This document shows positions 1 through 64,000 of a stretch of 64,000 nt of DNA, piece after piece. The translations under genes and the position numbers were made by a program. The DNA comes from Boseongicola sp. (lineage in GTDB: Bacteria > Pseudomonadota > Alphaproteobacteria > Rhodobacterales > Rhodobacteraceae): assembly GCA_014075275.1 (NCBI GenBank), contig CP046179.1:1497932-1561931 (forward strand), written 5' to 3'. The notes below the pieces were generated by a model. It was not told the DNA's origin. It made no database searches and was given only the letters and a program-made list of their open reading frames with translations. The stretch's first letter is position 1. Each line of letters starts with the position of its first letter.

Positions 1-453
1 CTGATTGCGTTCTTCGATAACAACGTCGCGTTCGGTCGCGATATCTTCGGGTACCAGGCGCAGACCATCCATCCGGCTGGCCTCCATCGACATCATCAGT
101 TCAAGCCGGTCTGCAGCAACCCGCTGAAAATATCCGGTGTAGTCATAGGACGTGAAAGCGTTGTCCGAGCCACCATTGCGCGCAACCGTGTCTGAAAGTT
201 CGCCGGCAGCCAGCTCATCTGTGGCCTTGAACATCAGATGCTCCAGAAAGTGTGCGATGCCGGATTTTCCAGGCGGCTCGTCAGCCGAACCCACGCGATA
301 CCACACCATATGCACAACCGCGGGGGCGCGATGGTCCTCCAGAACCACAACATCCATGCCGTTATCCAGCGAGAATGTCGTAACCTCGGCGGCGCCCACA
401 CTTTGGGGCGTCAACATCAGCAGGGGAATGAAAGCCGCAAAAATTCGGCGCAT
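1..453 (-). CDS. M16 family zinc peptidase, N-terminal part (runs off window)
   Basis: This is the first 151 codons of an insulinase/processing-peptidase family protein; the rest lies left of the window. An ATG at 453 follows an AGAGGA ribosome site. Residues 1-21 form a signal peptide (hydrophobic core FAAFIPLLML), so the protein is exported. The inverted zinc motif HFLEH lies at residues 68-72 and a downstream VIEER (about 143-147) supplies the expected third zinc ligand. The family degrades peptides in the periplasm. It heads in the same direction as the DUF3035 lipoprotein, lspA and purH, which suggests one transcription unit. Partners of the M16 half outside the window cannot be judged. 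Family assignment is sure; substrate unknown. Confidence 0.93.
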   Translation of the reverse strand, partial: MRRIFAAFIPLLMLTPQSVGAAEVTTFSLDNGMDVVVLEDHRAPAVVHMVWYRVGSADEPPGKSGIAHFLEHLMFKATDELAAGELSDTVARNGGSDNAFTSYDYTGYFQRVAADRLELMMSMEASRMDGLRLVPEDIATERDVVIEERNQ

Positions 454-546
454 CGCACGTCCTCTTAATCGTTTCGCTTCAGGTGAAGGTGGTCCGAAAG
501 GCACTGTTCTTCAAGCGCAGCTTACAAGGATGTGAGCAGGCGCGGG

Positions 547-1074
547 TTAACGCTCTAGTGTCGGGTCTGGCGGTACAGCCGATGTTCGAATGCCTGCACG
601 ACGCAATCGCTCCAACTCGGCGTATTGGTCCAACTCCATCGCTGAGTAACTGCTGAAATAAACATTCACATTAAACAACCGTTCCAAAAACTTCCCGTCG
701 TTGGCCCGGCGAAACTCCAAATCGAGGGCTGCCAACGTAGCGCGAATATTTTCCTGAACGCCAAAACGCGAAACATGTGTGAACAACGCGCGATCCGTCA
801 AACCACCGTCCAAAACTCCTGCATTTCCGCCCAGCGCTCTTGCAACCTCGATCTCTGGTTGGGGATCTGTGCGGTTCGACCCGCCTGGCGTCGGGGTCGG
901 CAAAGCGGTCATGTCGGACGGCAATACCAATGGCTTTGTGGGCAGAATCGCAAATTCGTCAGGACCGTCACCACTACCTTGACGAATGTTCAAAAGGTCG
1001 GGCGCCTCTTCCTTTCCGCCACCGCAAGCAGTCAGCACAATCAACGCCGTAATGAGAATTGCAGTCCGCACCAT
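547..1074 (-). CDS. DUF3035 domain lipoprotein
   Basis: A 175-residue protein with a lipoprotein signal peptide: a hydrophobic stretch ends in LTAC, placing the lipidated cysteine at residue 17. The mature part has a proline-rich stretch near residues 45-70 and no recognised enzyme motif. The domain matches, from memory, the DUF3035 family found in alphaproteobacteria just downstream of lspA. The job is not known. Its position between lspA (the peptidase that would mature it) and an M16 peptidase gene is the usual arrangement in Rhodobacteraceae. Envelope location is well supported by the lipobox; function is open. Confidence 0.85.
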   Translation of the reverse strand: MVRTAILITALIVLTACGGGKEEAPDLLNIRQGSGDGPDEFAILPTKPLVLPSDMTALPTPTPGGSNRTDPQPEIEVARALGGNAGVLDGGLTDRALFTHVSRFGVQENIRATLAALDLEFRRANDGKFLERLFNVNVYFSSYSAMELDQYAELERLRRAGIRTSAVPPDPTLER

Positions 1075-1101
1075 GTGCCCCTTTTACACGTCGATAGTGT
1101 C

Positions 1102-1605
1102 TTAACCCGGTTTATCGGTGGCGTCACTGTCCTTTGATCCATCCCCCGACAGCAAGACTAATCCAACCGCACCAACAAAGATCGCGATATCGGCGACGTT
1201 GAATGACCACGGGCTGACGAACCCGCAACAGGACATGTTGATAAAGTCCGCAACCGCACCATAGATCACCCGATCAATGACGTTTCCGACCGCACCACCC
1301 AGCACCAAACCGGCGGATACCTGCACCCAAAAACCTGGGCGATCCCGACGCATCCACCAAATGATCCAGGCCGATATTGCCAACGCGATGATTATCAAAC
1401 CCCACCGGGTCGCGTCGCCATGATTGGCGAAAAGCCCGAAATTCACGCCACGATTCCAGGCCATCTTCAACATCAGGTAAGGATCAAGAACCTCGATAAC
1501 ACCGCGTGATTTCAGATCCATCGCCTGCACCACAATATACTTGCTGATCTGATCCAGGATCAGCACCACAGCAGTGGTCCAGTTCATTGCAGACAGGTTT
1601 TTCAT
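1102..1605 (-). CDS. lspA: Signal peptidase II (lipoprotein signal peptidase)
   Basis: An integral membrane aspartic protease that cleaves the signal peptide of diacylglyceryl-prolipoproteins. At 167 residues it has the family's usual length. Four hydrophobic segments are visible. The two catalytic aspartates sit in GNVIDR (Asp111) and FNVADIAI (Asp139), and the Asn-Arg-Gly near residue 51 is also typical. Its ATG overlaps the last base of the purH stop (TGATG), so it is probably translationally coupled to purH. The next gene encodes a lipoprotein, one of its likely substrates. Confidence 0.97.
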
Positions 1606-3191
1606 CAGTGTCGGAAGTGCCTCATGCCAGTGAAGACCATTGCTAACCCGGCGTCGTCCGCCGCTGCAATCACTTCATCGTCACGCATCGAACCACCTGG
1701 TTGGATGATCGCCTTCGCTCCGGCCTCGGCCGCGGCTAACAGGCCGTCTGCAAAAGGAAAAAATGCATCGGACGCGACGACCGATCCAATCGCCGGGCTT
1801 TCACTTAGCCCGACCTCGACCCCCATACGACCCGCTTTCAGAGCCGCAATGGTGGAACTGTCCAAACGGCTCATCTGACCAGCACCAACTCCGACAGTTT
1901 GACCATCCTTGGCATAGACGATTGCGTTCGATTTCACATGCTTGGCAACGGTCCAGGCAAAAAGCATATCGGCCAGTTGGTTCTCGGTCGGGGCTAGCCT
2001 GGTCACAACTTTCAGATCGTCCAGCGTGACATGACCGGAATCATCATCCTGCACCAGCCAGCCACCAGATACCTGCCGTGCAGCCAGGCGGGCCGCCATC
2101 GGGTCAGGCATGCCGCCAGTGGTCAGCAAACGTAGGTTCTTTTTGGCAGCAAAGACCTCTTTCGCTTCGTCCGTCGCGTCCGAAGCAATCACAACCTCGG
2201 TGAAAATCCCCGAGATAGCCCGCGCCGTGTCGCCATCCAAAGTTCCGTTCAGCGCAATGATACCGCCAAACGCCGAGGTGCGGTCGCAGTCAAACGCGCG
2301 TCCGAACGCTTCGGCAAACGTCGCGCCGCGCGCCACACCGCAAGGGTTCGCGTGCTTGATAATGGCGCACGCCGGGCCATCGCCAGCGCCAAATTCCGCC
2401 GCCAATGCAAAAGCGGCATCTGTATCGTTGATATTATTGTAAGACAGTTCTTTGCCCTGATGCTGAACCGCCGTTGCAACCCCCGGCACCGCCGAACCAT
2501 CGGTATAGAACGCAGCAGTCTGATGCGGGTTCTCGCCATAACGCAAACCTTGCGCCAATTGCCCGGCAAACACCCGGCGGCGTGGCGTTTCCGCGCCAAT
2601 TGCACCCGCCATCCATGTCGATACCGCCGCATCATAAGCTCCGGTGCGGGCATAAGCGGTCTGGGCCAACTTCTGGCGAAACGCCAAATCGGTGCCGCCG
2701 CCGTCGCGCAACGCACTGACAACGCTGTTATAGTCTTCAACATCCACAACAACGAACACGAACTTGTGGTTCTTCGCCGCCGCCCGGATCATTGCCGGTC
2801 CACCGATATCGATGTTCTCAATCGCAGTGTCGTAGTCAGCACCCGCGGCCACGGTTGCCTCAAATGGATATAGGTTCACCACCAGCAGATCGATCGCACC
2901 GATCCCATGCGCCTCCATCGAGGTCACATGATCTTCGTCATCCCGCAGCGCCAGCAAACCGCCATGAACCACCGGATGCAGCGTCTTCACACGACCGTCC
3001 ATCATTTCGGGAAAGCCAGTAAGGTCCGCAACGTCTTTCACGTCCAAACCTGCCGCCCGCAGCGCCTTTGCCGTTCCGCCGGTCGACACAAGTTCGACCC
3101 CCAAATTGGCCAACGCCTTCGCGAAGTCCTCAAGCCCCGTTTTGTCCGACACCGAAAGAAGGGCGCGGCGTACCGGCTGAATACCTGTCAT
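1605..3191 (-). CDS. purH: Bifunctional AICAR formyltransferase / IMP cyclohydrolase
   Basis: Carries out the last two steps of purine synthesis: formyl transfer from 10-formyl-THF to AICAR, then cyclisation to IMP. The 528-residue length is standard. The N-terminal MGS-like cyclohydrolase domain (about 1-150) has [10 protein letters not shown] and [10 protein letters not shown]. The formyltransferase part carries KHANPCG near residue 265, including the catalytic Lys-His pair, and a [19 protein letters not shown] segment near 415. It starts at ATG 3191 and ends overlapping lspA. Heparinase-like and RsmB-like genes lie upstream on the same strand. Nothing odd. Confidence 0.98.
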
Positions 3192-3213
3192 GTGATCTGC
3201 TTTTCCTGTTTCC

Positions 3214-4962
3214 TCAATCCACCGCCATTACGTCTTCCATCGCATAGTCGCGAACGGCAGACGGGGTCTCCTGAGCTTTTGCCAGGGACCAGCTGACGCG
3301 GGTAGAATACTCCATTGCAGTGCCAGTTAGAACGACTTGTTTGGTCGCACGCGGCGTTAACCGCGATTTTTCCAAGTAAACGCTTGATTCCAATGTCAAA
3401 GAAGCTTCACCCTGCTGGCGGAAAATCCAGATCTCACCACTTTTCAAGGCCATCGATACCGCTGTGCCATTCATATCAAGCGTCGCATCCACATCAGGGT
3501 GCAGGTGAAAACGAACGTTGAACGGGATGCCCTGCAACTTTGATTTGTCAAAGGCAATGTCCATGCGGCGGCGGCTGGCCTTGTCCAAAGCAACCAGAGA
3601 ATCCTCACCTTTGAAGGAACGTCCATCATACCCAAGATGCAAGGTTCGGATATGGGTCAGCCCGTGGCTGGCAAGATAGCCATCGTGGCCAACAACCAGT
3701 CGCGTTCCACCTTCCACTTCGGCGCGCTCAAATCGCACGTCCTGCGGAATATCGATCAAGAGATCGGCTGCACGCCCCGAAACACGCCCGGCAACGCCCA
3801 GCCGGGAAGATGAATACCCTTCTAACCCCAACGTTGAATGGCTTGGCGTCGCGCGCCCTGCCCGCCGCCAGCTTTTGCCAAAGGTTGCGCCAGATCCACA
3901 GTTCACAATGACAGGCCGCCGGCCTGACGTCAGCTCAAACGCCAAGGTCGAGGCGTGGCCATTGCGGGAAGCTTCCGCCCGTGGGGGCGACGCCGCATCG
4001 ACGATGACACTTGTACGCCCATGGCTTACACGCGCATATCCCATTGAAAGCCCGGCCTGGGAAATTGCCCGAACACCTGATGAGGCCAACGAGCGATCCA
4101 ACCGCCCTTCAACTCCGCGCCCACCGCCGTGGAAGCGTGACAGGCTACCGTCCGAATGACGCAAGGCCCGCAACACCGGTGCGACTGCTTCAATTGCGCT
4201 TAAATGCGCGGCACCAGGCGACAATCCTGCGTCCTGCAATGCGACTGCTGACCAGTTCAGTAATGTAAAGACTTCCAGCAACTCTTCGGGGTTGCGCGTT
4301 GATAATCCGCCTTGTTCGTCAATTTCGCGTGCGCATTCCTGTGCCATCGCGCGAATGGCGTGCCCGACATGCCTGTCCATGCCATCCAAGGCCAGCCCTG
4401 CATAGATCAGCCCGGTCAGCGCCTCGAACCGTGGCAAACCCGGTGACGCCGCCCGATATCGGCGCGACAGGAATATGGTCTGCGCTGCCAGCGAGCGGAA
4501 ATAGGCTTCGCTTCCAGCACGCTCGACCCCGTTCAAAAGTAATATTGCGTGGTTGATCCAGCGGATAAGTCTTCGACCTGTCAGATCAGGCGTCCACCCC
4601 GGCCCTTTGCCGCGCCCAAACCGGCGCACCCATTCATGGGTCCATTCCTGCGCCCGTTTTGTCGAATGCGGATCCCCGACAGCTGCCAAATCATCCAGCC
4701 AGGTGAACCCGTGCAACTCGCCCTCGAAACTGTCTTCGGGCATTGGAAGATCCCAGATCATCGTTTCGGGCGCTTCCACCAGAAATCCGGCGAACAGGAA
4801 GTTACCACCAGTAATTTGGCGGCCGCGTGCAAAGGAGCCAATTGTCTTGGGTTCAGGCATCGTCGAAAAAGCCGTCGCAGGTCGCGACAACGACGCCCCT
4901 CGGGCGTGAAGACGATTCATCCAGCGCGTTTTGCGCGCAGACCAACTGTCGTCCACGAACAA
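3214..4962 (-). CDS. Heparinase II/III family protein
   Basis: A 582-residue protein with the family's two-part layout: an alpha-helical toroid over residues 1-300 ([35 protein letters not shown]) and a beta-sandwich C-terminal half with the repeated aromatic/His pattern of heparinase II/III lyases ([16 protein letters not shown] near 385). The family cleaves acidic polysaccharides by elimination, but this housekeeping-linked Rhodobacteraceae branch has no characterised substrate I know of. No signal peptide is evident at the chosen start. It lies between the rRNA methyltransferase and purH, a conserved order in the group. Confidence 0.85.
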
Positions 4963-5056
4963 AATCTCCGTCCTGCCTCAGACCGCCCATTCATTCGGGC
5001 CGTTTCCAACGGCAGAATAACCAAAGGATGTTAACCTGTCATGACCGTTTTACGGA

Positions 5057-6307
5057 TCAGCCGGGTTTCGCCAGCCGAACCATGAAAAATCCGTCCATTC
5101 CACCGCGTTCAGACCAGGCGTCCGGACGCGTGCGAAGCCCACCTCCGCTTGCCCTAAACGACTTGTCGATGCCTTCGGGCAACAGATCTTCAACAATCAG
5201 ACCCGGATGGCGTGTTAGCGCGGCTTCAAGCTGCATTTCGCCCTCATCCGGCAGCAGCGAACAAGTGCAATAGACCAACCGCCCGTCCGGTTTCAGCCAG
5301 CCAAGCGCGCGGTCCAGCATCGCCGCCTGAAGTGGCAGCAAGGTCTCTAGCTCGGTTCCGTCCTTGGCATAGGCCAGATCGGGATGCCGCCGCAGAGTGC
5401 CTGTCGCGGAACAAGGCGCATCAATCAGTATGGCGTCAAATTTCTGGCTCGGCTCCCATTGCAACGCATCCGCAACCACAACTTTGGCCGACCGCCCGGT
5501 GCGCTTCAAATTCTCGTGCAACCGCTCCAAACGATCCTCAGAATCGTCCAGCGCCGTCACGTCCGCACCCGCGGCTGCCAGTTGCATCGTCTTGCCACCG
5601 GGCGCAGCGCAAAGGTCCAGCACCTGCTCGCCGGGCTTCACGTCCAGCAAATTCGCAGGCAAGGCCGCAGCAGCGTCCTGAACCCACCAGGCCCCCTCGT
5701 CGAACCCACCCATTGCCGAAACCTGACCAGTCTTTGCCAGCCTTACACTACCTGTAGGCAGGACCTCGTCCCCAAGCTCACCTGCCCAGCGCTTTGCATC
5801 CTTGGCGCAGCTCAAATCCAGCGGCGCTGGCATCACATGCGCCACCTCCATCACCGCCAAAGCCTCTTTGCCCCAAGCCTTGTTCAACCGTTTCCGCAGC
5901 CACTTCGGCAATGCCGGAGCCGGAAGGCTGTTCCAATCCGTCTCGCTGCGCTGCACGTTGCGTAGAACCGCATTTATCAAGCCCTTTGTCTGCTTTGGGG
6001 CCAAAGCCACAGCGGCATGAACCGCCGCATGAGGCGGCACACCGTCAACGTTGATTTCGTACAGCGCAAGCCGGAACAGGTTCAGCACGTTGTCATAGGG
6101 CTTGTTGCGCAAAAACGGTCCCAGCACCTTGTCCGAGCGCGGAGCCCAGCGCAGCGCTTCGCTGGCCAGCCGCATCGCGCGGGCGCGGTCTGAAGGTTCC
6201 AGCCCCTTTAACTCGCCCTCAAGCGTGTGCAGCGGCAGTTTGTCTTTGGTCACAGCCGTCATCATCGCGGCCGCGCGTCGTCTTGGTTCCAGTCCCGGCT
6301 CAGCCAA
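5057..6307 (-). CDS. RsmB/NOP-family rRNA (cytosine-C5) methyltransferase
   Basis: Methylates a cytosine of 16S rRNA using S-adenosylmethionine. The 416 residues contain an N-terminal NusB-like RNA-binding domain (about 10-130) and a Rossmann methyltransferase domain with the SAM motif DLCAAPGGKT at 231-240. The two catalytic cysteines typical of the family are present: Cys299 in DAPCS and Cys349 in YCTCS. The start used is a TTG at 6307 behind AAGGGG; in-frame ATG codons at residues 15-16 are an alternative. Whether it is the strict RsmB orthologue (C967) is inferred from the NusB domain. Confidence 0.93.
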   Translation of the reverse strand: MAEPGLEPRRRAAAMMTAVTKDKLPLHTLEGELKGLEPSDRARAMRLASEALRWAPRSDKVLGPFLRNKPYDNVLNLFRLALYEINVDGVPPHAAVHAAVALAPKQTKGLINAVLRNVQRSETDWNSLPAPALPKWLRKRLNKAWGKEALAVMEVAHVMPAPLDLSCAKDAKRWAGELGDEVLPTGSVRLAKTGQVSAMGGFDEGAWWVQDAAAALPANLLDVKPGEQVLDLCAAPGGKTMQLAAAGADVTALDDSEDRLERLHENLKRTGRSAKVVVADALQWEPSQKFDAILIDAPCSATGTLRRHPDLAYAKDGTELETLLPLQAAMLDRALGWLKPDGRLVYCTCSLLPDEGEMQLEAALTRHPGLIVEDLLPEGIDKSFRASGGGLRTRPDAWSERGGMDGFFMVRLAKPG

Positions 6308-6379
6308 TGTGTGCCCCTTGCTCTGACATCGCGCCGACGTATATCAAAGGCACCAAGCAAACAAGGAAGCATCGCGCCC

Positions 6380-6556
6380 ATGGCCGACACGGAAAACGAC
6401 CTGCCCCCCGAAGCCCAGCGCGCGCTGGCCGAGGCGGAAGAGCGTCGAAAAAAGACCGGTGACAAATCGCTTCCAACCGAACTTGGTGGCCGCGACGGCC
6501 CCGAGCCTGTGCGCTACGGCGATTGGGAGAAGAAGGGCATCACGGTCGATTTTTAA
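6380..6556 (+). CDS. DUF1674 protein, SdhAF4-like succinate dehydrogenase assembly factor
   Basis: A 58-residue protein whose C-terminal half has the family signature GGRDGPEPVRYGDWEKKGITVDF in overlapping pieces (key parts: GGRDGPEP, RYGDWE, G.TVDF to the end). In mitochondria the homologue SDHAF4 binds flavinylated SdhA and promotes complex II assembly; the bacterial role is inferred. The N-terminal part is a charged helix rich in Ala/Glu/Arg. It is divergent from the RsmB-like gene with about 70 bases between them. Family call is firm, role by analogy. Confidence 0.88.
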   Translation: MADTENDLPPEAQRALAEAEERRKKTGDKSLPTELGGRDGPEPVRYGDWEKKGITVDF

Positions 6557-6571
6557 CCGTCGCCCAATTGA

Positions 6572-6928
6572 TTACTTAAGCCGCAGATCCGCATAAATGC
6601 CCTCGCCCCGATCCGAGGTGAATCGCATTGTGCGTCCTTTCACTTCGACCATCTGACAATTCGCACCCAGATCATCCTTGCCAACATAAAGGTCACGGCA
6701 AAAGTATCCGTCCTGCCATTTCCAGGCTCCCGTCACTTTCTGACCGAAGGCCCGGCCAGTGATCTGCCCGCTATCTCTCACAATCAACCGAATGCCGAAC
6801 CGCTTCAGATCGCGGTCTTTCACCAATTGCAGAAAATCGCCTTTGTCATTAACCCGCGAAAAGCCGTCCGCAAGCACAGGTCCAGCGGCCATAAAGGCGA
6901 TCAGGGTCAGGGCAATGATCCGGGGCAT
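6572..6928 (-). CDS. Small secreted protein next to dapB (unknown function)
   Basis: A 118-residue protein with a signal peptide (PRIIALTLIAFMAAGPVLA) and a mature part containing GRAFGQKVTGAWKWQDGYFC and a final GIYADLRLK. The start at 6928 is chosen over one five codons upstream because GGAGAG lies seven bases before it. It contains two Cys residues in the mature domain and no enzyme motif. From memory, relatives are often labelled 'dihydrodipicolinate reductase' only because they sit beside dapB; nothing here resembles that enzyme (no Rossmann motif, exported). It probably shares a transcript with dapB, 51 bases upstream. Confidence 0.8.
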   Translation of the reverse strand: MPRIIALTLIAFMAAGPVLADGFSRVNDKGDFLQLVKDRDLKRFGIRLIVRDSGQITGRAFGQKVTGAWKWQDGYFCRDLYVGKDDLGANCQMVEVKGRTMRFTSDRGEGIYADLRLK

Positions 6929-6979
6929 GGGCAATCTCTCCACCTTTTGGAAAGAATACGCATCAATTCCTTAGCCGGA

Positions 6980-7792
6980 TCACTTCATCCCCAAAACATC
7001 CAGCATATCGAAGTGTCCGGGACCACGACCCTGCCCCCAAACGGCGGCTTTCAGCGCACCGCGCGCGAAAATATTCCGATCGGTGGCCAGATGGCGCAGC
7101 ACGATCCGTTCGCCTTCAGCGGCAAAGATCACATCATGCTCGCCAACCACATCGCCGCCACGAATGGCGGTGAAGCCGATATCGCCGCCCTTACGCGCAC
7201 CCGTGATCCCATCGCGCCCGCGATCCGACACATCCCCCAGCGAAACGCCGCGCCCCCTAGCCGCCGCTTCGCCCATCATCAACGCCGTGCCTGACGGCGC
7301 ATCAACTTTGTGGCGATGGTGAGCTTCGACAATCTCGATATCGAAATCCTCGTCCAACGCCGCCGCCACTTGCCGGGTCAGTTGCACCAGCAAATTCACG
7401 CCAAGGCTCATGTTGCCCGCCCGCACAATCGTTGCGTGACGCGCAGCTGCATCAATTTTTTCAATGTCGTCCGCAGCCAAACCCGTGGTCCCGATCACAT
7501 GCACCAGACGCGCTTGGGCTGCGATGGCCGCGTGGGCGACGGTCGCAGCCGGTGAAGTGAAATCAATAACAGCCTGCGCATTCGCAAAAGCCTCCAGCGG
7601 ATCATCGCCGACAAGAACGCCCATCGCCGCGCCGCCCATGACTTCGCCCAGATCCTGACCGATCCAGTCGTGACCGGGTCGTTCCAACGCTCCGATCAGA
7701 CGCAACGCATTGGACGCGCGCACACTTTCAATCAGCATCTGGCCCATCCGTCCCGATGCACCCGTGATTACGACACCCGGCAATTCCGTCAT
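6980..7792 (-). CDS. dapB: 4-hydroxy-tetrahydrodipicolinate reductase
   Basis: NAD(P)H-dependent reductase of the diaminopimelate/lysine pathway. The 270 residues include the dinucleotide motif GASGRMG near the N-terminus and the catalytic/substrate block [15 protein letters not shown] near residue 158. The start at 7792 is set by GGAGGAAAG seven bases upstream; the open frame continues further but the extra part is not conserved. rbfA begins divergently 93 bases away, so the promoter for both lies at 7793-7885. Confidence 0.97.
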
Positions 7793-7885
7793 GGTCTTTC
7801 CTCCAACTTGGCTCTCCATACGACGACCGAACGGGCTTGCAAAGCACCGCTTGAACGCCAACCGGCAAACGACTACATCCGGCAA

Positions 7886-8284
7886 ATGGCCAAATCGCGA
7901 TTCAATGACGGTCCCGGACCCACCCAACGCCAGCTTCGCGTCGCCGAGCTGATCCGTCGGCGTTTGTCCGACGTCCTTAACCAGGGCGATATTCATGACC
8001 CGGATCTGAACCGCATGTCCATTACCGTGGGCGAAGTGCGCTGTTCCCCCGATCTGAAAGTGGCAACTGCCTATGTCCTGCCTCTTGGTGGCGACAACCG
8101 CGAAGAAGCCCTGGACGGGTTGCGTCGCAACCGCCACGAAATCCGCCGGGTCGTGAACAAAGGCCTCGCGCTGAAATTTTCGCCAGAACTGCGCTTTGCC
8201 ATCGATGAAACCTTCGACCGGCTTGATGACAGCCGCCGTCTATTCTCGTCTGACAATGTTCGCCGCGATCTCGATAGCGATTAG
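7886..8284 (+). CDS. rbfA: Ribosome-binding factor A
   Basis: A 132-residue KH-type protein that binds the 30S subunit during late 16S maturation and cold adaptation. The family signature is present: an N-terminal [17 protein letters not shown], then DPDL with [18 protein letters not shown], and a C-terminal [16 protein letters not shown]. The start MAKSRFNDG at 7886 is the only one that gives the family's normal N-terminus. It overlaps the next gene by up to 59 bases and leads towards truB, the usual rbfA-truB neighbourhood. Confidence 0.97.
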
Positions 8285-8993
8285 TCTGGCGCTGCTGGCC
8301 GCCACCAGCGCGGTGGCTGCCGAATGCAAGGTCGTCACCTTTGACGACGCCGAATTCACTGTCTGCGAGGCCGACCCCCAAACCGACACCATCCGCCTCA
8401 TGCTGGATGCGCCCGACGGCACCAAGATCGGCACCTTCGAACGGCTGCGTAGCACAATCGGTGACAGCGCCCAGATAGCCTTTGCCACCAATGGCGGGAT
8501 GTATCACCCCGACCGCAGGCCCGTTGGTCTTTATATCGAAAACGGTAAAGAGATCGCCCGTATCGTTACGCGCGACGGCCCTGGCAATTTCGCCCTGCTG
8601 CCCAACGGTGTGCTGTGTTTGGGGGACGGGACTGCATCTATCCACGAAAGCCGCGCCTTCGCCGCCATTCCGCCAGATTGCGCTCATGCAACCCAATCCG
8701 GTCCCATGCTGGTCATCGACGGCAATCTGCACCCGAGTTTTCTGCCTGACTCCAGTTCGCGCTTCATCCGCAATGGTGTCGGCGTTACGCCAGATGGATA
8801 TCTGATCGCCGCCATTTCGAATTCACGCGTGAATTTCCACCATTTAGCCCGCCTTTTCCGCGACCGGCTTGGAACGCCGAATGCGCTGTTCCTCGACGGT
8901 AACGTCTCACGCCTGTTGGCCCCCAGTTTGGACCGTGCTGACATCGGCTTCCCCCTTGGCCCAATGCTGGTTGTCACCAATCCCACCAATTGA
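8226..8993 (+). CDS. Phosphodiester glycosidase-family protein (NAGPA/DUF2233-like), secreted
   Basis: About 255 residues with an N-terminal signal peptide ([22 protein letters not shown]). Family motifs are [21 protein letters not shown] in pieces (NGGMY, PVGLY) near residue 90, [10 protein letters not shown] near 160 and [10 protein letters not shown] near 220, which line the active site in NAGPA-type phosphodiesterases. Substrate unknown. The start is uncertain: 8226 overlaps the end of rbfA, 8256 gives the tightest signal peptide but neither has a strong ribosome site. It probably is translated from the rbfA transcript. Confidence 0.85.
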
Positions 8994-9057
8994 CCCGGCC
9001 CCCTCCAGCCGTTAGCAGACCGGCCTGATCACACAAACAACGGACAAAGGGCAAAAC

Positions 9058-9963
9058 GTGGCACGACGGCGCAAAGGACGGGACATTTCAGGCTGGGTTA
9101 TCATCGACAAACCCGCCGGCCCCACCTCGACTGCCGTTGTTAACAAAGTGCGTTGGGCCTTCGAGGCCAAAAAAGCAGGCCACGCAGGCACTTTGGACCC
9201 CGACGCAACCGGGCTTCTGGCCGTAGCTCTGGGCGAGGCCACCAAGACCGTGCCTTACGTCACCGACGCCACCAAAGCGTACGATTTCACCATCCGCTTT
9301 GGCATCGCGACCAATACCGACGACGCAGAAGGCGAGGTCATCGCCACCTCCGATGCCCGCCCCAGCGATGCAGACATCGAAGCCGCCCTCACCGCCCTCA
9401 CCGGCAACATCCAGCAGGTGCCGCCCAAGTTCTCTGCCGTCAAAATCGACGGCCAGCGCGCCTATGCCATGGCCCGCGCAGGAGAAGACGTCACTCTGGA
9501 ACCCCGCCCGCTCTTTGTTGAAAGCCTGTCCCTGACCGAAAGACCCGATGCCGATCATGCCACATTGGAAATGGTCTGCGGCAAAGGCGGCTACGTCCGC
9601 TCCATCGCCCGCGACCTTGGCGAAGTCCTCGGCTGCCACGCCCATGTCACCTCGTTGCGCCGCATCTGGTCCGGCCCGTTCGATCTGGACCAAGCCGTCA
9701 CGATGGACCAAATCGAAGCCTTGGCCCGCACGCCAGACCTCGACGACCACCTCCAGCCGCTGGAAATCGGCCTCGCCGATCTGCCCGAACTGCCAACAAC
9801 CGCCGAAAGCGCAGCCAAACTCAGCAATGGCAATCCCGGCCTCGTCATCGCATCCGATGCTGAATATGGCGACCTCGCCTGGGCCTCGCATCAGGGCCAA
9901 CCGGTCGCGGTCGGGATCTACAAAGCGGGTGAGTTGCACCCGTCGCGCGTTTTCCGCCTTTGA
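9058..9963 (+). CDS. truB: tRNA pseudouridine(55) synthase
   Basis: Makes pseudouridine 55 in the T-loop of tRNAs. 301 residues; the catalytic aspartate is Asp48 in [13 protein letters not shown], and the family blocks [13 protein letters not shown] (12-24), [15 protein letters not shown] and [13 protein letters not shown] are all present. The start is GTG at 9058. The stop overlaps the TTG start of the DUF1643 gene by four bases, indicating coupling. Sits in the expected rbfA-truB-rpsO order. Confidence 0.98.
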
Positions 9964-10493
9964 ACCTGGTCACCCGGACACACAGCGAACAGGGCCGCGA
10001 AAGCTCTGCCGTCTATTCTCCTTGCGACAATTACCGGTATGCGCTGACCCGCATCTGGAACACCACTGAACAGCGCATCACATATGTGATGCTGAACCCA
10101 TCCAAGGCAACTGAACTTGCCAACGATCCCACCGTAGAACGCTGTGAACGTCGCGCACGCCGGCTTGGATACGGGGCCATGCGAGTCTGCAACATCTTTG
10201 CCTGGCGCGAAACCGATCCGGCAAGATTAAAGCGGGCCAAATCGCCCATTGGTCCTGCAAACGAGGCGGTCCTTATCGAAGCCGCCAATTGGGCTGATCA
10301 CGTTCTCTGCGCCTGGGGCGTGCACGGTGCGCATTTGAATCAGGGCCCAAAAGTCGGCCGCATGCTTGTGGCCAGTGGCAAACCACTCTTTTCGCTTGGC
10401 GTCACCAAAGGGAGCCACCCGCGCCACCCGCTTTATGTCGGCTACGCCACCGCCTTGGCACCGTGGTCACCAAGCGAACCGCAGTCGCAATAG
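9960..10493 (+). CDS. DUF1643 domain protein
   Basis: A 177-residue protein of the DUF1643 family. The signature is an N-terminal RYALTRIWN, then [21 protein letters not shown] near residue 45 in pieces (MLNPS, NDPT, RC), an [22 protein letters not shown] block, and WGVHGAH...G near 118. No catalytic role is established for the family. It starts with TTG overlapping the truB stop, so it is expressed from the truB transcript. After it come about 115 bases with a hairpin but no gene. Confidence 0.85.
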
Positions 10494-10514
10494 GCCGCAC
10501 TCAGGTCCTGCAGG

Positions 10515-10545
10515 ATGAAACGCCTTTCTCGCGGGAAAGGGCGAT
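10515..10545 (+). terminator. Possible hairpin terminator after truB-DUF1643
   Basis: An imperfect inverted repeat, CGCCTTTC and GAAAGGGCG around a TCGCG loop with a one-base bulge, lies just after the DUF1643 gene. There is no long T-run, so a termination role is tentative. The oppositely oriented hypothetical gene ends 60 bases further on. Confidence 0.35.
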
Positions 10546-10607
10546 CTTCATTAATATATTCAACACCTTACTCACAAACATACCCACCAAGGCAATGACG
10601 GAACTCC

Positions 10608-11444
10608 TCATGCCGCAACTTCCACGTTCTGGACGATGATGTGCACATTTTCTGCCGTAGCATCCGGAGCATTTCCCAATACCGCCACCGTGCGACCTGC
10701 AACGATCACCAGCCCGTGACGGCCATCCGGCGTTGGGTGAACTTCCAAATTCTTGCCGTCAGTATCCTTGCGCGGAACCAAAATCTCGACCGTTTCAGTC
10801 GAGGCGTCAAACTCCTCGAACACGGCGACATGGTTCTGGTCCCAGGTCACCGGGCCTTTCATCTTTGCAACCTGTTCTTTTGCGTCCGAAGCTGCCCACG
10901 CGCGATCCAGATTGGCTTCGTCACTGTGTCTGATCTCGCTGACAGGGACCAAGGCGCTCAATGGATGCGCGACGCCAGGTACCGCCGAAGTTTTAAGCCG
11001 GATCAGGATGTCATCCGCCGGCAAGTCATCCAGCCCCAGAAAACAAATCTCCAACGTGCCCATATCGTCGCTTAGGGTCAGGATCACTCCATTGTCAGGC
11101 CTCCAACGGACATGGCCCACCACATTCGCGTGCAAAACTACATCACAGGTGTCCACCGTTGGGCGAAAATTCGGTACAACAAATTCCTTTACGTCCTGTG
11201 GCACCACATGGCGCACTCCTCTATGGACTTGTTGGTTTATTTCTTGCGAAAAAGGTTGGCGCGAAACCTGTGATCTCCGAGAGGACCGCTTGACCGGTGC
11301 CACTTTGCCCGACGCCTCATCGACTTCGTCACCAGGTCCCATGCCCGTTTTGGTCGTGAACAACCCCCAAAACCACGATACGACCGGAGTCAGACACGCT
11401 GCCAGAAATGCCGCAATTATAAAGTCTTCAACCGTCCAGCCCAT
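10608..11444 (-). CDS. Hypothetical membrane-anchored protein
   Basis: A 278-residue protein not recognised by family. A single hydrophobic segment near residues 8-28 (FIIAAFLAACLTPVVSWFWG) would anchor it, followed by a basic linker (VKRSSRRSQVSRQ) and a mostly beta-rich soluble domain of about 180 residues. It ends in AENVHIIVQNVEVAA. It is transcribed on the same strand as the broken RTX gene just upstream, with about 70 bases between, so the two may once have formed a unit. Codon pattern is consistent through the whole frame, supporting a real gene. Confidence 0.65.
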   Translation of the reverse strand: MGWTVEDFIIAAFLAACLTPVVSWFWGLFTTKTGMGPGDEVDEASGKVAPVKRSSRRSQVSRQPFSQEINQQVHRGVRHVVPQDVKEFVVPNFRPTVDTCDVVLHANVVGHVRWRPDNGVILTLSDDMGTLEICFLGLDDLPADDILIRLKTSAVPGVAHPLSALVPVSEIRHSDEANLDRAWAASDAKEQVAKMKGPVTWDQNHVAVFEEFDASTETVEILVPRKDTDGKNLEVHPTPDGRHGLVIVAGRTVAVLGNAPDATAENVHIIVQNVEVAA

Positions 11445-11516
11445 GAAACCTCTTCTGCCGGGACCGCTGCCGAAATTGGCAATCTGGCATTGAAGAGCAG
11501 GATGAACTGAAAATAT

Positions 11517-12061
11517 TTACACAAGGTTTCCCGGCGGCGGGCCAGATTCCAGAATTTTAGTCAATCTTACCGCAGGCTTTAAATAACCGGCGTCATCAGC
11601 ATCCGTTGAAGGTGCGGAAGTAAAATCACCAGCCAGACCAATCAATGTGTCATCGCCCGGACCGCCTTCCAACTCGTCGGCCCCCAGATTGCCGACCAGA
11701 TAATCCAACCCCGGACCGCTGCGCAGCGTATCATTGCAACCGCCACCTTCCAGAAAGTCCGAGTTCAGCGCCCCTTCCAGCACGTCGTTGTCCGCATCAC
11801 CGCGCAACTCATCTTCGCCGGCACCGCCCCGCAAAAAGTCGTTACCGATGTCGCCGTTGATCGTGTCGTTGCCACCCCGCCCGTAGATAACGTCATCAAA
11901 AGCAGTGCCTACCAAGAGGCCGTCATCGCCTGTGCCCTACTCAGTCGGGTCTGGACCATCGCCAAGCGAGGATCCCCACCGCTGCCGCCAGCGAGGCCCG
12001 CCACCAATCCCACCGCAAGGATTGCCAGAATGAATTCCGTCGAGTTGCCTGTCTTTTTTAT
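11517..12061 (-). pseudogene. Broken membrane-anchored RTX (hemolysin-type calcium-binding) protein
   Basis: The readable 3' part (to 11936) encodes a run of calcium-binding nonapeptides such as GRGGNDTIN, GDIGNDFLRGG and GGPGDDTL. Upstream the reading frame is damaged: a TAG at 11937-11939 separates PDPTE from GTGDDG, and further upstream a hydrophobic segment (ILAILAVGLVAGLAGG) lies in a different frame, joined at a run of four C on the + strand (11974-11977) where one extra base would restore the frame. No start codon precedes the hydrophobic segment; an ATA at 12059-12061 sits where ATG might be expected. I infer a small RTX membrane protein inactivated by at least two changes. Confidence 0.7.
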
Positions 12062-12240
12062 GTTTTGCCAAACAATACCCGAAATTCTCCGACCTCAAAG
12101 CGCCAACCGGACAACTCAGAATTCTCTTTCCAAACCCCCGAATCTCTCCTATACGCCCGCATCCGCACCGAAATACTTCGGACGGAGCCTCCACGGGCCC
12201 TGCTGGACGACATCCCGGCTTGCGCCATTTCTCAAACCTA

Positions 12241-12246
12241 AAGGAG
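12241..12246 (+). promoter_or_regulatory. Strong ribosome-binding site of rpsO
   Basis: AAGGAG seven bases before ATG 12253 fixes the rpsO start; an upstream in-frame ATG at 12220 lacks one. Confidence 0.85.
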
Positions 12247-12252
12247 ACCCCG

Positions 12253-12522
12253 ATGTCGATTACTGCTGAAGCAAAAGCAAAAGTGATGAAAGAATACGGC
12301 ACCAAAGACGGCGACACCGGTTCGCCCGAAGTTCAGGTAGCCATTCTTTCCAGCCGCATCGCCACACTGACCGAGCACTTCAAGACCCACAAAAAAGACA
12401 ACCACGGCCGCCGTGGCCTGTTGAAAATGGTCGCGACCCGCCGGAAATTGCTGGACTATGTCAAAGGCAAAGACGAGGACCGCTATAAGGGCCTGATCAA
12501 ACGCCTAGGCCTGCGCCGCTAA
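12253..12522 (+). CDS. rpsO: 30S ribosomal protein S15
   Basis: A primary 16S rRNA-binding protein of the small-subunit platform, 89 residues, standard length. The family blocks [35 protein letters not shown] and RRKLLDYVK are complete. It ends in KRLGLRR. Unlike many bacteria, pnp does not follow directly; a strong terminator comes 28 bases after the stop and the next gene encodes an unrelated acetyltransferase. Confidence 0.99.
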
Positions 12523-12549
12523 GTCGGACACCAGTTTCGAAATCAAAAA

Positions 12550-12580
12550 ACGGCGCGAGAGTAACTCTTGCGCCGTTTTT
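12550..12580 (+). terminator. Rho-independent terminator of rpsO
   Basis: ACGGCGCGAGAG, loop TAA, CTCTTGCGCCGT, followed by five T. The 12-bp stem has one G-T wobble. This is the clearest intrinsic terminator in the window. Confidence 0.92.
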
Positions 12581-12749
12581 GCGTTTGTGTGCACTTGGAC
12601 GAATGACCGCTTAGAGCCCAAACTTACCTGAACCAATTCCTCGAAGTACAGTTCGACTTGCTTGATCCGGCAGGTCCTGAAATGGCAATAGGTAAGTTGG
12701 AAGTTCATAAGTTCGGTGCAGACAGTCCTGTGCTTGAGGAGGCAATTCC

Positions 12750-13274
12750 ATGGGCACGATTTCCCATTACGACCCAGACCGCGACCAAGACGATCTGATC
12801 GCACTTATGCACGGCTACCGTGAGCTGACGTATGAACGCGCACCGCCTTTTGATCATCCGGTAGTCGACCAGAAATACGGCGACGAACCATTTGCAAAAA
12901 TGCTGCGGGACTTGGCAGCAACCCACGCACGCCCCACCGGATCAATTCTCATGGTCCACAACGGAGAGGTCGCGGTTGGATGCGGAATGACAAATCCAAT
13001 CAATCAAAACACCTGCGAGATCCAACGGGTGTTTCTTTCGGCAGATGCGAGAGGTCTGGGGCTAGGCAAGTCCTTAATTGCTGCGTTGATAGATCAAGCG
13101 ACCGAAGACGGCTACGAACGCATTGAACTTAATACAATCTCAATATTGCACGAAGCTATCGTTCTTTACGGCAAGTTTGGTTTTCGCCCATGTGAGCCCT
13201 ACTTCGATTTTTCGGCCAAAGTAGAAGCCGAGCTTTTGTTCCTTGGTTTGGACATAGCAGATCGACTACAATGA
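12750..13274 (+). CDS. GNAT-family N-acetyltransferase
   Basis: A 174-residue protein with the GNAT fold order: beta4 block EIQRVFLSADARGLGLGKSLI (about 90-110) carries the acetyl-CoA pyrophosphate motif (R-G-x-G-L/x-G), followed by ALIDQATEDGYERIELNT and a C-terminal AIVLYGKFGFRPCEPY. Substrate is unknown. It is monocistronic, 228 bases after rpsO's stop with a terminator between, and lies at the edge of the accessory island. Confidence 0.88.
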   Translation: MGTISHYDPDRDQDDLIALMHGYRELTYERAPPFDHPVVDQKYGDEPFAKMLRDLAATHARPTGSILMVHNGEVAVGCGMTNPINQNTCEIQRVFLSADARGLGLGKSLIAALIDQATEDGYERIELNTISILHEAIVLYGKFGFRPCEPYFDFSAKVEAELLFLGLDIADRLQ

Positions 13275-13406
13275 GGCGCACATTGACCTGTGTCTCGACA
13301 GCTCAACGTTTTCAGATTCTCATGAATTCTGACGGTACGGGTCGGTTTGTAAAATTGCTTCTGCGGTTTTCGTTGAAGAGTTGTGTACAACTACAGTGAA
13401 AGTCTC

Positions 13407-13419
13407 CTTCGTCCCGCAA
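13407..13419 (+). repeat. Dispersed intergenic repeat core, copy 1
   Basis: CTTCGTCCCGCAA; identical cores lie at 28742-28754 and 35990-36002. Copies 1 and 3 share AAGC-extended 16 bases. All three are intergenic. Confidence 0.6.
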
Positions 13420-13500
13420 AGCCGACCTTAAGGGCGTCGATAGTGGCTCCGAGCCCGACTGAAAGCGTCGGATGTCCGCTTCGAGCCCAATGTGTCAAAT

Positions 13501-13517
13501 GCTGTGCGATGCACCAA
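13501..13517 (-). repeat. 17-bp dispersed repeat, inverted relative to 28763-28779
   Basis: GCTGTGCGATGCACCAA is the exact reverse complement of 28763-28779. In both places it lies near the CTTCGTCCCGCAA core, so the two belong to one larger mosaic repeat. Confidence 0.6.
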
Positions 13518-13637
13518 TGTCGGCTTTGCTTAATTGAGAAACTTTTGCCAAGTCCGATTGTGATTGCTCAGACGGTGCCCTCATTTGCTGAAGATCCAAA
13601 CTCATAAACACTCAGGCACTTCCTTGCGCATCGGTCA

Positions 13638-14342
13638 TTATTCGCTTTGTGCCGCCCAGATCATGCCTCTTCGCAGGATTTCGGTGACCTCGCTGCGTTT
13701 CAGGTTGTCCAATTCGTGACCGATGGAGCAATAGAAAACACGTCCCCTATCCCACCGACGTTTCCAGATAACCGGGATGACCGTGCCTTCGATCCACCAC
13801 AAGTGATCGCCTGAAAACGTTGTGGTCGCCAAAACCTCATTCGATGGATCGACAAGCATGTAGTATTGCTCTGACCGCATATGAAAGGATTTGATGCCCC
13901 GCACAATCGGGTCATCGGGCCGACAGATTGTGACATCATAATTGACATAATCATCAGTGGGTTGTGGGTTGTCGGGCCAGCCCGGGGGATGGGCCACGAA
14001 CTGGCCGCCGATCAGGAAGTGATAGGTGGGGCGGTCGCGGAAAGCGTCGCCCATATGGCCGTGCCATCCGGCAATGCCACACCCGTCGCCGATCAGTTTC
14101 AACAACCCATCTTCCTGCGGTTTCGTCATATTGCCAAACTCAGGCCGATGCGCGCTGCGCGCGGACGACCAGATCGGCACAATCAGGTTTATATCGGCGA
14201 GTTTTTCCGGCGTTGCGAGTGGTTCAAGCGTGTCGAACGCCTGAACTTCAAACCCGTTGTCGCGCAATAGGGCGGCGCACCAATCGCCAAAATCGCCTGG
14301 GGCATGGCCTTCCCAGCCGCCCACGAATAATGCTGCCTTCAT
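13638..14342 (-). CDS. ThuA-like domain protein
   Basis: A 234-residue protein with a class I glutamine-amidotransferase-like ThuA fold. Visible blocks are ALFVGGWEGHAPGDFGDW at the N-terminus, NLIVPIWSS near residue 55, GCGIAGWHGHMGDAFRD near 88-104 and a final IGHELDNLKRSEVTEILRRGMIWA. ThuA was named for trehalose use in rhizobia, but family members occur with many carbohydrate clusters and their reaction is poorly defined. Last gene of the large minus-strand cluster; its start overlaps the end of the dehydrogenase gene upstream by four bases. Confidence 0.88.
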   Translation of the reverse strand: MKAALFVGGWEGHAPGDFGDWCAALLRDNGFEVQAFDTLEPLATPEKLADINLIVPIWSSARSAHRPEFGNMTKPQEDGLLKLIGDGCGIAGWHGHMGDAFRDRPTYHFLIGGQFVAHPPGWPDNPQPTDDYVNYDVTICRPDDPIVRGIKSFHMRSEQYYMLVDPSNEVLATTTFSGDHLWWIEGTVIPVIWKRRWDRGRVFYCSIGHELDNLKRSEVTEILRRGMIWAAQSE

Positions 14343-15208
14343 TCGTTGCCCTCCCGCATGAAATTCAAGATTGCCGCCATATCGCGGTTGTCGAAACGCG
14401 CCTCTCCGGCGGCCTTCAGCATGTCAAACGTGGTTTGGGTCTGCGGCATGGCAGTGCCAGTGGATTGGGCCTGATCGAGAGCCAGCCTCACATCTTTGCG
14501 CGCCAGCGCGACCGTGAAGGAAACATCCTGGGCTTGTTCGTCCAGATAGATTGAACGTCGGTACTTCAGCATTGGTGCCGCCGCTGCAGAGTTTTCGATC
14601 ACATCGAAAGCGGCAGATGCCTCAATACCCGCAGCTTCGGCCAATGTCAGGGCCTCGGACAAGTTCTGGTTCAGCCCATGGATCAGGGTGTTGACCGAAA
14701 GTTTCATGACCGCGCCCAACCCAGGCTTGCCCAACCAGATGGTTTTGCGCGCCATTTGGTCGAACACCGGCTGCAGGCGCGCGGCCATTTCTGCGGATGC
14801 GCCAGCCATGATCATCAACGTTGCCTCTTCCGCCGCCTGCGTCGCGCCTGAAACCGGGGCATCCGTGAAGGTTTTGCCGCGCGCCTTTGCTTTCGCGTGA
14901 AGCTCTCCGATCAAATCAGAGCTCATGGTGCCCATCTCAACCAGAAGATCGGCACCCTCTGCGGCAAGCAAACCATCCTTTCCCAGATAAACGTCTCGTG
15001 CAGCCTTGTCGTCTGCGAGCATCGAAAGAATTATGTCGGTGTTTGCGGCAAGCTCTGCGGGCGATGTCGCATGAGCGCAGTTATTCAGCCTTGCGAAATC
15101 AGCAGCGATTTCAGGCGAACGGTTCCACACAGTTACTGGAAAGGCTTTTGCGCAATTCATCGCCATCAAGCGCCCCATGCGGCCAAGTCCGGCGAAACCG
15201 ATGCGCAT
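14339..15208 (-). CDS. NAD(P)-dependent beta-hydroxyacid dehydrogenase (HIBADH family)
   Basis: Oxidises a beta-hydroxyacid to the semialdehyde, or the reverse. 289 residues, family length. The cofactor motif is GFAGLGRMGRLMA at the N-terminus, the substrate loop DAPVSGATQAAEEATL lies near residue 118, and the catalytic lysine is in GAVMKLSVN near 168. The start at 15208 gives the canonical MRIGFAGLG; it lies two bases past the aldehyde dehydrogenase stop, so the two are coupled. Together with that enzyme it suggests conversion of a hydroxyacid or semialdehyde intermediate. The exact substrate (3-hydroxyisobutyrate, tartronate semialdehyde or other) cannot be told. Confidence 0.9.
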   Translation of the reverse strand: MRIGFAGLGRMGRLMAMNCAKAFPVTVWNRSPEIAADFARLNNCAHATSPAELAANTDIILSMLADDKAARDVYLGKDGLLAAEGADLLVEMGTMSSDLIGELHAKAKARGKTFTDAPVSGATQAAEEATLMIMAGASAEMAARLQPVFDQMARKTIWLGKPGLGAVMKLSVNTLIHGLNQNLSEALTLAEAAGIEASAAFDVIENSAAAAPMLKYRRSIYLDEQAQDVSFTVALARKDVRLALDQAQSTGTAMPQTQTTFDMLKAAGEARFDNRDMAAILNFMREGNE

Positions 15209-15209
15209 T

Positions 15210-16640
15210 TTACCAGCTTGCCGAAATGTATTGGGTTTCCATGAATTCATGCATGCCTTCATGCCCGCCTTCGCGACCCAGGCCCGATTGTTTGGTGCCG
15301 CCGAAAGGTGCTGCCGGGTCTGAAACCAGCCCACGGTTCAACCCGACCATTCCGTAATCAAGCCGTTCACAGACTTGCAGCCCGCGCTTCATGTCCTCGG
15401 TGAACACATAGGCGACCAATCCGTATTCCGTGTCATTGGCCCGTTTGATGACATCTTCCGGGTCAGTGAAAATTTGAATGGCCGCAACCGGTCCAAATAT
15501 CTCATCGTGGATGCAGTTGGCGTTAGCGGGCACGTTGGACAAAACGGTCGGGGGATAGAAAAACCCTTTGCCATCTGGTTTCTGACCGCCGCAGTGAAGG
15601 GTTGCCCCCTTGGCAACAGCGTCTTCAACGAATTCTGCGACCTTGTCGCGCGTATCTGCATTGACCAAAGGGCCAACATCCACCGATGGGTCCAGCCCGT
15701 CACCCACTTTCAGCGCCGCCATGGCCGCACTCAGCCTTTCCACAAATGCGTCCTGAACCTTTTCATGTAAGTAAATTCGGTTTGCCGCCGTACAGGCTTC
15801 GCCCAAGTTGCGCATCTTGGCCAGCATTGTGCCTTCGACGGCCACATCAATGTCGGCGTCCTCAAAGACGATCAAAGGCGCGTTGCCACCCAGCTCCATC
15901 GCAGGTTTCAACACCTGATCGGCGGCGGAATGCAAAAGCTTGCGGCCCACTTCGGTTGATCCGGTAAAGCTTACAACGCGCACGCGCGGATCGTGCAGCA
16001 GCATGTCGACCATCTCTCCGGTTCGGCGCGAGGGCAGGACGTTGACGACGCCTTTGGGCACGCCCGCTTCTTCCAGCAATGGCATTAGGGCCAACATGGT
16101 CAGGGGCGTTTCAGACGCCGGTTTGATGATCACCGGGCAGCCTGCCGCGAGGGCTGGGGCGATTTTGCGGGTCCCCATGGCGGCCGGGTAATTCCAGGGC
16201 GTGACCAGCACAGCAATTCCCGCAGGTTTGTGTTGAACGATAATCCGTGCCCCTGACGCGGGTGCGTGAGAGATCAGGCCGTCAACGCGAACAGCCTCTT
16301 CCGAAAACCAGCGGAAGAATTCGGCGGCATAAGCGGCTTCGCCCATGGCATCAGTGCGGGCTTTACCGTTTTCCAAGGTGATGAGCCGGGCAAATTCCTC
16401 CTGCCGCTCCACCATCAACTCCCACGCGCGGCGCAGCACGATGGACCTGTCACGCGGGGTGCGCGCGGCCCAATCTGCAAAGGCGGCTTCTGCAGCGTCC
16501 AGGGCGGCTTTAGCATCGTCCAAAGAGGCAGAGGCCACGCTTGCCAAAACAGTTTCATCGGCGGGGTCCATGACGTCAAAACGTGTTCCATCAGACCCGG
16601 GAAGCCACGCGCCGTTGATGTAAAGATCAGTGTGTTCCAT
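15210..16640 (-). CDS. NAD(P)-dependent aldehyde dehydrogenase, succinate-semialdehyde type
   Basis: Oxidises an aldehyde to the acid. 476 residues. The catalytic cysteine is in LGEACTAANR (about residue 282) and the general-base glutamate in MELGGNAPLIVF (about 248); NAD-site blocks TPWNYPAAMGTRK and FTGSTEVGRKL are intact. Sequence style (ETPLTMLALMPLLEEAGVP, GREGGHEGM near the end) resembles GabD-type succinate-semialdehyde dehydrogenases, but that is inference. It sits between the E2-like gene (20 bases) and the hydroxyacid dehydrogenase. Confidence 0.9.
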   Translation of the reverse strand: MEHTDLYINGAWLPGSDGTRFDVMDPADETVLASVASASLDDAKAALDAAEAAFADWAARTPRDRSIVLRRAWELMVERQEEFARLITLENGKARTDAMGEAAYAAEFFRWFSEEAVRVDGLISHAPASGARIIVQHKPAGIAVLVTPWNYPAAMGTRKIAPALAAGCPVIIKPASETPLTMLALMPLLEEAGVPKGVVNVLPSRRTGEMVDMLLHDPRVRVVSFTGSTEVGRKLLHSAADQVLKPAMELGGNAPLIVFEDADIDVAVEGTMLAKMRNLGEACTAANRIYLHEKVQDAFVERLSAAMAALKVGDGLDPSVDVGPLVNADTRDKVAEFVEDAVAKGATLHCGGQKPDGKGFFYPPTVLSNVPANANCIHDEIFGPVAAIQIFTDPEDVIKRANDTEYGLVAYVFTEDMKRGLQVCERLDYGMVGLNRGLVSDPAAPFGGTKQSGLGREGGHEGMHEFMETQYISASW

Positions 16641-16660
16641 GTTGGTTTCCCTTCCCGATC

Positions 16661-17644
16661 CTAGACCAGCGCCAGCAATGGTTCGGCCATGCGCGCGCTT
16701 AGATCGGACATCAGCGCAATTGCTTGATCCGTCGTGAGATTTGATGAGCTATAGGAAAGCGACAAATGAATGTTGCCCCCCGTAAGCGCGATTGTAAGCG
16801 TTGGCGTAGCACCGGCATCTATTGCGGTGGTGGTCAGATATGTTTCGCCCAGGTCGATCAGTTCCAAGTCCGCGGGTGCATCGCCTTCTTCGCCTGTCAT
16901 CTGCGAGAGCCGCATTTTGTCGGGATCATGGAAGGTCACGCTTGGATTGCCATGTTGTTTTAACGTCAGCGTCAGGTTTTGGGCATCGCTGACGACCCGC
17001 AGAGCGACAGCAGCAAAGGCAACGGCCAGATTTGCAAGCGACAATTGAACGCCCGCATCGTCGTTCATTTTGATGATCAGCGCATTGCAACCAACGGCAG
17101 GCACCTGCGCCGCGATATGCAATTTGGCGCCCGCATGCGGCGCGGCTTGCGCAATTGGCTGAGTTGCCAGCCGTTCGACATCTGCTGCGCGAATAGGTTG
17201 AGGCACGCCCGCTTCGCTGAACTGTGAGAGGGTCAGGCCCGCTTCTTTGGCCAGTCGCCTGGCTTTTGGGGACGCTAAGATACGATCACCCCCGGTTTGA
17301 AGTGGCGGCGCGGCAACCGGGCTTTCCTGTACTTGCGGCTGTGGGTCTGAGGGCGTTTCAGCAACCGGCTCCGATATTTCTGGCGCGGGTGCAATCGCCT
17401 CATCGGGGTCCGCCGTGATCATTGCGATCACCTGACCGACCGGAATATCGGCGCCTTCTTCGGCGCTTACACCCGCAAGAAACCCATCTGCCTGCGCTTC
17501 GACCTCGGATACGGATTTATCGGTCTCGACCTCGAACAGAACATCGCCCACCGCCACAGCTTCGCCTGCTGATTTGCACCAGCTCAGCAGTTTGCCTGTG
17601 TCTTGGGCCATCCCCAGCATTGGCATGATGACCTCATGCGCCAC
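16661..17644 (-). CDS. 2-oxoacid dehydrogenase E2-like protein lacking the catalytic motif
   Basis: 327 residues with three parts: a lipoyl domain (1-80, lipoylated Lys43 in ETDKSVSEVEA), an acidic-proline linker (80-115), a peripheral-subunit binding domain (120-160, RILASPKARRLAKEAGLTL) and a shortened acyltransferase-fold domain (172-327). Normal E2 proteins exceed 400 residues and end with an HRxxDG-type active site; here the matching segment reads SLSYSSSNLTTDQA, so both His and Asp are missing. It can probably carry a lipoyl arm and bind E1/E3, but transfer of the acyl group to CoA looks impossible by the usual chemistry. Follows E1 beta with two bases between them. Confidence 0.85.
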   Translation of the reverse strand: MAHEVIMPMLGMAQDTGKLLSWCKSAGEAVAVGDVLFEVETDKSVSEVEAQADGFLAGVSAEEGADIPVGQVIAMITADPDEAIAPAPEISEPVAETPSDPQPQVQESPVAAPPLQTGGDRILASPKARRLAKEAGLTLSQFSEAGVPQPIRAADVERLATQPIAQAAPHAGAKLHIAAQVPAVGCNALIIKMNDDAGVQLSLANLAVAFAAVALRVVSDAQNLTLTLKQHGNPSVTFHDPDKMRLSQMTGEEGDAPADLELIDLGETYLTTTAIDAGATPTLTIALTGGNIHLSLSYSSSNLTTDQAIALMSDLSARMAEPLLALV

Positions 17645-17645
17645 G

Positions 17646-18638
17646 TTAGATCCCTCCTTCGACTGAGGCTTTTGCGCGGGTAAAGACGGCTTCCGGTGTT
17701 GGCACAGTCAGGTCTTCCAATGCGGATGAAAACGGGATCGGTACGTCCATTGCGCCGAACCTTTGGACCGGGGCATCAAGGTGATAGAACGCCTTTTCAC
17801 TGATCCGGGCCGCAATTTCGGCCGTAACTCCGAAGTTTTGATGCCCTTCATCCACCACCATCGCGCGGCTGGTTTTTCGGACCGAGTTCAAAATGGTTTC
17901 TTCGTCCAATGGGACAATTGTGCGGGGGTCGATCACTTCGGCACTGATGCCGACATCTGCCAGCAATTCAGCTGCTTTCTGGCACACCTGCACCATCGAA
18001 GACGTGCCGATAAGCGTAATATCACGCCCCTCGCGCAGAACATTGGCTTGGCCAAAGGGGATCAGAAATTCCTCCGCCGGCACAGGCGCTTTGTCCTGAT
18101 ACATCAGCTTGTCTTCAAAGATGACCACTGGGTTGTCGTCGCGGATCGCGGTCTTAAGCAATCCTTTCGCTTCATATGCTGATGATGGAAGCGCAACTTT
18201 AAGCCCCGGAATATGGGCAACCAAAGCGTGCAAAGATTGACTATGCTGTGCCGCCGACCGTCTTGTCGCGCCAAGATTGGTGCGCAGAACCAATGGTACA
18301 TTCAGCTTTCCACCGGACATGTAATGCGTCTTGGCCGCCTGATTGCAAAGCTGGTCCATGACCAGAAACAGGAAATCGCCGAACATCAGATCGACGACCG
18401 GGCGCATACCCGTCATGGCCGCCCCAACTGCGATGCCCATGAAACCGGGTTCGGCAATGGGTGTGTCCACAACGCGATCGGTGCCAAACTCTTCCACCAG
18501 ACCGGACAAGATTTTGAACGGTGTGCCTGCTTCGGCCACGTCTTCACCGATGATGAACACCGACGGATCACGCCGCATTTCTTCTGCGAACGCTTCGTTG
18601 ACGGCCTGAGATAATGTGATGTCGCGCATGTTGCCCAT
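17646..18638 (-). CDS. 2-oxoacid (acetoin-type) dehydrogenase E1 beta subunit
   Basis: Forms the thiamine-diphosphate E1 heterotetramer with the alpha subunit upstream. About 330 residues with the transketolase pyrimidine-binding domain first (GEDVAEAGTPFKILSGL, TPIAEPGFMGIAVGAAMTGMRPV in pieces) and the transketolase C-terminal domain from about 205 (RDITLIGTSSMVQVC, VIDPRTIVPLDEETI). Start 18638 begins one base after the alpha-subunit stop; an ATG nine bases later (18629) fits the family N-terminus equally well. Closest by style to acetoin or branched-chain complexes; substrate not determinable. Confidence 0.93.
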   Translation of the reverse strand: MGNMRDITLSQAVNEAFAEEMRRDPSVFIIGEDVAEAGTPFKILSGLVEEFGTDRVVDTPIAEPGFMGIAVGAAMTGMRPVVDLMFGDFLFLVMDQLCNQAAKTHYMSGGKLNVPLVLRTNLGATRRSAAQHSQSLHALVAHIPGLKVALPSSAYEAKGLLKTAIRDDNPVVIFEDKLMYQDKAPVPAEEFLIPFGQANVLREGRDITLIGTSSMVQVCQKAAELLADVGISAEVIDPRTIVPLDEETILNSVRKTSRAMVVDEGHQNFGVTAEIAARISEKAFYHLDAPVQRFGAMDVPIPFSSALEDLTVPTPEAVFTRAKASVEGGI

Positions 18639-18639
18639 C

Positions 18640-19641
18640 TTACGCGACCGCATGGGTTATGTCGGTGAAGATGTGCATGTCCACTTCCAGACCATCAGGA
18701 TAAGGGGCGGTGATGGCGTATTCGACCGCTGCTTTGGCCTCAGCATGCACTTCTTCGCGCAAGGAAGTCAGTTCTTCGTCAGATACGATGCCTTCCGCCG
18801 ACAGGTAATCGCCCAATATCGTGATTGGGTCGCGATTTGCTTTCCAATTTGCCTCTTCTTCCTTGGTCCGATAATAATCGCGATTGATGTCGCCGACGTG
18901 GTGCCCGTGATAGCGGTATGTTTCGAGTTCGATGAAGAACGGGCCTTCGCCTTTGCGTGCGCGCTCAACCAATTTTTGCGTCAGGTCGTTGACGGCCAAA
19001 ACGTCTTGTCCATTGACCTTGTGGGCTTCGATACCAAAGGCCTCCGCACGTGCCGGAATGGAACCTGCTGCGATTTCCTCGGTGCGCGTGTATTCGCTGT
19101 AGCCGTTGTTTTCACAGGCATAAATCACTGGCAGTTTCCAAAGCGCGGCCATGTTCATGACCTCATACATCAGCCCCTGCGCCGTGGCGCCATCGCCGAA
19201 AAAGCAGACTGCCACATCATCGGTGCCTTGCATCTTCGCACTGAACGCCGCACCGGTCGCAATTCCCATGGAGCCACCGACGATGGCATTTGCGCCAAGG
19301 TTGCCGTTTGATTGGTCAGCGATGTGCATGGACCCACCTTTGCCCCGGCAATAGCCTTCTTCTTTGCCCAAAAGTTCGCAAAACATCTGTTTGAACTCGG
19401 CCCCTTTGGCCACGCAGTGTCCATGGCCCCGGTGAGTTGAGGTGATTTTGTCGGTGACACGAAGGGCTTCGCAAATCCCGACAGCCACTGCCTCTTCGCC
19501 AGAATACATATGGGTCAGGCCCGGCATCTTGGCAGATAGGTAAAGTTGATTGGCCTGATCTTCGAACGCTCTTATGCGCACCATCTGCCGGTACATCCGA
19601 AGAAAATCTTCGGTATTTGTTTTTGGTTTCTTTGCACTCAT
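18640..19641 (-). CDS. Thiamine-diphosphate dehydrogenase E1 alpha subunit
   Basis: 333 residues. The thiamine-diphosphate motif begins at GDGATAQGLMYEVMNMA and ends at ENNGYSEY (about 160-195). HRGHGHCVAKGAEF and GKGGSMHIADQSNGNLGANAIVGGS in pieces match the E1 alpha family, and the YHGHHVGDINRDYY segment holds the phosphorylation-loop region. It leads E1 beta and the E2-like gene. No E3 (lipoamide dehydrogenase) gene is in the cluster, so the complex would have to borrow one. Confidence 0.94.
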   Translation of the reverse strand: MSAKKPKTNTEDFLRMYRQMVRIRAFEDQANQLYLSAKMPGLTHMYSGEEAVAVGICEALRVTDKITSTHRGHGHCVAKGAEFKQMFCELLGKEEGYCRGKGGSMHIADQSNGNLGANAIVGGSMGIATGAAFSAKMQGTDDVAVCFFGDGATAQGLMYEVMNMAALWKLPVIYACENNGYSEYTRTEEIAAGSIPARAEAFGIEAHKVNGQDVLAVNDLTQKLVERARKGEGPFFIELETYRYHGHHVGDINRDYYRTKEEEANWKANRDPITILGDYLSAEGIVSDEELTSLREEVHAEAKAAVEYAITAPYPDGLEVDMHIFTDITHAVA

Positions 19642-19702
19642 TTTGTGCTTTCAATATGCGCCCGCCCCGCAGGGAGATACGAGACGGGCCGGCCAGGGAG
19701 AG

Positions 19703-21007
19703 TTAGTAACGATTGGCGATTGGCAGCTCTTCGGCTGGGAAAAGGCTGATCACCTCGCAACCGGTGTCGGTGACCACGACTTCTTCTTCGATCCGGGCTG
19801 CCGAGAAGCCGTCATCCGCAGGGCAATAGGTTTCAAGTGCGAAGACCATGCCGGTCTTGATCTCCATTGGGTTGTCCAGGGAAACAGCGCGGCTGATGAT
19901 GGGGCGTTCATGCAGCGCAAGACCAAGCCCATGACCGAATTGCAGACCAAAAGCAGAAAGCTCATCCGGAAAACCCAAGGATTGTGCTGTCGGCCAAAGC
20001 TTGGCCACCTGATCGGTTGTCACACCCGGTTTGATCGCCTGAATTGCCGCATCAAGCCATTCCCGCGCCTTTACATAGGCATCGTTTTGAACGGGCGTTG
20101 CCCGGCCAATGTTGAAGGTGCGGTAGTAACAGGTGCGATAGCCCTGATAGGATTGAAGAATATCAAAAAATGCCTGGTCACCGGGGCGGAACAATCGATC
20201 GGTGAAGTTATGCGGATGCGGGTTGCAGCGTTCGCCGGAAATGGCGTTGATCGCCTCAACATCATCCGAGCCCATTTCGTACAAAAGCTTGTTCGACAGC
20301 GCCACGATGTCGTTTTCGCGCACACCCGGTTTCAGCTCTTCATAGATCATGTGATAGACGCCATCGACCATACTGGCGGCCTGGGTCAGAAGCTGGATTT
20401 CGTCCCAGTTCTTGATCTCACGCGCGGACAACATGATTTGTTGGCCATCAACCACGTTCAGACCGGCGTCCTGCAAGGCGTGAAACATTGCGGTTTCGGC
20501 GTAATCGACGCCCACTGGCATGCCCTTCATGCCCGCGTCTTCGATCAATCCGGCGATCTCTTCCGCGTAAAGCTTCATCAAACCGAATGAAGGCGGGATC
20601 GTTCCCCGCATCCCCACAACACCGGCGCGACAGTGATCTGGGACCAGCCAGTCGGCGTATTTTTTGTGGTGCACAGCGGCTGATCCGAAGTCCCACACAT
20701 AGGGCGCGTCATCACCCGTCAGCAGACAGAAGCGGCACATCTTGTCCCGCTCCCATTCGCCGATTTTTGTGGCTGAGACATAGCGGATATTATTCACATC
20801 AAACAAAAGCAGCGTGCCGCAATCGCTTGCCTTCAAGGCCTCGCGTGTTCGGCTTAGGCGATAGCGGCGCAAGCGGTCATGATCGACACGGGTCTCAAAA
20901 TCGACCGAGGTATGACCCCAGGCTGGCAAGCGGCCTTCCCATTTCCAATGGGGTTCTAGATCTTGTGGTGTCAAAACGTTCGGGGTTAACGCGGTTCTTG
21001 TCGTCAT
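19703..21007 (-). CDS. M24-fold metallopeptidase-like protein with an altered metal site
   Basis: 434 residues: a creatinase-type N-terminal domain (about 35-190, NNIRYVSATKIGEW) and a pita-bread catalytic domain (195-434). Expected metal ligands are found at Asp282 (FFDIL), His359 (QFGHGLGLALHE), Glu392 (ALETYC) and Glu407 (ARIEEE). The second aspartate, eleven residues after the first in the family, is Cys293 (RTCYYRTF). It may therefore bind metal differently, or act like creatinase, which works without metal. It is not the DMSP lyase DddP, whose extra aspartates are also missing. Lies between the E1 alpha gene and the regulator. Confidence 0.85.
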   Translation of the reverse strand: MTTRTALTPNVLTPQDLEPHWKWEGRLPAWGHTSVDFETRVDHDRLRRYRLSRTREALKASDCGTLLLFDVNNIRYVSATKIGEWERDKMCRFCLLTGDDAPYVWDFGSAAVHHKKYADWLVPDHCRAGVVGMRGTIPPSFGLMKLYAEEIAGLIEDAGMKGMPVGVDYAETAMFHALQDAGLNVVDGQQIMLSAREIKNWDEIQLLTQAASMVDGVYHMIYEELKPGVRENDIVALSNKLLYEMGSDDVEAINAISGERCNPHPHNFTDRLFRPGDQAFFDILQSYQGYRTCYYRTFNIGRATPVQNDAYVKAREWLDAAIQAIKPGVTTDQVAKLWPTAQSLGFPDELSAFGLQFGHGLGLALHERPIISRAVSLDNPMEIKTGMVFALETYCPADDGFSAARIEEEVVVTDTGCEVISLFPAEELPIANRY

Positions 21008-21044
21008 CAGGTGCCTCCCAGGCCCCCGGAACGACCGGAGGCGA

Positions 21045-22823
21045 TTAATAGTGCCCGTGTGCCCGCATCAGCGCATCCGCCCGATTTTGAGCACCCGCCA
21101 GCGCCGCCTTTACAGATTTTGCCCCCAAGAGCATGTCGTGCATTTCTTCGCCGGCGATGGCGATAATATCTGTGATCTCGGGTACCGGCGGGCGTGGCCA
21201 CATCTGCAAAACACCGAAACGTGCCATTTCGTCCACGATGGATATCAGTGGCGAAATCTTTTTCACTTCCGGGTCCATACTGACGCTGAACCGTGGGCTC
21301 ACAAGGCTCCCGTTCTCGATATAAAGCTTGATCGCATTCGCTGACGTGAGCGATGCCAAAGCTGTCCAAATTGGACGAATTCTTCCGGTTTCAACATTCG
21401 ACGGGATCGCAAGCGCATAGCCACCAACAGGTGCAATCGGTCGCGCCGTGGGACCACAGGGGTGCGGCAGGTAATCAGTTACGCCATAGGCGGGCGAATT
21501 CTCATCAAGCTCAAACATTGGTGCCAAAAGTGTCGCGCAATAGGCCATTGCCACCTGGCCGTCAGCATAGGCGCGCGCGCGTTCATACCATGACATGCTG
21601 AGAATGCCGCTGGGCGAATAGCTTAGCAATTCCTGCATATAATCCGCTGTATTGCGCGCCGCATCACTGTCAAACATCGGGCGAAAGTTCTCACCTTCAA
21701 CCGTTTCGCCGTCAAATCCGCCCTCGATCGGACGCAGATTTAGGGCGGGTTGGCCAAATGCCCCCATCATGAACAGAAAACTGTGACCAAGCGGCGTTCC
21801 CCGGGCCGCGTTCCAAGCAATTCCAGAAAGGCTGCGACCACGCGAATGAAGCGTTTTCGCCGCAGTCAGGGTTTCGTCGATTGTGCGCGGGGCGTTAAGC
21901 CCATGATCTGCAAGCAGATCCGACCGACAGACAAGAAGTTCGGGCGTCGTCTGAACAGGAATTCCGTATTGAACGCCTTTGTAGCGCGCACTTGCCAGGG
22001 CTTCGCTATGGAAGTCGGTGGTGTCGAAGGCGGTTTGTTCCATCAGTTTACCGACCGGCATGAAATGACCCGCCTCAGCCATCTCTCCAAACCAGGGCAG
22101 GTCGCAAGCGATCAGGTCATAGTCAGAGGTTTCTTTCTGTGCGTTGGTCAGAATTTCCTCGCGCAGCCGATCAATGGACAAAGCGCGGCTTTGGATGTTG
22201 ACGCCAAAGATCGTTTCGAATTGTTTCTTGAGAACATGCATCGCCATGAAAGTCGGATCAGCATGGACCAGAATGCGAAGGTCCCGTCGAAGCGGCAGTT
22301 TTGACGCTAATACGCCAAGGGGAGAGATGATGCTGCCTTGATTGTAAGAGGCACCAAAGAAATAATCGGATTGGCCGACACCGGTATCATTTAGACCAAT
22401 CGTTGTTCCAACAAGCGCATGAACACGGCGCGCATATTCCTGCCATTCCTGGATAAGTTTGTCAGACGGGTGAAGCGAGTAGCTTTTGCCGCTGGAGGTC
22501 CGCGGTCGGCGAAGCAGCAACCCTCGGTCCTCGATCGAGGCCATGGAGCGGATTGCGGTGCCATAAGACATGCCCGAGCTTTGAGCCAATGATGTGGACG
22601 TCGTCAGTTTCCCAGTCAAATGATTGCGCAGAAGCGTGACCAGTATTTGTGTTTCATCATACCCGGATTTAATGCTGAGCGATTGACGCGCCTCTTGATC
22701 AAGTTGTTCAACAAAATCCAGAAAGCGCGACATCTCTTCGCTGGAAATGCCAAACTGTCTGCGGCGGTCCGCTGTTTCGAACGGACCTTCTGGTCGTTTG
22801 TGAACGGGCTGACGCTGGTTCAT
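21045..22823 (-). CDS. Regulator: winged-helix DNA-binding domain fused to a family 1 solute-binding domain
   Basis: 592 residues, no signal peptide. Residues about 35-130 read as a MarR-like winged helix (TQILVTLLRNHLTGKL, TSTSLAQSSGMSYGTAIRSM as recognition region, RGLLLRRPRTSSGKSYSL as wing). From about 178 (LRILVHADPTFMAMHVLKKQ) to 545 the sequence follows extracellular solute-binding proteins of the MalE type: YDLIACDLPWFGEMAEAG, YGIPVQTTPELLVCRSDLL, DGQVAMAYCATLL and a PVGGYALAIP stretch. I infer a cytoplasmic one-component sensor in which the binding domain senses a sugar-like ligand. It precedes the M24 gene and follows the transporter genes on the same strand. Confidence 0.82.
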   Translation of the reverse strand: MNQRQPVHKRPEGPFETADRRRQFGISSEEMSRFLDFVEQLDQEARQSLSIKSGYDETQILVTLLRNHLTGKLTTSTSLAQSSGMSYGTAIRSMASIEDRGLLLRRPRTSSGKSYSLHPSDKLIQEWQEYARRVHALVGTTIGLNDTGVGQSDYFFGASYNQGSIISPLGVLASKLPLRRDLRILVHADPTFMAMHVLKKQFETIFGVNIQSRALSIDRLREEILTNAQKETSDYDLIACDLPWFGEMAEAGHFMPVGKLMEQTAFDTTDFHSEALASARYKGVQYGIPVQTTPELLVCRSDLLADHGLNAPRTIDETLTAAKTLHSRGRSLSGIAWNAARGTPLGHSFLFMMGAFGQPALNLRPIEGGFDGETVEGENFRPMFDSDAARNTADYMQELLSYSPSGILSMSWYERARAYADGQVAMAYCATLLAPMFELDENSPAYGVTDYLPHPCGPTARPIAPVGGYALAIPSNVETGRIRPIWTALASLTSANAIKLYIENGSLVSPRFSVSMDPEVKKISPLISIVDEMARFGVLQMWPRPPVPEITDIIAIAGEEMHDMLLGAKSVKAALAGAQNRADALMRAHGHY

Positions 22824-22889
22824 TTCCTCCGCCTGAACGCTAAATCATGAAGCTAGCAAAGCGCGCTGGGTAAAGCCAGCGCGCCTGAA

Positions 22890-23936
22890 TTATTCGTTTG
22901 CAGCCGGGCTCACCCCGGCACGACGGGTTTCCAGACTTCGCCTTCGTCCATCAACATCGCTTAACAATTGTCGTCGTCGTTGTTTGTCGTTGAATATCCG
23001 GCTGCCCGTTTGGAACATGATGACGATGATCAACAGAATACCCAGATAAAGCTGCACCATGAATGCGGGCGTTACGTTGAAAACCAAACCGGTGTTCAGA
23101 AAATTGACGGTCAGCGTGCCGATTGCCGCGCCGATGACGCCGCCCTTTCCTCCAAGAATGCTGACACCCCCGATGAAGGCCGCCACTGTTCCGGCCAGCA
23201 AAAGGTATTGCAGCCCAAGCGCTTGCGCCGTTCCCGAGCGTAAGCCGATGATGACGCCACCCAGGCCTGCGCAGAACCCAGAAATCGCGAAAACAATAAT
23301 CATTGGGCGTTTCAGGTCGATACCCGATGCCAGCGCTTCTTTCCGCGCGCCGCCGATGGCATATATTTCGCGGCCATAGCGGGTAAAGCTCATGAACAGA
23401 CCCACGACAATGAACATTGCAATGACCAATAGGCTTGCCGGCGAAAAGTAGACGAACATCTTCGTCGAGATGAAATCTGGCACGCGGAAATCCGTCAGCA
23501 TCACGGTTTTTTCTTCGGCCGCAAAAAGCGCCACGCCGCGCAAAAGCATCAACGTACCAACGGTCAGCACGATGGCGCGAACCCTGAGATAGGCGATGAA
23601 ATAGCCTTGGATAATGCCAATGGTCGTTGAGACGGCCAGAGCGATAAGCAGGGCGTTTACGGCACCCAGACTGTCAGTGAACCTTACGGTGATGACCGCA
23701 GATAGTGCTGCGTTTGAACCGATGGAAAGGTCAATCTCGCCCGCGATGATGCAAAGTGTCAAAGCCAGACCAACAAGCCCCAGAACCGCAAACCGTTCCA
23801 TGATCGCGAAAGTGGTGCGATGGGTGGCGAAGAATTCATTCGTCGCCGCGAAATACCCATACACACAAATCGCGAGCAGGATTGCAAATGCAAGGTCAGG
23901 GTTTTCAATGACCCAATTTTTTAGCTTGGCAGCCAT
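22890..23936 (-). CDS. Ribose-type ABC importer permease (RbsC family), second
   Basis: 348 residues with about nine to ten hydrophobic segments. Family blocks GEIDLSIGSNAALSAV (about 85-100), TVGTLMLLRGVALF and FIGGVSILGGKGGVIGAAIGT in pieces are present. AGGAG seven bases upstream sets the start at 23936; the longer frame upstream would overlap the neighbouring permease gene by 32 bases. Pairs with the permease just upstream to form a heterodimeric channel for the ribose/xylose-type importer encoded here. Confidence 0.93.
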   Translation of the reverse strand: MAAKLKNWVIENPDLAFAILLAICVYGYFAATNEFFATHRTTFAIMERFAVLGLVGLALTLCIIAGEIDLSIGSNAALSAVITVRFTDSLGAVNALLIALAVSTTIGIIQGYFIAYLRVRAIVLTVGTLMLLRGVALFAAEEKTVMLTDFRVPDFISTKMFVYFSPASLLVIAMFIVVGLFMSFTRYGREIYAIGGARKEALASGIDLKRPMIIVFAISGFCAGLGGVIIGLRSGTAQALGLQYLLLAGTVAAFIGGVSILGGKGGVIGAAIGTLTVNFLNTGLVFNVTPAFMVQLYLGILLIIVIMFQTGSRIFNDKQRRRQLLSDVDGRRRSLETRRAGVSPAANE

Positions 23937-23946
23937 TCGCGCGCTC

Positions 23947-24960
23947 CTATTCCACTGCCCGGCTACCGCGCCGGACAAGCGCGAAAACGATGATTGAGAA
24001 TACGATCATCAATCCAACAGCCAGCACGCGTGGACCCGAATTGAAACCGTGAAGCACCATCATGTTGTCGATTGTTGAAATGAAGATAGCACCAAGGGAA
24101 GATCGCAAAGTCGATCCATATCCGCCCATAATCGAATTACCGCCCACCATTACGGTGGCGATGACCATGATCGTCATATCGCCTGACGACCCGAACTCGG
24201 ACGAGAAATAATTGACGTGGGCGCTGGAAACCTGGGCTGAAAAGGCGATGGCCACGAAGGCGGCGCAAACCGAGGCGATTGAACACACTTTGATTGCCAT
24301 GCCGAAGTTTTCATGGCCCGTTGCCTTGCCCGCCGCACGGTTCGCACCGACCAAATATACCTGACGCCCAAAGGCTGTTTTTCGCAGAACAATCTCGGCG
24401 GTGATTGCGATGAGGATGAAAGCGATGGTGATATTTGGCAGGCCAAGAAATGAGCCGGTGCCAAGCCATTCGGCCCCGTGGGGTCTGCGGAAAGACACGA
24501 CCAGGTTGTCCGACCACCAACTGCCGATCCCGAAAAACAGGCCAGCCGCGCCAAGCGTCACCACAATCGGGTTGCCGCCAAGGCCAATCAAAAACCCCTG
24601 CAATGCGCCCGCCGCAACGGCGATGACCATTGTGACCAGAAACGAAATTTCAAAGCCGTATCCTGCGGACATGCCGGTCGCAAAAGCGATGATTGCCAAG
24701 GCGGCGGTTTCTTTCATCGAGAGCAGGAAGAAATTTCCGGACAATGTGACAAAGGTCAGCCCGATTGCCATGATGCCAACCAAAGCCGCATCGCGGATGA
24801 TGGTTTTGAAGTTAAACAGCGTCAGAAAGTTCGGAGCCGTTATGGCCCCGAAAATCAGGATCGCAAGAAACGCAGCAACCAGCCCAATGACCAACGGGGA
24901 ATAATCCCGGCTTAAGCGCCCGATAATTCCCAGACCGGGCACATTTGCATCCGCGCTCAT
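23947..24960 (-). CDS. Ribose-type ABC importer permease (RbsC family), first
   Basis: 337 residues, polytopic. It carries LVGIMAIGLTFVTLSGNFFLLSM in pieces, VTLGAAGLFFGIGSWWSDN and MVGGNSIMGGYGSTLRSSLGA. The segment aligned with the usual GGIDLSVG reads SGNFFLLSMKE, a divergent form seen in some heterodimeric systems where one permease keeps the motif (here the other permease). The start overlaps the stop of the ATPase gene by four bases. Confidence 0.92.
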   Translation of the reverse strand: MSADANVPGLGIIGRLSRDYSPLVIGLVAAFLAILIFGAITAPNFLTLFNFKTIIRDAALVGIMAIGLTFVTLSGNFFLLSMKETAALAIIAFATGMSAGYGFEISFLVTMVIAVAAGALQGFLIGLGGNPIVVTLGAAGLFFGIGSWWSDNLVVSFRRPHGAEWLGTGSFLGLPNITIAFILIAITAEIVLRKTAFGRQVYLVGANRAAGKATGHENFGMAIKVCSIASVCAAFVAIAFSAQVSSAHVNYFSSEFGSSGDMTIMVIATVMVGGNSIMGGYGSTLRSSLGAIFISTIDNMMVLHGFNSGPRVLAVGLMIVFSIIVFALVRRGSRAVE

Positions 24961-26477
24961 GCCACGTCCTTTCCATGAAGCCCGGTTTCGTTGAACGGAT
25001 CGGTGATCTGTTCAAGGATTCTGGCCGAACTCATATCTTCCAGCGCAATTTCACCCACCTGAATGCCGCGATAGAAACTGACAATTCGGTCGGGCAGGTT
25101 GGTGATTTCATAGAAGTCGGTCGAAGCCACGACGATTGCCGCCCCTTGGTCGGCCAAGCCCCGCAGTTTTTGGTAAATCTCAGCGCGGGCACCAACGTCC
25201 ACACCACGCGTCGGTTCGTTCACCAAGATGATCTTTGGTTCAATGGAAAGCCATTTCCCAAGCGCAACTTTTTGTTGATTGCCGCCGCTTAAGACACCCG
25301 CTTCTTGGGGAAGCCGGTCGGGATCGACCGTAAACTTCGTGGCCGTATCTGCTGCCAGATCAAGTTCCTGTGCAGACGACAAGAAGCCCGCGTTTGAGAC
25401 ACGCTTTAATGCGGGCGCAGTCAAATTTTCCATAATCGGTCGCCCCAGGAAAAGCCCGTCATGTTTTCGGTCTTCCGAGCAGTAACCGATCCCCGCCATG
25501 ATTGCCTCGCGCGGACGTTTTGGCAGAAACTCGCGACCCTCAAAAATCAACTTGCCGCCGCGCGTATTTGCAGCACCCGCCATTGCTGCCAGTATCTCTG
25601 CGGTTCCTGCGCCAAGCTGGCCTGCAAGCCCCAAGATCTCACCGGGATAAACGTCAAAATTCACCGGCTCCAAGACACCATCGGGCCAAAGATCGCGAAC
25701 TTGCATCAAGGGCTCGGCCTTGGGCTTCGTCGCGCGTTCCGGAAACATATTGCCCAACTCGCGGCCCAGCATCAGCTCTACCAGTTTTTCAACATTCAGG
25801 TCTTTTGCCGCGCGCGGCTCCTGACTTTCGCCATCGCGCAAGACGGTGATCCGATCACAAATCTTGAAAATCTCATCCATGCGATGACTGACGTAAATGA
25901 TCGATTTCCCGCGCTCGCGAAGACGCGCGACCATATCAAGAATGCGGATTGAATCGGTTTCGCCTAAGGCCGCTGTTGGTTCGTCCAAAATCAGAACCTG
26001 TGGATCATGCGCCAAAAGCCGGGCGACCTCGACCAAATGCTGTTCGCCTACAGACAATCTATTTGTGGCGCGCAATGGGTCAATATGTTCAAGCCCCACT
26101 TCTTCCAGAAAGGGCAGTGCCTTCCTGGCCAAAGCGCGGCGTGTCGAAATCACTGGCACGCCTTCACCGGCCAGAAATATATTCTCGGCGATGCTCATCG
26201 TCGGGATCAGGCTAAGTTCTTGCTGGGCGATGGCGATGCCCGCTTTTTCGGCTTGTGTTGGTGTGGTGAAACGCAATGCTTCGCCGTTCATTTGGTAGTC
26301 GCCAGTGAAGCCGTTATCGAAACCGCCGATGATTTTCACCATCGTCGACTTGCCGGCGCCATTTTCGCCAACCAGCCCCATAACTTCGCCGGATGCGATT
26401 TCAAAACTTGCACCACTCAGGGCCTGGATTGCACCATAGCTTCGGTTGATGTTCGAAAGTTTCAGAAGCGGCTGCAT
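24957..26477 (-). CDS. Ribose-type ABC importer ATPase (two nucleotide-binding domains)
   Basis: 506 residues, duplicated ATPase of the RbsA/MglA type. The first half has Walker A GENGAGKST (about 37-45), signature LSVGEQHLVEVAR and Walker B VLILDEPTAAL. The second half has the degenerate Walker A region GQLGAGTAE and signature LSGGNQQKVALGKWL with ILVNEPTRGVDVG. This asymmetry is normal in the family. Energises uptake of the ligand held by the binding protein encoded upstream. Confidence 0.95.
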   Translation of the reverse strand: MQPLLKLSNINRSYGAIQALSGASFEIASGEVMGLVGENGAGKSTMVKIIGGFDNGFTGDYQMNGEALRFTTPTQAEKAGIAIAQQELSLIPTMSIAENIFLAGEGVPVISTRRALARKALPFLEEVGLEHIDPLRATNRLSVGEQHLVEVARLLAHDPQVLILDEPTAALGETDSIRILDMVARLRERGKSIIYVSHRMDEIFKICDRITVLRDGESQEPRAAKDLNVEKLVELMLGRELGNMFPERATKPKAEPLMQVRDLWPDGVLEPVNFDVYPGEILGLAGQLGAGTAEILAAMAGAANTRGGKLIFEGREFLPKRPREAIMAGIGYCSEDRKHDGLFLGRPIMENLTAPALKRVSNAGFLSSAQELDLAADTATKFTVDPDRLPQEAGVLSGGNQQKVALGKWLSIEPKIILVNEPTRGVDVGARAEIYQKLRGLADQGAAIVVASTDFYEITNLPDRIVSFYRGIQVGEIALEDMSSARILEQITDPFNETGLHGKDVA

Positions 26478-26585
26478 GAAATTTCCCGACGGGCTGGTGT
26501 CAGTGTAGCATACAGGGCGAGTTCCTGACGAACTCGCCCTGCGTGTTTGCTTACGGGGCGATTTGCATCGCTCGGTTTCCGCGCC

Positions 26586-27614
26586 TTACCAGGCGCCAGA
26601 ACACAGCTCTTCGATGCCGTAAAGTTTGCCATCAAAGCCGCGAAGGGCGGTGGTTTCGATGGTGTCTTTGGTCACGGATGGGTTTGGCGTAAAGTTGATG
26701 TATTGCGCCAATGCACCTGTTTCCAGGTATTCCTCGACCAGCTTGATCGCCAACTGACCTTCATGCAGCGGTGACTGCAACGTCGTGCCAAACTGCTTGC
26801 CTTCTTCGATCAATTGCTTGTCTCCGTTGCAAACGGTTCCAACAGCGATCACATCTTCGCCCATCTTCAGCCCGGCCTCTTCCAAGGCATTGATACCTCC
26901 GGTGAGGATGGCATCATCCATTCCATAGACGAAATCGATGCTTTGACCTTGAAGGGCCGCAATCATCTTTGCCGCACCTTTATAACCATTGGCCTGGCCG
27001 AAGCCTTCGTCGACGTCTCCGATGATGGTCAGATCAGACCCTGCAATCGCTTCATTGAACGCATTGATTGACAGGCCATATCCGCCATAGCTGTGAGGAT
27101 AGGATAGAACCAAAACATTAAAGCCTTCGCCGCCTGCAGCCTTCTTGGCCGCCGCTGCTTCACGCATCATATAGCCAGCGTTCCGTGCACGCAGACGATC
27201 ATCTGGGCCCGCGTAGCCGAAAATATATTGCTTATCCTGTTCGTTCGGCAGTTGGTTGATCTTCAGAACCGGAACGCCGGTTTTTGCCAGCGCACGAAGT
27301 GAACCAAGGCCCGCAACAGCATCGGAAGGCCACCAGATGAACACATCAGGCAGTTGGCCCGCGGCCAAAACCTGTTGCACCTGCTGGTCCTGTTCAGCTT
27401 GATTGAACTGGTTTTCGAAGACTTTGATGTCAAAGCCCTTCAACTCCGCCGTGGCCTTGATGCCTTTGATAAACTTACCGATATAGGCTTCCCCGGCAGG
27501 GCCGTTGAACGAAATGATCGAGCCTTTGTCTTGAGCAACCGCAGACGTAACGGTCAATCCGAGCGCAAGCGCGCCTGCCACCAAACCGCGAAGTACATTT
27601 CCAAATCTTATCAT
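26586..27614 (-). CDS. Ribose-type ABC importer substrate-binding protein
   Basis: 342 residues with a signal peptide (GLVAGALALGLTVTSAVAQ) and a periplasmic-binding fold of the RbsB type: ISFNGPAGEAYIGKFIKGIKATAELKG in pieces, NQAEQDQQVQQVLAAGQLPDVF near 70-90, and DFVYGMDDAILTGGINALEEAG near 235. GGGAGGA ahead of 27614 sets the start. An unusual Tyr/Ser/Gly-rich segment (SYPHSYGGYGLS) lies where ligand contacts are expected. First gene of the minus-strand cluster and divergent from the SDR gene; ligand unknown. Confidence 0.92.
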   Translation of the reverse strand: MIRFGNVLRGLVAGALALGLTVTSAVAQDKGSIISFNGPAGEAYIGKFIKGIKATAELKGFDIKVFENQFNQAEQDQQVQQVLAAGQLPDVFIWWPSDAVAGLGSLRALAKTGVPVLKINQLPNEQDKQYIFGYAGPDDRLRARNAGYMMREAAAAKKAAGGEGFNVLVLSYPHSYGGYGLSINAFNEAIAGSDLTIIGDVDEGFGQANGYKGAAKMIAALQGQSIDFVYGMDDAILTGGINALEEAGLKMGEDVIAVGTVCNGDKQLIEEGKQFGTTLQSPLHEGQLAIKLVEEYLETGALAQYINFTPNPSVTKDTIETTALRGFDGKLYGIEELCSGAW

Positions 27615-27695
27615 TGAATCCTCCCTAAGACGCATTTCTTGTTCAACGTCACCTCTGTGTTTCAAAGTGCGCCCACGATTCAGAGATCGATTTCG

Positions 27696-27708
27696 TCCAT
27701 CTTGGACA
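27696..27708. promoter_or_regulatory. Candidate operator in the divergent promoter region
   Basis: GTCCA-TCT-TGGAC, a perfect inverted repeat, lies in the 188-base gap between the binding-protein gene (minus) and the SDR gene (plus). A repeated TGTCGA occurs just downstream (about 27733 and 27746). Either could bind the solute-sensing regulator; this is inference. Confidence 0.4.
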
Positions 27709-27802
27709 ATCAGGATTCAATCTGGACATTTTGTCGATACCATACTGTCGACACGCCCGGCACGATTTTGAGGACTGTAAGAATTTATCCTCGGAGGAAC
27801 CC

Positions 27803-28612
27803 ATGGACCCGAAACGTCTGGCTGGCAAGAATATCATGATAACAGGGGCGGCGCAGGGCATGGGCGCAACCAATGCGGAATATTTCGCTGCGCAGGGGGC
27901 GAATGTCTGCCTGGGCGACGTCAATTTGGACGGCGTCAACGAAGTTGCAGCGCGCATCAATGCCGCTGGCGGCGGCAAAGCCATTTCCTTGGCCATGGAT
28001 GTGACCAAACGCAAAGACAATGCAGACGCTGTCCAGGCGACGGTCGAGGAATTCGGCTCAATCAACGTGGCCTTGATGAACGCAGGCATCAACAAACCAC
28101 GCATGTTCATGGATATTGACGAAGAAAACTGGGACATGATCATGAACATCAACGCCAAAGGCATGCTGTTTGGCATGCAAGAGGCCGCACGCCAAATGAT
28201 CGCCCAAGGCCCGATGGAAGATCACCCATATAAAATTATCAACGTCGGTTCGATCGTATCGCGTACAGCTTTCCTGGATGTGATCCCCTATTCCTGCTCG
28301 AAATACGCCGCTCTTGCGATGATCATCGGCGGCGCAAAAGCGCTTTGGCCGCACAAGATCACAGTCAATGGCTATGGCCCCGGTGTTGTGCGTACCGAGC
28401 TGTGGGAGCAGCTGGACAAAGATTTGGTCGAAATTGGAATGTTCGAAGAGGAAGGCCAATCCATGGACCACCTCGCCGAAACCATGATTACGATGAAGCG
28501 CTATTCATACCCCGACGACGTAAAGGGAACCGCCGCGTTCCTTTGTTCCGACGAAAGCGATTACATGACGGGGCAACTTGTGATGATCGACGGCGGGATG
28601 ATCATGCAGTGA
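27803..28612 (+). CDS. Short-chain dehydrogenase/reductase
   Basis: 269 residues, classical SDR. The nucleotide motif TGAAQGMG lies near residue 17, NAGINKP near 90, the catalytic serine in NVGSIVSRTAF near 150 and Tyr-x3-Lys in YSCSKYAAL near 164. The Asp in CLGDVN (about 41) favours NAD over NADP. CGGAGGAAC before 27803 sets the start. It faces away from the ABC importer operon and shares its promoter region, so it probably oxidises the imported compound or a close product. Confidence 0.92.
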   Translation: MDPKRLAGKNIMITGAAQGMGATNAEYFAAQGANVCLGDVNLDGVNEVAARINAAGGGKAISLAMDVTKRKDNADAVQATVEEFGSINVALMNAGINKPRMFMDIDEENWDMIMNINAKGMLFGMQEAARQMIAQGPMEDHPYKIINVGSIVSRTAFLDVIPYSCSKYAALAMIIGGAKALWPHKITVNGYGPGVVRTELWEQLDKDLVEIGMFEEEGQSMDHLAETMITMKRYSYPDDVKGTAAFLCSDESDYMTGQLVMIDGGMIMQ

Positions 28613-28741
28613 TCGTTGCTAAATAGATTTTTGTCGGCAAATTTTGACGAGGACTGGGTGAAATTTACGACCCGGAATATTTTTTCGGGATCATGTCAAT
28701 AGAAGCGAAGCGGCCGTTGATTTGAAATGCATAGAAGACCG

Positions 28742-28754
28742 CTTCGTCCCGCAA
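28742..28754 (+). repeat. Dispersed intergenic repeat core, copy 2
   Basis: CTTCGTCCCGCAA, same as 13407-13419 and 35990-36002. Confidence 0.6.
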
Positions 28755-28762
28755 TTTACCAG

Positions 28763-28779
28763 TTGGTGCATCGCACAGC
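28763..28779 (+). repeat. 17-bp dispersed repeat
   Basis: TTGGTGCATCGCACAGC; reverse complement of 13501-13517. Confidence 0.6.
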
Positions 28780-28842
28780 GAATGTCGGCAAACTTCCGTA
28801 CCTGTCGTTCAATCCATGTGCAGCTAAGGTCAGGAGTGAGCC

Positions 28843-30392
28843 GATTTTGTTGAAAAAGTCGTTTGGTTTTGTGCTTTGGGGATGGTTACGGCGTATATTT
28901 TATTGGGCAGTCTGAGGCGGTACCGCCGCGTCATCCTGCGGCTGGCACCATCGGCGTGAGTTTGGCTAGTTTCCGGAGGTTTTGGGCTGCTGCTGCGAGA
29001 GTAAACTCGTCTTGGACGCCGCAGGGTCCACGTAATCGGAGCCGCCCGAGGCCAAGGATGCGTTTGAGGTGTGCAAAGAGCATCTCGACCTTCTTTCGTC
29101 GTTTCTGTGCGGTGACATTGAACTCTGACGCCATGCATCGGCGGGCGAAGTCCCGGACGATTTCGTATTTCTCGCGATGGACGGCGCGGGCCTCGGCGTT
29201 GGGGCAGCATTTTTCCTTCAGCTCGCATCCTGTGCAATCGGACTTCAGCGCTCGATACTTGCGAGCTTTCCAGCTTGGCGCGTTTCGAGCCGGGTCAGAA
29301 TAGGTCCGCCAAGTGTGCCGCATCTCTTTGCCGCCCGGACAGATATAGCGGTCGTTCTCATCGTCCCACGTGAAGTCGGATCGTGAGAACGTTCCGTCCG
29401 TGCGCTCACCTTTGTCGAAGACAGGAATGAAGGGAAGGATTTGGCGCTTCAATGCGAGCCAGACAAGATTGTCTTCTGATCCATATGCGGTGTCCGCAGC
29501 GATCCAATCGGACTTCACACCAAAACGTTCTTCGGTGCGATCGAGCATTTTGCGCATGGCACTTATTTCAGCGGTCTTGTTGGACCGACTGGCATCTACG
29601 TCCATGATGATACTGTGATCGGTATCGATCAGATAATTAGTAGAATACGCAAAGAAAGCCGGGCCTTTACGTGCAGCCGTCCATTGGCTGGCGGGGTCGG
29701 CATGGGCCATGAACTTGGGCTTGACCGTGGAGGCTGCACCAAAGGCCTCGTCGTCCAAGGTGTCGAGATACTCGCGCACTGCGCGCGGCGCGTTATTGGG
29801 ATCAATGTCACGGGCGGCCCAGTCTTCGGGATTGCTGGAGTTTTGCTTCTGAACATCCGCACTGATCAAACTGGCATCAACAGCAAAACCCTGACCGCCC
29901 ACCAGTCCTTCTTCCATGCTGCGTGCAACCGTGGTCTCGAACACATGGCGCAGCAGATCGCTCTCACGGAACCGACCATGGCGGTTCTTCGAGAAGGTCG
30001 AGTGGTCTGGAACTTGGTCGGTCAAATTCAGCCGGCAAAACCAGCGGTAGGCGAGGTTCAGATGAACCTCTTCGCAGAGCCGGCGTTCTGACCGAATACC
30101 AAAGCAATACCCCACCAACAGCATCCGAATGAGCAGTTCCGGATCAATGGATGGACGGCCTGTGTGACTATAGAAATCCGACAGATGCGCCCGGATACTG
30201 CTCAGGTCAACGAACCGGTCAATCAACCGAAGAAGGTGGTCTTGAGGGACATGATCCTCCAACGAGAACTCATAGAACAACGCCGCCTGTGCTTCCTGCT
30301 TAGGTCCCATCATCGCAAAACCCTCCCTATCCGTACGATGAATTGAATCAGCAGTTCATTCCACGATCAAGCATGAGTTTTTCAACAAAATC
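28843..30392 (-). mobile_element. IS1182-family insertion sequence
   Basis: 1550 bases bounded by a perfect 15-bp terminal inverted repeat, GATTTTGTTGAAAAA at 28843-28857 and its reverse complement at 30378-30392, with an AGCC direct repeat immediately outside each end (28839-28842 and 30393-30396) as target duplication. It carries one transposase gene, apparently intact, so the insertion may be recent. It sits at the 3' end of the sulfatase gene and supplies that gene's new stop codon. Confidence 0.9.
28931..30313 (-). CDS. IS1182-family transposase
   Basis: 460 residues, full length. N-terminal domain with DHLLRLIDRFVDLS and GRPSIDPELLIRMLLVGYCFGIRSERRL in pieces; DDE catalytic core with Asp in VDASLISADVQ (about 155), Asp in DWIAADTAYGSEDN (about 265) and a downstream Glu in the C-terminal half; the Cys-rich block DCTGCELKEKCCPN near 370 is typical. 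Ends with an arginine-rich helix (KRRKKVEMLFAHLKRILGL). No frameshift or stop seen, so it is likely active. Confidence 0.93.
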   Translation of the reverse strand: MMGPKQEAQAALFYEFSLEDHVPQDHLLRLIDRFVDLSSIRAHLSDFYSHTGRPSIDPELLIRMLLVGYCFGIRSERRLCEEVHLNLAYRWFCRLNLTDQVPDHSTFSKNRHGRFRESDLLRHVFETTVARSMEEGLVGGQGFAVDASLISADVQKQNSSNPEDWAARDIDPNNAPRAVREYLDTLDDEAFGAASTVKPKFMAHADPASQWTAARKGPAFFAYSTNYLIDTDHSIIMDVDASRSNKTAEISAMRKMLDRTEERFGVKSDWIAADTAYGSEDNLVWLALKRQILPFIPVFDKGERTDGTFSRSDFTWDDENDRYICPGGKEMRHTWRTYSDPARNAPSWKARKYRALKSDCTGCELKEKCCPNAEARAVHREKYEIVRDFARRCMASEFNVTAQKRRKKVEMLFAHLKRILGLGRLRLRGPCGVQDEFTLAAAAQNLRKLAKLTPMVPAAG

Positions 30393-31946
30393 AGCCCATT
30401 TCGACCGGTTCGCTGCATCGCAGCTAGTGGTATCTTTGATTTGCACAGGCAAAAAGGAGAACGCCCACTCATTGTAACCACCTTCGCCTCGGTACCAGAT
30501 TACTCTATCTGACGCAGACTCACTGTGGTTCCACCGAGGGCGAGGCCCATCTGCATATCCGTCGACGATCAATCGACGGCGTTTTTGGCTTTCGACAATC
30601 TTGTCTTTCAGATCATTATAGTTCCATTTGTCAGAAATCATCTGCATGAAGTCAGATACTTGGTCTGCATTTTTGGGGTCTTGGGTAATGTTGTGGCACT
30701 CATTCGGGTCGGTCCTCAGGTCGAACATAAGGCTCGGATCATCCTTTGACCAAATGAACTTGTAATCCCCTTTCCGGATCATAAGGATCGGAGAAGGGGT
30801 CGCTTCAGCAAGGTATTCCGCGAAAACTGGTCTGGCCAGGTCGTCAGCTTCTGTGGCAAGTGCGGTCAGGTCATCGCCTTCCAACTGTTCAACTCCGCTT
30901 TCCCAACCGCTGCCTTGTGCCAGCCCCATAAAGGTCGGCAATAAATCGACAAGCGATACAGGCGTTCCGACCCGTTTTGCAGCCTGGCCCGGCACCTTCA
31001 TAATCAGTGGGATGCGCAGTGCTGGTTCGAAGAAGTGTTTTTTGAACCACATACCCCGCTCGCCCAGCATTTCGCCATGATCGGATGTGAAAACAATCGC
31101 TGTCTTGTCGGCTTTACCAGTTGCGGCCAGCACATCCAGAACACGCCCTACCATCGCATCGATATAGCTGATTGAGCCGTAGTACGCACGCCGCGCGCGG
31201 GCGATGTCTTCATCCGAGAAGCGTTTATCCAGCATCGCAAAGTCGCTCAAAAGCCGCTGCGAATGAACGTCGTGTTCATTTGAAGACATAGCCGGAACGC
31301 TGGGCAAAGGGATGTCAACATCTTCGTAGAGGTCCCAGTATTCCTTGCGGCATAGATAGGGTTCATGTGGATGTGTATAGGAGACCTGCAAAAAGAAGGG
31401 GCGTTCGTCGTTTGACCGAGCCAGATCATAGAGGTGCTGGATCGCGTTTGCGGTTACCATCTCGTCGAAATCGATCTGAACAGAGCGCTCACAGACGCCA
31501 GAAACCAACACACTGCGGTCATCGTTTGTGTCGCGCTTGCCTTCATCCCCCCAATTTGGGACCCAACTGAAGTCCGCCGGGTAAAGATCGGCTGTCAGCC
31601 GTTTTTCAAAGCCGTGGTACTGGTCAGGACCGATGAAATGCATCTTGCCGGAAAGGGCCGTTTGATATCCGGCAGCGCGAAGGTAGTGCGCGTAAGTCGG
31701 AACTGAAGCCGGCATCTCTGCTGCGTTGTCATAGGCACCAATGGTTGAACACAACTGGCCCGCTGCCATGGAAAATCGCGATGGTGCGCATAGCGGGAAA
31801 TTGCAATAGGCGGTCTCGAAAACCGTGCCCGTATTGGCAAGGCGATCAAGGTTCGGCGCATGGCAGACTTCACTGCCGTAGCTGCTCAATGACGACGCCG
31901 TTAACTGATCGACCTGAATGAAAAGGATGTTGGGCTGTGACTCCAT
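30348..31946 (-). CDS. Choline-sulfatase-like type I sulfatase with an IS-derived C-terminus
   Basis: 532 residues. The formylglycine motif is LCAPSR with Cys53, metal ligands include Asp13-Gln14 (QVDQL) and TSDHGEMLGERGMW near 290. The overall plan (YCNFPLCAPSR, LSGKMHFIGPDQYHGFEKRLTADLYP in pieces) matches choline-O-sulfatases, which release choline and sulfate. The last 14 residues (DFVEKLMLDRGMNC) and the stop are encoded inside the IS end. Removing the IS restores an ending two codons long (His-Ser-stop), so little was lost. Last gene of the operon with the betaine/choline-type importer, four bases after the permease. Confidence 0.88.
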   Translation of the reverse strand: MESQPNILFIQVDQLTASSLSSYGSEVCHAPNLDRLANTGTVFETAYCNFPLCAPSRFSMAAGQLCSTIGAYDNAAEMPASVPTYAHYLRAAGYQTALSGKMHFIGPDQYHGFEKRLTADLYPADFSWVPNWGDEGKRDTNDDRSVLVSGVCERSVQIDFDEMVTANAIQHLYDLARSNDERPFFLQVSYTHPHEPYLCRKEYWDLYEDVDIPLPSVPAMSSNEHDVHSQRLLSDFAMLDKRFSDEDIARARRAYYGSISYIDAMVGRVLDVLAATGKADKTAIVFTSDHGEMLGERGMWFKKHFFEPALRIPLIMKVPGQAAKRVGTPVSLVDLLPTFMGLAQGSGWESGVEQLEGDDLTALATEADDLARPVFAEYLAEATPSPILMIRKGDYKFIWSKDDPSLMFDLRTDPNECHNITQDPKNADQVSDFMQMISDKWNYNDLKDKIVESQKRRRLIVDGYADGPRPRWNHSESASDRVIWYRGEGGYNEWAFSFLPVQIKDTTSCDAANRSKWADFVEKLMLDRGMNC

Positions 31947-31949
31947 CGC

Positions 31950-32834
31950 TTACACCTTGCCCATCAACGTGCGTACCGCTCCAACCGGTCCTGTTTCGTA
32001 CCATTTTTTGTGGCCCCGATCGCGTGCGGATGTGCCGAAGCTTTGGCTGACCCGGTCGATAACGATCGCGAGGAACACAATGCCTAGACCGCCCACAGTT
32101 GCAAGCCCCATGTCAAGGCGTCCAATGCCGCGCAACACCATCTGGCCAAGCCCGGTAACTGAGATCATTGACGCGACAACAACCATCGACAGCGCCATCA
32201 TGATAGTCTGGTTTACACCTGCCATAATGGTTGGCATCGCCAGCGGCAGTTCAACCTTAATCAGCGTTTGCCGTTTGCTGGCACCAAAGGCCCGCGCGGC
32301 TTCAACCATATCTCCACGCACCTGTCGGATGCCAAGATTGCTGAGACGCACAACTGGTGGCAATGCGTAGATAAAGGTCACGATCACGCCGGACACATTA
32401 CCAATGGAAAAAAGCATCACAATTGGCACAAGGTAAACGAATGACGGGATCGTTTGCATCAGATCGAGAAGTGGCTGCAGGATGGTCCAGAACCTATCGT
32501 TGCGCGCCGCCATAATCCCCAACGGGATGCCGATCATGGAACAGAAGATGACACATGTCAGGACGATTGAAAGGGTCACCATGCTTTCTTCCCACGCGCC
32601 CATCAAACCGATGGCCAGCATGGATGCGGCAGACACCGCAGCAAGTCGTCGCCCACCTGCTTGCCAGGCTATCAGTACGATGATGGCCAGCATTACTAGA
32701 TCAGGCGTCCCGGTCAGTGCGTCCTCCAGCCCGGACAGAACGATGTCGAAGGGCACTTTTATTGCCTGAAAAACAAACCGAAAGTTTTCGACGACCCATT
32801 GCAGCAACATCTCTACCCATGCTCCAACGGGCAC
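31950..32834 (-). CDS. Betaine/choline-type ABC importer permease (ProW/ChoW family)
   Basis: 294 residues from a GTG at 32834, with about six hydrophobic segments and the coupling block AARAFGASKRQTLIKVELPLA near 205. A better initiation site exists upstream: AGGAGG followed by ATG at 32867, but that frame reads M-D-L then TAG (32856-32858) before continuing NIFDKEWVPVGAW into this gene. The GTG has its own AAGGA four bases before it. So either the protein starts at the GTG, or a nonsense change has struck codon 4. The remainder is intact. Confidence 0.85.
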   Translation of the reverse strand: MPVGAWVEMLLQWVVENFRFVFQAIKVPFDIVLSGLEDALTGTPDLVMLAIIVLIAWQAGGRRLAAVSAASMLAIGLMGAWEESMVTLSIVLTCVIFCSMIGIPLGIMAARNDRFWTILQPLLDLMQTIPSFVYLVPIVMLFSIGNVSGVIVTFIYALPPVVRLSNLGIRQVRGDMVEAARAFGASKRQTLIKVELPLAMPTIMAGVNQTIMMALSMVVVASMISVTGLGQMVLRGIGRLDMGLATVGGLGIVFLAIVIDRVSQSFGTSARDRGHKKWYETGPVGAVRTLMGKV

Positions 32835-32876
32835 CCATTCCTTGTCAAAGATATTCTACAGATCCATGATCGCCTC

Positions 32877-33887
32877 CTATCCGCGCAATGCGTCCGTTAT
32901 AGTGATGTGGCCGACAGCGTCGCCTTCGGGATTCACGACAGTCACGGGAGACTGGTCTTCCATGAACTGATCCATGATTTCGCCCAATTCGCTGCCCAAG
33001 GGCACTGTCTTTGATGTGACGTCGCGCCCGTCCATCGCGGACATAATTGTCTCGGCCCGCACCAGATTGACCCGGCTGATGCCTTTGACAAACTCAGCAA
33101 CATAGTCGTCCTTGGGGTTGGTAACTATTTCTTCAGGCGTTCCGATCTGCACGATAACCCCATCATTCATGATCGCAATCTGGTCGCCCATGCGGATCGC
33201 TTCATCAAGGTCATGCGTGATGAACACGGTTGTTTTTTGAACTTTCTCGGAAAGCGCGAGGAACTGATCTTGCAACTGGCGCCGGATTAAAGGATCAAGC
33301 GCTGAAAACGGTTCATCCATAAGCAAAATATCCGGATCTGCCGCCAGCGCCCTTGCAAGGCCGACGCGTTGCTGCATCCCTCCAGACAGTTGGTCTGGAT
33401 AGTGATCTTCCCAGCCGGTCAGGTCCATAGAAGACAATGCAATTTCAGCTGCTTCGCGGCACTTTGCCTGGGGAACGTTGCGCACTTCCAAGCCAAAAGC
33501 CACGTTTTCCGACAACGTTCGATGCGGCCATAGGGCCATGTGCTGAAAGACCATTCCAATCGTCTCAGAACGCAGTTTTAGCAACGACGGTTCATTCATT
33601 GTGTCGACACGTTGGCCGGCAACATGAATTTCGCCCGCAGTCGGTTCAATCAGGCGGTTGATATGGCGCACCAAAGTGGATTTGCCCGAACCTGACAGAC
33701 CCATGATGCAGAAGATTTTTCCTTTGCCAACGCTGAAGCTTGCGTCTCTTACACCCAATACGCAACCATACTTGTCGCGAACATCATCTTTGCTCAGGCC
33801 TTCGGACTGTACGGCCTTCAAAGCCTCATCCGCGCGTGCGCCGTAGATCTTCCACAGATTACGGCATTCGATTTGAACGTCGCTCAT
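32877..33887 (-). CDS. Betaine/choline-type ABC importer ATPase (ProV/ChoV family)
   Basis: 336 residues. Walker A GLSGSGKST (about 63-71), signature LSGGMQQRVGLARAL (about 165) and Walker B ILLMDEPFSAL, then a C-terminal CBS-like segment (PVTVVNPEGDAVGHITITDALRG in pieces) as in osmoregulated ProV/OpuA ATPases. The N-terminal extension DVQIECRNLWKIYGARADEA is family-typical. The start MSDVQI at 33887 is chosen over an upstream extension lacking family similarity. Confidence 0.94.
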   Translation of the reverse strand: MSDVQIECRNLWKIYGARADEALKAVQSEGLSKDDVRDKYGCVLGVRDASFSVGKGKIFCIMGLSGSGKSTLVRHINRLIEPTAGEIHVAGQRVDTMNEPSLLKLRSETIGMVFQHMALWPHRTLSENVAFGLEVRNVPQAKCREAAEIALSSMDLTGWEDHYPDQLSGGMQQRVGLARALAADPDILLMDEPFSALDPLIRRQLQDQFLALSEKVQKTTVFITHDLDEAIRMGDQIAIMNDGVIVQIGTPEEIVTNPKDDYVAEFVKGISRVNLVRAETIMSAMDGRDVTSKTVPLGSELGEIMDQFMEDQSPVTVVNPEGDAVGHITITDALRG

Positions 33888-33945
33888 TGCACCCTCGATT
33901 CGAAAAAAGGGGCACCAAAGTTGGGTGCCCCTGTCCACAGGGAGT

Positions 33946-34899
33946 TTAGTTAGCGGCCGCCGCTTCGGCGACCCGTGCATCAAACTGGCTTTGATTTGCG
34001 GCAACCCAGTCTTCAGCATGACGGCGGAAATCCTCAACGGTGTCTTCGCCATCACGAAGCTTGACCTGCGCCGCATTCACTGCCGAGATTGGAATTTCCA
34101 CTGTGCTGAGGAATTTTGCAGCAGCTGGGTTATCTTCCATGAAGTCCTTGTTCGCGACGACATAGACATCGTTCACTGCAAATCCCGGATCCATAGCATC
34201 CCCGTTAGAGGGTACGCCAATCTGCACGACATCTGTGGCGGGGACCAATACGTCACTGATCCAGTTAGGAGTCCAAGTGTAGTACAGGATTGATCCGCCT
34301 TCATTGTAGCGCGTGATCGTGTCGGCCATGATCGCAAAATAGCTACCTTGATCATGCTCAACCACATCGCGCAGTTCATAAGCGTCAAGATGCTCTTCGA
34401 TCTTCAATTCGCATCCCCAACCAGGGTTACAGCCTGAGAGGTTGGCTAGGCCATCATCGTCGCCGTCAAACAGCGCAGCAACGGCGGGGTCAGCCAGTTG
34501 TCCTAGGTTGGTAATTCCATTCGCGTCAGCGGTCTTCTTGTCGATGTAGTAACCTTGACCAGCACCCGTGATCACAGCGTGGCTGCGGACCATCGTGCCA
34601 TCGCCACCGGACTTATCAAAGAAATCGTTGTGAAGTGGCCGCCAATGATTGACCGTATAGTCCGCATCCCTCGAAGACACCGCAAGATGCAAGGCTGGGA
34701 AATCCGCTTCGCGGGTTTCTTCAACTTCGTAGCCAAGCGCTTCGAGGCCAAGTTGAACCACCATGTGCTGGAACCAAGCATTCGCAGGCGAGCCCTTGAT
34801 CGGGTTTATTTCAATGCCTTTGCCAGGCATTTCCTGAGCGGAAACGGACGTAGTCAACGCCAGTGCGGCAAGGGCTGATGTGGCTATCAATCGATTCAT
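33946..34899 (-). CDS. Betaine/choline-type ABC importer binding protein (ProX-like)
   Basis: 317 residues with a signal peptide (LIATSALAALALTTSVSAQ). The mature protein follows ProX/OpuAC: INPIKGSPANAWFQHMVVQLG, DADYTVNHWRPLHNDFF, GYYIDKKTADANGITNLGQL and LYYTWTPNWISDVLVP in pieces; the Trp residues could form the cage for a quaternary ammonium group. SGCNPGWGCE holds two cysteines likely to form a disulfide. With the sulfatase downstream, choline-O-sulfate or a related compound is a reasonable ligand, but this is inferred from context. Confidence 0.92.
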   Translation of the reverse strand: MNRLIATSALAALALTTSVSAQEMPGKGIEINPIKGSPANAWFQHMVVQLGLEALGYEVEETREADFPALHLAVSSRDADYTVNHWRPLHNDFFDKSGGDGTMVRSHAVITGAGQGYYIDKKTADANGITNLGQLADPAVAALFDGDDDGLANLSGCNPGWGCELKIEEHLDAYELRDVVEHDQGSYFAIMADTITRYNEGGSILYYTWTPNWISDVLVPATDVVQIGVPSNGDAMDPGFAVNDVYVVANKDFMEDNPAAAKFLSTVEIPISAVNAAQVKLRDGEDTVEDFRRHAEDWVAANQSQFDARVAEAAAAN

Positions 34900-34980
34900 G
34901 TCTAGACTCCCTGAGATTTGATAATGTGTTTTTAACGATAGAATACGCAGAGCGTCGTCTCCGTATAGTTGCAAATTCCG

Positions 34981-34993
34981 TATCACAGTGATA
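34981..34993. promoter_or_regulatory. LysR-type operator (T-N11-A palindrome)
   Basis: TATCACAGTGATA, a perfect 13-bp palindrome with T and A at the ends as in LysR boxes, lies 11 bases before the LysR start and within the 105-base divergent gap to the importer operon. Well placed to serve autoregulation and control of the operon. Confidence 0.65.
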
Positions 34994-35004
34994 ACCAGAT
35001 CGTT

Positions 35005-35928
35005 ATGGATAACCTGCGCAAAGATGTTCATTTACTAAGGAACATCGTAACATTTCGTGCGGCTTCTGTTTCAGAAAACTTTACGAAGGCAGCAGTTGAG
35101 CTGGGAATTTCTCGCGTGGCCGTCAGCCGCCAAATTGCAGAGCTTGAACAGGCGCTTAACACACGCTTATTTTCACGCAATCACCGGAAAGTCGCGCTGA
35201 CGCGCAGCGGGAGCGCCTTTGCAGAAATGGTGAACCCAGCGATGCAAACCATTGAAGAGGCCATGGAACAACAGCGTGCGAACAAATCGGACACACGGCT
35301 AACGATCACAGTGACTTCAGCCTTCGCAACCTATTGGTTGATGCCCCGTTTGATCGATTTTGGTGCCCAACATCCAGACATCGAGATCAATCTGGTGGCC
35401 TCCGACAGGTATTTGGACATTGGCACCGAGGGTATCGACGTTGCAATACGGTATGGCCCGACGGTCCCGCAAGGTCCTGGGTGGGAACCGATCATGCAAG
35501 AAGCAATTTTTCCGGTCTTTAGTCCTAACTACAATGCCCAGACTGACCTGAGAAACGCAGAAGCGTTGCTTAACGAAAGACTGCTATATCTATCGGGGCG
35601 GTACCGTCGCGAGGCGCGATGGGAGTTTTGGTTCGAGTCGCAGGGTCTTCCCGCACCGGAAGAACGATCCGGCGTGCATGTGAATACATACATTAACATG
35701 TTGCAAGCTGCGATCGAAGGTCAGGGTATTGCATTGGCCGGTCACCCGCTGGTGGACACCTATCTCGAAAACGGCGAACTGCAAAAAATGCCTGGGGTAC
35801 CGCCATTGCAGCGAGAAATGTACTTCCTCTATGCAACAGAGCAACACCGACCGGCCCGAGTTTTTCGGTCTTGGCTGAAAGAAAAGATTTGGAATGCGCC
35901 CGAGAGCCTTGCGTCACAAAATCACTAA
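35005..35928 (+). CDS. LysR-family transcriptional regulator
   Basis: 307 residues. Helix-turn-helix at about 18-60 (NFTKAAVELGISRVAVSRQIAELEQ in pieces), then a LysR substrate-binding domain (TRLTITVTSAFATYWLMPRL, GIDVAIRYGPTVPQGPG, GVHVNTYINMLQAAIEGQGIAL in pieces). The GIDVAIRYG and QGIAL patterns are typical of the GcvA/AmpR-like branch. Start at ATG 35005; an earlier TTG frame is possible but would overlap the palindromic operator. Divergent from the importer-sulfatase operon, its likely target. Confidence 0.93.
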   Translation: MDNLRKDVHLLRNIVTFRAASVSENFTKAAVELGISRVAVSRQIAELEQALNTRLFSRNHRKVALTRSGSAFAEMVNPAMQTIEEAMEQQRANKSDTRLTITVTSAFATYWLMPRLIDFGAQHPDIEINLVASDRYLDIGTEGIDVAIRYGPTVPQGPGWEPIMQEAIFPVFSPNYNAQTDLRNAEALLNERLLYLSGRYRREARWEFWFESQGLPAPEERSGVHVNTYINMLQAAIEGQGIALAGHPLVDTYLENGELQKMPGVPPLQREMYFLYATEQHRPARVFRSWLKEKIWNAPESLASQNH

Positions 35929-35989
35929 ATTCGACCATTTGGTTCACCAAGCGAAAAGCAGTCATTCACACTCAAAAGGCGAGAGTCCG

Positions 35990-36002
35990 CTTCGTCCCGC
36001 AA
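35990..36002 (+). repeat. Dispersed intergenic repeat core, copy 3
   Basis: CTTCGTCCCGCAA, same as 13407-13419 and 28742-28754; shares 16 bases with copy 1. Surrounding 35929-36186 has no gene. Confidence 0.6.
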
Positions 36003-36186
36003 AGCAGCCGAATACATACAAACCACCCTCGCCACCCAAACCACCCGATTTCTTTCAGCTCAATCAATTCGGAAACTGTAAAAGTTTCCCATTCCGTTCG
36101 ATTTGAACCGATATCGCCCGTGCCGCCCCATAAAATCGCCAGAATTCCCCGCTATGCCACCCTCATTCAAAGTGGAGTCATTGATT

Positions 36187-36723
36187 ATGCACATTATTAT
36201 CGGCCTCATCGGCCTCATCGGCCTTTTGGTCGGCATCTATTATTTCTTCGTTCGCGCCCAGAATACCGTCTACATTGCGGGCGAAATGGCGGATATGGCG
36301 CAAACCGCCCTTGGTGCCGCACGCCGCTTCGGGTTTCGCCGTCAGGCCAATAAGCACCCGGTCGAATGTATCGAAGAACCTCCCCTTGCCGTCGCAGGCC
36401 TGGCATCGGCCTATCTTGGTCTCGATGAATTCCCAACTGAAGAGGCACGGCAGGGTCTGATCGTCGGGCTGCAATCAGAGTTAGACGTGTCGATGAAAGA
36501 AGCTGAAGAACTTTCTGTTCTCGGCAATTGGTTCGTGCAGGAATGTCAGGGCCCTGATCCCGCCATTTCGCGACTGTCGCGCAAATTACACCGGCTGGCT
36601 GGCCCGGAAGGGTTGGTTTCGGCCATGGGGGTCATTTCCCACATCGCCAAACAATCGGGCACAGAGCCAAGCAAAAAACAGATCGAAGCTCTGGACGAGA
36701 TCAAACAGATTTTCAAAGTCTGA
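36187..36723 (+). CDS. Hypothetical protein with one N-terminal membrane segment
   Basis: 178 residues, not recognised. Residues 1-24 (HIIIGLIGLIGLLVGIYYFF) form a membrane anchor; the rest is soluble and mostly helical (EMADMAQTALGAARRFGFRR, AVAGLASAYLGLDEFPTEEA, KKQIEALDEIKQIF). A GGAG nine bases before ATG 36187 supports the start. Helical content and small size recall proteins near TerB-like folds, but I cannot support that. Monocistronic by appearance. Confidence 0.65.
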   Translation: MHIIIGLIGLIGLLVGIYYFFVRAQNTVYIAGEMADMAQTALGAARRFGFRRQANKHPVECIEEPPLAVAGLASAYLGLDEFPTEEARQGLIVGLQSELDVSMKEAEELSVLGNWFVQECQGPDPAISRLSRKLHRLAGPEGLVSAMGVISHIAKQSGTEPSKKQIEALDEIKQIFKV

Positions 36724-36756
36724 CGTTGGCGGACCTGTATCGCGGCAAAGTCGGGC

Positions 36757-37227
36757 CTACTCTGGCCAGGTGACCGTGCCATGGATCGTGTTTTTCACTT
36801 CACCCGTGCGCGCGATTTCTTCGTTCACGTAATACCCGCGCCCCGAGATGCCTTCATGCGCGCCAGTGCCGCCAATATAGCTCCAAGTGCCAAACCCCTT
36901 GCCCAGCGCCACATCATCAATGCTCCAGCGTTGCAGCACCCGATCTCCATTCACGTCAGTGATCGTGCAATTCCCGCCGCCGGATGTCTTGCCGCGCACA
37001 ATCACAAAGCTTCCGAAACAATGGATGGCTTCCATCTCAAGCCGCCCCGCGTCCGCAACTTCGAAGCGGTCGTATTTCGTCTCGGTTCTGAAAACGATCA
37101 GGTTCTCTGATAACGGATCAAAGAAATTCGACGCCACGCCAAAGGCAACTGAATTGACCTCGTATGTCTCGGCAAAAGCAGGCGCCGATATTGCAAGCAG
37201 CACGGCCGTCAGTCGTAGCTCCACCAT
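36757..37227 (-). CDS. Hypothetical secreted protein
   Basis: 156 residues with a signal peptide (LRLTAVLLAISAPAFA) behind GGAGG. The mature domain looks beta-rich with two cysteines (IHCFGSF, GGNCTITD) and a Gly-rich TWSYIGGTGAHEGISGRGYY stretch. Not recognised by family. Convergent with the small membrane-anchored protein gene and divergent from gatB. Confidence 0.65.
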   Translation of the reverse strand: MVELRLTAVLLAISAPAFAETYEVNSVAFGVASNFFDPLSENLIVFRTETKYDRFEVADAGRLEMEAIHCFGSFVIVRGKTSGGGNCTITDVNGDRVLQRWSIDDVALGKGFGTWSYIGGTGAHEGISGRGYYVNEEIARTGEVKNTIHGTVTWPE

Positions 37228-37412
37228 AAAAGAAGCCTCCAATGAATTTGTCCAATCGTCTTCCAGAATTCCTGCGTTTTTGCCGTGATCAATGCAAGGC
37301 ACTTGAAATCAAGAAGGATTGCCCCCGGATATCACCTTTGAACGCGCGCCCGTCTTGCCCCCTGCCCACACCCACCTTATGAGACGGGTTGGATACCGAA
37401 GAGGCGCGCCAA

Positions 37413-38924
37413 ATGCTGGACCTGACATACGAAACGCCAAAGCCAAAAGTCATCGCCGGGGCAACCGGGGATTGGGAACTTGTGATCGGGCTGGAAGTTC
37501 ACGCTCAGGTCGCCTCGAAAGCCAAGCTGTTCTCTGGCGCATCCACCACCTTCGGGGCCGAACCAAACTCCAACGTCGCCTTCGTTGACGCCGCCATGCC
37601 CGGCATGTTGCCCGTCATCAACGAATACTGCGTCGAACAGGCCGTGCGCACCGGTCTTGGCCTGAAGGCCGAGATCAACCTGCGCTCTGCCTTCGACCGC
37701 AAAAACTACTTTTACCCCGACTTGCCCCAAGGCTATCAGATCAGCCAGCTTTACCATCCCATCGTCGGCGAAGGCGAAGTGCTGGTGGAACTCGAAGCAG
37801 GCGTCGCCCGCCTTGTGCGCGTCGAACGCATCCATCTGGAACAGGACGCTGGCAAATCCATCCACGACATGGATCCACATATGTCCTTCGTCGATCTGAA
37901 CCGCACCGGCGTCGCCCTGATGGAGATCGTCAGCCGCCCCGATATCCGCGGCCCGGAAGAAGCCGCCGCCTACGTCGCCAAACTGCGCCAAATCCTGCAA
38001 TACCTGGGCACCTGTGACGGCAACATGCAAAACGGCAATATGCGCGCCGACGTCAACGTGTCGGTCTGTCGCCCCGGCGATTACGAACGCTATCAGGCTT
38101 CCCAGGATTTCGCCCACCTCGGCACCCGTTGCGAGATCAAGAACATGAACTCCATGCGCTTCATCCAGCAAGCCATCGACGTCGAAGCCCGCCGCCAGAT
38201 CGCCCTGCTTGAAGACGGCAAAGAGGTCACGCAGGAAACCCGCCTCTACGACCCCGACAAAGGCGAAACCCGCTCGATGCGCTCCAAGGAAGAAGCGCAC
38301 GACTACCGCTATTTCCCCTGCCCCGACCTGATGCCGCTTGAGATCGAACAGGGTTGGGTCGACGACAACGAAGCTGGTCTGCCCGAACTGCCTGACGCCA
38401 AGAAAGCGCGTTTCGTGGCGGACTACGGCATGACCGACTACGACGCCTCCGTCCTGACCGCCGAGGTCGAAAACGCCGCCTACTTCGAAGAAGTGGCCAA
38501 AGGCCGCGACGGCAAACTCGCCGCCAACTGGGTGATCAACGAGTTGTTCGGCCGCCTGAAGAAAGAGGATCAGGCGATCACCGAAAGCCCCGTCTCGGCC
38601 ACGCAACTGGGCGGCATTGTCGAACTGATCACCAAGGGCGACATCTCGGGCAAGATCGCCAAAGACCTGTTCGAAATCGTCTGGACGACAGGCGGCGACC
38701 CGGCAGAAATCGTCGAGGCCCGCGGCATGAAGCAGGTGACGGATACCGACGCGATTGAGGCCGCCGTAGACCAGATCATCGCCGACAACCCGGCCCAGGT
38801 CGAAAAGGCCAAACAGAACCCCAAACTGGCGGGCTGGTTCGTGGGTCAGGTGATGAAGGCGACGGGCGGTAAAGCCAATCCAAAGGCCGTCAACGAAATA
38901 GTTTCAAAGAAACTATCTTCGTAG
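37413..38924 (+). CDS. gatB: Asp/Glu-tRNA(Asn/Gln) amidotransferase subunit B
   Basis: Part of GatCAB, which converts misacylated Glu-tRNA-Gln and Asp-tRNA-Asn; GatB binds tRNA and activates the acyl group. 503 residues, standard. Blocks [12 protein letters not shown] (about 20), [29 protein letters not shown], and [11 protein letters not shown] are present, and the helical tail/YqeY domain ends in [16 protein letters not shown]. The MLDLTYETP start at 37413 is the family one. Alone here; gatA and gatC lie elsewhere. Confidence 0.98.
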
Positions 38925-39019
38925 GCTTTTGGGCTCAGTGCGCGGCAGCGAATGCGCAAAGCGCAATCGCGTGCGCACCCCCTAGATGCCTGACGCCAAA
39001 CCACCATCACACCCCCGTA

Positions 39020-39039
39020 GGGCGGGAGTCACCCCGCCC
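39020..39039. repeat. GC-rich hairpin element
   Basis: GGGCGGG, six-base loop AGTCAC, CCCGCCC, in the gap between gatB and the small minus-strand gene. A GTAGGGCGGG...CCCGCC type element of this kind is, from memory, widespread in Rhodobacterales intergenic DNA. It could terminate transcription from either side. Confidence 0.5.
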
Positions 39040-39052
39040 CACACGCACCCCC

Positions 39053-39232
39053 TCAATGCCCCTGCGCGACCATCGCCACATAAAGCCCGGTCACAATCTG
39101 CGCGACCGTCTCTTTGTCGATCACACCCAGACACCCGGCCCCATAGGCCGCCGCCAACCCGGCATAGGCAAACCGGTGGCACCACATACCCTTACAAATC
39201 ACCTTCATCTTCTCATTCAGCTGTTCAAACAT
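39053..39232 (-). CDS. Small membrane-associated hypothetical protein
   Basis: 59 residues from ATG 39232 behind GTGGAGA. Composition: amphipathic N-terminus (FEQLNEKMKVICKGMWC) then a hydrophobic region (FAYAGLAAAYGAGCLGV, IVTGLYVAMVA). Three cysteines. Family not recognised. A clean ribosome site and a hydrophobic pattern make it more likely real than chance. Confidence 0.5.
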   Translation of the reverse strand: MFEQLNEKMKVICKGMWCHRFAYAGLAAAYGAGCLGVIDKETVAQIVTGLYVAMVAQGH

Positions 39233-39331
39233 CGGAATTTCTCCACTTGAGTTTGAACAGAGCGCTCTGTTACGCTTCCTCGAAGCGCAGTTCATAACTA
39301 TCTGTTTGAAAACAATTTTCAGCCCGCCAGA

Positions 39332-39380
39332 AGTTAGAGCCAAAGTTAGGATGAGTTTTAAGAAAGTTAGAGAGAGTTAG
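39332..39380 (+). promoter_or_regulatory. Phased AGTTAG repeats upstream of the XRE-TPR gene
   Basis: AGTTAG occurs at 39332, 39344, 39365 and 39375, spaced 12, 21 and 10 bases, that is near multiples of a helical turn. The last copy ends one base before the GTG start. This looks like an array of binding sites, perhaps for the HTH protein itself. Confidence 0.5.
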
Positions 39381-39381
39381 A

Positions 39382-40722
39382 GTGCAAGACACATTCGGGG
39401 CGGCCTTCGGGCGGCTGATCAAAAGAAAACGCGCCGAAATGCGCATGACCCAGGCCCAGCTTGCTTGCGCTCTCTACCCGAATCTGCCGCCCGAAGAGGC
39501 CGAAAAACGCAAAGGCGACATCTCAAAACTGGAAAACGGAAAAGTCCCGAACCCAATCACGCAAACCATCAAACGCCTGTCCGATGCACTCGGCATTACC
39601 GAAGACGACCTCGAAGCGCTCCATCGCCGCGTTCAGCTCTCCCCCAGTGAACAACTCTCAAACCTCACCGCGCTGGACCGCGATCAGCTTGAATTGCTTT
39701 CAAGCCGGTTTGAGATTGAAAACCCACACGCACTATCAGATCGCGATCTGCGAGATATGCTCACGAAATGCGCCGAAGACTTCCGCGCGCTTCGAAAAGA
39801 GATCAATGATCTAAAGGGCCTGTCAAAGCGCCTCGACAACTTGCACGGTGCCGCAATGGCTGCGCTGGACAATTTCGAAATCGAGGAAGCCGAAGAATTG
39901 CTCAGCAACGCCCGGGAGATCGTTACCGAGCAACTCCGCGAACCATTGGAAATCAACGCCCAACTTATGGAGGCGCAAGCTGCCGCGGCACTTCTAAGAG
40001 GAAAAGTCAGACATGCTTATGACCTTCTTTGTGCCGCCGCCGATAGCTTTGCAATCATAGATCGAAGCGCTCAACAACATCTCCGGATCTATAAATACTC
40101 AAAAATGCTGTTTGACCGCGCGTCGAGATACGGAGGCGCGGGGTTTCGTTGCGCACTGCAAATCGTCGAGCCTGTCGTTACGGATGAATTACGTACTAGT
40201 ACACCGAAGGCTTGGGCCGACGCGAAAAACTGGCTTGGTTTGGCACACAATGAGAGGAGTCAGACCTGCACTGGTGCGAAGTCGTCCTTTCACTCTGAAA
40301 TGTCACATAGTGCTTACCGCGCCGCCCTAAAAGTCTACACCCGCGACGATCATCCGGTGGACTGGGCCATGACCCAAAACAACCTCGCCGTCGCCCTCAA
40401 AAATCAGGCCACCCGCACCGAAGGCGAAGACAGCACCCGCCTCCTCGCCCAAGCCGTCAACGCCTATCGCGCTGCGCTAGAGGTCCGTACCCGCGACGAC
40501 CATCCGGTGGATTGGGCCATGACTCAATTTAATTTGGCGCTGGCCGAACTCTCACTGGCCGACCAGGACGCCACCGAAGACCCAACACCTCACCTGAACG
40601 CCGCCCTCGACCACGTTGTCGCAGCCCTGACCGTCTATGACCCCGAACACATGAGCTTCAACCACGCCAAAGCCACCCGCCTCCGCGACCTCATCCAATC
40701 CGCACTCGACGCCCTAAACTAA
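39382..40722 (+). CDS. XRE-type helix-turn-helix protein with C-terminal TPR repeats
   Basis: 446 residues. N-terminal HTH (about 8-75: RLIKRKRAEMRMTQAQLACAL, DISKLENGKV), a predicted coiled/helical middle (130-180), and TPR-like helices to the end. The C-terminal half contains a repeated module, AYRAALKVYTRDDHPVDWAM and AYRAALEVRTRDDHPVDWAM, followed by TQNNLAVAL / TQFNLALAE, nearly identical also in DNA, as in expandable roseobacter TPR proteins. Start is GTG 39382 directly after AGTTAG repeats; no good ribosome site, so leaderless or weak translation is possible. Role unknown; likely a regulator with a protein-interaction arm. Confidence 0.78.
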   Translation: MQDTFGAAFGRLIKRKRAEMRMTQAQLACALYPNLPPEEAEKRKGDISKLENGKVPNPITQTIKRLSDALGITEDDLEALHRRVQLSPSEQLSNLTALDRDQLELLSSRFEIENPHALSDRDLRDMLTKCAEDFRALRKEINDLKGLSKRLDNLHGAAMAALDNFEIEEAEELLSNAREIVTEQLREPLEINAQLMEAQAAAALLRGKVRHAYDLLCAAADSFAIIDRSAQQHLRIYKYSKMLFDRASRYGGAGFRCALQIVEPVVTDELRTSTPKAWADAKNWLGLAHNERSQTCTGAKSSFHSEMSHSAYRAALKVYTRDDHPVDWAMTQNNLAVALKNQATRTEGEDSTRLLAQAVNAYRAALEVRTRDDHPVDWAMTQFNLALAELSLADQDATEDPTPHLNAALDHVVAALTVYDPEHMSFNHAKATRLRDLIQSALDALN

Positions 40723-40734
40723 CGCACCCCCCCG

Positions 40735-40794
40735 CCCCATTATCGGCCCAGGAAATATCCTCGCCGAAGGCATGCGGAGGCACTCCGCACCCCG
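40735..40794 (+). repeat. Intergenic repeat family A, copy 1
   Basis: 60 bases beginning CCCCATTATCGGCCCA, matching 43219-43278 at 56 of 60 positions. It contains the hairpin TGCGGAG-GCA-CTCCGCA (40773-40789). Two of the four differences are a compensatory pair in that stem. Confidence 0.8.
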
Positions 40795-40846
40795 ACCACC
40801 ACCGCGCAACCCTCTCCAACTCCTTAACACCCCCCTACCCATGCGG

Positions 40847-40893
40847 TCGGGTCCACCGACGTAATACCGACGTCATACCGACGCGATACAGAC
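40847..40893. repeat. Intergenic repeat family B, copy 1 (11-bp tandem units)
   Basis: 47 bases starting TCGGGTCCA then three 11-base units CCGACGTAATA, CCGACGTCATA, CCGACGCGATA and CAGAC. Matches 43749-43795 at 44 of 47 positions. Confidence 0.8.
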
Positions 40894-41009
40894 AGGCCCA
40901 TTTTGCCCACCCAACGCCCAAATCGCCCCGACAAGACCACCCCAAATCCCACCACCGGCAAACCCAGAAACCACACCCCGGCTCACATTCCCGTGCCCCA
41001 CCTTGCGGA

Positions 41010-41528
41010 TTGAACAAAACCCTGCAACCTATTGACTCATATAATAATAAAATTCCGGCGGGCTTCGCAGTGATACATCAGCTTAAAACCGCATGGCAGG
41101 ATTACCTCCACCCCATGCTCCAACGACCCAAACACCTGCAAGTCGCAGCGCTTTGCTACAAAGTCAGCGACAACAAAACCCAGGTCCTCCTCATCACCAG
41201 CCGCGACACCGGCCGCTGGATCATCCCGAAAGGCTGGCCAGAACAAGGGCTTACAACTCGCGAGGCCGCCATAAAAGAGGCATGGGAAGAAGCAGGCGTT
41301 GTCGCCGAACCGGAACACGGCGACACCATCGGCTCTTACAGCTACGACAAAATCCAATCCACAGGCTGGCCCTTGCCGGTGGAAACACTGGTCTACCCGG
41401 TCGCCGTCGACACATTGGCCGACGATTTTCCCGAAGCACACGAGCGTAAACGGAAATGGGTTGATCCCGAAGAGGCTGCAAATCTGGTGAACGAGCCAGA
41501 ACTGAAGTCGATCCTGCGGAATTTGTGA
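41010..41528 (+). CDS. NUDIX hydrolase
   Basis: Up to 172 residues. The NUDIX box reads GWPEQGLTTREAAIKEAWEE then AGV (about 73-95); the core REUxEE is present as KEAWEE, and the first Glu of the consensus is Leu, a variant common in alphaproteobacterial diphosphoinositol/ADP-ribose-type members (IPKGWP context). Hydrolyses a nucleoside or related diphosphate; substrate unknown. The TTG start at 41010 is weak; later starts at 41070 (GTG) or 41115 (ATG) are possible and would leave the domain intact. Confidence 0.85.
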   Translation: MNKTLQPIDSYNNKIPAGFAVIHQLKTAWQDYLHPMLQRPKHLQVAALCYKVSDNKTQVLLITSRDTGRWIIPKGWPEQGLTTREAAIKEAWEEAGVVAEPEHGDTIGSYSYDKIQSTGWPLPVETLVYPVAVDTLADDFPEAHERKRKWVDPEEAANLVNEPELKSILRNL

Positions 41529-41612
41529 CACTTATCCCGACACCGAAATTCTGATGTTGAACTGATCAGAAATCCCCCCTAGGCAGTCGTCCAAGTGACT
41601 TTGGGGGAAGCC

Positions 41613-43097
41613 ATGGCAGATCGGGACTTAGAAGCGCGCCACCGCGAAACGCTGGATCGGGATCTCGGTCGATATTCAAACCTTGAACGGGCAACCAGCT
41701 ATGCGGGCCGCCCGGTTGTCGGTTCCGGCATTGCGCTGGTTTTCATAATACTTGCCGGATTGGCGGCTGCAATTCTCTTCGGCCAGACCAGCAATAGTTA
41801 TATCGTCGTCATCGCCGCCGTCTTTGGCGCTTACATGGCCCTGAACATCGGTGCCAATGACGTTGCCAACAACATGGGTCCAGCGGTCGGGGCGAACGCG
41901 CTGACCATGGGCGGGGCCATTGCAATCGCCGCGATTTTTGAAAGCGCAGGCGCGCTTTTGGCAGGCGGCGACGTGGTCTCGACCATCGCCAAAGGCATCA
42001 TAGCCCCGGAAAGTATGCAAAACTCAGCGACCTTTATCTGGGCGATGATGGCAGCACTTTTGTCCGCAGCGGTTTGGGTCAATCTCGCGACCTGGGTTGG
42101 CGCACCCGTCTCGACCACACATTCGGTCGTTGGCGGCGTGCTTGGCGCTGGCATCGCGGCCGCCGGGTTTGCCGCCGTCAGTTGGGGCACCATGGGCGCG
42201 ATCGCCGCAAGCTGGGTCATCTCCCCGGTCCTGGGTGGCCTGATTGCCGCTGGTTTCCTGTGGTTCATCAAAGCCCGCATCATCTATCAGGCCGACAAAA
42301 TCGCCGCCGCGCGCATATGGGTGCCGGTTCTGGTGGGGATCATGGCCGGAGCATTTGCCGCCTACCTCGCGCTGAAGGGCCTGAAAAAGATCATAAAGAT
42401 CGACATGTCATCGGCCCTCATGATCGGCCTCGCCATCGGCATTCTGATCTGGCTCGCCATGATCCCGGTGATCAAAAAACAATCCGAAGGCCTGGAAAAC
42501 CGCAACCGCTCGCTGAAGGTGCTGTTCGGCATCCCGCTTATCGTCTCGGCGGCGCTCCTCAGCTTCGCACACGGTGCCAATGACGTGGCGAATGCCGTTG
42601 GCCCCCTCGCCGCCATCGTGCAAACCTCCTCCAGCGGCAGCTTCACCGACGCTGTTTCGATCCCGCTTTGGGTCATGGTGATCGGCGCGCTCGGGATCTC
42701 GTTCGGTCTCTTCCTGTTCGGCCCGAAACTGATCCGCATGGTCGGCAATCAGATCACCAAACTGAACCCGATGCGGGCCTACTGCGTGGCACTCTCGGCC
42801 GCCATCACGGTTATCGTGGCAAGCTGGCTGGGTCTGCCCGTCAGCTCCACACATATCGCGGTTGGCGGCGTGTTCGGCGTCGGCTTCTTCCGCGAATGGG
42901 ACGCCGAGCGTCGCCTGCGCGCCGCCCGCATGGCCGTGCCAGATCGCCCAAAACTCGCCCCCGAGGAACGCCGCCGCCGCAAACTGGTGCGCCGCTCTCA
43001 CTTCATGACAATTATTGCGGCCTGGCTGATCACCGTCCCCGCCGCCGCCCTTCTGTCATCCATCATCTTCTTTGGCATCTCTGCAGTCTCTAGCTAG
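41613..43097 (+). CDS. Inorganic phosphate transporter, Pit family
   Basis: 494 residues with about ten to twelve membrane segments in two repeats. The Pit signature occurs in both: IGANDVANNMGPAVGA (about 83) and AHGANDVANAVGPLAA (about 320), together with VSTTHSVVGG and VSSTHIAVGG. This is low-affinity proton/metal-phosphate symport. GGGGGA before ATG 41613 fixes the start. A soluble 40-residue N-terminus precedes the first membrane segment. No phoU-like gene adjoins it, unlike many pit loci. Confidence 0.95.
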   Translation: MADRDLEARHRETLDRDLGRYSNLERATSYAGRPVVGSGIALVFIILAGLAAAILFGQTSNSYIVVIAAVFGAYMALNIGANDVANNMGPAVGANALTMGGAIAIAAIFESAGALLAGGDVVSTIAKGIIAPESMQNSATFIWAMMAALLSAAVWVNLATWVGAPVSTTHSVVGGVLGAGIAAAGFAAVSWGTMGAIAASWVISPVLGGLIAAGFLWFIKARIIYQADKIAAARIWVPVLVGIMAGAFAAYLALKGLKKIIKIDMSSALMIGLAIGILIWLAMIPVIKKQSEGLENRNRSLKVLFGIPLIVSAALLSFAHGANDVANAVGPLAAIVQTSSSGSFTDAVSIPLWVMVIGALGISFGLFLFGPKLIRMVGNQITKLNPMRAYCVALSAAITVIVASWLGLPVSSTHIAVGGVFGVGFFREWDAERRLRAARMAVPDRPKLAPEERRRRKLVRRSHFMTIIAAWLITVPAAALLSSIIFFGISAVSS

Positions 43098-43163
43098 TAA
43101 ATCGACAGCGCAGCAATCTCTTAGGCTGAAATGGCATTGCTCACTGTCTTCGATAACCGGGGC

Positions 43164-43183
43164 CGTCCGGTCATGACCGGACG
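43164..43183. repeat. Perfect 20-bp palindrome after the phosphate transporter gene
   Basis: CGTCCGGTCA and its exact reverse complement meet without a loop. Followed by TGTTCTTTCG. It could fold as the pit terminator or act as a dimer binding site. Confidence 0.55.
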
Positions 43184-43218
43184 TGTTCTTTCGACCCGCT
43201 CTGCTTAATTCAGCCCCA

Positions 43219-43278
43219 CCCCATTATCGGCCCAATAAATATCCTCGCCGAAGGCATGCGAAGGCACTTCGCACCCCG
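43219..43278 (+). repeat. Intergenic repeat family A, copy 2
   Basis: Second copy of 40735-40794. The hairpin here is TGCGAAG-GCA-CTTCGCA (43257-43273): relative to copy 1 a G-C pair became A-T on both sides, so base pairing is kept. Confidence 0.8.
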
Positions 43279-43519
43279 GATTGCGGGGCGAAATCCGTTC
43301 CTTTCCCAAAATGATCATTCCAGTCCTCGATATCGCCTCACGTCGCAGGCTCTGGTGTTTACCTGAAATCAGCGATTCGCCCTTCATGAAATGTTCATCA
43401 TCATTCTGGGCAGCTCTTCATTGAGCCCTTAGCGATCACCCCAATTTTGTTTCCGATCCCAAGACACTACCCAGGTAGACGACAAGATCGTTCTCGAATC
43501 CCGCCTGATCCTGCCACAA

Positions 43520-43690
43520 TTGGAGGTAAAAAGGGGCTACATTAGTCATACTAATACCCTATTAGCTACGTAGATTAAGACCATGGCAAGTGAAGAGTTA
43601 ATGTGTATGTGACCTGCCAACTGTGTGTGTAAGTAAGTAGTGAGTGTTGTGAGTTGAAAGGGCGCCGTATGTGTGACGGCGCCCTTTGCC
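43520..43690 (+). ncRNA. Candidate small RNA ending at the orphan terminator
   Basis: Inferred only from the strong terminator at 43657-43690, the inverted repeats at 43541-43555 and 43566-43573 and the lack of a gene. The 5' end is a guess; no convincing -35/-10 pair was found. Confidence 0.25.
43657..43690 (+). terminator. Strong hairpin terminator without an upstream protein gene
   Basis: AAAGGGCGCCGT, loop ATGTGTG, ACGGCGCCCTTT then GCCTTTTCT. A perfect 12-bp stem with a 7-base loop. The nearest plus-strand gene ends 560 bases upstream, so it may close a small RNA. Confidence 0.7.
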
Positions 43691-43748
43691 TTTTCTAACG
43701 ACCCTTTCTGACCACCCCAAGTTCATTAACAAGCCGTTTCGGCACCGC

Positions 43749-43795
43749 TCGGGTCCACCGACGCAATACCGACGTGATACCGACGCTATACAGAC
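43749..43795. repeat. Intergenic repeat family B, copy 2 (11-bp tandem units)
   Basis: TCGGGTCCA then CCGACGCAATA, CCGACGTGATA, CCGACGCTATA and CAGAC; second copy of 40847-40893, in the leader region of the DUF4177 gene. Confidence 0.8.
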
Positions 43796-43879
43796 TGTCG
43801 GTTTTGACGCCGCCACTGGCTCTTTCACAGGCTGTCCACTGGTGATAAACATGAGCTTCGACAACGAGACGAGGCATGC

Positions 43880-44293
43880 ATGAGCAGCTTTGAATACCAG
43901 GCCGTACCGGCACCTGTGCAGGCGATTAAAATCAAGGGAGTTAAATCCGTTGACGACCGCTTTGCCCGCACGATTAGCGATGTGCTGAACGAAATGGCCG
44001 CCGATGGCTGGGAGTTTCTGCGCGCCGAAACCCTTCCCTGCGAAGAACGCAAAGGTTTGAAAGGCACTCAGAAATCCTTTCAGAACCTGTTGATATTTAA
44101 ACGGGAAATTCACGGGGCAGCTCAGGCAACGACGCCAGCTGTGGCAGTGGACGCCGTGGCTGAAAAAGCAGTCGAACCCGCCCCCGAACCCGCTCTGCCA
44201 CCACTGACCCTGGGCGAATCCGATCGAACGCCTTCGGAAATCCTGCGTGCCGAGCGCCCCGTTTCGGTGCCACGCCCGCCGCAGACAGAATAA
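43880..44293 (+). CDS. DUF4177 domain protein
   Basis: 137 residues. The N-terminal 75 residues match the DUF4177 pattern: FEYQAVPAP, then LNEMAADGWEFLRAETLP and LLIFKRE, a small alpha/beta fold of unknown role. The rest is a Pro/Ala/Glu-rich tail, probably disordered. The gene lies 84 bases after repeat B copy 2 and is convergent with bolA. Confidence 0.8.
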   Translation: MSSFEYQAVPAPVQAIKIKGVKSVDDRFARTISDVLNEMAADGWEFLRAETLPCEERKGLKGTQKSFQNLLIFKREIHGAAQATTPAVAVDAVAEKAVEPAPEPALPPLTLGESDRTPSEILRAERPVSVPRPPQTE

Positions 44294-44310
44294 TTTCTCA
44301 AAAGCAGCGC

Positions 44311-44568
44311 CTACTCCGAAAGGTGAAGGGCCAGCGCATGAATGCGCCCAAGTATGTCGTCGCCAAGCGCCGCATGCACGGCGCGGTGACGTTGCAGGCG
44401 GCTCATCCCGCCAAAGCGTGCGGAATTCATCGTTATTTTCCAATGACTTTCGCCGCCCTCCTGGAATCCTGCGTGACCGCGATGAGCTTCACTTTCGTCA
44501 AGGATCTCCAAGCCCGATGGGGCAAACTCAGCCAACAACCGTGCGCGCATTTCATCCGAAATCGACAT
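44311..44568 (-). CDS. bolA: BolA-family protein
   Basis: 85 residues. Blocks LEILDESEAHRGHAG (about 21-34), ESHWKITMNSARFGGMSRLQRHRAVHAAL in pieces (His and FxGxxRxxRHRxVxxxL) and a final IHALALHLSE match BolA proteins, which work with monothiol glutaredoxins in iron-sulfur handling. The RHR segment and the conserved His near 34 are the likely cluster ligand region. Divergent from the J-domain gene, 77 bases apart. Confidence 0.94.
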   Translation of the reverse strand: MSISDEMRARLLAEFAPSGLEILDESEAHRGHAGFQEGGESHWKITMNSARFGGMSRLQRHRAVHAALGDDILGRIHALALHLSE

Positions 44569-44645
44569 TTTTTTAGCTGCCCCCCCTTCAATCTCCGGCT
44601 GAGAACAGTAAACTCGTGCGTCCGAGTCGGAAAGGGAAATGTCAG

Positions 44646-45275
44646 ATGAGTGAAGACCCGTTCGGTTTTGACCTAAGTGTGTCAACCGACAAGAAGAAAC
44701 GCTCTCGTACCCGGCGCGGCATGTCCGGGGCTTTCGAGACATCCACCCGCGCGTGCGACCACGCCGGTTGCCAGGAAGTCGGTCAGTATCGTGCGCCGAA
44801 GTCCCCGGATGATTTGGATGACTTTCTGTGGTTCTGCAAAGATCACGTCCGCGAATACAATCTGAAATGGAATTTCTTCCACGGATCAAACGAAGATGGT
44901 GTCGCCGCTCAAGCCGACAAAGATCGGGTCTGGGAGCGTGAAACCAAGCCCTTTGGCAAACCTGGCGACGAACAAAAAGCATGGGCCCGGCTGGGCATAG
45001 ACGATCCGCATCAGATCCTTGGGCAAAATGCGACTCGTAACCCTGGCAAAGGCATATCGGGTTCGCGCAAACTCCCGCCCACCGAACGCCGTGCGCTCGA
45101 CATTCTGGAAGCCCGCGATCATTGGACCAAAGCCGAGATCCGAAAATCGTATAAGTCACTGATCAAAGTGCTACATCCTGACATGAATGGCGGCGACAGA
45201 AGCCACGAAGAGCAACTGTCCGAAGTCGTCTGGGCCTGGGATCAGATTAAAGTTAGCCGCAATTTTTCGACTTAG
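44646..45275 (+). CDS. J-domain (DnaJ-like) co-chaperone
   Basis: 209 residues. The J domain is C-terminal (about 155-205): RRALDILEARDHWTKAEIRKSYKSLIKVLHPD in pieces, with the HPD motif at HPDMNGGD. The N-terminal 150 residues have a cysteine/histidine pattern (ACDHAGCQEVG, FLWFCKDH) that could bind zinc. It would stimulate DnaK ATPase. In related genomes this gene precedes cobS; here a chemotaxis receptor gene lies between. Confidence 0.9.
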   Translation: MSEDPFGFDLSVSTDKKKRSRTRRGMSGAFETSTRACDHAGCQEVGQYRAPKSPDDLDDFLWFCKDHVREYNLKWNFFHGSNEDGVAAQADKDRVWERETKPFGKPGDEQKAWARLGIDDPHQILGQNATRNPGKGISGSRKLPPTERRALDILEARDHWTKAEIRKSYKSLIKVLHPDMNGGDRSHEEQLSEVVWAWDQIKVSRNFST

Positions 45276-45338
45276 AGATCTGTAAATAGTTCCTCATAAG
45301 AGTGCGCCGGATATTCGGCACTCTTGTGGAGTCTTTGT

Positions 45339-47654
45339 ATGGGCAACTGGCGTATTTCTAAGCAGATCGGTGCACTTAATGGAATTGCGCTTGGAATTTT
45401 GACAGTCGCTTCACTGGCTGGTGTCATTGCGACTTTGCTTTTGACTCAGATCATCAGTCATTTCTCTGCTTCGGCCGACCGTACCCTGGCTGTTCAGGAA
45501 ATCGGCTCGCATGTGTATGAAGGCCGGCTGGCCGCACTGAAATACCGGGTATTGGACGATGCCGCGTTTGTCGAAGCTGTGAACGACAGCTTTCTCAACG
45601 CCTACGAGTCCGAGCGCCAGATCGTCACCAACATGGACGCATCCTCTGATCTGTTCGCCATCCACAATGAACTTTTCGCGAAAATCGGCACTTATCGCGA
45701 AACGTTTGCCAATTTGGCCGACATTCGAGCGGAGCGATCACAGTCAATCAAAGAGATGACCGCGGCCGGGGACACCGCCAAAATCAAACTAGATGTCTTG
45801 ATGGATCAGCTTTTCAACGAAGGGCACAAGGATGCCGCCTTCCATTCAGCGCTGGCGCAGCGCAACATGAAAACAGGAAAGATCGCCATTGAGCGCTTTA
45901 TTCGCAGCGGTGATCCAGCTGACTTCCAGCGGACAGAAGAATCTCTGACCGATGCACTAACCGAACTTGACCTTATCAATGATCCAAGCGTCCCCGATCG
46001 ATATTTGGCTCCGGTGGCAGAAACCCGGGCCCTGTTGAATTCTTTCATTTCGGCAAGTCACGAGGTGCATCGCGCAAACGACATCGATGTTGGATTGTCA
46101 TCTGAACTTGATCAGTTGGGTCCGGACCTTAAAAGCGGTCTTCAGAGCGTGACCGAGCGTGTTGTTTCCAGTCAGAATGCCTTGGAAATCAGCGGTCGCG
46201 ACCGTGGGCGGATCATCATCGCATTTTTAATATGCGCCGCACTTTTGTCCGGCATCGGACTGGCCGTCGCCGCGCGTCGAACTGCAGCGGGTATTTCGGC
46301 TGGTATCAATACAAGTGTTACCGAAATGGCATCTTTAGCAGATGGCGATCTGGCAATCGAAATCACCAATACCGAGCGCGAAAATGAACTGGGGGAGATT
46401 GCGCGCGCCCTGGAAGTCTTCCGCAGTAACAGCATTGAAACCCAAAAAATGCAGGAAAAAATCCGCGAAAATGAGGCTGATGAAGCTAAAGCGCGCGAAG
46501 AACAAACCAAGCGCGACCAGGTCACAGAAGAAGCGCAGCGTGCCGCCATGGAAAAAGAACGCTCGGCCATTATTCAAGATCTGTCACAAGGCCTCGGAAC
46601 AGTTCTTGACGCTGCAGCGCGCGGCGACTTCTCCAAGCGCATTGACAAGGAATTTGGCAACGAAGAACTCGACAAGATCGCTGCTGCGGTAAACGAGCTG
46701 GTTGCAAACGTTTCCGTAAGTATCGGCGAAACCGCACGGGTTCTTGCGCGCCTTGCCGAAGGTGATCTCTGCGAAAGAATGAACGGCCAGTTCGAAGGCA
46801 TATTCAACGACCTTGAGAATGGCTTGACCGATACGACGATCACACTTGGCAATCTCGTGACCGAAATCAGAACCCAATGCGAAGAGATCGGCGCAAGTTC
46901 AAGTCACATGAGAGACCAAGCCGGAGAATTGGCGAAACGCGCCGAGCATCAATCCTCGGCGCTGGAGGAAACGTCCGGCGCCATGGCAGAAATGTCTGCG
47001 TCGGTTCAAACAAGTGCCGAAGCCGCCCGCCAATCAGCCGGGATCGCCCAAGCCGCGACCCAGCGTGTTGACGAAGCCGGTGCAGTCGTCAGTTCAGCCA
47101 TATCTGCCATGACGGATATTCAGACGGCATCAGATAAGATCAACGAGATTGTGACGGTGATGGATGGCATCGCGTTTCAAACCAATCTTCTGGCATTGAA
47201 CGCATCAGTTGAGGCGGCACGGGCAGGTTCGGCAGGGAAAGGTTTTGCCGTTGTAGCCACCGAAGTGCGCGCATTGGCTCAAAGGTCGGGCGAAGCATCA
47301 AAAGACATCAAGTCACTTATCGACGAGTCGGCAACACAGGTTGTTCGCGGTGTCGAACTCGTTGAAAAAACCGGTGACACACTGACTGACGTCGTGACGC
47401 GCGTCCGAGATATGGCCGAAACCATGGACAGCCTTACCGCTTCGGCGCAAGAGCAGGCAACAAGCGTGAGTCGTGTATCGGATACAGTCTCGCAAATGGA
47501 TGGAATTACACAGAAAAATGCCAAACTGGCTGAAGACAGCCGAATGGAAGCCCGTCAACTGGCTGAAAAAATGGAAGTGATGCGCGCGCAGGTCAACCGT
47601 TTCAAAACGGAAAACGAAGGCGGCAATCAACAGACGCAATCAGTTGCGGCCTAA
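45339..47654 (+). CDS. Methyl-accepting chemotaxis protein
   Basis: 771 residues. Membrane segment 1 at about 14-37, a periplasmic helical sensor region (40-285), membrane segment 2 at about 290-312 ([20 protein letters not shown]), HAMP (about 313-370), a second HAMP-like stretch (about 430-485), and the coiled-coil signalling domain with hairpin tip [20 protein letters not shown] (about 607-627). No C-terminal CheR-binding pentapeptide is apparent. GGAG before ATG 45339 is preferred over a TTG five codons upstream. Ligand unknown; no other chemotaxis genes nearby. Confidence 0.95.
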
Positions 47655-48056
47655 GTTGATGTAAATAAACAGTAATATTCCCCTTTGAAAGATCATCAGC
47701 GGGGCATACTACATTTTGGATACACATATTTCGAAAATTTGAAACTTGTCGCGGGATGCCGGTAGCCCGCACTTGTTATGAGCTCCTCCGACCGGATCGA
47801 TCACAGAATTTGCACGATAATTCGAGCTTCCGCACCCCGCCATCAGGCGAGGTGCGACACTCACTAAAACAACACCACTGAAAATGCCGCTGTTTCGCAA
47901 CAGCAATGCCATTTTCGCATCTCAACACAAAAATTCGGTAAACCACACTCGAAGGAATTCGATTACTTCCCAGCCGCTTCCTCTTGCACCAACCGAAATT
48001 ATGAGGCACCTCGGTAATCACCGGTAAACAGACCATATTTATGCTAGGAATTTGTG
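47655..48056. other. 402-base gap before cobS
   Basis: No gene. AT-richer than its surroundings. Contains the two-tier hairpin at 47880-47916. The cobalamin riboswitch B12-box was looked for and not found. Confidence 0.55.
47880..47916. other. Two-tier stem-loop upstream of cobS
   Basis: Outer stem GAAAATG/CATTTTC (7 bp), internal loop, inner stem GCTGTT/AACAGC with TCGC tetraloop. No T-run follows; could be an RNA processing or regulatory element. Confidence 0.45.
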
Positions 48057-49040
48057 ATGGATTACACGCGGATAGACCCAGACACCAAGCCTTCCGAGGA
48101 AGTTGATGTCCGCGAGACATTTGGCATTGATACCGACATGAAGGTGCGCGCGTTTTACGAGTCAAACGAGCGGGTCCCAGAGGTTGACCCAACCTATAAG
48201 TTTGACCCCGATACAACGCTGGCCATCTTAGCGGGATTTCAGTTTAACCGTCGTGTCCTGATCCAGGGTTATCACGGAACAGGTAAATCGACCCACGTTG
48301 AACAGGTGGCTGCGCGCCTGAACTGGCCCTGCGTAAGGGTAAACCTCGACAGCCACATCAGCCGGATCGACCTCATCGGCAAAGACCAGATCAAGATCGA
48401 CAAGGGCATCCAATATACCGAATTCCAGGAAGGGATTTTACCCTGGGCTTTGCGCAATCCGGCGGCAATCGTTTTTGACGAATACGATGCCGGCCGCGCC
48501 GATGTGATGTTCGTCATCCAGCGTGTTCTGGAAGTTGACGGCAAGCTTACCCTGCTCGACCAAAACGAGGTCATCGACCCCCACCCATATTTTCGTTTGT
48601 TTGCAACCGCTAACACCGTGGGTTTGGGGGATACAACCGGGCTGTATCACGGAACACAGCAAATCAACCAAGCGCAAATGGACAGATGGACCTTGGTCGC
48701 GACACTGAACTACCTCAGTCATGCAGCAGAATCTGCAATTGTTCTGTCAAAAGCACCTCATTACAACACCGAGCGCGGCCGCAAGATCATTGCGCAGATG
48801 GTGACCGTCGCGGATCTGACACGAACCGCCTTTATGAACGGCGATCTGTCGACAGTTATGAGCCCCCGGACAGTGATCGCCTGGGCGCAAAATGCCGAAA
48901 CCCTGCGGTCAGTCGGATATGCGTTCCGCCTAACATTCCTGAACAAGTGCGACGAACTTGAACGCCAAACCGTTGCAGAATTCTATCAGCGCTGCTTTGA
49001 CGAAGAGCTTCCCGAAAGCGCAGCAAGCGTCGCATTCTGA
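48057..49040 (+). CDS. cobS: Cobaltochelatase subunit CobS
   Basis: AAA+ ATPase subunit of the aerobic cobalt chelatase for vitamin B12. 327 residues. Walker [10 protein letters not shown] (71-79), Walker [10 protein letters not shown] (about 140), and the family blocks [14 protein letters not shown] and [22 protein letters not shown] in pieces. Start ATG 48057 is behind AGGAA; GTG 48054 is directly before it. CobT follows after 79 bases. CobN, the large subunit, is not in the window. Confidence 0.97.
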
Positions 49041-49119
49041 TGTCCCCGCGCCAAGATTTTTTACAAAAAAATCTTATCCGAATTTTCACTGAAAATTCGG
49101 CCGCAACGGAGCGAGCACG

Positions 49120-51000
49120 ATGAGTTCAAAAAAAGATAACCCGGCCGACCCGTTCAAAAAAGCCTTGGCAGAGGCCACCAAAGTCTTGGCCAATGACCCA
49201 GAGCTTGGGGTGAGTTTTTCGGTTGATCCACCCGGAAAATCGCAGGAAATGGTCCGACTTCCGCAAGTCACTCGGCGGATGACAAAGGACGAGGTCCTTT
49301 TGGCCCGCGGCACTGCTGATGGCTACGCATTGCGTCACAGGTATCACAACGACAAAACCTTTAACCGTTATACCCCTGACGGCGACATGGCCCGCGACAT
49401 CTATGAAGCCATGGAAGTGGCGCGCTGCGAGGCCGTCGGCGCGATCGACATGCCGGGCACCGCTGGAAACATCGACGCCCGCATCGCGCACGAAGCCGTA
49501 CGACGAGGATACGGGCAAATTCGCGAATCCAGCGAAGCCCCGCTGGCTGTCGCTGCGGGATATCTTGTTCGACACCTTGCCACAGGCAGACAGCTGCCCG
49601 AGGGCGCCGACAACATCATGAATTTGTGGCGTGGATTCATCGAAGAACAGGCCGGCGGGACATTAGACGATCTAAATAGCGTCTTAACAGACCAAGCCGA
49701 ATTTGCGCGCTTTGCGCGCCAGGTCATCACTGATCTAGGCTATGGTGACCAGTTGGGCGACGATCCGGATTTGGACGATCCCGAACAAGACGATCAGGCC
49801 GACGAAAGCGCCGAAGAGCAGGAAAATCCGGACAGCCAGGGCAATGAAGACGGCGAGAGCGAAGACGCTTCAGAAGCCAGCGCCGACCAAAGCCAAGAAG
49901 CTCAGGACGATCAAAGTAAGGCACAGCTATCTATGGACGATATGTCCGATATGGAGATGGGCGACGAGGCCGAAATGCCCGACGCCGAAAGTGAGATGGA
50001 ACCACCTCCGCCTGCGCCAATAAGCGACGCTGATCCGAATTATTCTGTTTATTCAACAGAGTATGACGAAGAAATCAAAGCCGAGGATCTGGCCGAGCCA
50101 GCGGAACTGGAACGCCTGCGTGCTTATCTGGACCAACAGCTTGACCCGTTGAAAGGTGCCGTCAGCCGTTTGGCCAATAAATTACAGCGTCGCCTTATGG
50201 CCCAGCAAAACCGGTCATGGCAATTCGATTTGGACGAGGGTATTCTGGACGCCGCGCGTTTGGCGCGCATTATCGCAAATCCGACGATTCCACTGGCCTA
50301 TAAGCAAGAATCTGACACTGAATTTCGCGATACAGTTGTGACGCTGCTTTTAGACAACTCGGGCTCGATGCGAGGCCGGCCAATTTCCATCGCCGCAATC
50401 AGTGCCGATATTCTGGCCCGCACGCTGGAACGCTGCAACGTCAAGGTCGAAATCCTGGGATTCACGACCCGTGCGTGGAAAGGTGGTCAGGCCCGCGAAG
50501 TCTGGCTTCAGGATGGTCGGCCACAATTGCCGGGCCGCCTCAATGATTTGCGCCACATCATATACAAAAGCGCTGATGCACCGTGGAGACGCTCGCGCGA
50601 CAATCTGGGGCTCATGATGAAAGAGGGCCTGCTCAAGGAAAACATTGATGGCGAAGCTCTGGAATGGGCATATCGTAGACTGATGGCGCGCCGTGAACAG
50701 CGAAAAATCCTAATGGTAATCTCGGACGGGGCACCAGTTGATGATTCAACATTGTCCATCAACCCGGCAAATTTCCTTGAGAAGCATCTGCGCGACGTCA
50801 TAAATTTGGTCGAGAAACGCAAAGCTGTCGAACTTTTAGCGATCGGCATTGGCCATGATGTCACCCGGTACTATGAAAGAGCTGTCACTATCACTGACGT
50901 CGAACAACTGGCCGGTGCAATGACAGAACAATTAGCCGCTTTGTTCGAAAGCAATCCCCGCGCCCGTGCCCGCCAGTTGCGGCAAAAACGGGCCATCTGA
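49120..51000 (+). CDS. cobT: Cobaltochelatase subunit CobT
   Basis: 626 residues. N-terminal domain (1-205), a very acidic Asp/Glu/Ser/Gln-rich region (about 210-300), and a von Willebrand A domain with MIDAS motif DNSGSMRG near residue 411 and [10 protein letters not shown] near 540. It assembles with CobS into the two-ring motor that drives CobN. Its stop overlaps the start of the aminopeptidase gene (TGATG), so the latter is co-translated. Confidence 0.97.
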
Positions 51001-52814
51001 TGTTTCAGAACTTCGAGGCCAGTTCCTCGCCGGATCAGGGACCACCACGATTGAAAGCGCTGCGTGCCGTCCTGGAAGCCACTGAATTGGATGGGTTTAT
51101 TGTGCCGCGCGCGGACGCCCACCAAGGCGAATACGTAGCCCCAGCCGATGAGCGCCTTGCCTGGCTAACCGGTTTCACCGGTTCCGCCGGTTTTGCCGTC
51201 GTTCTAAAAGATGACGCCGGTATTTTTATCGACGGACGTTATACGGCACAAGTGCGCGATCAGGTCGACACCGAGCACTTTACACCCGTTAACTGGCCCG
51301 CAACCCGCCTTGCGGACTGGGCTATGGCGCGATTGTCGGACGGCGATTGCCTGGCTTTCGATCCATGGCTGCATACCGTGGATGAGATCCGCCAGTTGAC
51401 CAAATTGCTCGAACCAAAAGGCATCGAAATCACCTATTGGGACAATATGGTCGACGAAGTTTGGGAAGATCGCCCGGCTCGCCCGACCGCGCCGATGCGC
51501 GTTTTTCCAGACAGCATTGCCGGAAAAACCGCTGCCGAAAAATGCGATGCGGTAGCCGAAGATCTGAAGGCAGCCGGGCACAAGGCCTGCGTGATTACGC
51601 TGCCGGATTCCATATGCTGGCTATTGAACATCCGCGGCAGTGATATGGCCCATAACCCATTGGTCCATTGCTTTGCCGTAGTTCACGACACTGGAAGTGT
51701 GGATTTGTTTTCGGACGCTCCGGCAGACGAGGCCGTAGTTAGCCACCTTGGCGCGCGCGTGACCAGACATGCATACGATAGGCTGCTGGAATTTTTTGAA
51801 ACTCTGACTGGAAAGATCAGAATTGATCCCAAATCTGCGCCACTTAAGGTCGAAGCACATCTGTCGGGGCAAAATCAGCTCGCACCCGGCGCGCCCGAGC
51901 CAGTTGATGGCCCCGATCCCTGTGTCATGCCAAAGGCCCGAAAGACCGAGGCCGAGATCACTGCAACGCGCGAAGCGCACTTGCGCGATGGCGCAGCAAT
52001 GGTCGAATTTTTAGCGTGGTTTGACAGCGAGGCCCCAAAGGGCGATTTGACTGAAATCGACGCTGCCAAATCACTTGAAGGCTTCCGGCGCGCGACCAAC
52101 GCGCTACAAGAAATCTCATTTGATACCATCTCAGGCGCCGGTCCAAATGGCGCAATCGTGCATTACCGCGTCACTGAAGACACCAATCGACCGATCAGAA
52201 CGGGCGAGTTGTATCTTGTTGATTCTGGTGGGCAATACATCGATGGCACGACAGATATCACCAGAACACTGGTGGTTGGCGAGCCGAGCGCAGAACACCG
52301 CGCAGCGTTCACTCGTGTGTTACAAGGCATGATCGCCATCAGCCGAGCGCGGTTTCCGCGAGGTCTTGCAGGACGAGACTTGGATGCCCTGGCGCGCGCG
52401 CCGCTCTGGATGGCTGGGCAAGACTATGACCATGGCACCGGTCATGGTGTTGGTGTCTTTTTGAATGTTCACGAGGGGCCACAGCGTTTGTCGCGCATCT
52501 CCGAGGTTCCGCTTGAACCAGGCATGATCCTGTCGAATGAGCCGGGTTATTACAAAGCCGGTGCGTTCGGCATTCGAATCGAGAACCTGATCGTCGTTCA
52601 AGAGGCTCCAAAACTGGGCGATAATCGTGATCACTTTGACTTTGAAACATTGACCTATGCACCGATTGATTTGCGACTTGTCGACCCCGAACTTTTGGGT
52701 CCTGGCGAACAAAGCTGGTTGAATTCGTACCACCACAAAGTCCGCCAAAAACTCGAAACCAGAGTATCGGCTGAAGCCCGTCTCTGGTTAATTGACGCAA
52801 CCAGACCTATCTAG
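51000..52814 (+). CDS. Aminopeptidase P family protein (Xaa-Pro aminopeptidase)
   Basis: 604 residues with three domains as in long aminopeptidases P: two creatinase-like N-terminal domains and an M24 catalytic domain. All five metal ligands are visible: two Asp in VDSGGQYIDGTTDITRT, His in HGTGHGVGVFLNVHEGP, Glu in LSNEPGYYK and Glu in IRIENL. Removes the first residue of peptides with proline second. Starts one base inside cobT's stop. It makes a useful intact comparison for the altered M24 protein at 19703-21007. Confidence 0.95.
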   Translation: MFQNFEASSSPDQGPPRLKALRAVLEATELDGFIVPRADAHQGEYVAPADERLAWLTGFTGSAGFAVVLKDDAGIFIDGRYTAQVRDQVDTEHFTPVNWPATRLADWAMARLSDGDCLAFDPWLHTVDEIRQLTKLLEPKGIEITYWDNMVDEVWEDRPARPTAPMRVFPDSIAGKTAAEKCDAVAEDLKAAGHKACVITLPDSICWLLNIRGSDMAHNPLVHCFAVVHDTGSVDLFSDAPADEAVVSHLGARVTRHAYDRLLEFFETLTGKIRIDPKSAPLKVEAHLSGQNQLAPGAPEPVDGPDPCVMPKARKTEAEITATREAHLRDGAAMVEFLAWFDSEAPKGDLTEIDAAKSLEGFRRATNALQEISFDTISGAGPNGAIVHYRVTEDTNRPIRTGELYLVDSGGQYIDGTTDITRTLVVGEPSAEHRAAFTRVLQGMIAISRARFPRGLAGRDLDALARAPLWMAGQDYDHGTGHGVGVFLNVHEGPQRLSRISEVPLEPGMILSNEPGYYKAGAFGIRIENLIVVQEAPKLGDNRDHFDFETLTYAPIDLRLVDPELLGPGEQSWLNSYHHKVRQKLETRVSAEARLWLIDATRPI

Positions 52815-52877
52815 GGCTGAAAGACATTCGAACAGCCCTTTGTTACTATGCGAAACCAATCATAGGGGGTCCCTTTT

Positions 52878-53222
52878 ATGGCCGACCGCATCACAATCAG
52901 CCCTGCCGCCGGCACCTGGACTATTCGCGCAGGCGGCGCGATTCTTGGCGAAAGCACAAATGCGCTTGAATTGAAGGAAAACGGCTACCCTACGCGCATC
53001 TATTTCCCACGCGACGACATCGCCATGGCCTTTCTGGATGACAGCGACACCAAGACCGTCTGCCCCTACAAGGGCGATGCAAATTACTTTTCGATTGTGA
53101 CCAAAAGCACCACGATCAAGGATGCTGCGTGGAGTTATGAAACTCCGATTGAGAGCGTCTCCGAAATTGTGGGCCACCTGTCCTTCGCTGATGACGAGCG
53201 CATCACCATCGAACAGATCTGA
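52878..53222 (+). CDS. DUF427 domain protein
   Basis: 114 residues with the DUF427 pattern: RITISPAAGTWTIRAGGAIL, then YPTRIYFPRDDIAM, KTVCPYKGDANYFSI (about 57-71) and AAWSYETPIESV. The CPYKG(D/A) block is the family hallmark. The fold is a small beta barrel with no proven function. GGGGGT lies upstream of the ATG. Convergent with the ClC gene. Confidence 0.88.
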   Translation: MADRITISPAAGTWTIRAGGAILGESTNALELKENGYPTRIYFPRDDIAMAFLDDSDTKTVCPYKGDANYFSIVTKSTTIKDAAWSYETPIESVSEIVGHLSFADDERITIEQI

Positions 53223-53241
53223 CCTCGAAAATTAACCTTCG

Positions 53242-54930
53242 TTAACTGTGTTCTTCCGCCGCTGTAGCGGCCAACGCTCGGTTGTAGGCACGCAGGGCGT
53301 CCACATGGAAAAGCGCCCCATGTATTTGCGGTGCCTCGCCTTCCTCCCCAACGGTCACCACTGGCAAAAACTGCCGCCCAGTCGTTTCAAACAAGGGCAA
53401 TGCCGTCTCAAGCGTTGCGTTCCGCCTCACCCAATGTCCCGCTTCAATCGCCTCCCAAACGGCATCTTCTGGCGCGGCGCGCGGGTCGTCCATAGGTCGC
53501 ATCACGTTGGCCACCCGGTACATCGACAACAGATAGGCCTGCGGCCCGGCCGCCAGATGAATGTTGCGACGCTCTAGCTGCGTTAAGAAGAATGAACGGT
53601 CCACCAGTCGCGAGGCAATTGCCGTCGACATTGACACCGCCACCATCACCGCCAGCCCTGTCTGCCAATCCCCGGTCAGCTCAAACACGATCAAAGTCGT
53701 GGATATTGGCGCGCCCAGAACCGCCGCCGCAACCGCGCCCATGCCGGCCAACGCATACAGTGTCTCGGACCCGGACACGTTGGGGAATACGCTGGTGGCG
53801 ATCAATCCGAATGCCAAGCCCAACAGCGCACCCACCATCAAAGATGGCGAAAAGACCCCACCACCCATGCGCCCACCCATAGTGATTGCCACCGCCGCAA
53901 CCTTCAGAACACAAAAGACAATCGCCTCATGCAGCAGCAAGGACCCCGTCAAAGCTGCCGAGGTCGTCTCGTATCCAACGCCGATGATATGAGGAAAGAA
54001 AATCGCCAATCCACCCAGCATCGCGCCCGCAACAGCGGGTCGTAAATACCGCGGCATACCCGACCGTCGCCGCACGAAGCTGGCAAATGTATCCGCCAGA
54101 AAGATCGCCCGCATCATAATAACGGCCGCCAGACCCGACACCATTCCAAGGATCAGAAAAGCAGGCAATTCGACATAAAACGCCAACCCGCCTTCCGCCA
54201 GCAGGCTGAACTCTGTCACATCACCAAATGCCAAACGGTTGATCACAGTGCCCGCAACACTGGCTATTACAATCGGCGCGAATGCATGCACCGCAAAGTG
54301 GCGCAATACCACCTCCAGCGCGAACAAGGCCCCGGCAATCGGCGCGTTGAACGACGCTGAAACCGCTGCCGCCACTGCGCAGCCCAAAAGATCACGCCCG
54401 GTTATTTCGTCGGCATTCAGCCGCGTTGACACCCAGGCAGATATCACCGCAGCCAGGTGCACCACCGGCCCTTCCCGTCCAGTCGATCCTCCGGTACCCA
54501 GCGTCACCATTGAGGCCAGTGCCGAAGCCAGCCCTGCGCGCTTTTCAACCCGCCCGTCATGCATCGCCGCGCCTTCAATCACATCGGCAACCGACCGAAC
54601 GCGCCCATCCGGCGTAAACCGGTTCAGGATCAACCCAACAATCAAGCCCCCGAATATCGGGATAATTAAAATCAGATACCAGGGAAGGGTTTCCGCAAAT
54701 GAATGGATCAGCCGGACATTGTCGGTGCCATACAGCGTTTCCTGCAACCAGTTGACCCCGGCCCGAAATAAGATGGCCGCAAACCCTGACGCAATCCCGA
54801 TAAACAACGCGATAAACCAGAACTGGATCCGGTTCGGCCCTCGGTGTCGGATGACGCGCCAACCGGACTTGCAGGCGGACAAGACCTCCTCAAGTTGACT
54901 GCCGATCATCGTTTTGCGGGGGGCGTCCAT
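53242..54930 (-). CDS. ClC-family chloride channel/transporter with C-terminal CBS region
   Basis: 562 residues, about ten or more helices. The gating-glutamate motif is GSTGREGPVVHLAA (about 148-160) and the pore segment APISTTLIVFELTGDWQ is present near 400. The first selectivity loop, usually GSGIP, reads GRVRSVADVIE, a known divergence in non-chloride-specific or channel-type members, so ion preference is open. A CBS-like tail (about 455-550) follows the membrane part. Confidence 0.93.
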   Translation of the reverse strand: MDAPRKTMIGSQLEEVLSACKSGWRVIRHRGPNRIQFWFIALFIGIASGFAAILFRAGVNWLQETLYGTDNVRLIHSFAETLPWYLILIIPIFGGLIVGLILNRFTPDGRVRSVADVIEGAAMHDGRVEKRAGLASALASMVTLGTGGSTGREGPVVHLAAVISAWVSTRLNADEITGRDLLGCAVAAAVSASFNAPIAGALFALEVVLRHFAVHAFAPIVIASVAGTVINRLAFGDVTEFSLLAEGGLAFYVELPAFLILGMVSGLAAVIMMRAIFLADTFASFVRRRSGMPRYLRPAVAGAMLGGLAIFFPHIIGVGYETTSAALTGSLLLHEAIVFCVLKVAAVAITMGGRMGGGVFSPSLMVGALLGLAFGLIATSVFPNVSGSETLYALAGMGAVAAAVLGAPISTTLIVFELTGDWQTGLAVMVAVSMSTAIASRLVDRSFFLTQLERRNIHLAAGPQAYLLSMYRVANVMRPMDDPRAAPEDAVWEAIEAGHWVRRNATLETALPLFETTGRQFLPVVTVGEEGEAPQIHGALFHVDALRAYNRALAATAAEEHS

Positions 54931-55229
54931 CGTCGGGATCCCGCGCGGAGCTTTTCTAACAACTCAAAGCTCTGGGTGGTCCGCGCGCCCGGCTTCGACC
55001 CGCATCGCCTACTTGCGGCGGGTAACACCCGTGTTAGGCCAGCGCTTGCATCCACGAAACCCCGAATTCACGTTGCGCTTCCATATGTTACCAACTGTGA
55101 TGGGATTACGCCGTGAACATGGGGGTATGGCCGCACCTCTCACCATCCCGTGACGATGATGACAGACCCCTTGCGCCACCGTCGAATGGCGCACACCTTC
55201 GGCATCAAAGCATTTAGGAGACCTCGCCC
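54931..55229. other. Divergent promoter region, no gene seen
   Basis: About 300 bases between the ClC gene (minus) and the hydrolase-OsmC gene (plus). No conserved site recognised except TAGGAGAC, the ribosome site of the plus-strand gene. Confidence 0.5.
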
Positions 55230-56447
55230 ATGAGTATGGAACGCTTCACCTTTGACGGCCACGCAGGCGACGCGCTTGCCGCCCGTCTCGATATGCCCGA
55301 TGGCCCACATCTTGCGACCGCCCTGTTCGCCCATTGCTTCACCTGCGGCAAAGACATCACCGCCGCCCGCCGCATTGCGACGCGCCTCAGTTCAATGGGC
55401 ATTGCCGTCCTCAGGTTCGATTTCACCGGCCTCGGTCATTCCGAAGGTGAGTTTGCGAATACAACTTTCACGTCCAACGCTCAGGATCTGGTTCGCGCCG
55501 CCGCCGCGCTGACAGATCGCGGGCACGCGCCCACTCTGATCATCGGCCATTCTCTCGGTGGCGCTGCTGTCTTGAAAGCCGCCACGGATATCCCATCGAT
55601 CAAGGCTGTCGTCACCATCGGCGCGCCCTTCGATCCCGGCCATGTCACCCATAATTTCGGCGACGCACTGGACAAAATTTCTAGCGATGGCAAGGCCGAG
55701 GTTTCGCTGGCTGGCCGCCCCTTCACCATCGGCAAAGACTTCGTCGATGACGTCGCAGGTGCTGCCCTGACCCCCTCTATTGCCCACCTCGGCAAAGCAC
55801 TGCTGGTCATGCACGCGCCATTGGATGAAACCGTCGGCATTGAAAACGCGACCAACATCTTCATGGCAGCCAAACACCCGAAAAGCTTCGTCACCCTTGA
55901 TAACGCCGACCATTTGGTCTCGCGTCCGGCAGACGCCGAATACACAGCCGAGGTCATTGCCGCCTGGGCCGGACGCTACCTCGACCTAAAAGCCCCAGCC
56001 CCGCCCCCCGGCGCACCAGAAGGCATCGTGCGTGTGGCCGAGGCCGATTCCAAAGGTTTCCTCCAGGACGTCAACGCAGGCCCTGCCCACCACACACTGG
56101 CGGACGAGCCCGAAGCCTACGGCGGCTCCAACCGGGGCATGACGCCCTATGGCTTCCTGTCGGCGGGTCTTGGTGCCTGCACATCAATGACGATCCGCAT
56201 GTATGCCCGGCGCAAAAAGTGGCCGCTGACTCATGTCTTCGTCGACGTCAGCCACGACAAGCTGCACGCTCAGGACGCCGGAACTACCGATAGTGCCAAG
56301 ATCGACGGCTTTCGCCGCGAGATCCATCTGGAAGGTGATCTCGATGAAGACCAACGCGCCCGCCTTCTGGAGATCGCCGACAAATGCCCGGTCCACAAGA
56401 CGCTGGAACTTGGGGCCAAAGTCGAAACCGTTCTGAAAACCGGCTAA
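55230..56447 (+). CDS. Alpha/beta hydrolase fused to OsmC-type peroxidase domain
   Basis: 405 residues. N-terminal hydrolase (about 1-250) with oxyanion region LFAHCFTCGKD, nucleophile elbow GHSLGG near 107, and a late His (DNADHLVSRP). C-terminal OsmC/Ohr-like domain (about 268-405) with the two reactive cysteines in GACTSMTIRMYA and CPVHKTLE. OsmC domains reduce organic hydroperoxides. This two-domain fusion is a recognised type; the hydrolase substrate is unknown. AGGAGA precedes ATG 55230. Confidence 0.92.
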   Translation: MSMERFTFDGHAGDALAARLDMPDGPHLATALFAHCFTCGKDITAARRIATRLSSMGIAVLRFDFTGLGHSEGEFANTTFTSNAQDLVRAAAALTDRGHAPTLIIGHSLGGAAVLKAATDIPSIKAVVTIGAPFDPGHVTHNFGDALDKISSDGKAEVSLAGRPFTIGKDFVDDVAGAALTPSIAHLGKALLVMHAPLDETVGIENATNIFMAAKHPKSFVTLDNADHLVSRPADAEYTAEVIAAWAGRYLDLKAPAPPPGAPEGIVRVAEADSKGFLQDVNAGPAHHTLADEPEAYGGSNRGMTPYGFLSAGLGACTSMTIRMYARRKKWPLTHVFVDVSHDKLHAQDAGTTDSAKIDGFRREIHLEGDLDEDQRARLLEIADKCPVHKTLELGAKVETVLKTG

Positions 56448-56474
56448 AGCCCTTGCACACCTTCGCCCTTCAAA

Positions 56475-56506
56475 GCGTTAACCTTAACACCCATTAAGGT
56501 TAACGC
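56475..56506. terminator. Long perfect inverted repeat after the hydrolase-OsmC gene
   Basis: GCGTTAACCTTAA, loop CACCCA, then the exact reverse complement. A 13-bp stem 28 bases past the stop at 56447, suited to a terminator though no T-run follows (CCCTTTCCC). The rest of the 326-base gap to deoC holds nothing recognised. Confidence 0.5.
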
Positions 56507-56773
56507 CCCTTTCCCGAATTACTCGCGTTCCAAAACCGCTTCTTCTGATCTCTCGTGCATTGCAGATGCAATGCACTGCCGACAGGCGATTGCCATCCAT
56601 CGCCGATAGGAAAATACTCCGATCGGGGCAGAGCCCCAAACAAGCCAGAAATTTCACGCGACAATTAGGCAGGCTTGCCAGCCCCTATCACAAAAAATTT
56701 GACCAAATGGTCAATGTTGATTATTCCCCCGCCCCATGCCACGCTGAAAACATCCTTTCCAAAGGCTGCTGCC

Positions 56774-57775
56774 ATGCCCGCCACAACCGCCACCAAAACT
56801 ACCGCAACGCTCGCCCATCTGCCGCAGGCGATCGAGCCGCGCAATCCCGGCACCGTGCTGGATCTGGATCGCATCACTAGCCTTCAGGCCAACACCAGCG
56901 CCATTGAACGCCGCGCCGCCACCCTGCCCGGTCGCCGCTCGGTAAAGAAAGACTTCCAGGCCGCCTGGCACCTGCGCGCCGTCACTATGATCGACCTAAC
57001 CACGCTGTCGGGCGACGACACCGAAGGCCGCGTTCGCCGCCTTTGCGCCAAGGCTGCGAACCCCATCCGCGCCGAACTCCTCGACCAACTTGGCATGGAC
57101 CCGATCACAACTGGTGCCGTCTGTGTCTACCACGACATGATCCCCACCGCCGTCAAAGCCCTCGAAGGCACTGGCATCCCGGTCGCCGCCGTCTCAACCG
57201 GCTTTCCTGCGGGCCTCTCACCCCTGCATCTGCGCATCGCCGAGATTGAAGAAAGCGTCAAAGCCGGGGCCAAGGAAATCGACATCGTCATTTCGCGCCG
57301 TCACGCGCTTACACAAAACTGGCAGGCGCTTTACGACGAAATGCGCGCCTTTCGTGCGGCCTGCGGCGACGCCCACGTCAAAGCCATCTTGGCCACCGGC
57401 GAACTTGGCACGCTCAGGAACGTCGCCCGCGCCAGCTGGGTCTGCATGATGGCCGGGGCCGATTTCATCAAAACTTCAACCGGCAAAGAACCCGTCAACG
57501 CCACGCTACCTGTCACCCTTACTATGATCCGCGCGATCCGCGCCTATCATCAGGCCACTGGCTACCGAGTCGGATACAAACCCGCAGGCGGCATTTCCAA
57601 AGCCAAAGACTCCGTTACCTATCTTACTATGATCAAAGACGAATTGGGCGACCGCTGGCTGCGGCCCGACCTGTTCCGCTTTGGGGCATCGTCCCTTCTG
57701 GGCGACATCGAACGCCAGCTCGAACACCACCTGACGGGCCGCTATTCGGCGGGCTACCGTCATCCGGTCGGATAA
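56774..57775 (+). CDS. deoC: Deoxyribose-phosphate aldolase
   Basis: Splits 2-deoxyribose-5-phosphate into acetaldehyde and glyceraldehyde-3-phosphate. 333 residues (the long DeoC type). The Schiff-base lysine lies in DFIKTSTGKEPVNAT (about 230) and the second lysine in GYKPAGGIS (about 268). FPAGLSPLHLRIAEIEES near 140 is also typical. Start ATG 56774 behind AAAGG. Followed closely by the DUF1272 gene and the aldehyde dehydrogenase that could oxidise the acetaldehyde. Confidence 0.97.
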   Translation: MPATTATKTTATLAHLPQAIEPRNPGTVLDLDRITSLQANTSAIERRAATLPGRRSVKKDFQAAWHLRAVTMIDLTTLSGDDTEGRVRRLCAKAANPIRAELLDQLGMDPITTGAVCVYHDMIPTAVKALEGTGIPVAAVSTGFPAGLSPLHLRIAEIEESVKAGAKEIDIVISRRHALTQNWQALYDEMRAFRAACGDAHVKAILATGELGTLRNVARASWVCMMAGADFIKTSTGKEPVNATLPVTLTMIRAIRAYHQATGYRVGYKPAGGISKAKDSVTYLTMIKDELGDRWLRPDLFRFGASSLLGDIERQLEHHLTGRYSAGYRHPVG

Positions 57776-57779
57776 ACAG

Positions 57780-58022
57780 ATGCTGGATCTCAGACCCAAT
57801 TGCGAATGCTGCAATACAGACCTCGCGCCTGACAATGATCAGGCGATGATCTGCACTTTTGAATGCACATTTTGCCGAACCTGTGTTGAAACCCGGCTAG
57901 ACGGCACCTGCCCCAACTGCGGCGGCAGCTTCACATCACGACCAATTCGCCCCGAAGCCATGCTGGTCAAATACCCGGCCTCGACCAAACGCGTTTCCAA
58001 ACCTGAAGGATGTGACGCATGA
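57780..58022 (+). CDS. DUF1272 zinc-ribbon-like protein
   Basis: 80 residues with paired cysteines CECCNTDL, CTFECTFCRTCVE and GTCPNCGG, matching the DUF1272 family; probably binds zinc. Starts five bases after the deoC stop and its last four bases overlap the aldehyde dehydrogenase start (ATGA). Function unknown, but the fixed place in this operon suggests a link to deoxynucleoside breakdown. Confidence 0.88.
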   Translation: MLDLRPNCECCNTDLAPDNDQAMICTFECTFCRTCVETRLDGTCPNCGGSFTSRPIRPEAMLVKYPASTKRVSKPEGCDA

Positions 58023-60355
58023 ACGTCCGCGAAATCTTCGACACCATGGAATACGGCCCCGCCCCCGAGGATGCCTCGGAAGCGCTGAAATGGCTCGCCA
58101 GCCACGACAAGAAATTCGGCCACATGATCAATGGTCAGTGGACGAAACCAGCCCAGACCTTTGCCTCCAAGAACCCCGCCACCGGCAAAGCTCTGGCCAA
58201 AATAAGCCAAGCCAAGCCGAAAGACATCAACGCCGCCGTCGCCGCCGCCCGCAAAGCGCAACCGGCATGGGCCAAAGACGCCAAGAAACGCGCCCGCGTC
58301 CTCTACGCGCTGGCCCGTCTCGTGCAAAAGCAGTCCCGCCTCTTTGCCACTCTAGAGACCCTCGACAACGGCAAGCCCATCCGCGAAAGCCGCGATATCG
58401 ACATCCCCCTCGTCGCCCGCCACTTCTATTATCACGCGGGCATGGCGCAATTGATGGACGATGAACTGCCAGACCGGCAAGCATTGGGCGTCTGCGGCCA
58501 GATCATCCCATGGAATTTCCCGCTTCTGATGCTGTCCTGGAAAATAGCGCCAGCGCTGGCCATGGGCAACACCGTGGTGCTGAAACCGGCGGAATTCACC
58601 TCGCTGACCGCACTTCTTTTTGCAGATCTGGCACGAGAGGCTGGCGTTCCGCCCGGCGTTCTGAACATCATCACCGGTGATGGCGCTGCGGGCGAGATGA
58701 TCGTCAATCACAAAGACATCGACAAGATCGCCTTCACTGGCTCCACTTCCGTTGGGCGAAAAATACGAGAAGCAACAGCGGGTTCCGGCAAGAAGCTCAC
58801 GTTGGAACTCGGCGGGAAGTCTCCCTACATCGTCTTCGACGACGCCGACATTGATTCAGCTATCGAAGGCCTCGTTGACGCCATTTGGTTCAATCAGGGC
58901 CAGGTTTGCTGCGCCGGTTCGCGCCTTCTCATTCAGGAAGGCATCGCAGACGATTTCTATGCGCGCCTGAAAACCCGCATGGACACCCTCCGTCTGGGCG
59001 ACCCGCTGGATAAATGCATCGACGTCGGCGCCGTGGTCGATCCGACCCAGCTTAAGACCATCAAAAACCTTGTCGGCTCCAGCGGCGGCGATATATACCA
59101 CGCCTCCACGCCAATCCCCGACAAGGGCTGTTTTTATCCGCCAACTCTGATCACCGGCCTGTCCACGGCCGATAAGTTGATGCAGGAAGAGATTTTCGGC
59201 CCCGTGCTTGTCGCCACAACCTTCCGCACGCCCGAAGAAGCGGTAGAGCTGGCCAACAACACACGCTACGGCCTTGCCGCGACCCTTTGGACGGAAAACG
59301 TAAACCTCGCCCTCGATATCGCCCCTAAACTCGTCGCCGGGGTCGTCTGGGTTAACGCCACCAATCTCTTTGATGCTGCCGCCGGTTTCGGCGGCGTGCG
59401 CGAAAGCGGCTTTGGCCGTGAAGGCGGCTGGGAGGGCCTCCTAGCCTACACCAAAGCCAAAGGCACTGCTAAATCCCTCACCGCCATCACACCTGCAGCC
59501 GCCCCCGCCAAAGCCGCGACCGATGACATGGACCGGACCGCAAAACTTTACATCGGCGGCAAACAGGCGCGCCCTGACGGCGGCTATTCCCGCGCCATCT
59601 GGTCGCCAAAAGGCAAGCTCCTCAGTCACGCGCCGCTGGCCAACCGCAAGGACCTCAGGAACGCTGTCGAGGCAATGAATGCCGCCAAGGGCTGGTCAAA
59701 AACTACCGGTCACCTGCGCGCGCAAATCCTCTACTACCTCGGCGAAAACCTCTCTGCCCGCGCAGATGAATTTGCCAGCCGCATCAACCAGATGACCGGC
59801 AAACGCACAGGCGCGACCGAAGTCGCCGACAGCATCGACCGCCTCTTCACTTGGGCCGCTTGGGCTGACAAATATGACGGCCGCGCCAAGGGCGTGCCGC
59901 TCCGGGGCATTGCCCTAGCGATGAACGAACCCGTCGGCAAAATCGCCGCCTTCGCCCCCGACGATCACCCCCTTCTCGGCCTCACCAGTCTCATCGGCCC
60001 CGCACTTGCCATGGGCAACCGGATCACCCTCTTGGCAAGCGAACCCTACCCCCTCGCAGCCACCGATCTTTATCAGGTGCTGGAAAGCTCCGACGTCCCC
60101 GGTGGCGTGGTCAACATCCTGACCGGCAGCCACGCGGAACTTGCCCCACAGGTCGCGGGCCACATGGATATTGATGCAGTCTGGAGCTTCTCGTCCGCGA
60201 ACCTGTCAGCAGAAATCGAACGGGAAAGCGCCCATAACCTCAAACGCACCTGGGTCACCAACGGCAAAGCTCACGATTGGTCCAACGCCAATGCCAGCTC
60301 ATTCCTCGCCGCCGCAACCGAGGTCAAAACCATCTGGGTGCCCTACGGCGAGTAA
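58019..60355 (+). CDS. Double aldehyde dehydrogenase (second half non-catalytic)
   Basis: 778 residues. The first 485 form a complete aldehyde dehydrogenase: IPWNFPLLML, FTGSTSVGRKIREA, catalytic Glu in LELGGKSPYIVF (about 263) and Cys in GQVCCAGSRLL (about 297). Residues about 505-778 repeat the N-terminal cofactor region of the family (LYIGGKQARPDGGY, VGKIAAFAPDDHP, IGPALAMGN, FSSANLSAEI) but stop before a catalytic Cys, and no LGGK-type Glu is seen. Likely oxidises acetaldehyde from DeoC; the second half may be structural. Confidence 0.93.
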   Translation: MNVREIFDTMEYGPAPEDASEALKWLASHDKKFGHMINGQWTKPAQTFASKNPATGKALAKISQAKPKDINAAVAAARKAQPAWAKDAKKRARVLYALARLVQKQSRLFATLETLDNGKPIRESRDIDIPLVARHFYYHAGMAQLMDDELPDRQALGVCGQIIPWNFPLLMLSWKIAPALAMGNTVVLKPAEFTSLTALLFADLAREAGVPPGVLNIITGDGAAGEMIVNHKDIDKIAFTGSTSVGRKIREATAGSGKKLTLELGGKSPYIVFDDADIDSAIEGLVDAIWFNQGQVCCAGSRLLIQEGIADDFYARLKTRMDTLRLGDPLDKCIDVGAVVDPTQLKTIKNLVGSSGGDIYHASTPIPDKGCFYPPTLITGLSTADKLMQEEIFGPVLVATTFRTPEEAVELANNTRYGLAATLWTENVNLALDIAPKLVAGVVWVNATNLFDAAAGFGGVRESGFGREGGWEGLLAYTKAKGTAKSLTAITPAAAPAKAATDDMDRTAKLYIGGKQARPDGGYSRAIWSPKGKLLSHAPLANRKDLRNAVEAMNAAKGWSKTTGHLRAQILYYLGENLSARADEFASRINQMTGKRTGATEVADSIDRLFTWAAWADKYDGRAKGVPLRGIALAMNEPVGKIAAFAPDDHPLLGLTSLIGPALAMGNRITLLASEPYPLAATDLYQVLESSDVPGGVVNILTGSHAELAPQVAGHMDIDAVWSFSSANLSAEIERESAHNLKRTWVTNGKAHDWSNANASSFLAAATEVKTIWVPYGE

Positions 60356-60391
60356 TCCAGTCTTCTTTTGATCAAAAATACTCCGGGGTGA

Positions 60392-60483
60392 GGGCCAAAG
60401 GCCCGAGGGGCAGCGCCCCTTCCCCCCGCGACGCCGTAAGGCGGCGCAAATGATGGAAATCTGACGCCGACAGGCGGCGCAAA
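60392..60483. repeat. Cluster of four GC-rich hairpins between convergent genes
   Basis: GGGCC-AAA-GGCCC (60392-60404), AGGGGC-AGC-GCCCCT (60406-60420), and two 21-base direct repeats (60430-60450, 60463-60483) that each fold as GCCG-NN-AGGCGGC and differ at two or fewer loop positions. Probably a bidirectional terminator built from repeated elements. Confidence 0.65.
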
Positions 60484-60545
60484 CAAAAAACACCCCCGAC
60501 GCAATCCGCGCCGAGAGTGCTTATCATCTCGCGATCAGAAAGACC

Positions 60546-61013
60546 TTAGTTCAGCTCTTTCGCCTCAACGGCCTTGGTCTCAATCGTATCGCCACTGGCA
60601 ATCTCGATCCGACGTGGTTTCAGCGCCTCAGGCACCTCGCGCGTCAGATCAATATTCAGCATCCCGTTCACATGGCTGGCACCTGATACCCGCACGTGAT
60701 CGGCCAGGGTAAAACGGCGCTCGAACGCGCGTGTGGCAATCCCGCGATGCAGGAATGTCCGCTCTGCCTCGTCACTGGCCTTGCGGGCGGTCACGATCAG
60801 CGCGTTTTCCTTCACTTCAACGCCAAGGTCTTCGTCGCCAAACCCGGCAACGGCAATCGAAATCCGCCAACCATCTTCCGACGTTTTCTCAATGTTATAA
60901 GGGGGATAGGACGGTGCGCTTGACGTATCTGTCGACACCCGGTCCATTAAATCCGCGATCTGGTCAAATCCGACGCTGGCGCGGTAAAGCGGTGCAAAAT
61001 CATAAGCTCTCAT
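60546..61013 (-). CDS. Small heat-shock protein, Hsp20/IbpA family
   Basis: 155 residues. Alpha-crystallin domain at about 38-125: YNIEKTSEDGWRISIAVAGF, LGVEVKENALIVTARK, FLHRGIATRAFERRFTLAD and MLNIDLTREVPE. The N-terminal MRAYDFAPLYRASVGFD and Y..PPYNI match IbpA proteins. It holds unfolding proteins for refolding by DnaK/ClpB. AAGGA nine bases before ATG 61013 is embedded in a ROSE-like hairpin. Confidence 0.95.
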   Translation of the reverse strand: MRAYDFAPLYRASVGFDQIADLMDRVSTDTSSAPSYPPYNIEKTSEDGWRISIAVAGFGDEDLGVEVKENALIVTARKASDEAERTFLHRGIATRAFERRFTLADHVRVSGASHVNGMLNIDLTREVPEALKPRRIEIASGDTIETKAVEAKELN

Positions 61014-61075
61014 GTGGGTCATCCTTTTTATAAGCGATCCCGTGGGCGCCCCCCGGTCAACCGGCAAGGCAAAAT
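61014..61075 (-). promoter_or_regulatory. ROSE-like RNA thermometer in the hsp20 leader
   Basis: On the minus strand ATCGCTT (61038-61032) pairs with AAGGAT (ribosome site, about 61026-61021) across a short A/T loop, leaving one G unpaired. This bulged-G pairing of U-C-G-C-U with AGGA is the hallmark of ROSE elements, which occur before ibpA-type genes. A CCGG-TTGA-CCGG hairpin lies further upstream (about 61059-61070). Confidence 0.65.
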
Positions 61076-61151
61076 AAAAGCAGAGCCGCGATAGGCCTCT
61101 GCCCCAATCACATATGAACAGATTTTTGGGCTTCAAGCCCCCAGCATTGAG

Positions 61152-61847
61152 CTACTTGAACTGGTCCAGCAAAGGCACCAATCGAAGTTCAACATTCGCG
61201 CCCTGCCCAACAGGTTGAACCCTAACGCGCGATCGGCTGGACAAAACGGCGACAAGCTCTACGCGGTCGTTCAACTTCCGCAAGATCGGTGCGCCGCTTT
61301 CGCCCCCCCGAACCGGACAGCCCAATGTCACCAAACCGCGTAATCCAGTGATGACCTCGCAAATCCGCTGTCGAGGTTTGAAACTTGCGTCCGGACGCCA
61401 ACTAGCCAGAAACAACCGCTCGCCTAATTCGGCGCCCAAGCCCTGGCTGAAGGGCACTGCTACATCGTTGGGTATCGGGGCTTTCAATTTCAGTGCCGCC
61501 ATGTCGAACCTCAACCGATAATTCGAAAACCCGCCTGAAAGTTCATAGAGCGGGTGCACCGCAATTGCATCGACACCGTACTCACGTCCGCGCACACCAT
61601 CACCAGGACGAAATACCCAACCCACGGGCCCATCGCCCGCATTTCTCGCTGAAAAAGCCACGCAGTGGGCTGCCGTCAAAACCACGTCCGGCTCAATCAA
61701 TGAAGCTGAACACGTCTTGGTTTCTCCGTTTTCGATGACCAACTCGATCCGACCCGCCGCCGCCATAGGATCAGCCTCGGCCAAAAGAACGATCGGAAAG
61801 CAAAAAAATGCAAAGCCCAGGGTAACTGTCAGAATTCGCAACGTCAT
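61152..61847 (-). CDS. Trypsin-like serine protease, exported (second of a pair)
   Basis: 231 residues with a signal peptide (ILTVTLGFAFFCFPIVLLAEA). Catalytic His in LTAAHC (about 60), Asp in RFDMAALKL (about 115) and Ser in GGESGAP (about 186). Cysteines near the His and Ser are placed for disulfides. Chymotrypsin fold, S1 family. It lies 39 bases after the second protease gene and reads in the same direction. Confidence 0.92.
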   Translation of the reverse strand: MTLRILTVTLGFAFFCFPIVLLAEADPMAAAGRIELVIENGETKTCSASLIEPDVVLTAAHCVAFSARNAGDGPVGWVFRPGDGVRGREYGVDAIAVHPLYELSGGFSNYRLRFDMAALKLKAPIPNDVAVPFSQGLGAELGERLFLASWRPDASFKPRQRICEVITGLRGLVTLGCPVRGGESGAPILRKLNDRVELVAVLSSRSRVRVQPVGQGANVELRLVPLLDQFK

Positions 61848-61886
61848 AAACCAAAGGTTCCCGACGCGCCCACACAGGTCAAGTCC

Positions 61887-62699
61887 CTATGGCTTCAGAA
61901 ATTTGGCACCGCCGGTATTGCGGTTGGGCATTAGAGTGCCCGGCGCGGCACGCACAAAAACACCGTCGGCCTGCCCCATTAAATCCTTCAGCTCCTGCAA
62001 TGGTTTTTCCAGGTTCGTTCCCAAGGCAACACGACGCCCTTGAACCGTAGCCTTGGCGGACACGACGGATACAATCCGGGCCTCGCCGTCAACTTCTGCA
62101 AATATCGGCGCTCCAGATGATCCAAAATCGACATCACACGACACAATCAACGCGCCTCGTTGGCGCGCCAATACATGGCATACTTCTTGCAGCGAAAGAG
62201 TGTTCGAGCGGTCGTGGGCGTAAGAGACAACGCCCACATTCGCGCCCTTACGCGGCCTTGAGGCTATTTTGAAAGGCTGAACTTGCGATAATCGAATTTC
62301 GCTTTCCAACTCCAGCAGCGCCAGATCATTCGAAATACGCATCTCTCCCGAAGGTCCAGTGTATTCATACTCGGGATGGGTAATTGCGCGCCGGACTTTT
62401 CGATAGGCCAATGCCTTTCCATTGCGCCACCCGGCTAGAAACGTAATCTCACTGGCTGGCACCTGCTCGGCTGAACCCTGATCATAAAGACAGTGGGCTG
62501 CCGTCAATACCAGTCGAGAAGAAATCAAAGCGCCGGTGCACATACCGCCATAGCCGATATTCAGCCGTCCGACGGCCTCCCAACCCCGCGCCTCATAACT
62601 GGTCATCAGGGCCGTAAGCTCGGTTGCTGGTTTGCTCTCCGCCAACACAGGCGAGTTTATCGCTAAAGCCGCACAAAGTGCTGCAAACAATCGTTTCAT
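61887..62699 (-). CDS. Trypsin-like serine protease, exported (first of a pair)
   Basis: 270 residues; signal peptide LFAALCAALAINSPVLAES after GGGGA. Catalytic His in LTAAHC (about 70), Asp in SNDLALLEL (about 126) and Ser in FGSSGAP (about 196). A C-terminal tail of about 45 residues (GTNLEKPLQELKDLMGQADG and on) is longer than in its neighbour. The two are diverged paralogues in one probable transcript. Confidence 0.92.
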   Translation of the reverse strand: MKRLFAALCAALAINSPVLAESKPATELTALMTSYEARGWEAVGRLNIGYGGMCTGALISSRLVLTAAHCLYDQGSAEQVPASEITFLAGWRNGKALAYRKVRRAITHPEYEYTGPSGEMRISNDLALLELESEIRLSQVQPFKIASRPRKGANVGVVSYAHDRSNTLSLQEVCHVLARQRGALIVSCDVDFGSSGAPIFAEVDGEARIVSVVSAKATVQGRRVALGTNLEKPLQELKDLMGQADGVFVRAAPGTLMPNRNTGGAKFLKP

Positions 62700-62766
62700 T
62701 ACGTCCCCTTCGCCACCAATAATCAGGCTAAAACGAAGATTGGACAAGATTATGACGTCGTTTTGA

Positions 62767-64000
62767 TCATCGAATGTTGGGAATTGCCGCTATTTCGGGA
62801 CTGTAGTTGCCCTGCATCGCAGACGGTTTCGGCCCACCCGTGGCCCAGTCCAGCAGTTCAACGGTATGAACAATCGGCACCTCGGTCCCGGACCCGATCT
62901 GCATCATACAACCAATGTTTCCTGCCGCAATTACTTCAGGAACTTTCGCTTCCAAAGTATTGATTTTACGCGCTTTCAGTTCTTTCGAGATCTTCGGTTG
63001 CGTCAAGTTATAAGTTCCCGCCGAACCACAGCACAAATGCGCATCAGCTGGCTCAACCACCTCATAACCGACCCGCTTCAACAAGTCCTTGGGGTAGGTC
63101 TTGATCTGTTGCCCGTGCTGCAATGAACAAGCCGCGTGATACGCCACCCGCATCTCTTCGGCCACATTTTCCGGCAAATCCAGCTTCATCAACACCTCGC
63201 TGACATCCATCGCCAGTTCACTCACCCGCGCCGCATCCGCAGCAAGCGGGTCATTGCGGAACATATGCCCGTAATCCTTCACCGTCGTGCCGCAACCCGA
63301 CGTGTTGATCACAATCGCATCCAGCCCGCCTTTGCGACCCTCGGCCATCCATGCGTGAATGTTATTGGCCGCTGCCGCATGGCTCTCGTCTTCTTTGCCC
63401 ATGTGATGCACCAGCGCGCCACAACACCCCATACCCTCGGCCACCACAATCTCGCACCCAAATCGCTGCAACAGCCGGATCGTCGCATCGTTGATATCGG
63501 TGTTCAGCGCCTTTTGCGCACAGCCGGTCATCAAGGCCACCCGCATCCGCTTTTGCCCATTGGGTTCGAAGGTTTGCGGATCGTCATTACGGCTGATCGG
63601 GGGCACCACCTTCGGTGCCATTTCCAACATCGCCTTCAGCCGATCATCCGGCACCAAGAACGCAAACGGCCGCCCGATTTTCGCTGCCAGCAACGCCAGC
63701 CGAAACCGTGTCGGGTAAGGTAAAATCTGCGCCAAAGTCCACCGCAAAATGCGCTCGAACAAGGGCCGCTTGTAGGTCTTCTCAATATGCGCCCGCGCAT
63801 GATCCACCAGATGCATGTAATGCACGCCAGACGGGCACGTCGTCATGCACGCCAAGCACGACAGACACCGATCAATATGCTTCACCGTCTTCGCATCCGC
63901 CGGCCGGTCATTCTCCAGCATATCCTTGATCAGATAAATCCGCCCCCTAGGGCTGTCCAACTCGTCGCCAAACACCTGATAAGTCGGGCAGGTAGCCGTG
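62767..64000 (-). CDS. glcF: Glycolate oxidase iron-sulfur subunit, N-terminus beyond window
   Basis: 411 codons are visible; about 40 residues including the first iron-sulfur motif start lie outside. The second 4Fe-4S motif is CLSCLACMTTCPSGV, and the two CCG-domain blocks are EGMGCCGALVHHMG and DAHLCCGSAGTYNLTQP. GDELDSPRGRIYLIKDML is a GlcF signature. Carries electrons from the glycolate-oxidising flavoprotein subunits (GlcD/GlcE), expected upstream, that is right of the window. Confidence 0.96.
   Translation of the reverse strand, partial: TATCPTYQVFGDELDSPRGRIYLIKDMLENDRPADAKTVKHIDRCLSCLACMTTCPSGVHYMHLVDHARAHIEKTYKRPLFERILRWTLAQILPYPTRFRLALLAAKIGRPFAFLVPDDRLKAMLEMAPKVVPPISRNDDPQTFEPNGQKRMRVALMTGCAQKALNTDINDATIRLLQRFGCEIVVAEGMGCCGALVHHMGKEDESHAAAANNIHAWMAEGRKGGLDAIVINTSGCGTTVKDYGHMFRNDPLAADAARVSELAMDVSEVLMKLDLPENVAEEMRVAYHAACSLQHGQQIKTYPKDLLKRVGYEVVEPADAHLCCGSAGTYNLTQPKISKELKARKINTLEAKVPEVIAAGNIGCMMQIGSGTEVPIVHTVELLDWATGGPKPSAMQGNYSPEIAAIPNIR

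Follow-up and report, generated by a model that had tools for sequence, protein, structure and literature searches.

Gene content of the locus

Within the 64,000-nucleotide stretch of Boseongicola sp. DNA analysed here (the window), a minus-strand open reading frame starting with ATG (21045..22823) encoded a 592-residue protein in which ORF, Pfam and AlphaFold2 (AF2) analyses identified a MarR-type winged helix and a MalE-type solute-binding protein (SBP) domain. The original prediction had placed a fusion of this length at exactly these coordinates, without giving a strand. Upstream on the same strand were the genes of an importer: an SBP with a signal peptide and a likely ATG at 27614 (26586..27614; Pfam Peripla_BP_4 and hydropathy), a CUT2-type ABC ATPase resembling RbsA/AraG (24957..26477) and two CUT2 permeases (23947..24960 and 22890..23978), the latter three assigned by profile matches. 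The claim that the adjoining importer was of the RbsB class thus held for its SBP, ATPase and both permeases. A gene for an SDR-family oxidoreductase was divergent from the importer operon on the plus strand (27803..28612, likely ATG at 27803), and the regulator gene was followed on the minus strand by one for an M24-family (Xaa-Pro peptidase/DddP-like) protein (19703..21007), both assigned from profiles and conserved neighbourhood. Further conserved partners on the minus strand (15210..19641) encoded 2-oxoacid-dehydrogenase-like E1 alpha and E1 beta subunits, a lipoyl/E2 protein and an SSADH-like dehydrogenase; with the M24 (DddP-like) gene these E1/E2 and SSADH genes formed a very conserved cluster (15210-21007). 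We know of no pathway that matches the set of M24, oxoacid dehydrogenase, SSADH, ThuA and SDR genes. On the other side, an IS-type transposase gene (28931-30313, judged by translation) separated the SDR gene from a choline-sulfatase-like gene, which adjoined a quaternary-amine-type ABC importer (30348-35031).

Domain structure and predicted location of the regulator

The full-length AF2 model of the regulator, built from 51 homologues with rows from the plasmid collection excluded, had two well-folded domains (pLDDT 88.7, pTM 0.85) joined by a disordered linker at about residues 146-162. Structure prediction of both halves and the linker, proposed earlier as a check, therefore yielded a winged helix, a disordered linker and an SBP of MalE fold. 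The SBP domain (residues 178-590; 21054..22292, minus strand) matched Pfam SBP_bac_1 over residues 213-476 (5.8e-20, 72.9 bits against a cutoff of 26) and SBP_bac_8 over residues 200-521 (3.1e-15). Its top PDB sequence match was the Rhizobiales sugar-type SBP 5iai (1.4e-21, residues 186-583), onto which the model superposed with Z 48.0 and an rmsd of 2.1 over 395 aligned residues. A Pfam score above the gathering score and a complete fold place the domain in SBP family 1, as had been predicted.

The N-terminal half, as a single sequence, matched no Pfam or NCBIfam family, and the identity of the DNA-binding domain (residues 28-142; 22398..22742, minus strand) was resolved by a profile and a member-by-member scan. 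Pfam MarR_2 was matched by 43 of the 51 family members (best 1.5e-7), the window member alone reaching MarR at 0.12, and the profile picked up a SlyA/MarR chain at 4.1e-4. AF2 placed helices at residues 28-49, 58-70 and 76-83, a recognition helix at 87-99, a wing at 103-119 and a further helix at 121-142. Modelled in isolation (pLDDT 90), the domain had the order H-H-H-H-E-E-H, a winged helix flanked by helices; Foldseek gave a modest match (best E 1.2e-3), and the closest folds were mostly MarR-family proteins (MepR, Z 9.5). The fold with its two-strand wing and the MarR profile across members confirm the MarR-like winged helix claimed for the N-terminus.

Hydropathy was compared with a real signal peptide, that of the neighbouring RbsB-type protein, which peaked at 1.88 in a 15-residue window. 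The first 60 residues of the regulator peaked at 0.33 and contained no export signal or lipobox, and across the 51 homologues the median peak was 0.57 and the highest 1.41. Lacking an export signal, as originally noted, the regulator is not a transport SBP, and this absence together with the predicted winged helix supports the earlier reading of a cytoplasmic sensor, in which the SBP domain would respond to a small ligand. Mean pairwise identity in the family was 46% for the winged helix, 58% for the wing and 48% for the SBP domain, in which 66 positions were at least 90% identical (including W244, R300, D302, N338, R341, W412, W542 and R544). Conservation of the DNA-binding core, the wing and the SBP domain alike is the pattern expected of a protein that uses both domains.

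Distribution of the regulator family

Full-length homologues were found in about 70 of 395 genomes of the window's family (counted as rows below 1e-90), and the genome collection held 18 full-length loci with 51-90% identity to the window regulator. Beyond that family the range took in Rhizobiales, Skermanella, Paraburkholderia and two genomes of streamlined, 1.4-Mb alphaproteobacteria, and plasmid-borne full-length relatives occurred in Skermanella, Agrobacterium, Shinella, Phaeobacter, Rhizobium, Aminobacter and Paraburkholderia. The full-length fusion was seen again in dozens of unrelated contigs; it is a conserved arrangement and not a chance or assembly join. Homologues are usually annotated in public records as 'extracellular solute-binding protein'. 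Open reading frames of 957-1314 aa (L031, L042, L047, L075, L076 and L085) were considered as triple-domain fusions and rejected as spurious, the extra N-terminus being antisense to a divergent SBP gene. At L049, L050 and L051 one cluster carried two paralogous regulators, from the 41% and 48% clades, in a span of about 15 kb, and at L053:8925-10709 a homologue was split into two ORFs, with an internal TGA, possibly a decayed copy.

Gene neighbourhoods across clades

Several loci of the window's clade (clade A) shared an SDR gene divergent from a run of RbsB, ATPase, two permease, regulator, M24, E1alpha, E1beta, lipoyl/E2 and SSADH genes, and nearly all others had at least the divergent SDR gene and the run from RbsB to the regulator. 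Clade B regulators were 46-49% identical to that of the window and divergent from a different RbsB-class importer, whose ATPase and permeases were about 36% and about 28% identical to those of the window. Except for the short lipoyl/E2 protein, the genes after the clade B regulator (SDR-M24-E1alpha-E1beta-E2-SSADH) were 64-89% identical to their window counterparts. In Skermanella the regulator fell next to clade A in the tree (weak support), yet stood with a clade B importer, and the two 1.4-Mb genomes combined a regulator of 34% identity with a clade A importer (62-74%). From these pairings it follows that the regulator is not tied to one importer type; across importer changes the regulator kept company with SDR, M24 and dehydrogenase genes. 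In the 1.4-Mb genomes (L108:8307-18974 and L109) importer, SDR and M24 genes had 62-74% identity and the E1 genes 38-46%.

The original prediction held that sensor and importer would see the ligand through unrelated folds. This was the case in the window and in clades A, B and C; relatives on Agrobacterium pAt and in Aminobacter, however, adjoined MalE-class importers, and the pairing of unrelated folds is usual in the family but not universal. Other relatives of the regulator (L089, L092 and L093) lay beside genes for an intradiol dioxygenase and a maleylacetate reductase, neighbours that suggest a hydroxyquinol-type route for a related substrate.

A predicted operator of paired palindromes

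An alignment of 17 clade A promoters between SDR and RbsB genes gave a conserved double palindrome. In the window, promoter alignment, spacing statistics and genome scans pointed to a predicted operator, TCCATCTTGGA-N9-TTCAATCTGGA, in the divergent RbsB-SDR promoter (27696..27726, without strand), with TCCATCTTGGA at 27696 and TTCAATCTGGA at 27716. These are TCCAnnnTGGA palindromes 20 bp apart, the second with one mismatch, with the RbsB ATG 81 bp away on one side and the SDR ATG 76 bp away on the other; a promoter scan found no clear -35/-10 elements at this site. The pair falls inside 27615-27802, the segment that had been singled out earlier for footprinting. A further match, TCCAAATTGGA at 21365, was rejected as an operator, as it lies within the regulator coding region and encodes part of PIWTAL.

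The pair occurred at exactly 20 bp in 13 of 16 clade A loci; clade B had 15 pairs in 19 loci, upstream of the regulator and spaced by exactly 21 bp. Shuffled sequence gave an expectation of 0.04-0.05 pairs per spacing. The loci are kin, so that these counts are not independent events and the uniform spacing of 20 or 21 bp is partly shared descent. When all 256 four-base half-sites were ranked, TCCA came top in both clades (clade A 13/16, runner-up 3/16; clade B 14/18, runner-up 10/18). With up to one mismatch allowed, the 20-bp pair matched a single place in the window's own 3.6-Mb genome, the RbsB-SDR promoter, and the 21-bp pair matched none there. Across the 395 genomes, a search for the 21-bp pair gave 31 places. 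Of these, 16, all five exact matches among them, were just upstream of a homologue of the regulator, and the remaining 15 are close to what chance would yield when about 1.5 Gb are scanned with one mismatch allowed (estimate about 17). Given the kinship of the loci, the strongest evidence is the presence of the motif in two widely diverged regulator clades whose promoters and importers differ, together with the genome-wide scan. As clades A and B have the regulator family and the catabolic genes in common and differ in their importers, the operator follows the regulator.

Related sites, TCCAAATCTGA and TTCATTTTGGA, were present in clade C promoters. An extra site often found near the regulator start in clade B suggests autoregulation. 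In the 1.4-Mb genomes, a TTCAnnnTGAA palindrome in the gap between regulator and importer, spotted by eye, is possibly an AT-shifted operator. No TCCAnnnTGGA pair was found in the clade of 33% identity, which indicates that specificity differs there.

Proposed mechanism and alternative explanations

It is very likely that the protein is a cytoplasmic one-component regulator, acting through its MarR-type winged helix on the predicted TCCAnnnTGGA pair and sensing a pathway substrate or intermediate with its MalE-type domain. In this model we infer dimer formation, occupancy of this operator by the regulator itself, the binding of a ligand and the sign of regulation. The winged helix would bind TCCAnnnTGGA palindromes, presumably as the dimer that a palindrome implies, and the 20-21 bp spacing, close to two turns of the helix, would put two dimers on the same face of the DNA, probably cooperatively, between the SDR gene and the importer operon (RbsB, ATPase, permeases, regulator, M24 and oxoacid dehydrogenase). 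The MalE-type domain would close on the imported substrate or an early intermediate, and closure, relayed through the flexible linker, would alter DNA binding and so switch on the genes for import and catabolism, probably by derepression rather than activation.

An SBP domain can act as a scaffold, and a DNA-binding regulator might use one for oligomerisation, or to sense the state of the importer by protein contact, with no small ligand bound. We regard this as unlikely: the domain retains the whole SBP fold (Z 48 over 395 residues) and, with its 66 nearly invariant positions, at least as conserved as the DNA-binding domain, and the occurrence of the family beside unrelated importers speaks against a fixed importer contact. 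The TCCAnnnTGGA operator might instead belong to another regulator, the fusion protein regulating elsewhere or not at all, as motif and protein are tied by co-occurrence alone. This is less probable again, since each of the five exact matches in the roughly 1.5 Gb scanned fell just upstream of a family member. In clade A, motif and regulator gene are about 5 kb apart; in clade B the motif is immediately upstream of the gene. No other transcription-factor gene was seen from ThuA to the dehydrogenase genes in the annotated clade B and Skermanella clusters. An ordinary exported importer SBP with an odd N-terminus, which the public label would imply, is next to impossible, given that homologue hydropathy never came near the control (1.41 against 1.88), that the cluster already holds a signal-bearing RbsB-type SBP, and that the N-terminus is a conserved winged helix.

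Returning to the ligand-sensing regulator, the family as a whole is probably a large and uncharacterised one of cytoplasmic transcription factors that use complete MalE-type domains as interchangeable sensors and conserved paired operators, and that control importers with a binding protein of the unrelated RbsB fold. The importers would have been swapped repeatedly beneath one regulator family, so that recognition of the ligand within the cell arose separately from its recognition outside. If so, the label of exported solute-binding protein would conceal hundreds of transcription factors, and it misleads models of transport and regulation for alphaproteobacteria of marine and plant-associated habitats. 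With the predicted operator, the regulon can be tested directly. Few ligand-binding domains are understood as well as the MalE type, and a natural one driving DNA binding would offer a template for biosensor design, for which PMC6079105 proposes artificial chimeras of binding proteins and DNA-binding domains.

Comparison with known systems

Exported CUT1 SBPs (5iai, Thermotoga maritima MalE3 and SmoF) resemble residues 178-590 in fold and overall sequence, whereas the window protein is predicted to be cytoplasmic and is fused to a DNA-binding domain. With MarR/SlyA proteins it shares the winged-helix fold and, in the predicted site, a palindromic operator, but in classical MarR proteins the ligand is bound in the dimer interface and a separate sensor domain is lacking. 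LysR-type regulators also join a winged helix to a type-II periplasmic-binding-like effector domain, named PBP II (PMC5882156), although these effector domains are far smaller (about 200 aa) and have no sequence relationship to the window SBP domain. LacI/GalR regulators govern sugar importers with a DNA-binding domain and a periplasmic-binding-protein-like sugar sensor; theirs is a LacI helix-turn-helix with an RbsB-type (type I) sensor, in contrast to the MarR-like winged helix and MalE-type domain found here, and the window protein had no Pfam match to LacI HTH or Peripla_BP_1/3/4.

Closest in design are SgrR of Escherichia coli and DsvR of Vibrio cholerae, cytoplasmic regulators with an N-terminal helix-turn-helix and a full SBP domain. 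SgrR controls the sRNA SgrS, whereas the window family is tied to an importer-catabolism cluster. Their SBP domain is of family 5 (oligopeptide type), DsvR being described as HTH plus SBP_bac_5 (PMC13060122), and that of the window protein is of family 1 (MalE/CUT1 type). Pfam found neither SgrR_N nor SBP_bac_5 in the window protein, and a distant Paraburkholderia homologue gave a weak SgrR_N match (0.0032). GntR-SBP_bac_1 architectures may exist in Firmicutes. The literature searched contained no described MarR/SBP_bac_1 regulator, an absence that is not proof. Within that literature, the original view that a MalE-type sensor is unusual stands for SBP family 1 and not for the design at large, which has precedents in SgrR, DsvR and LysR.
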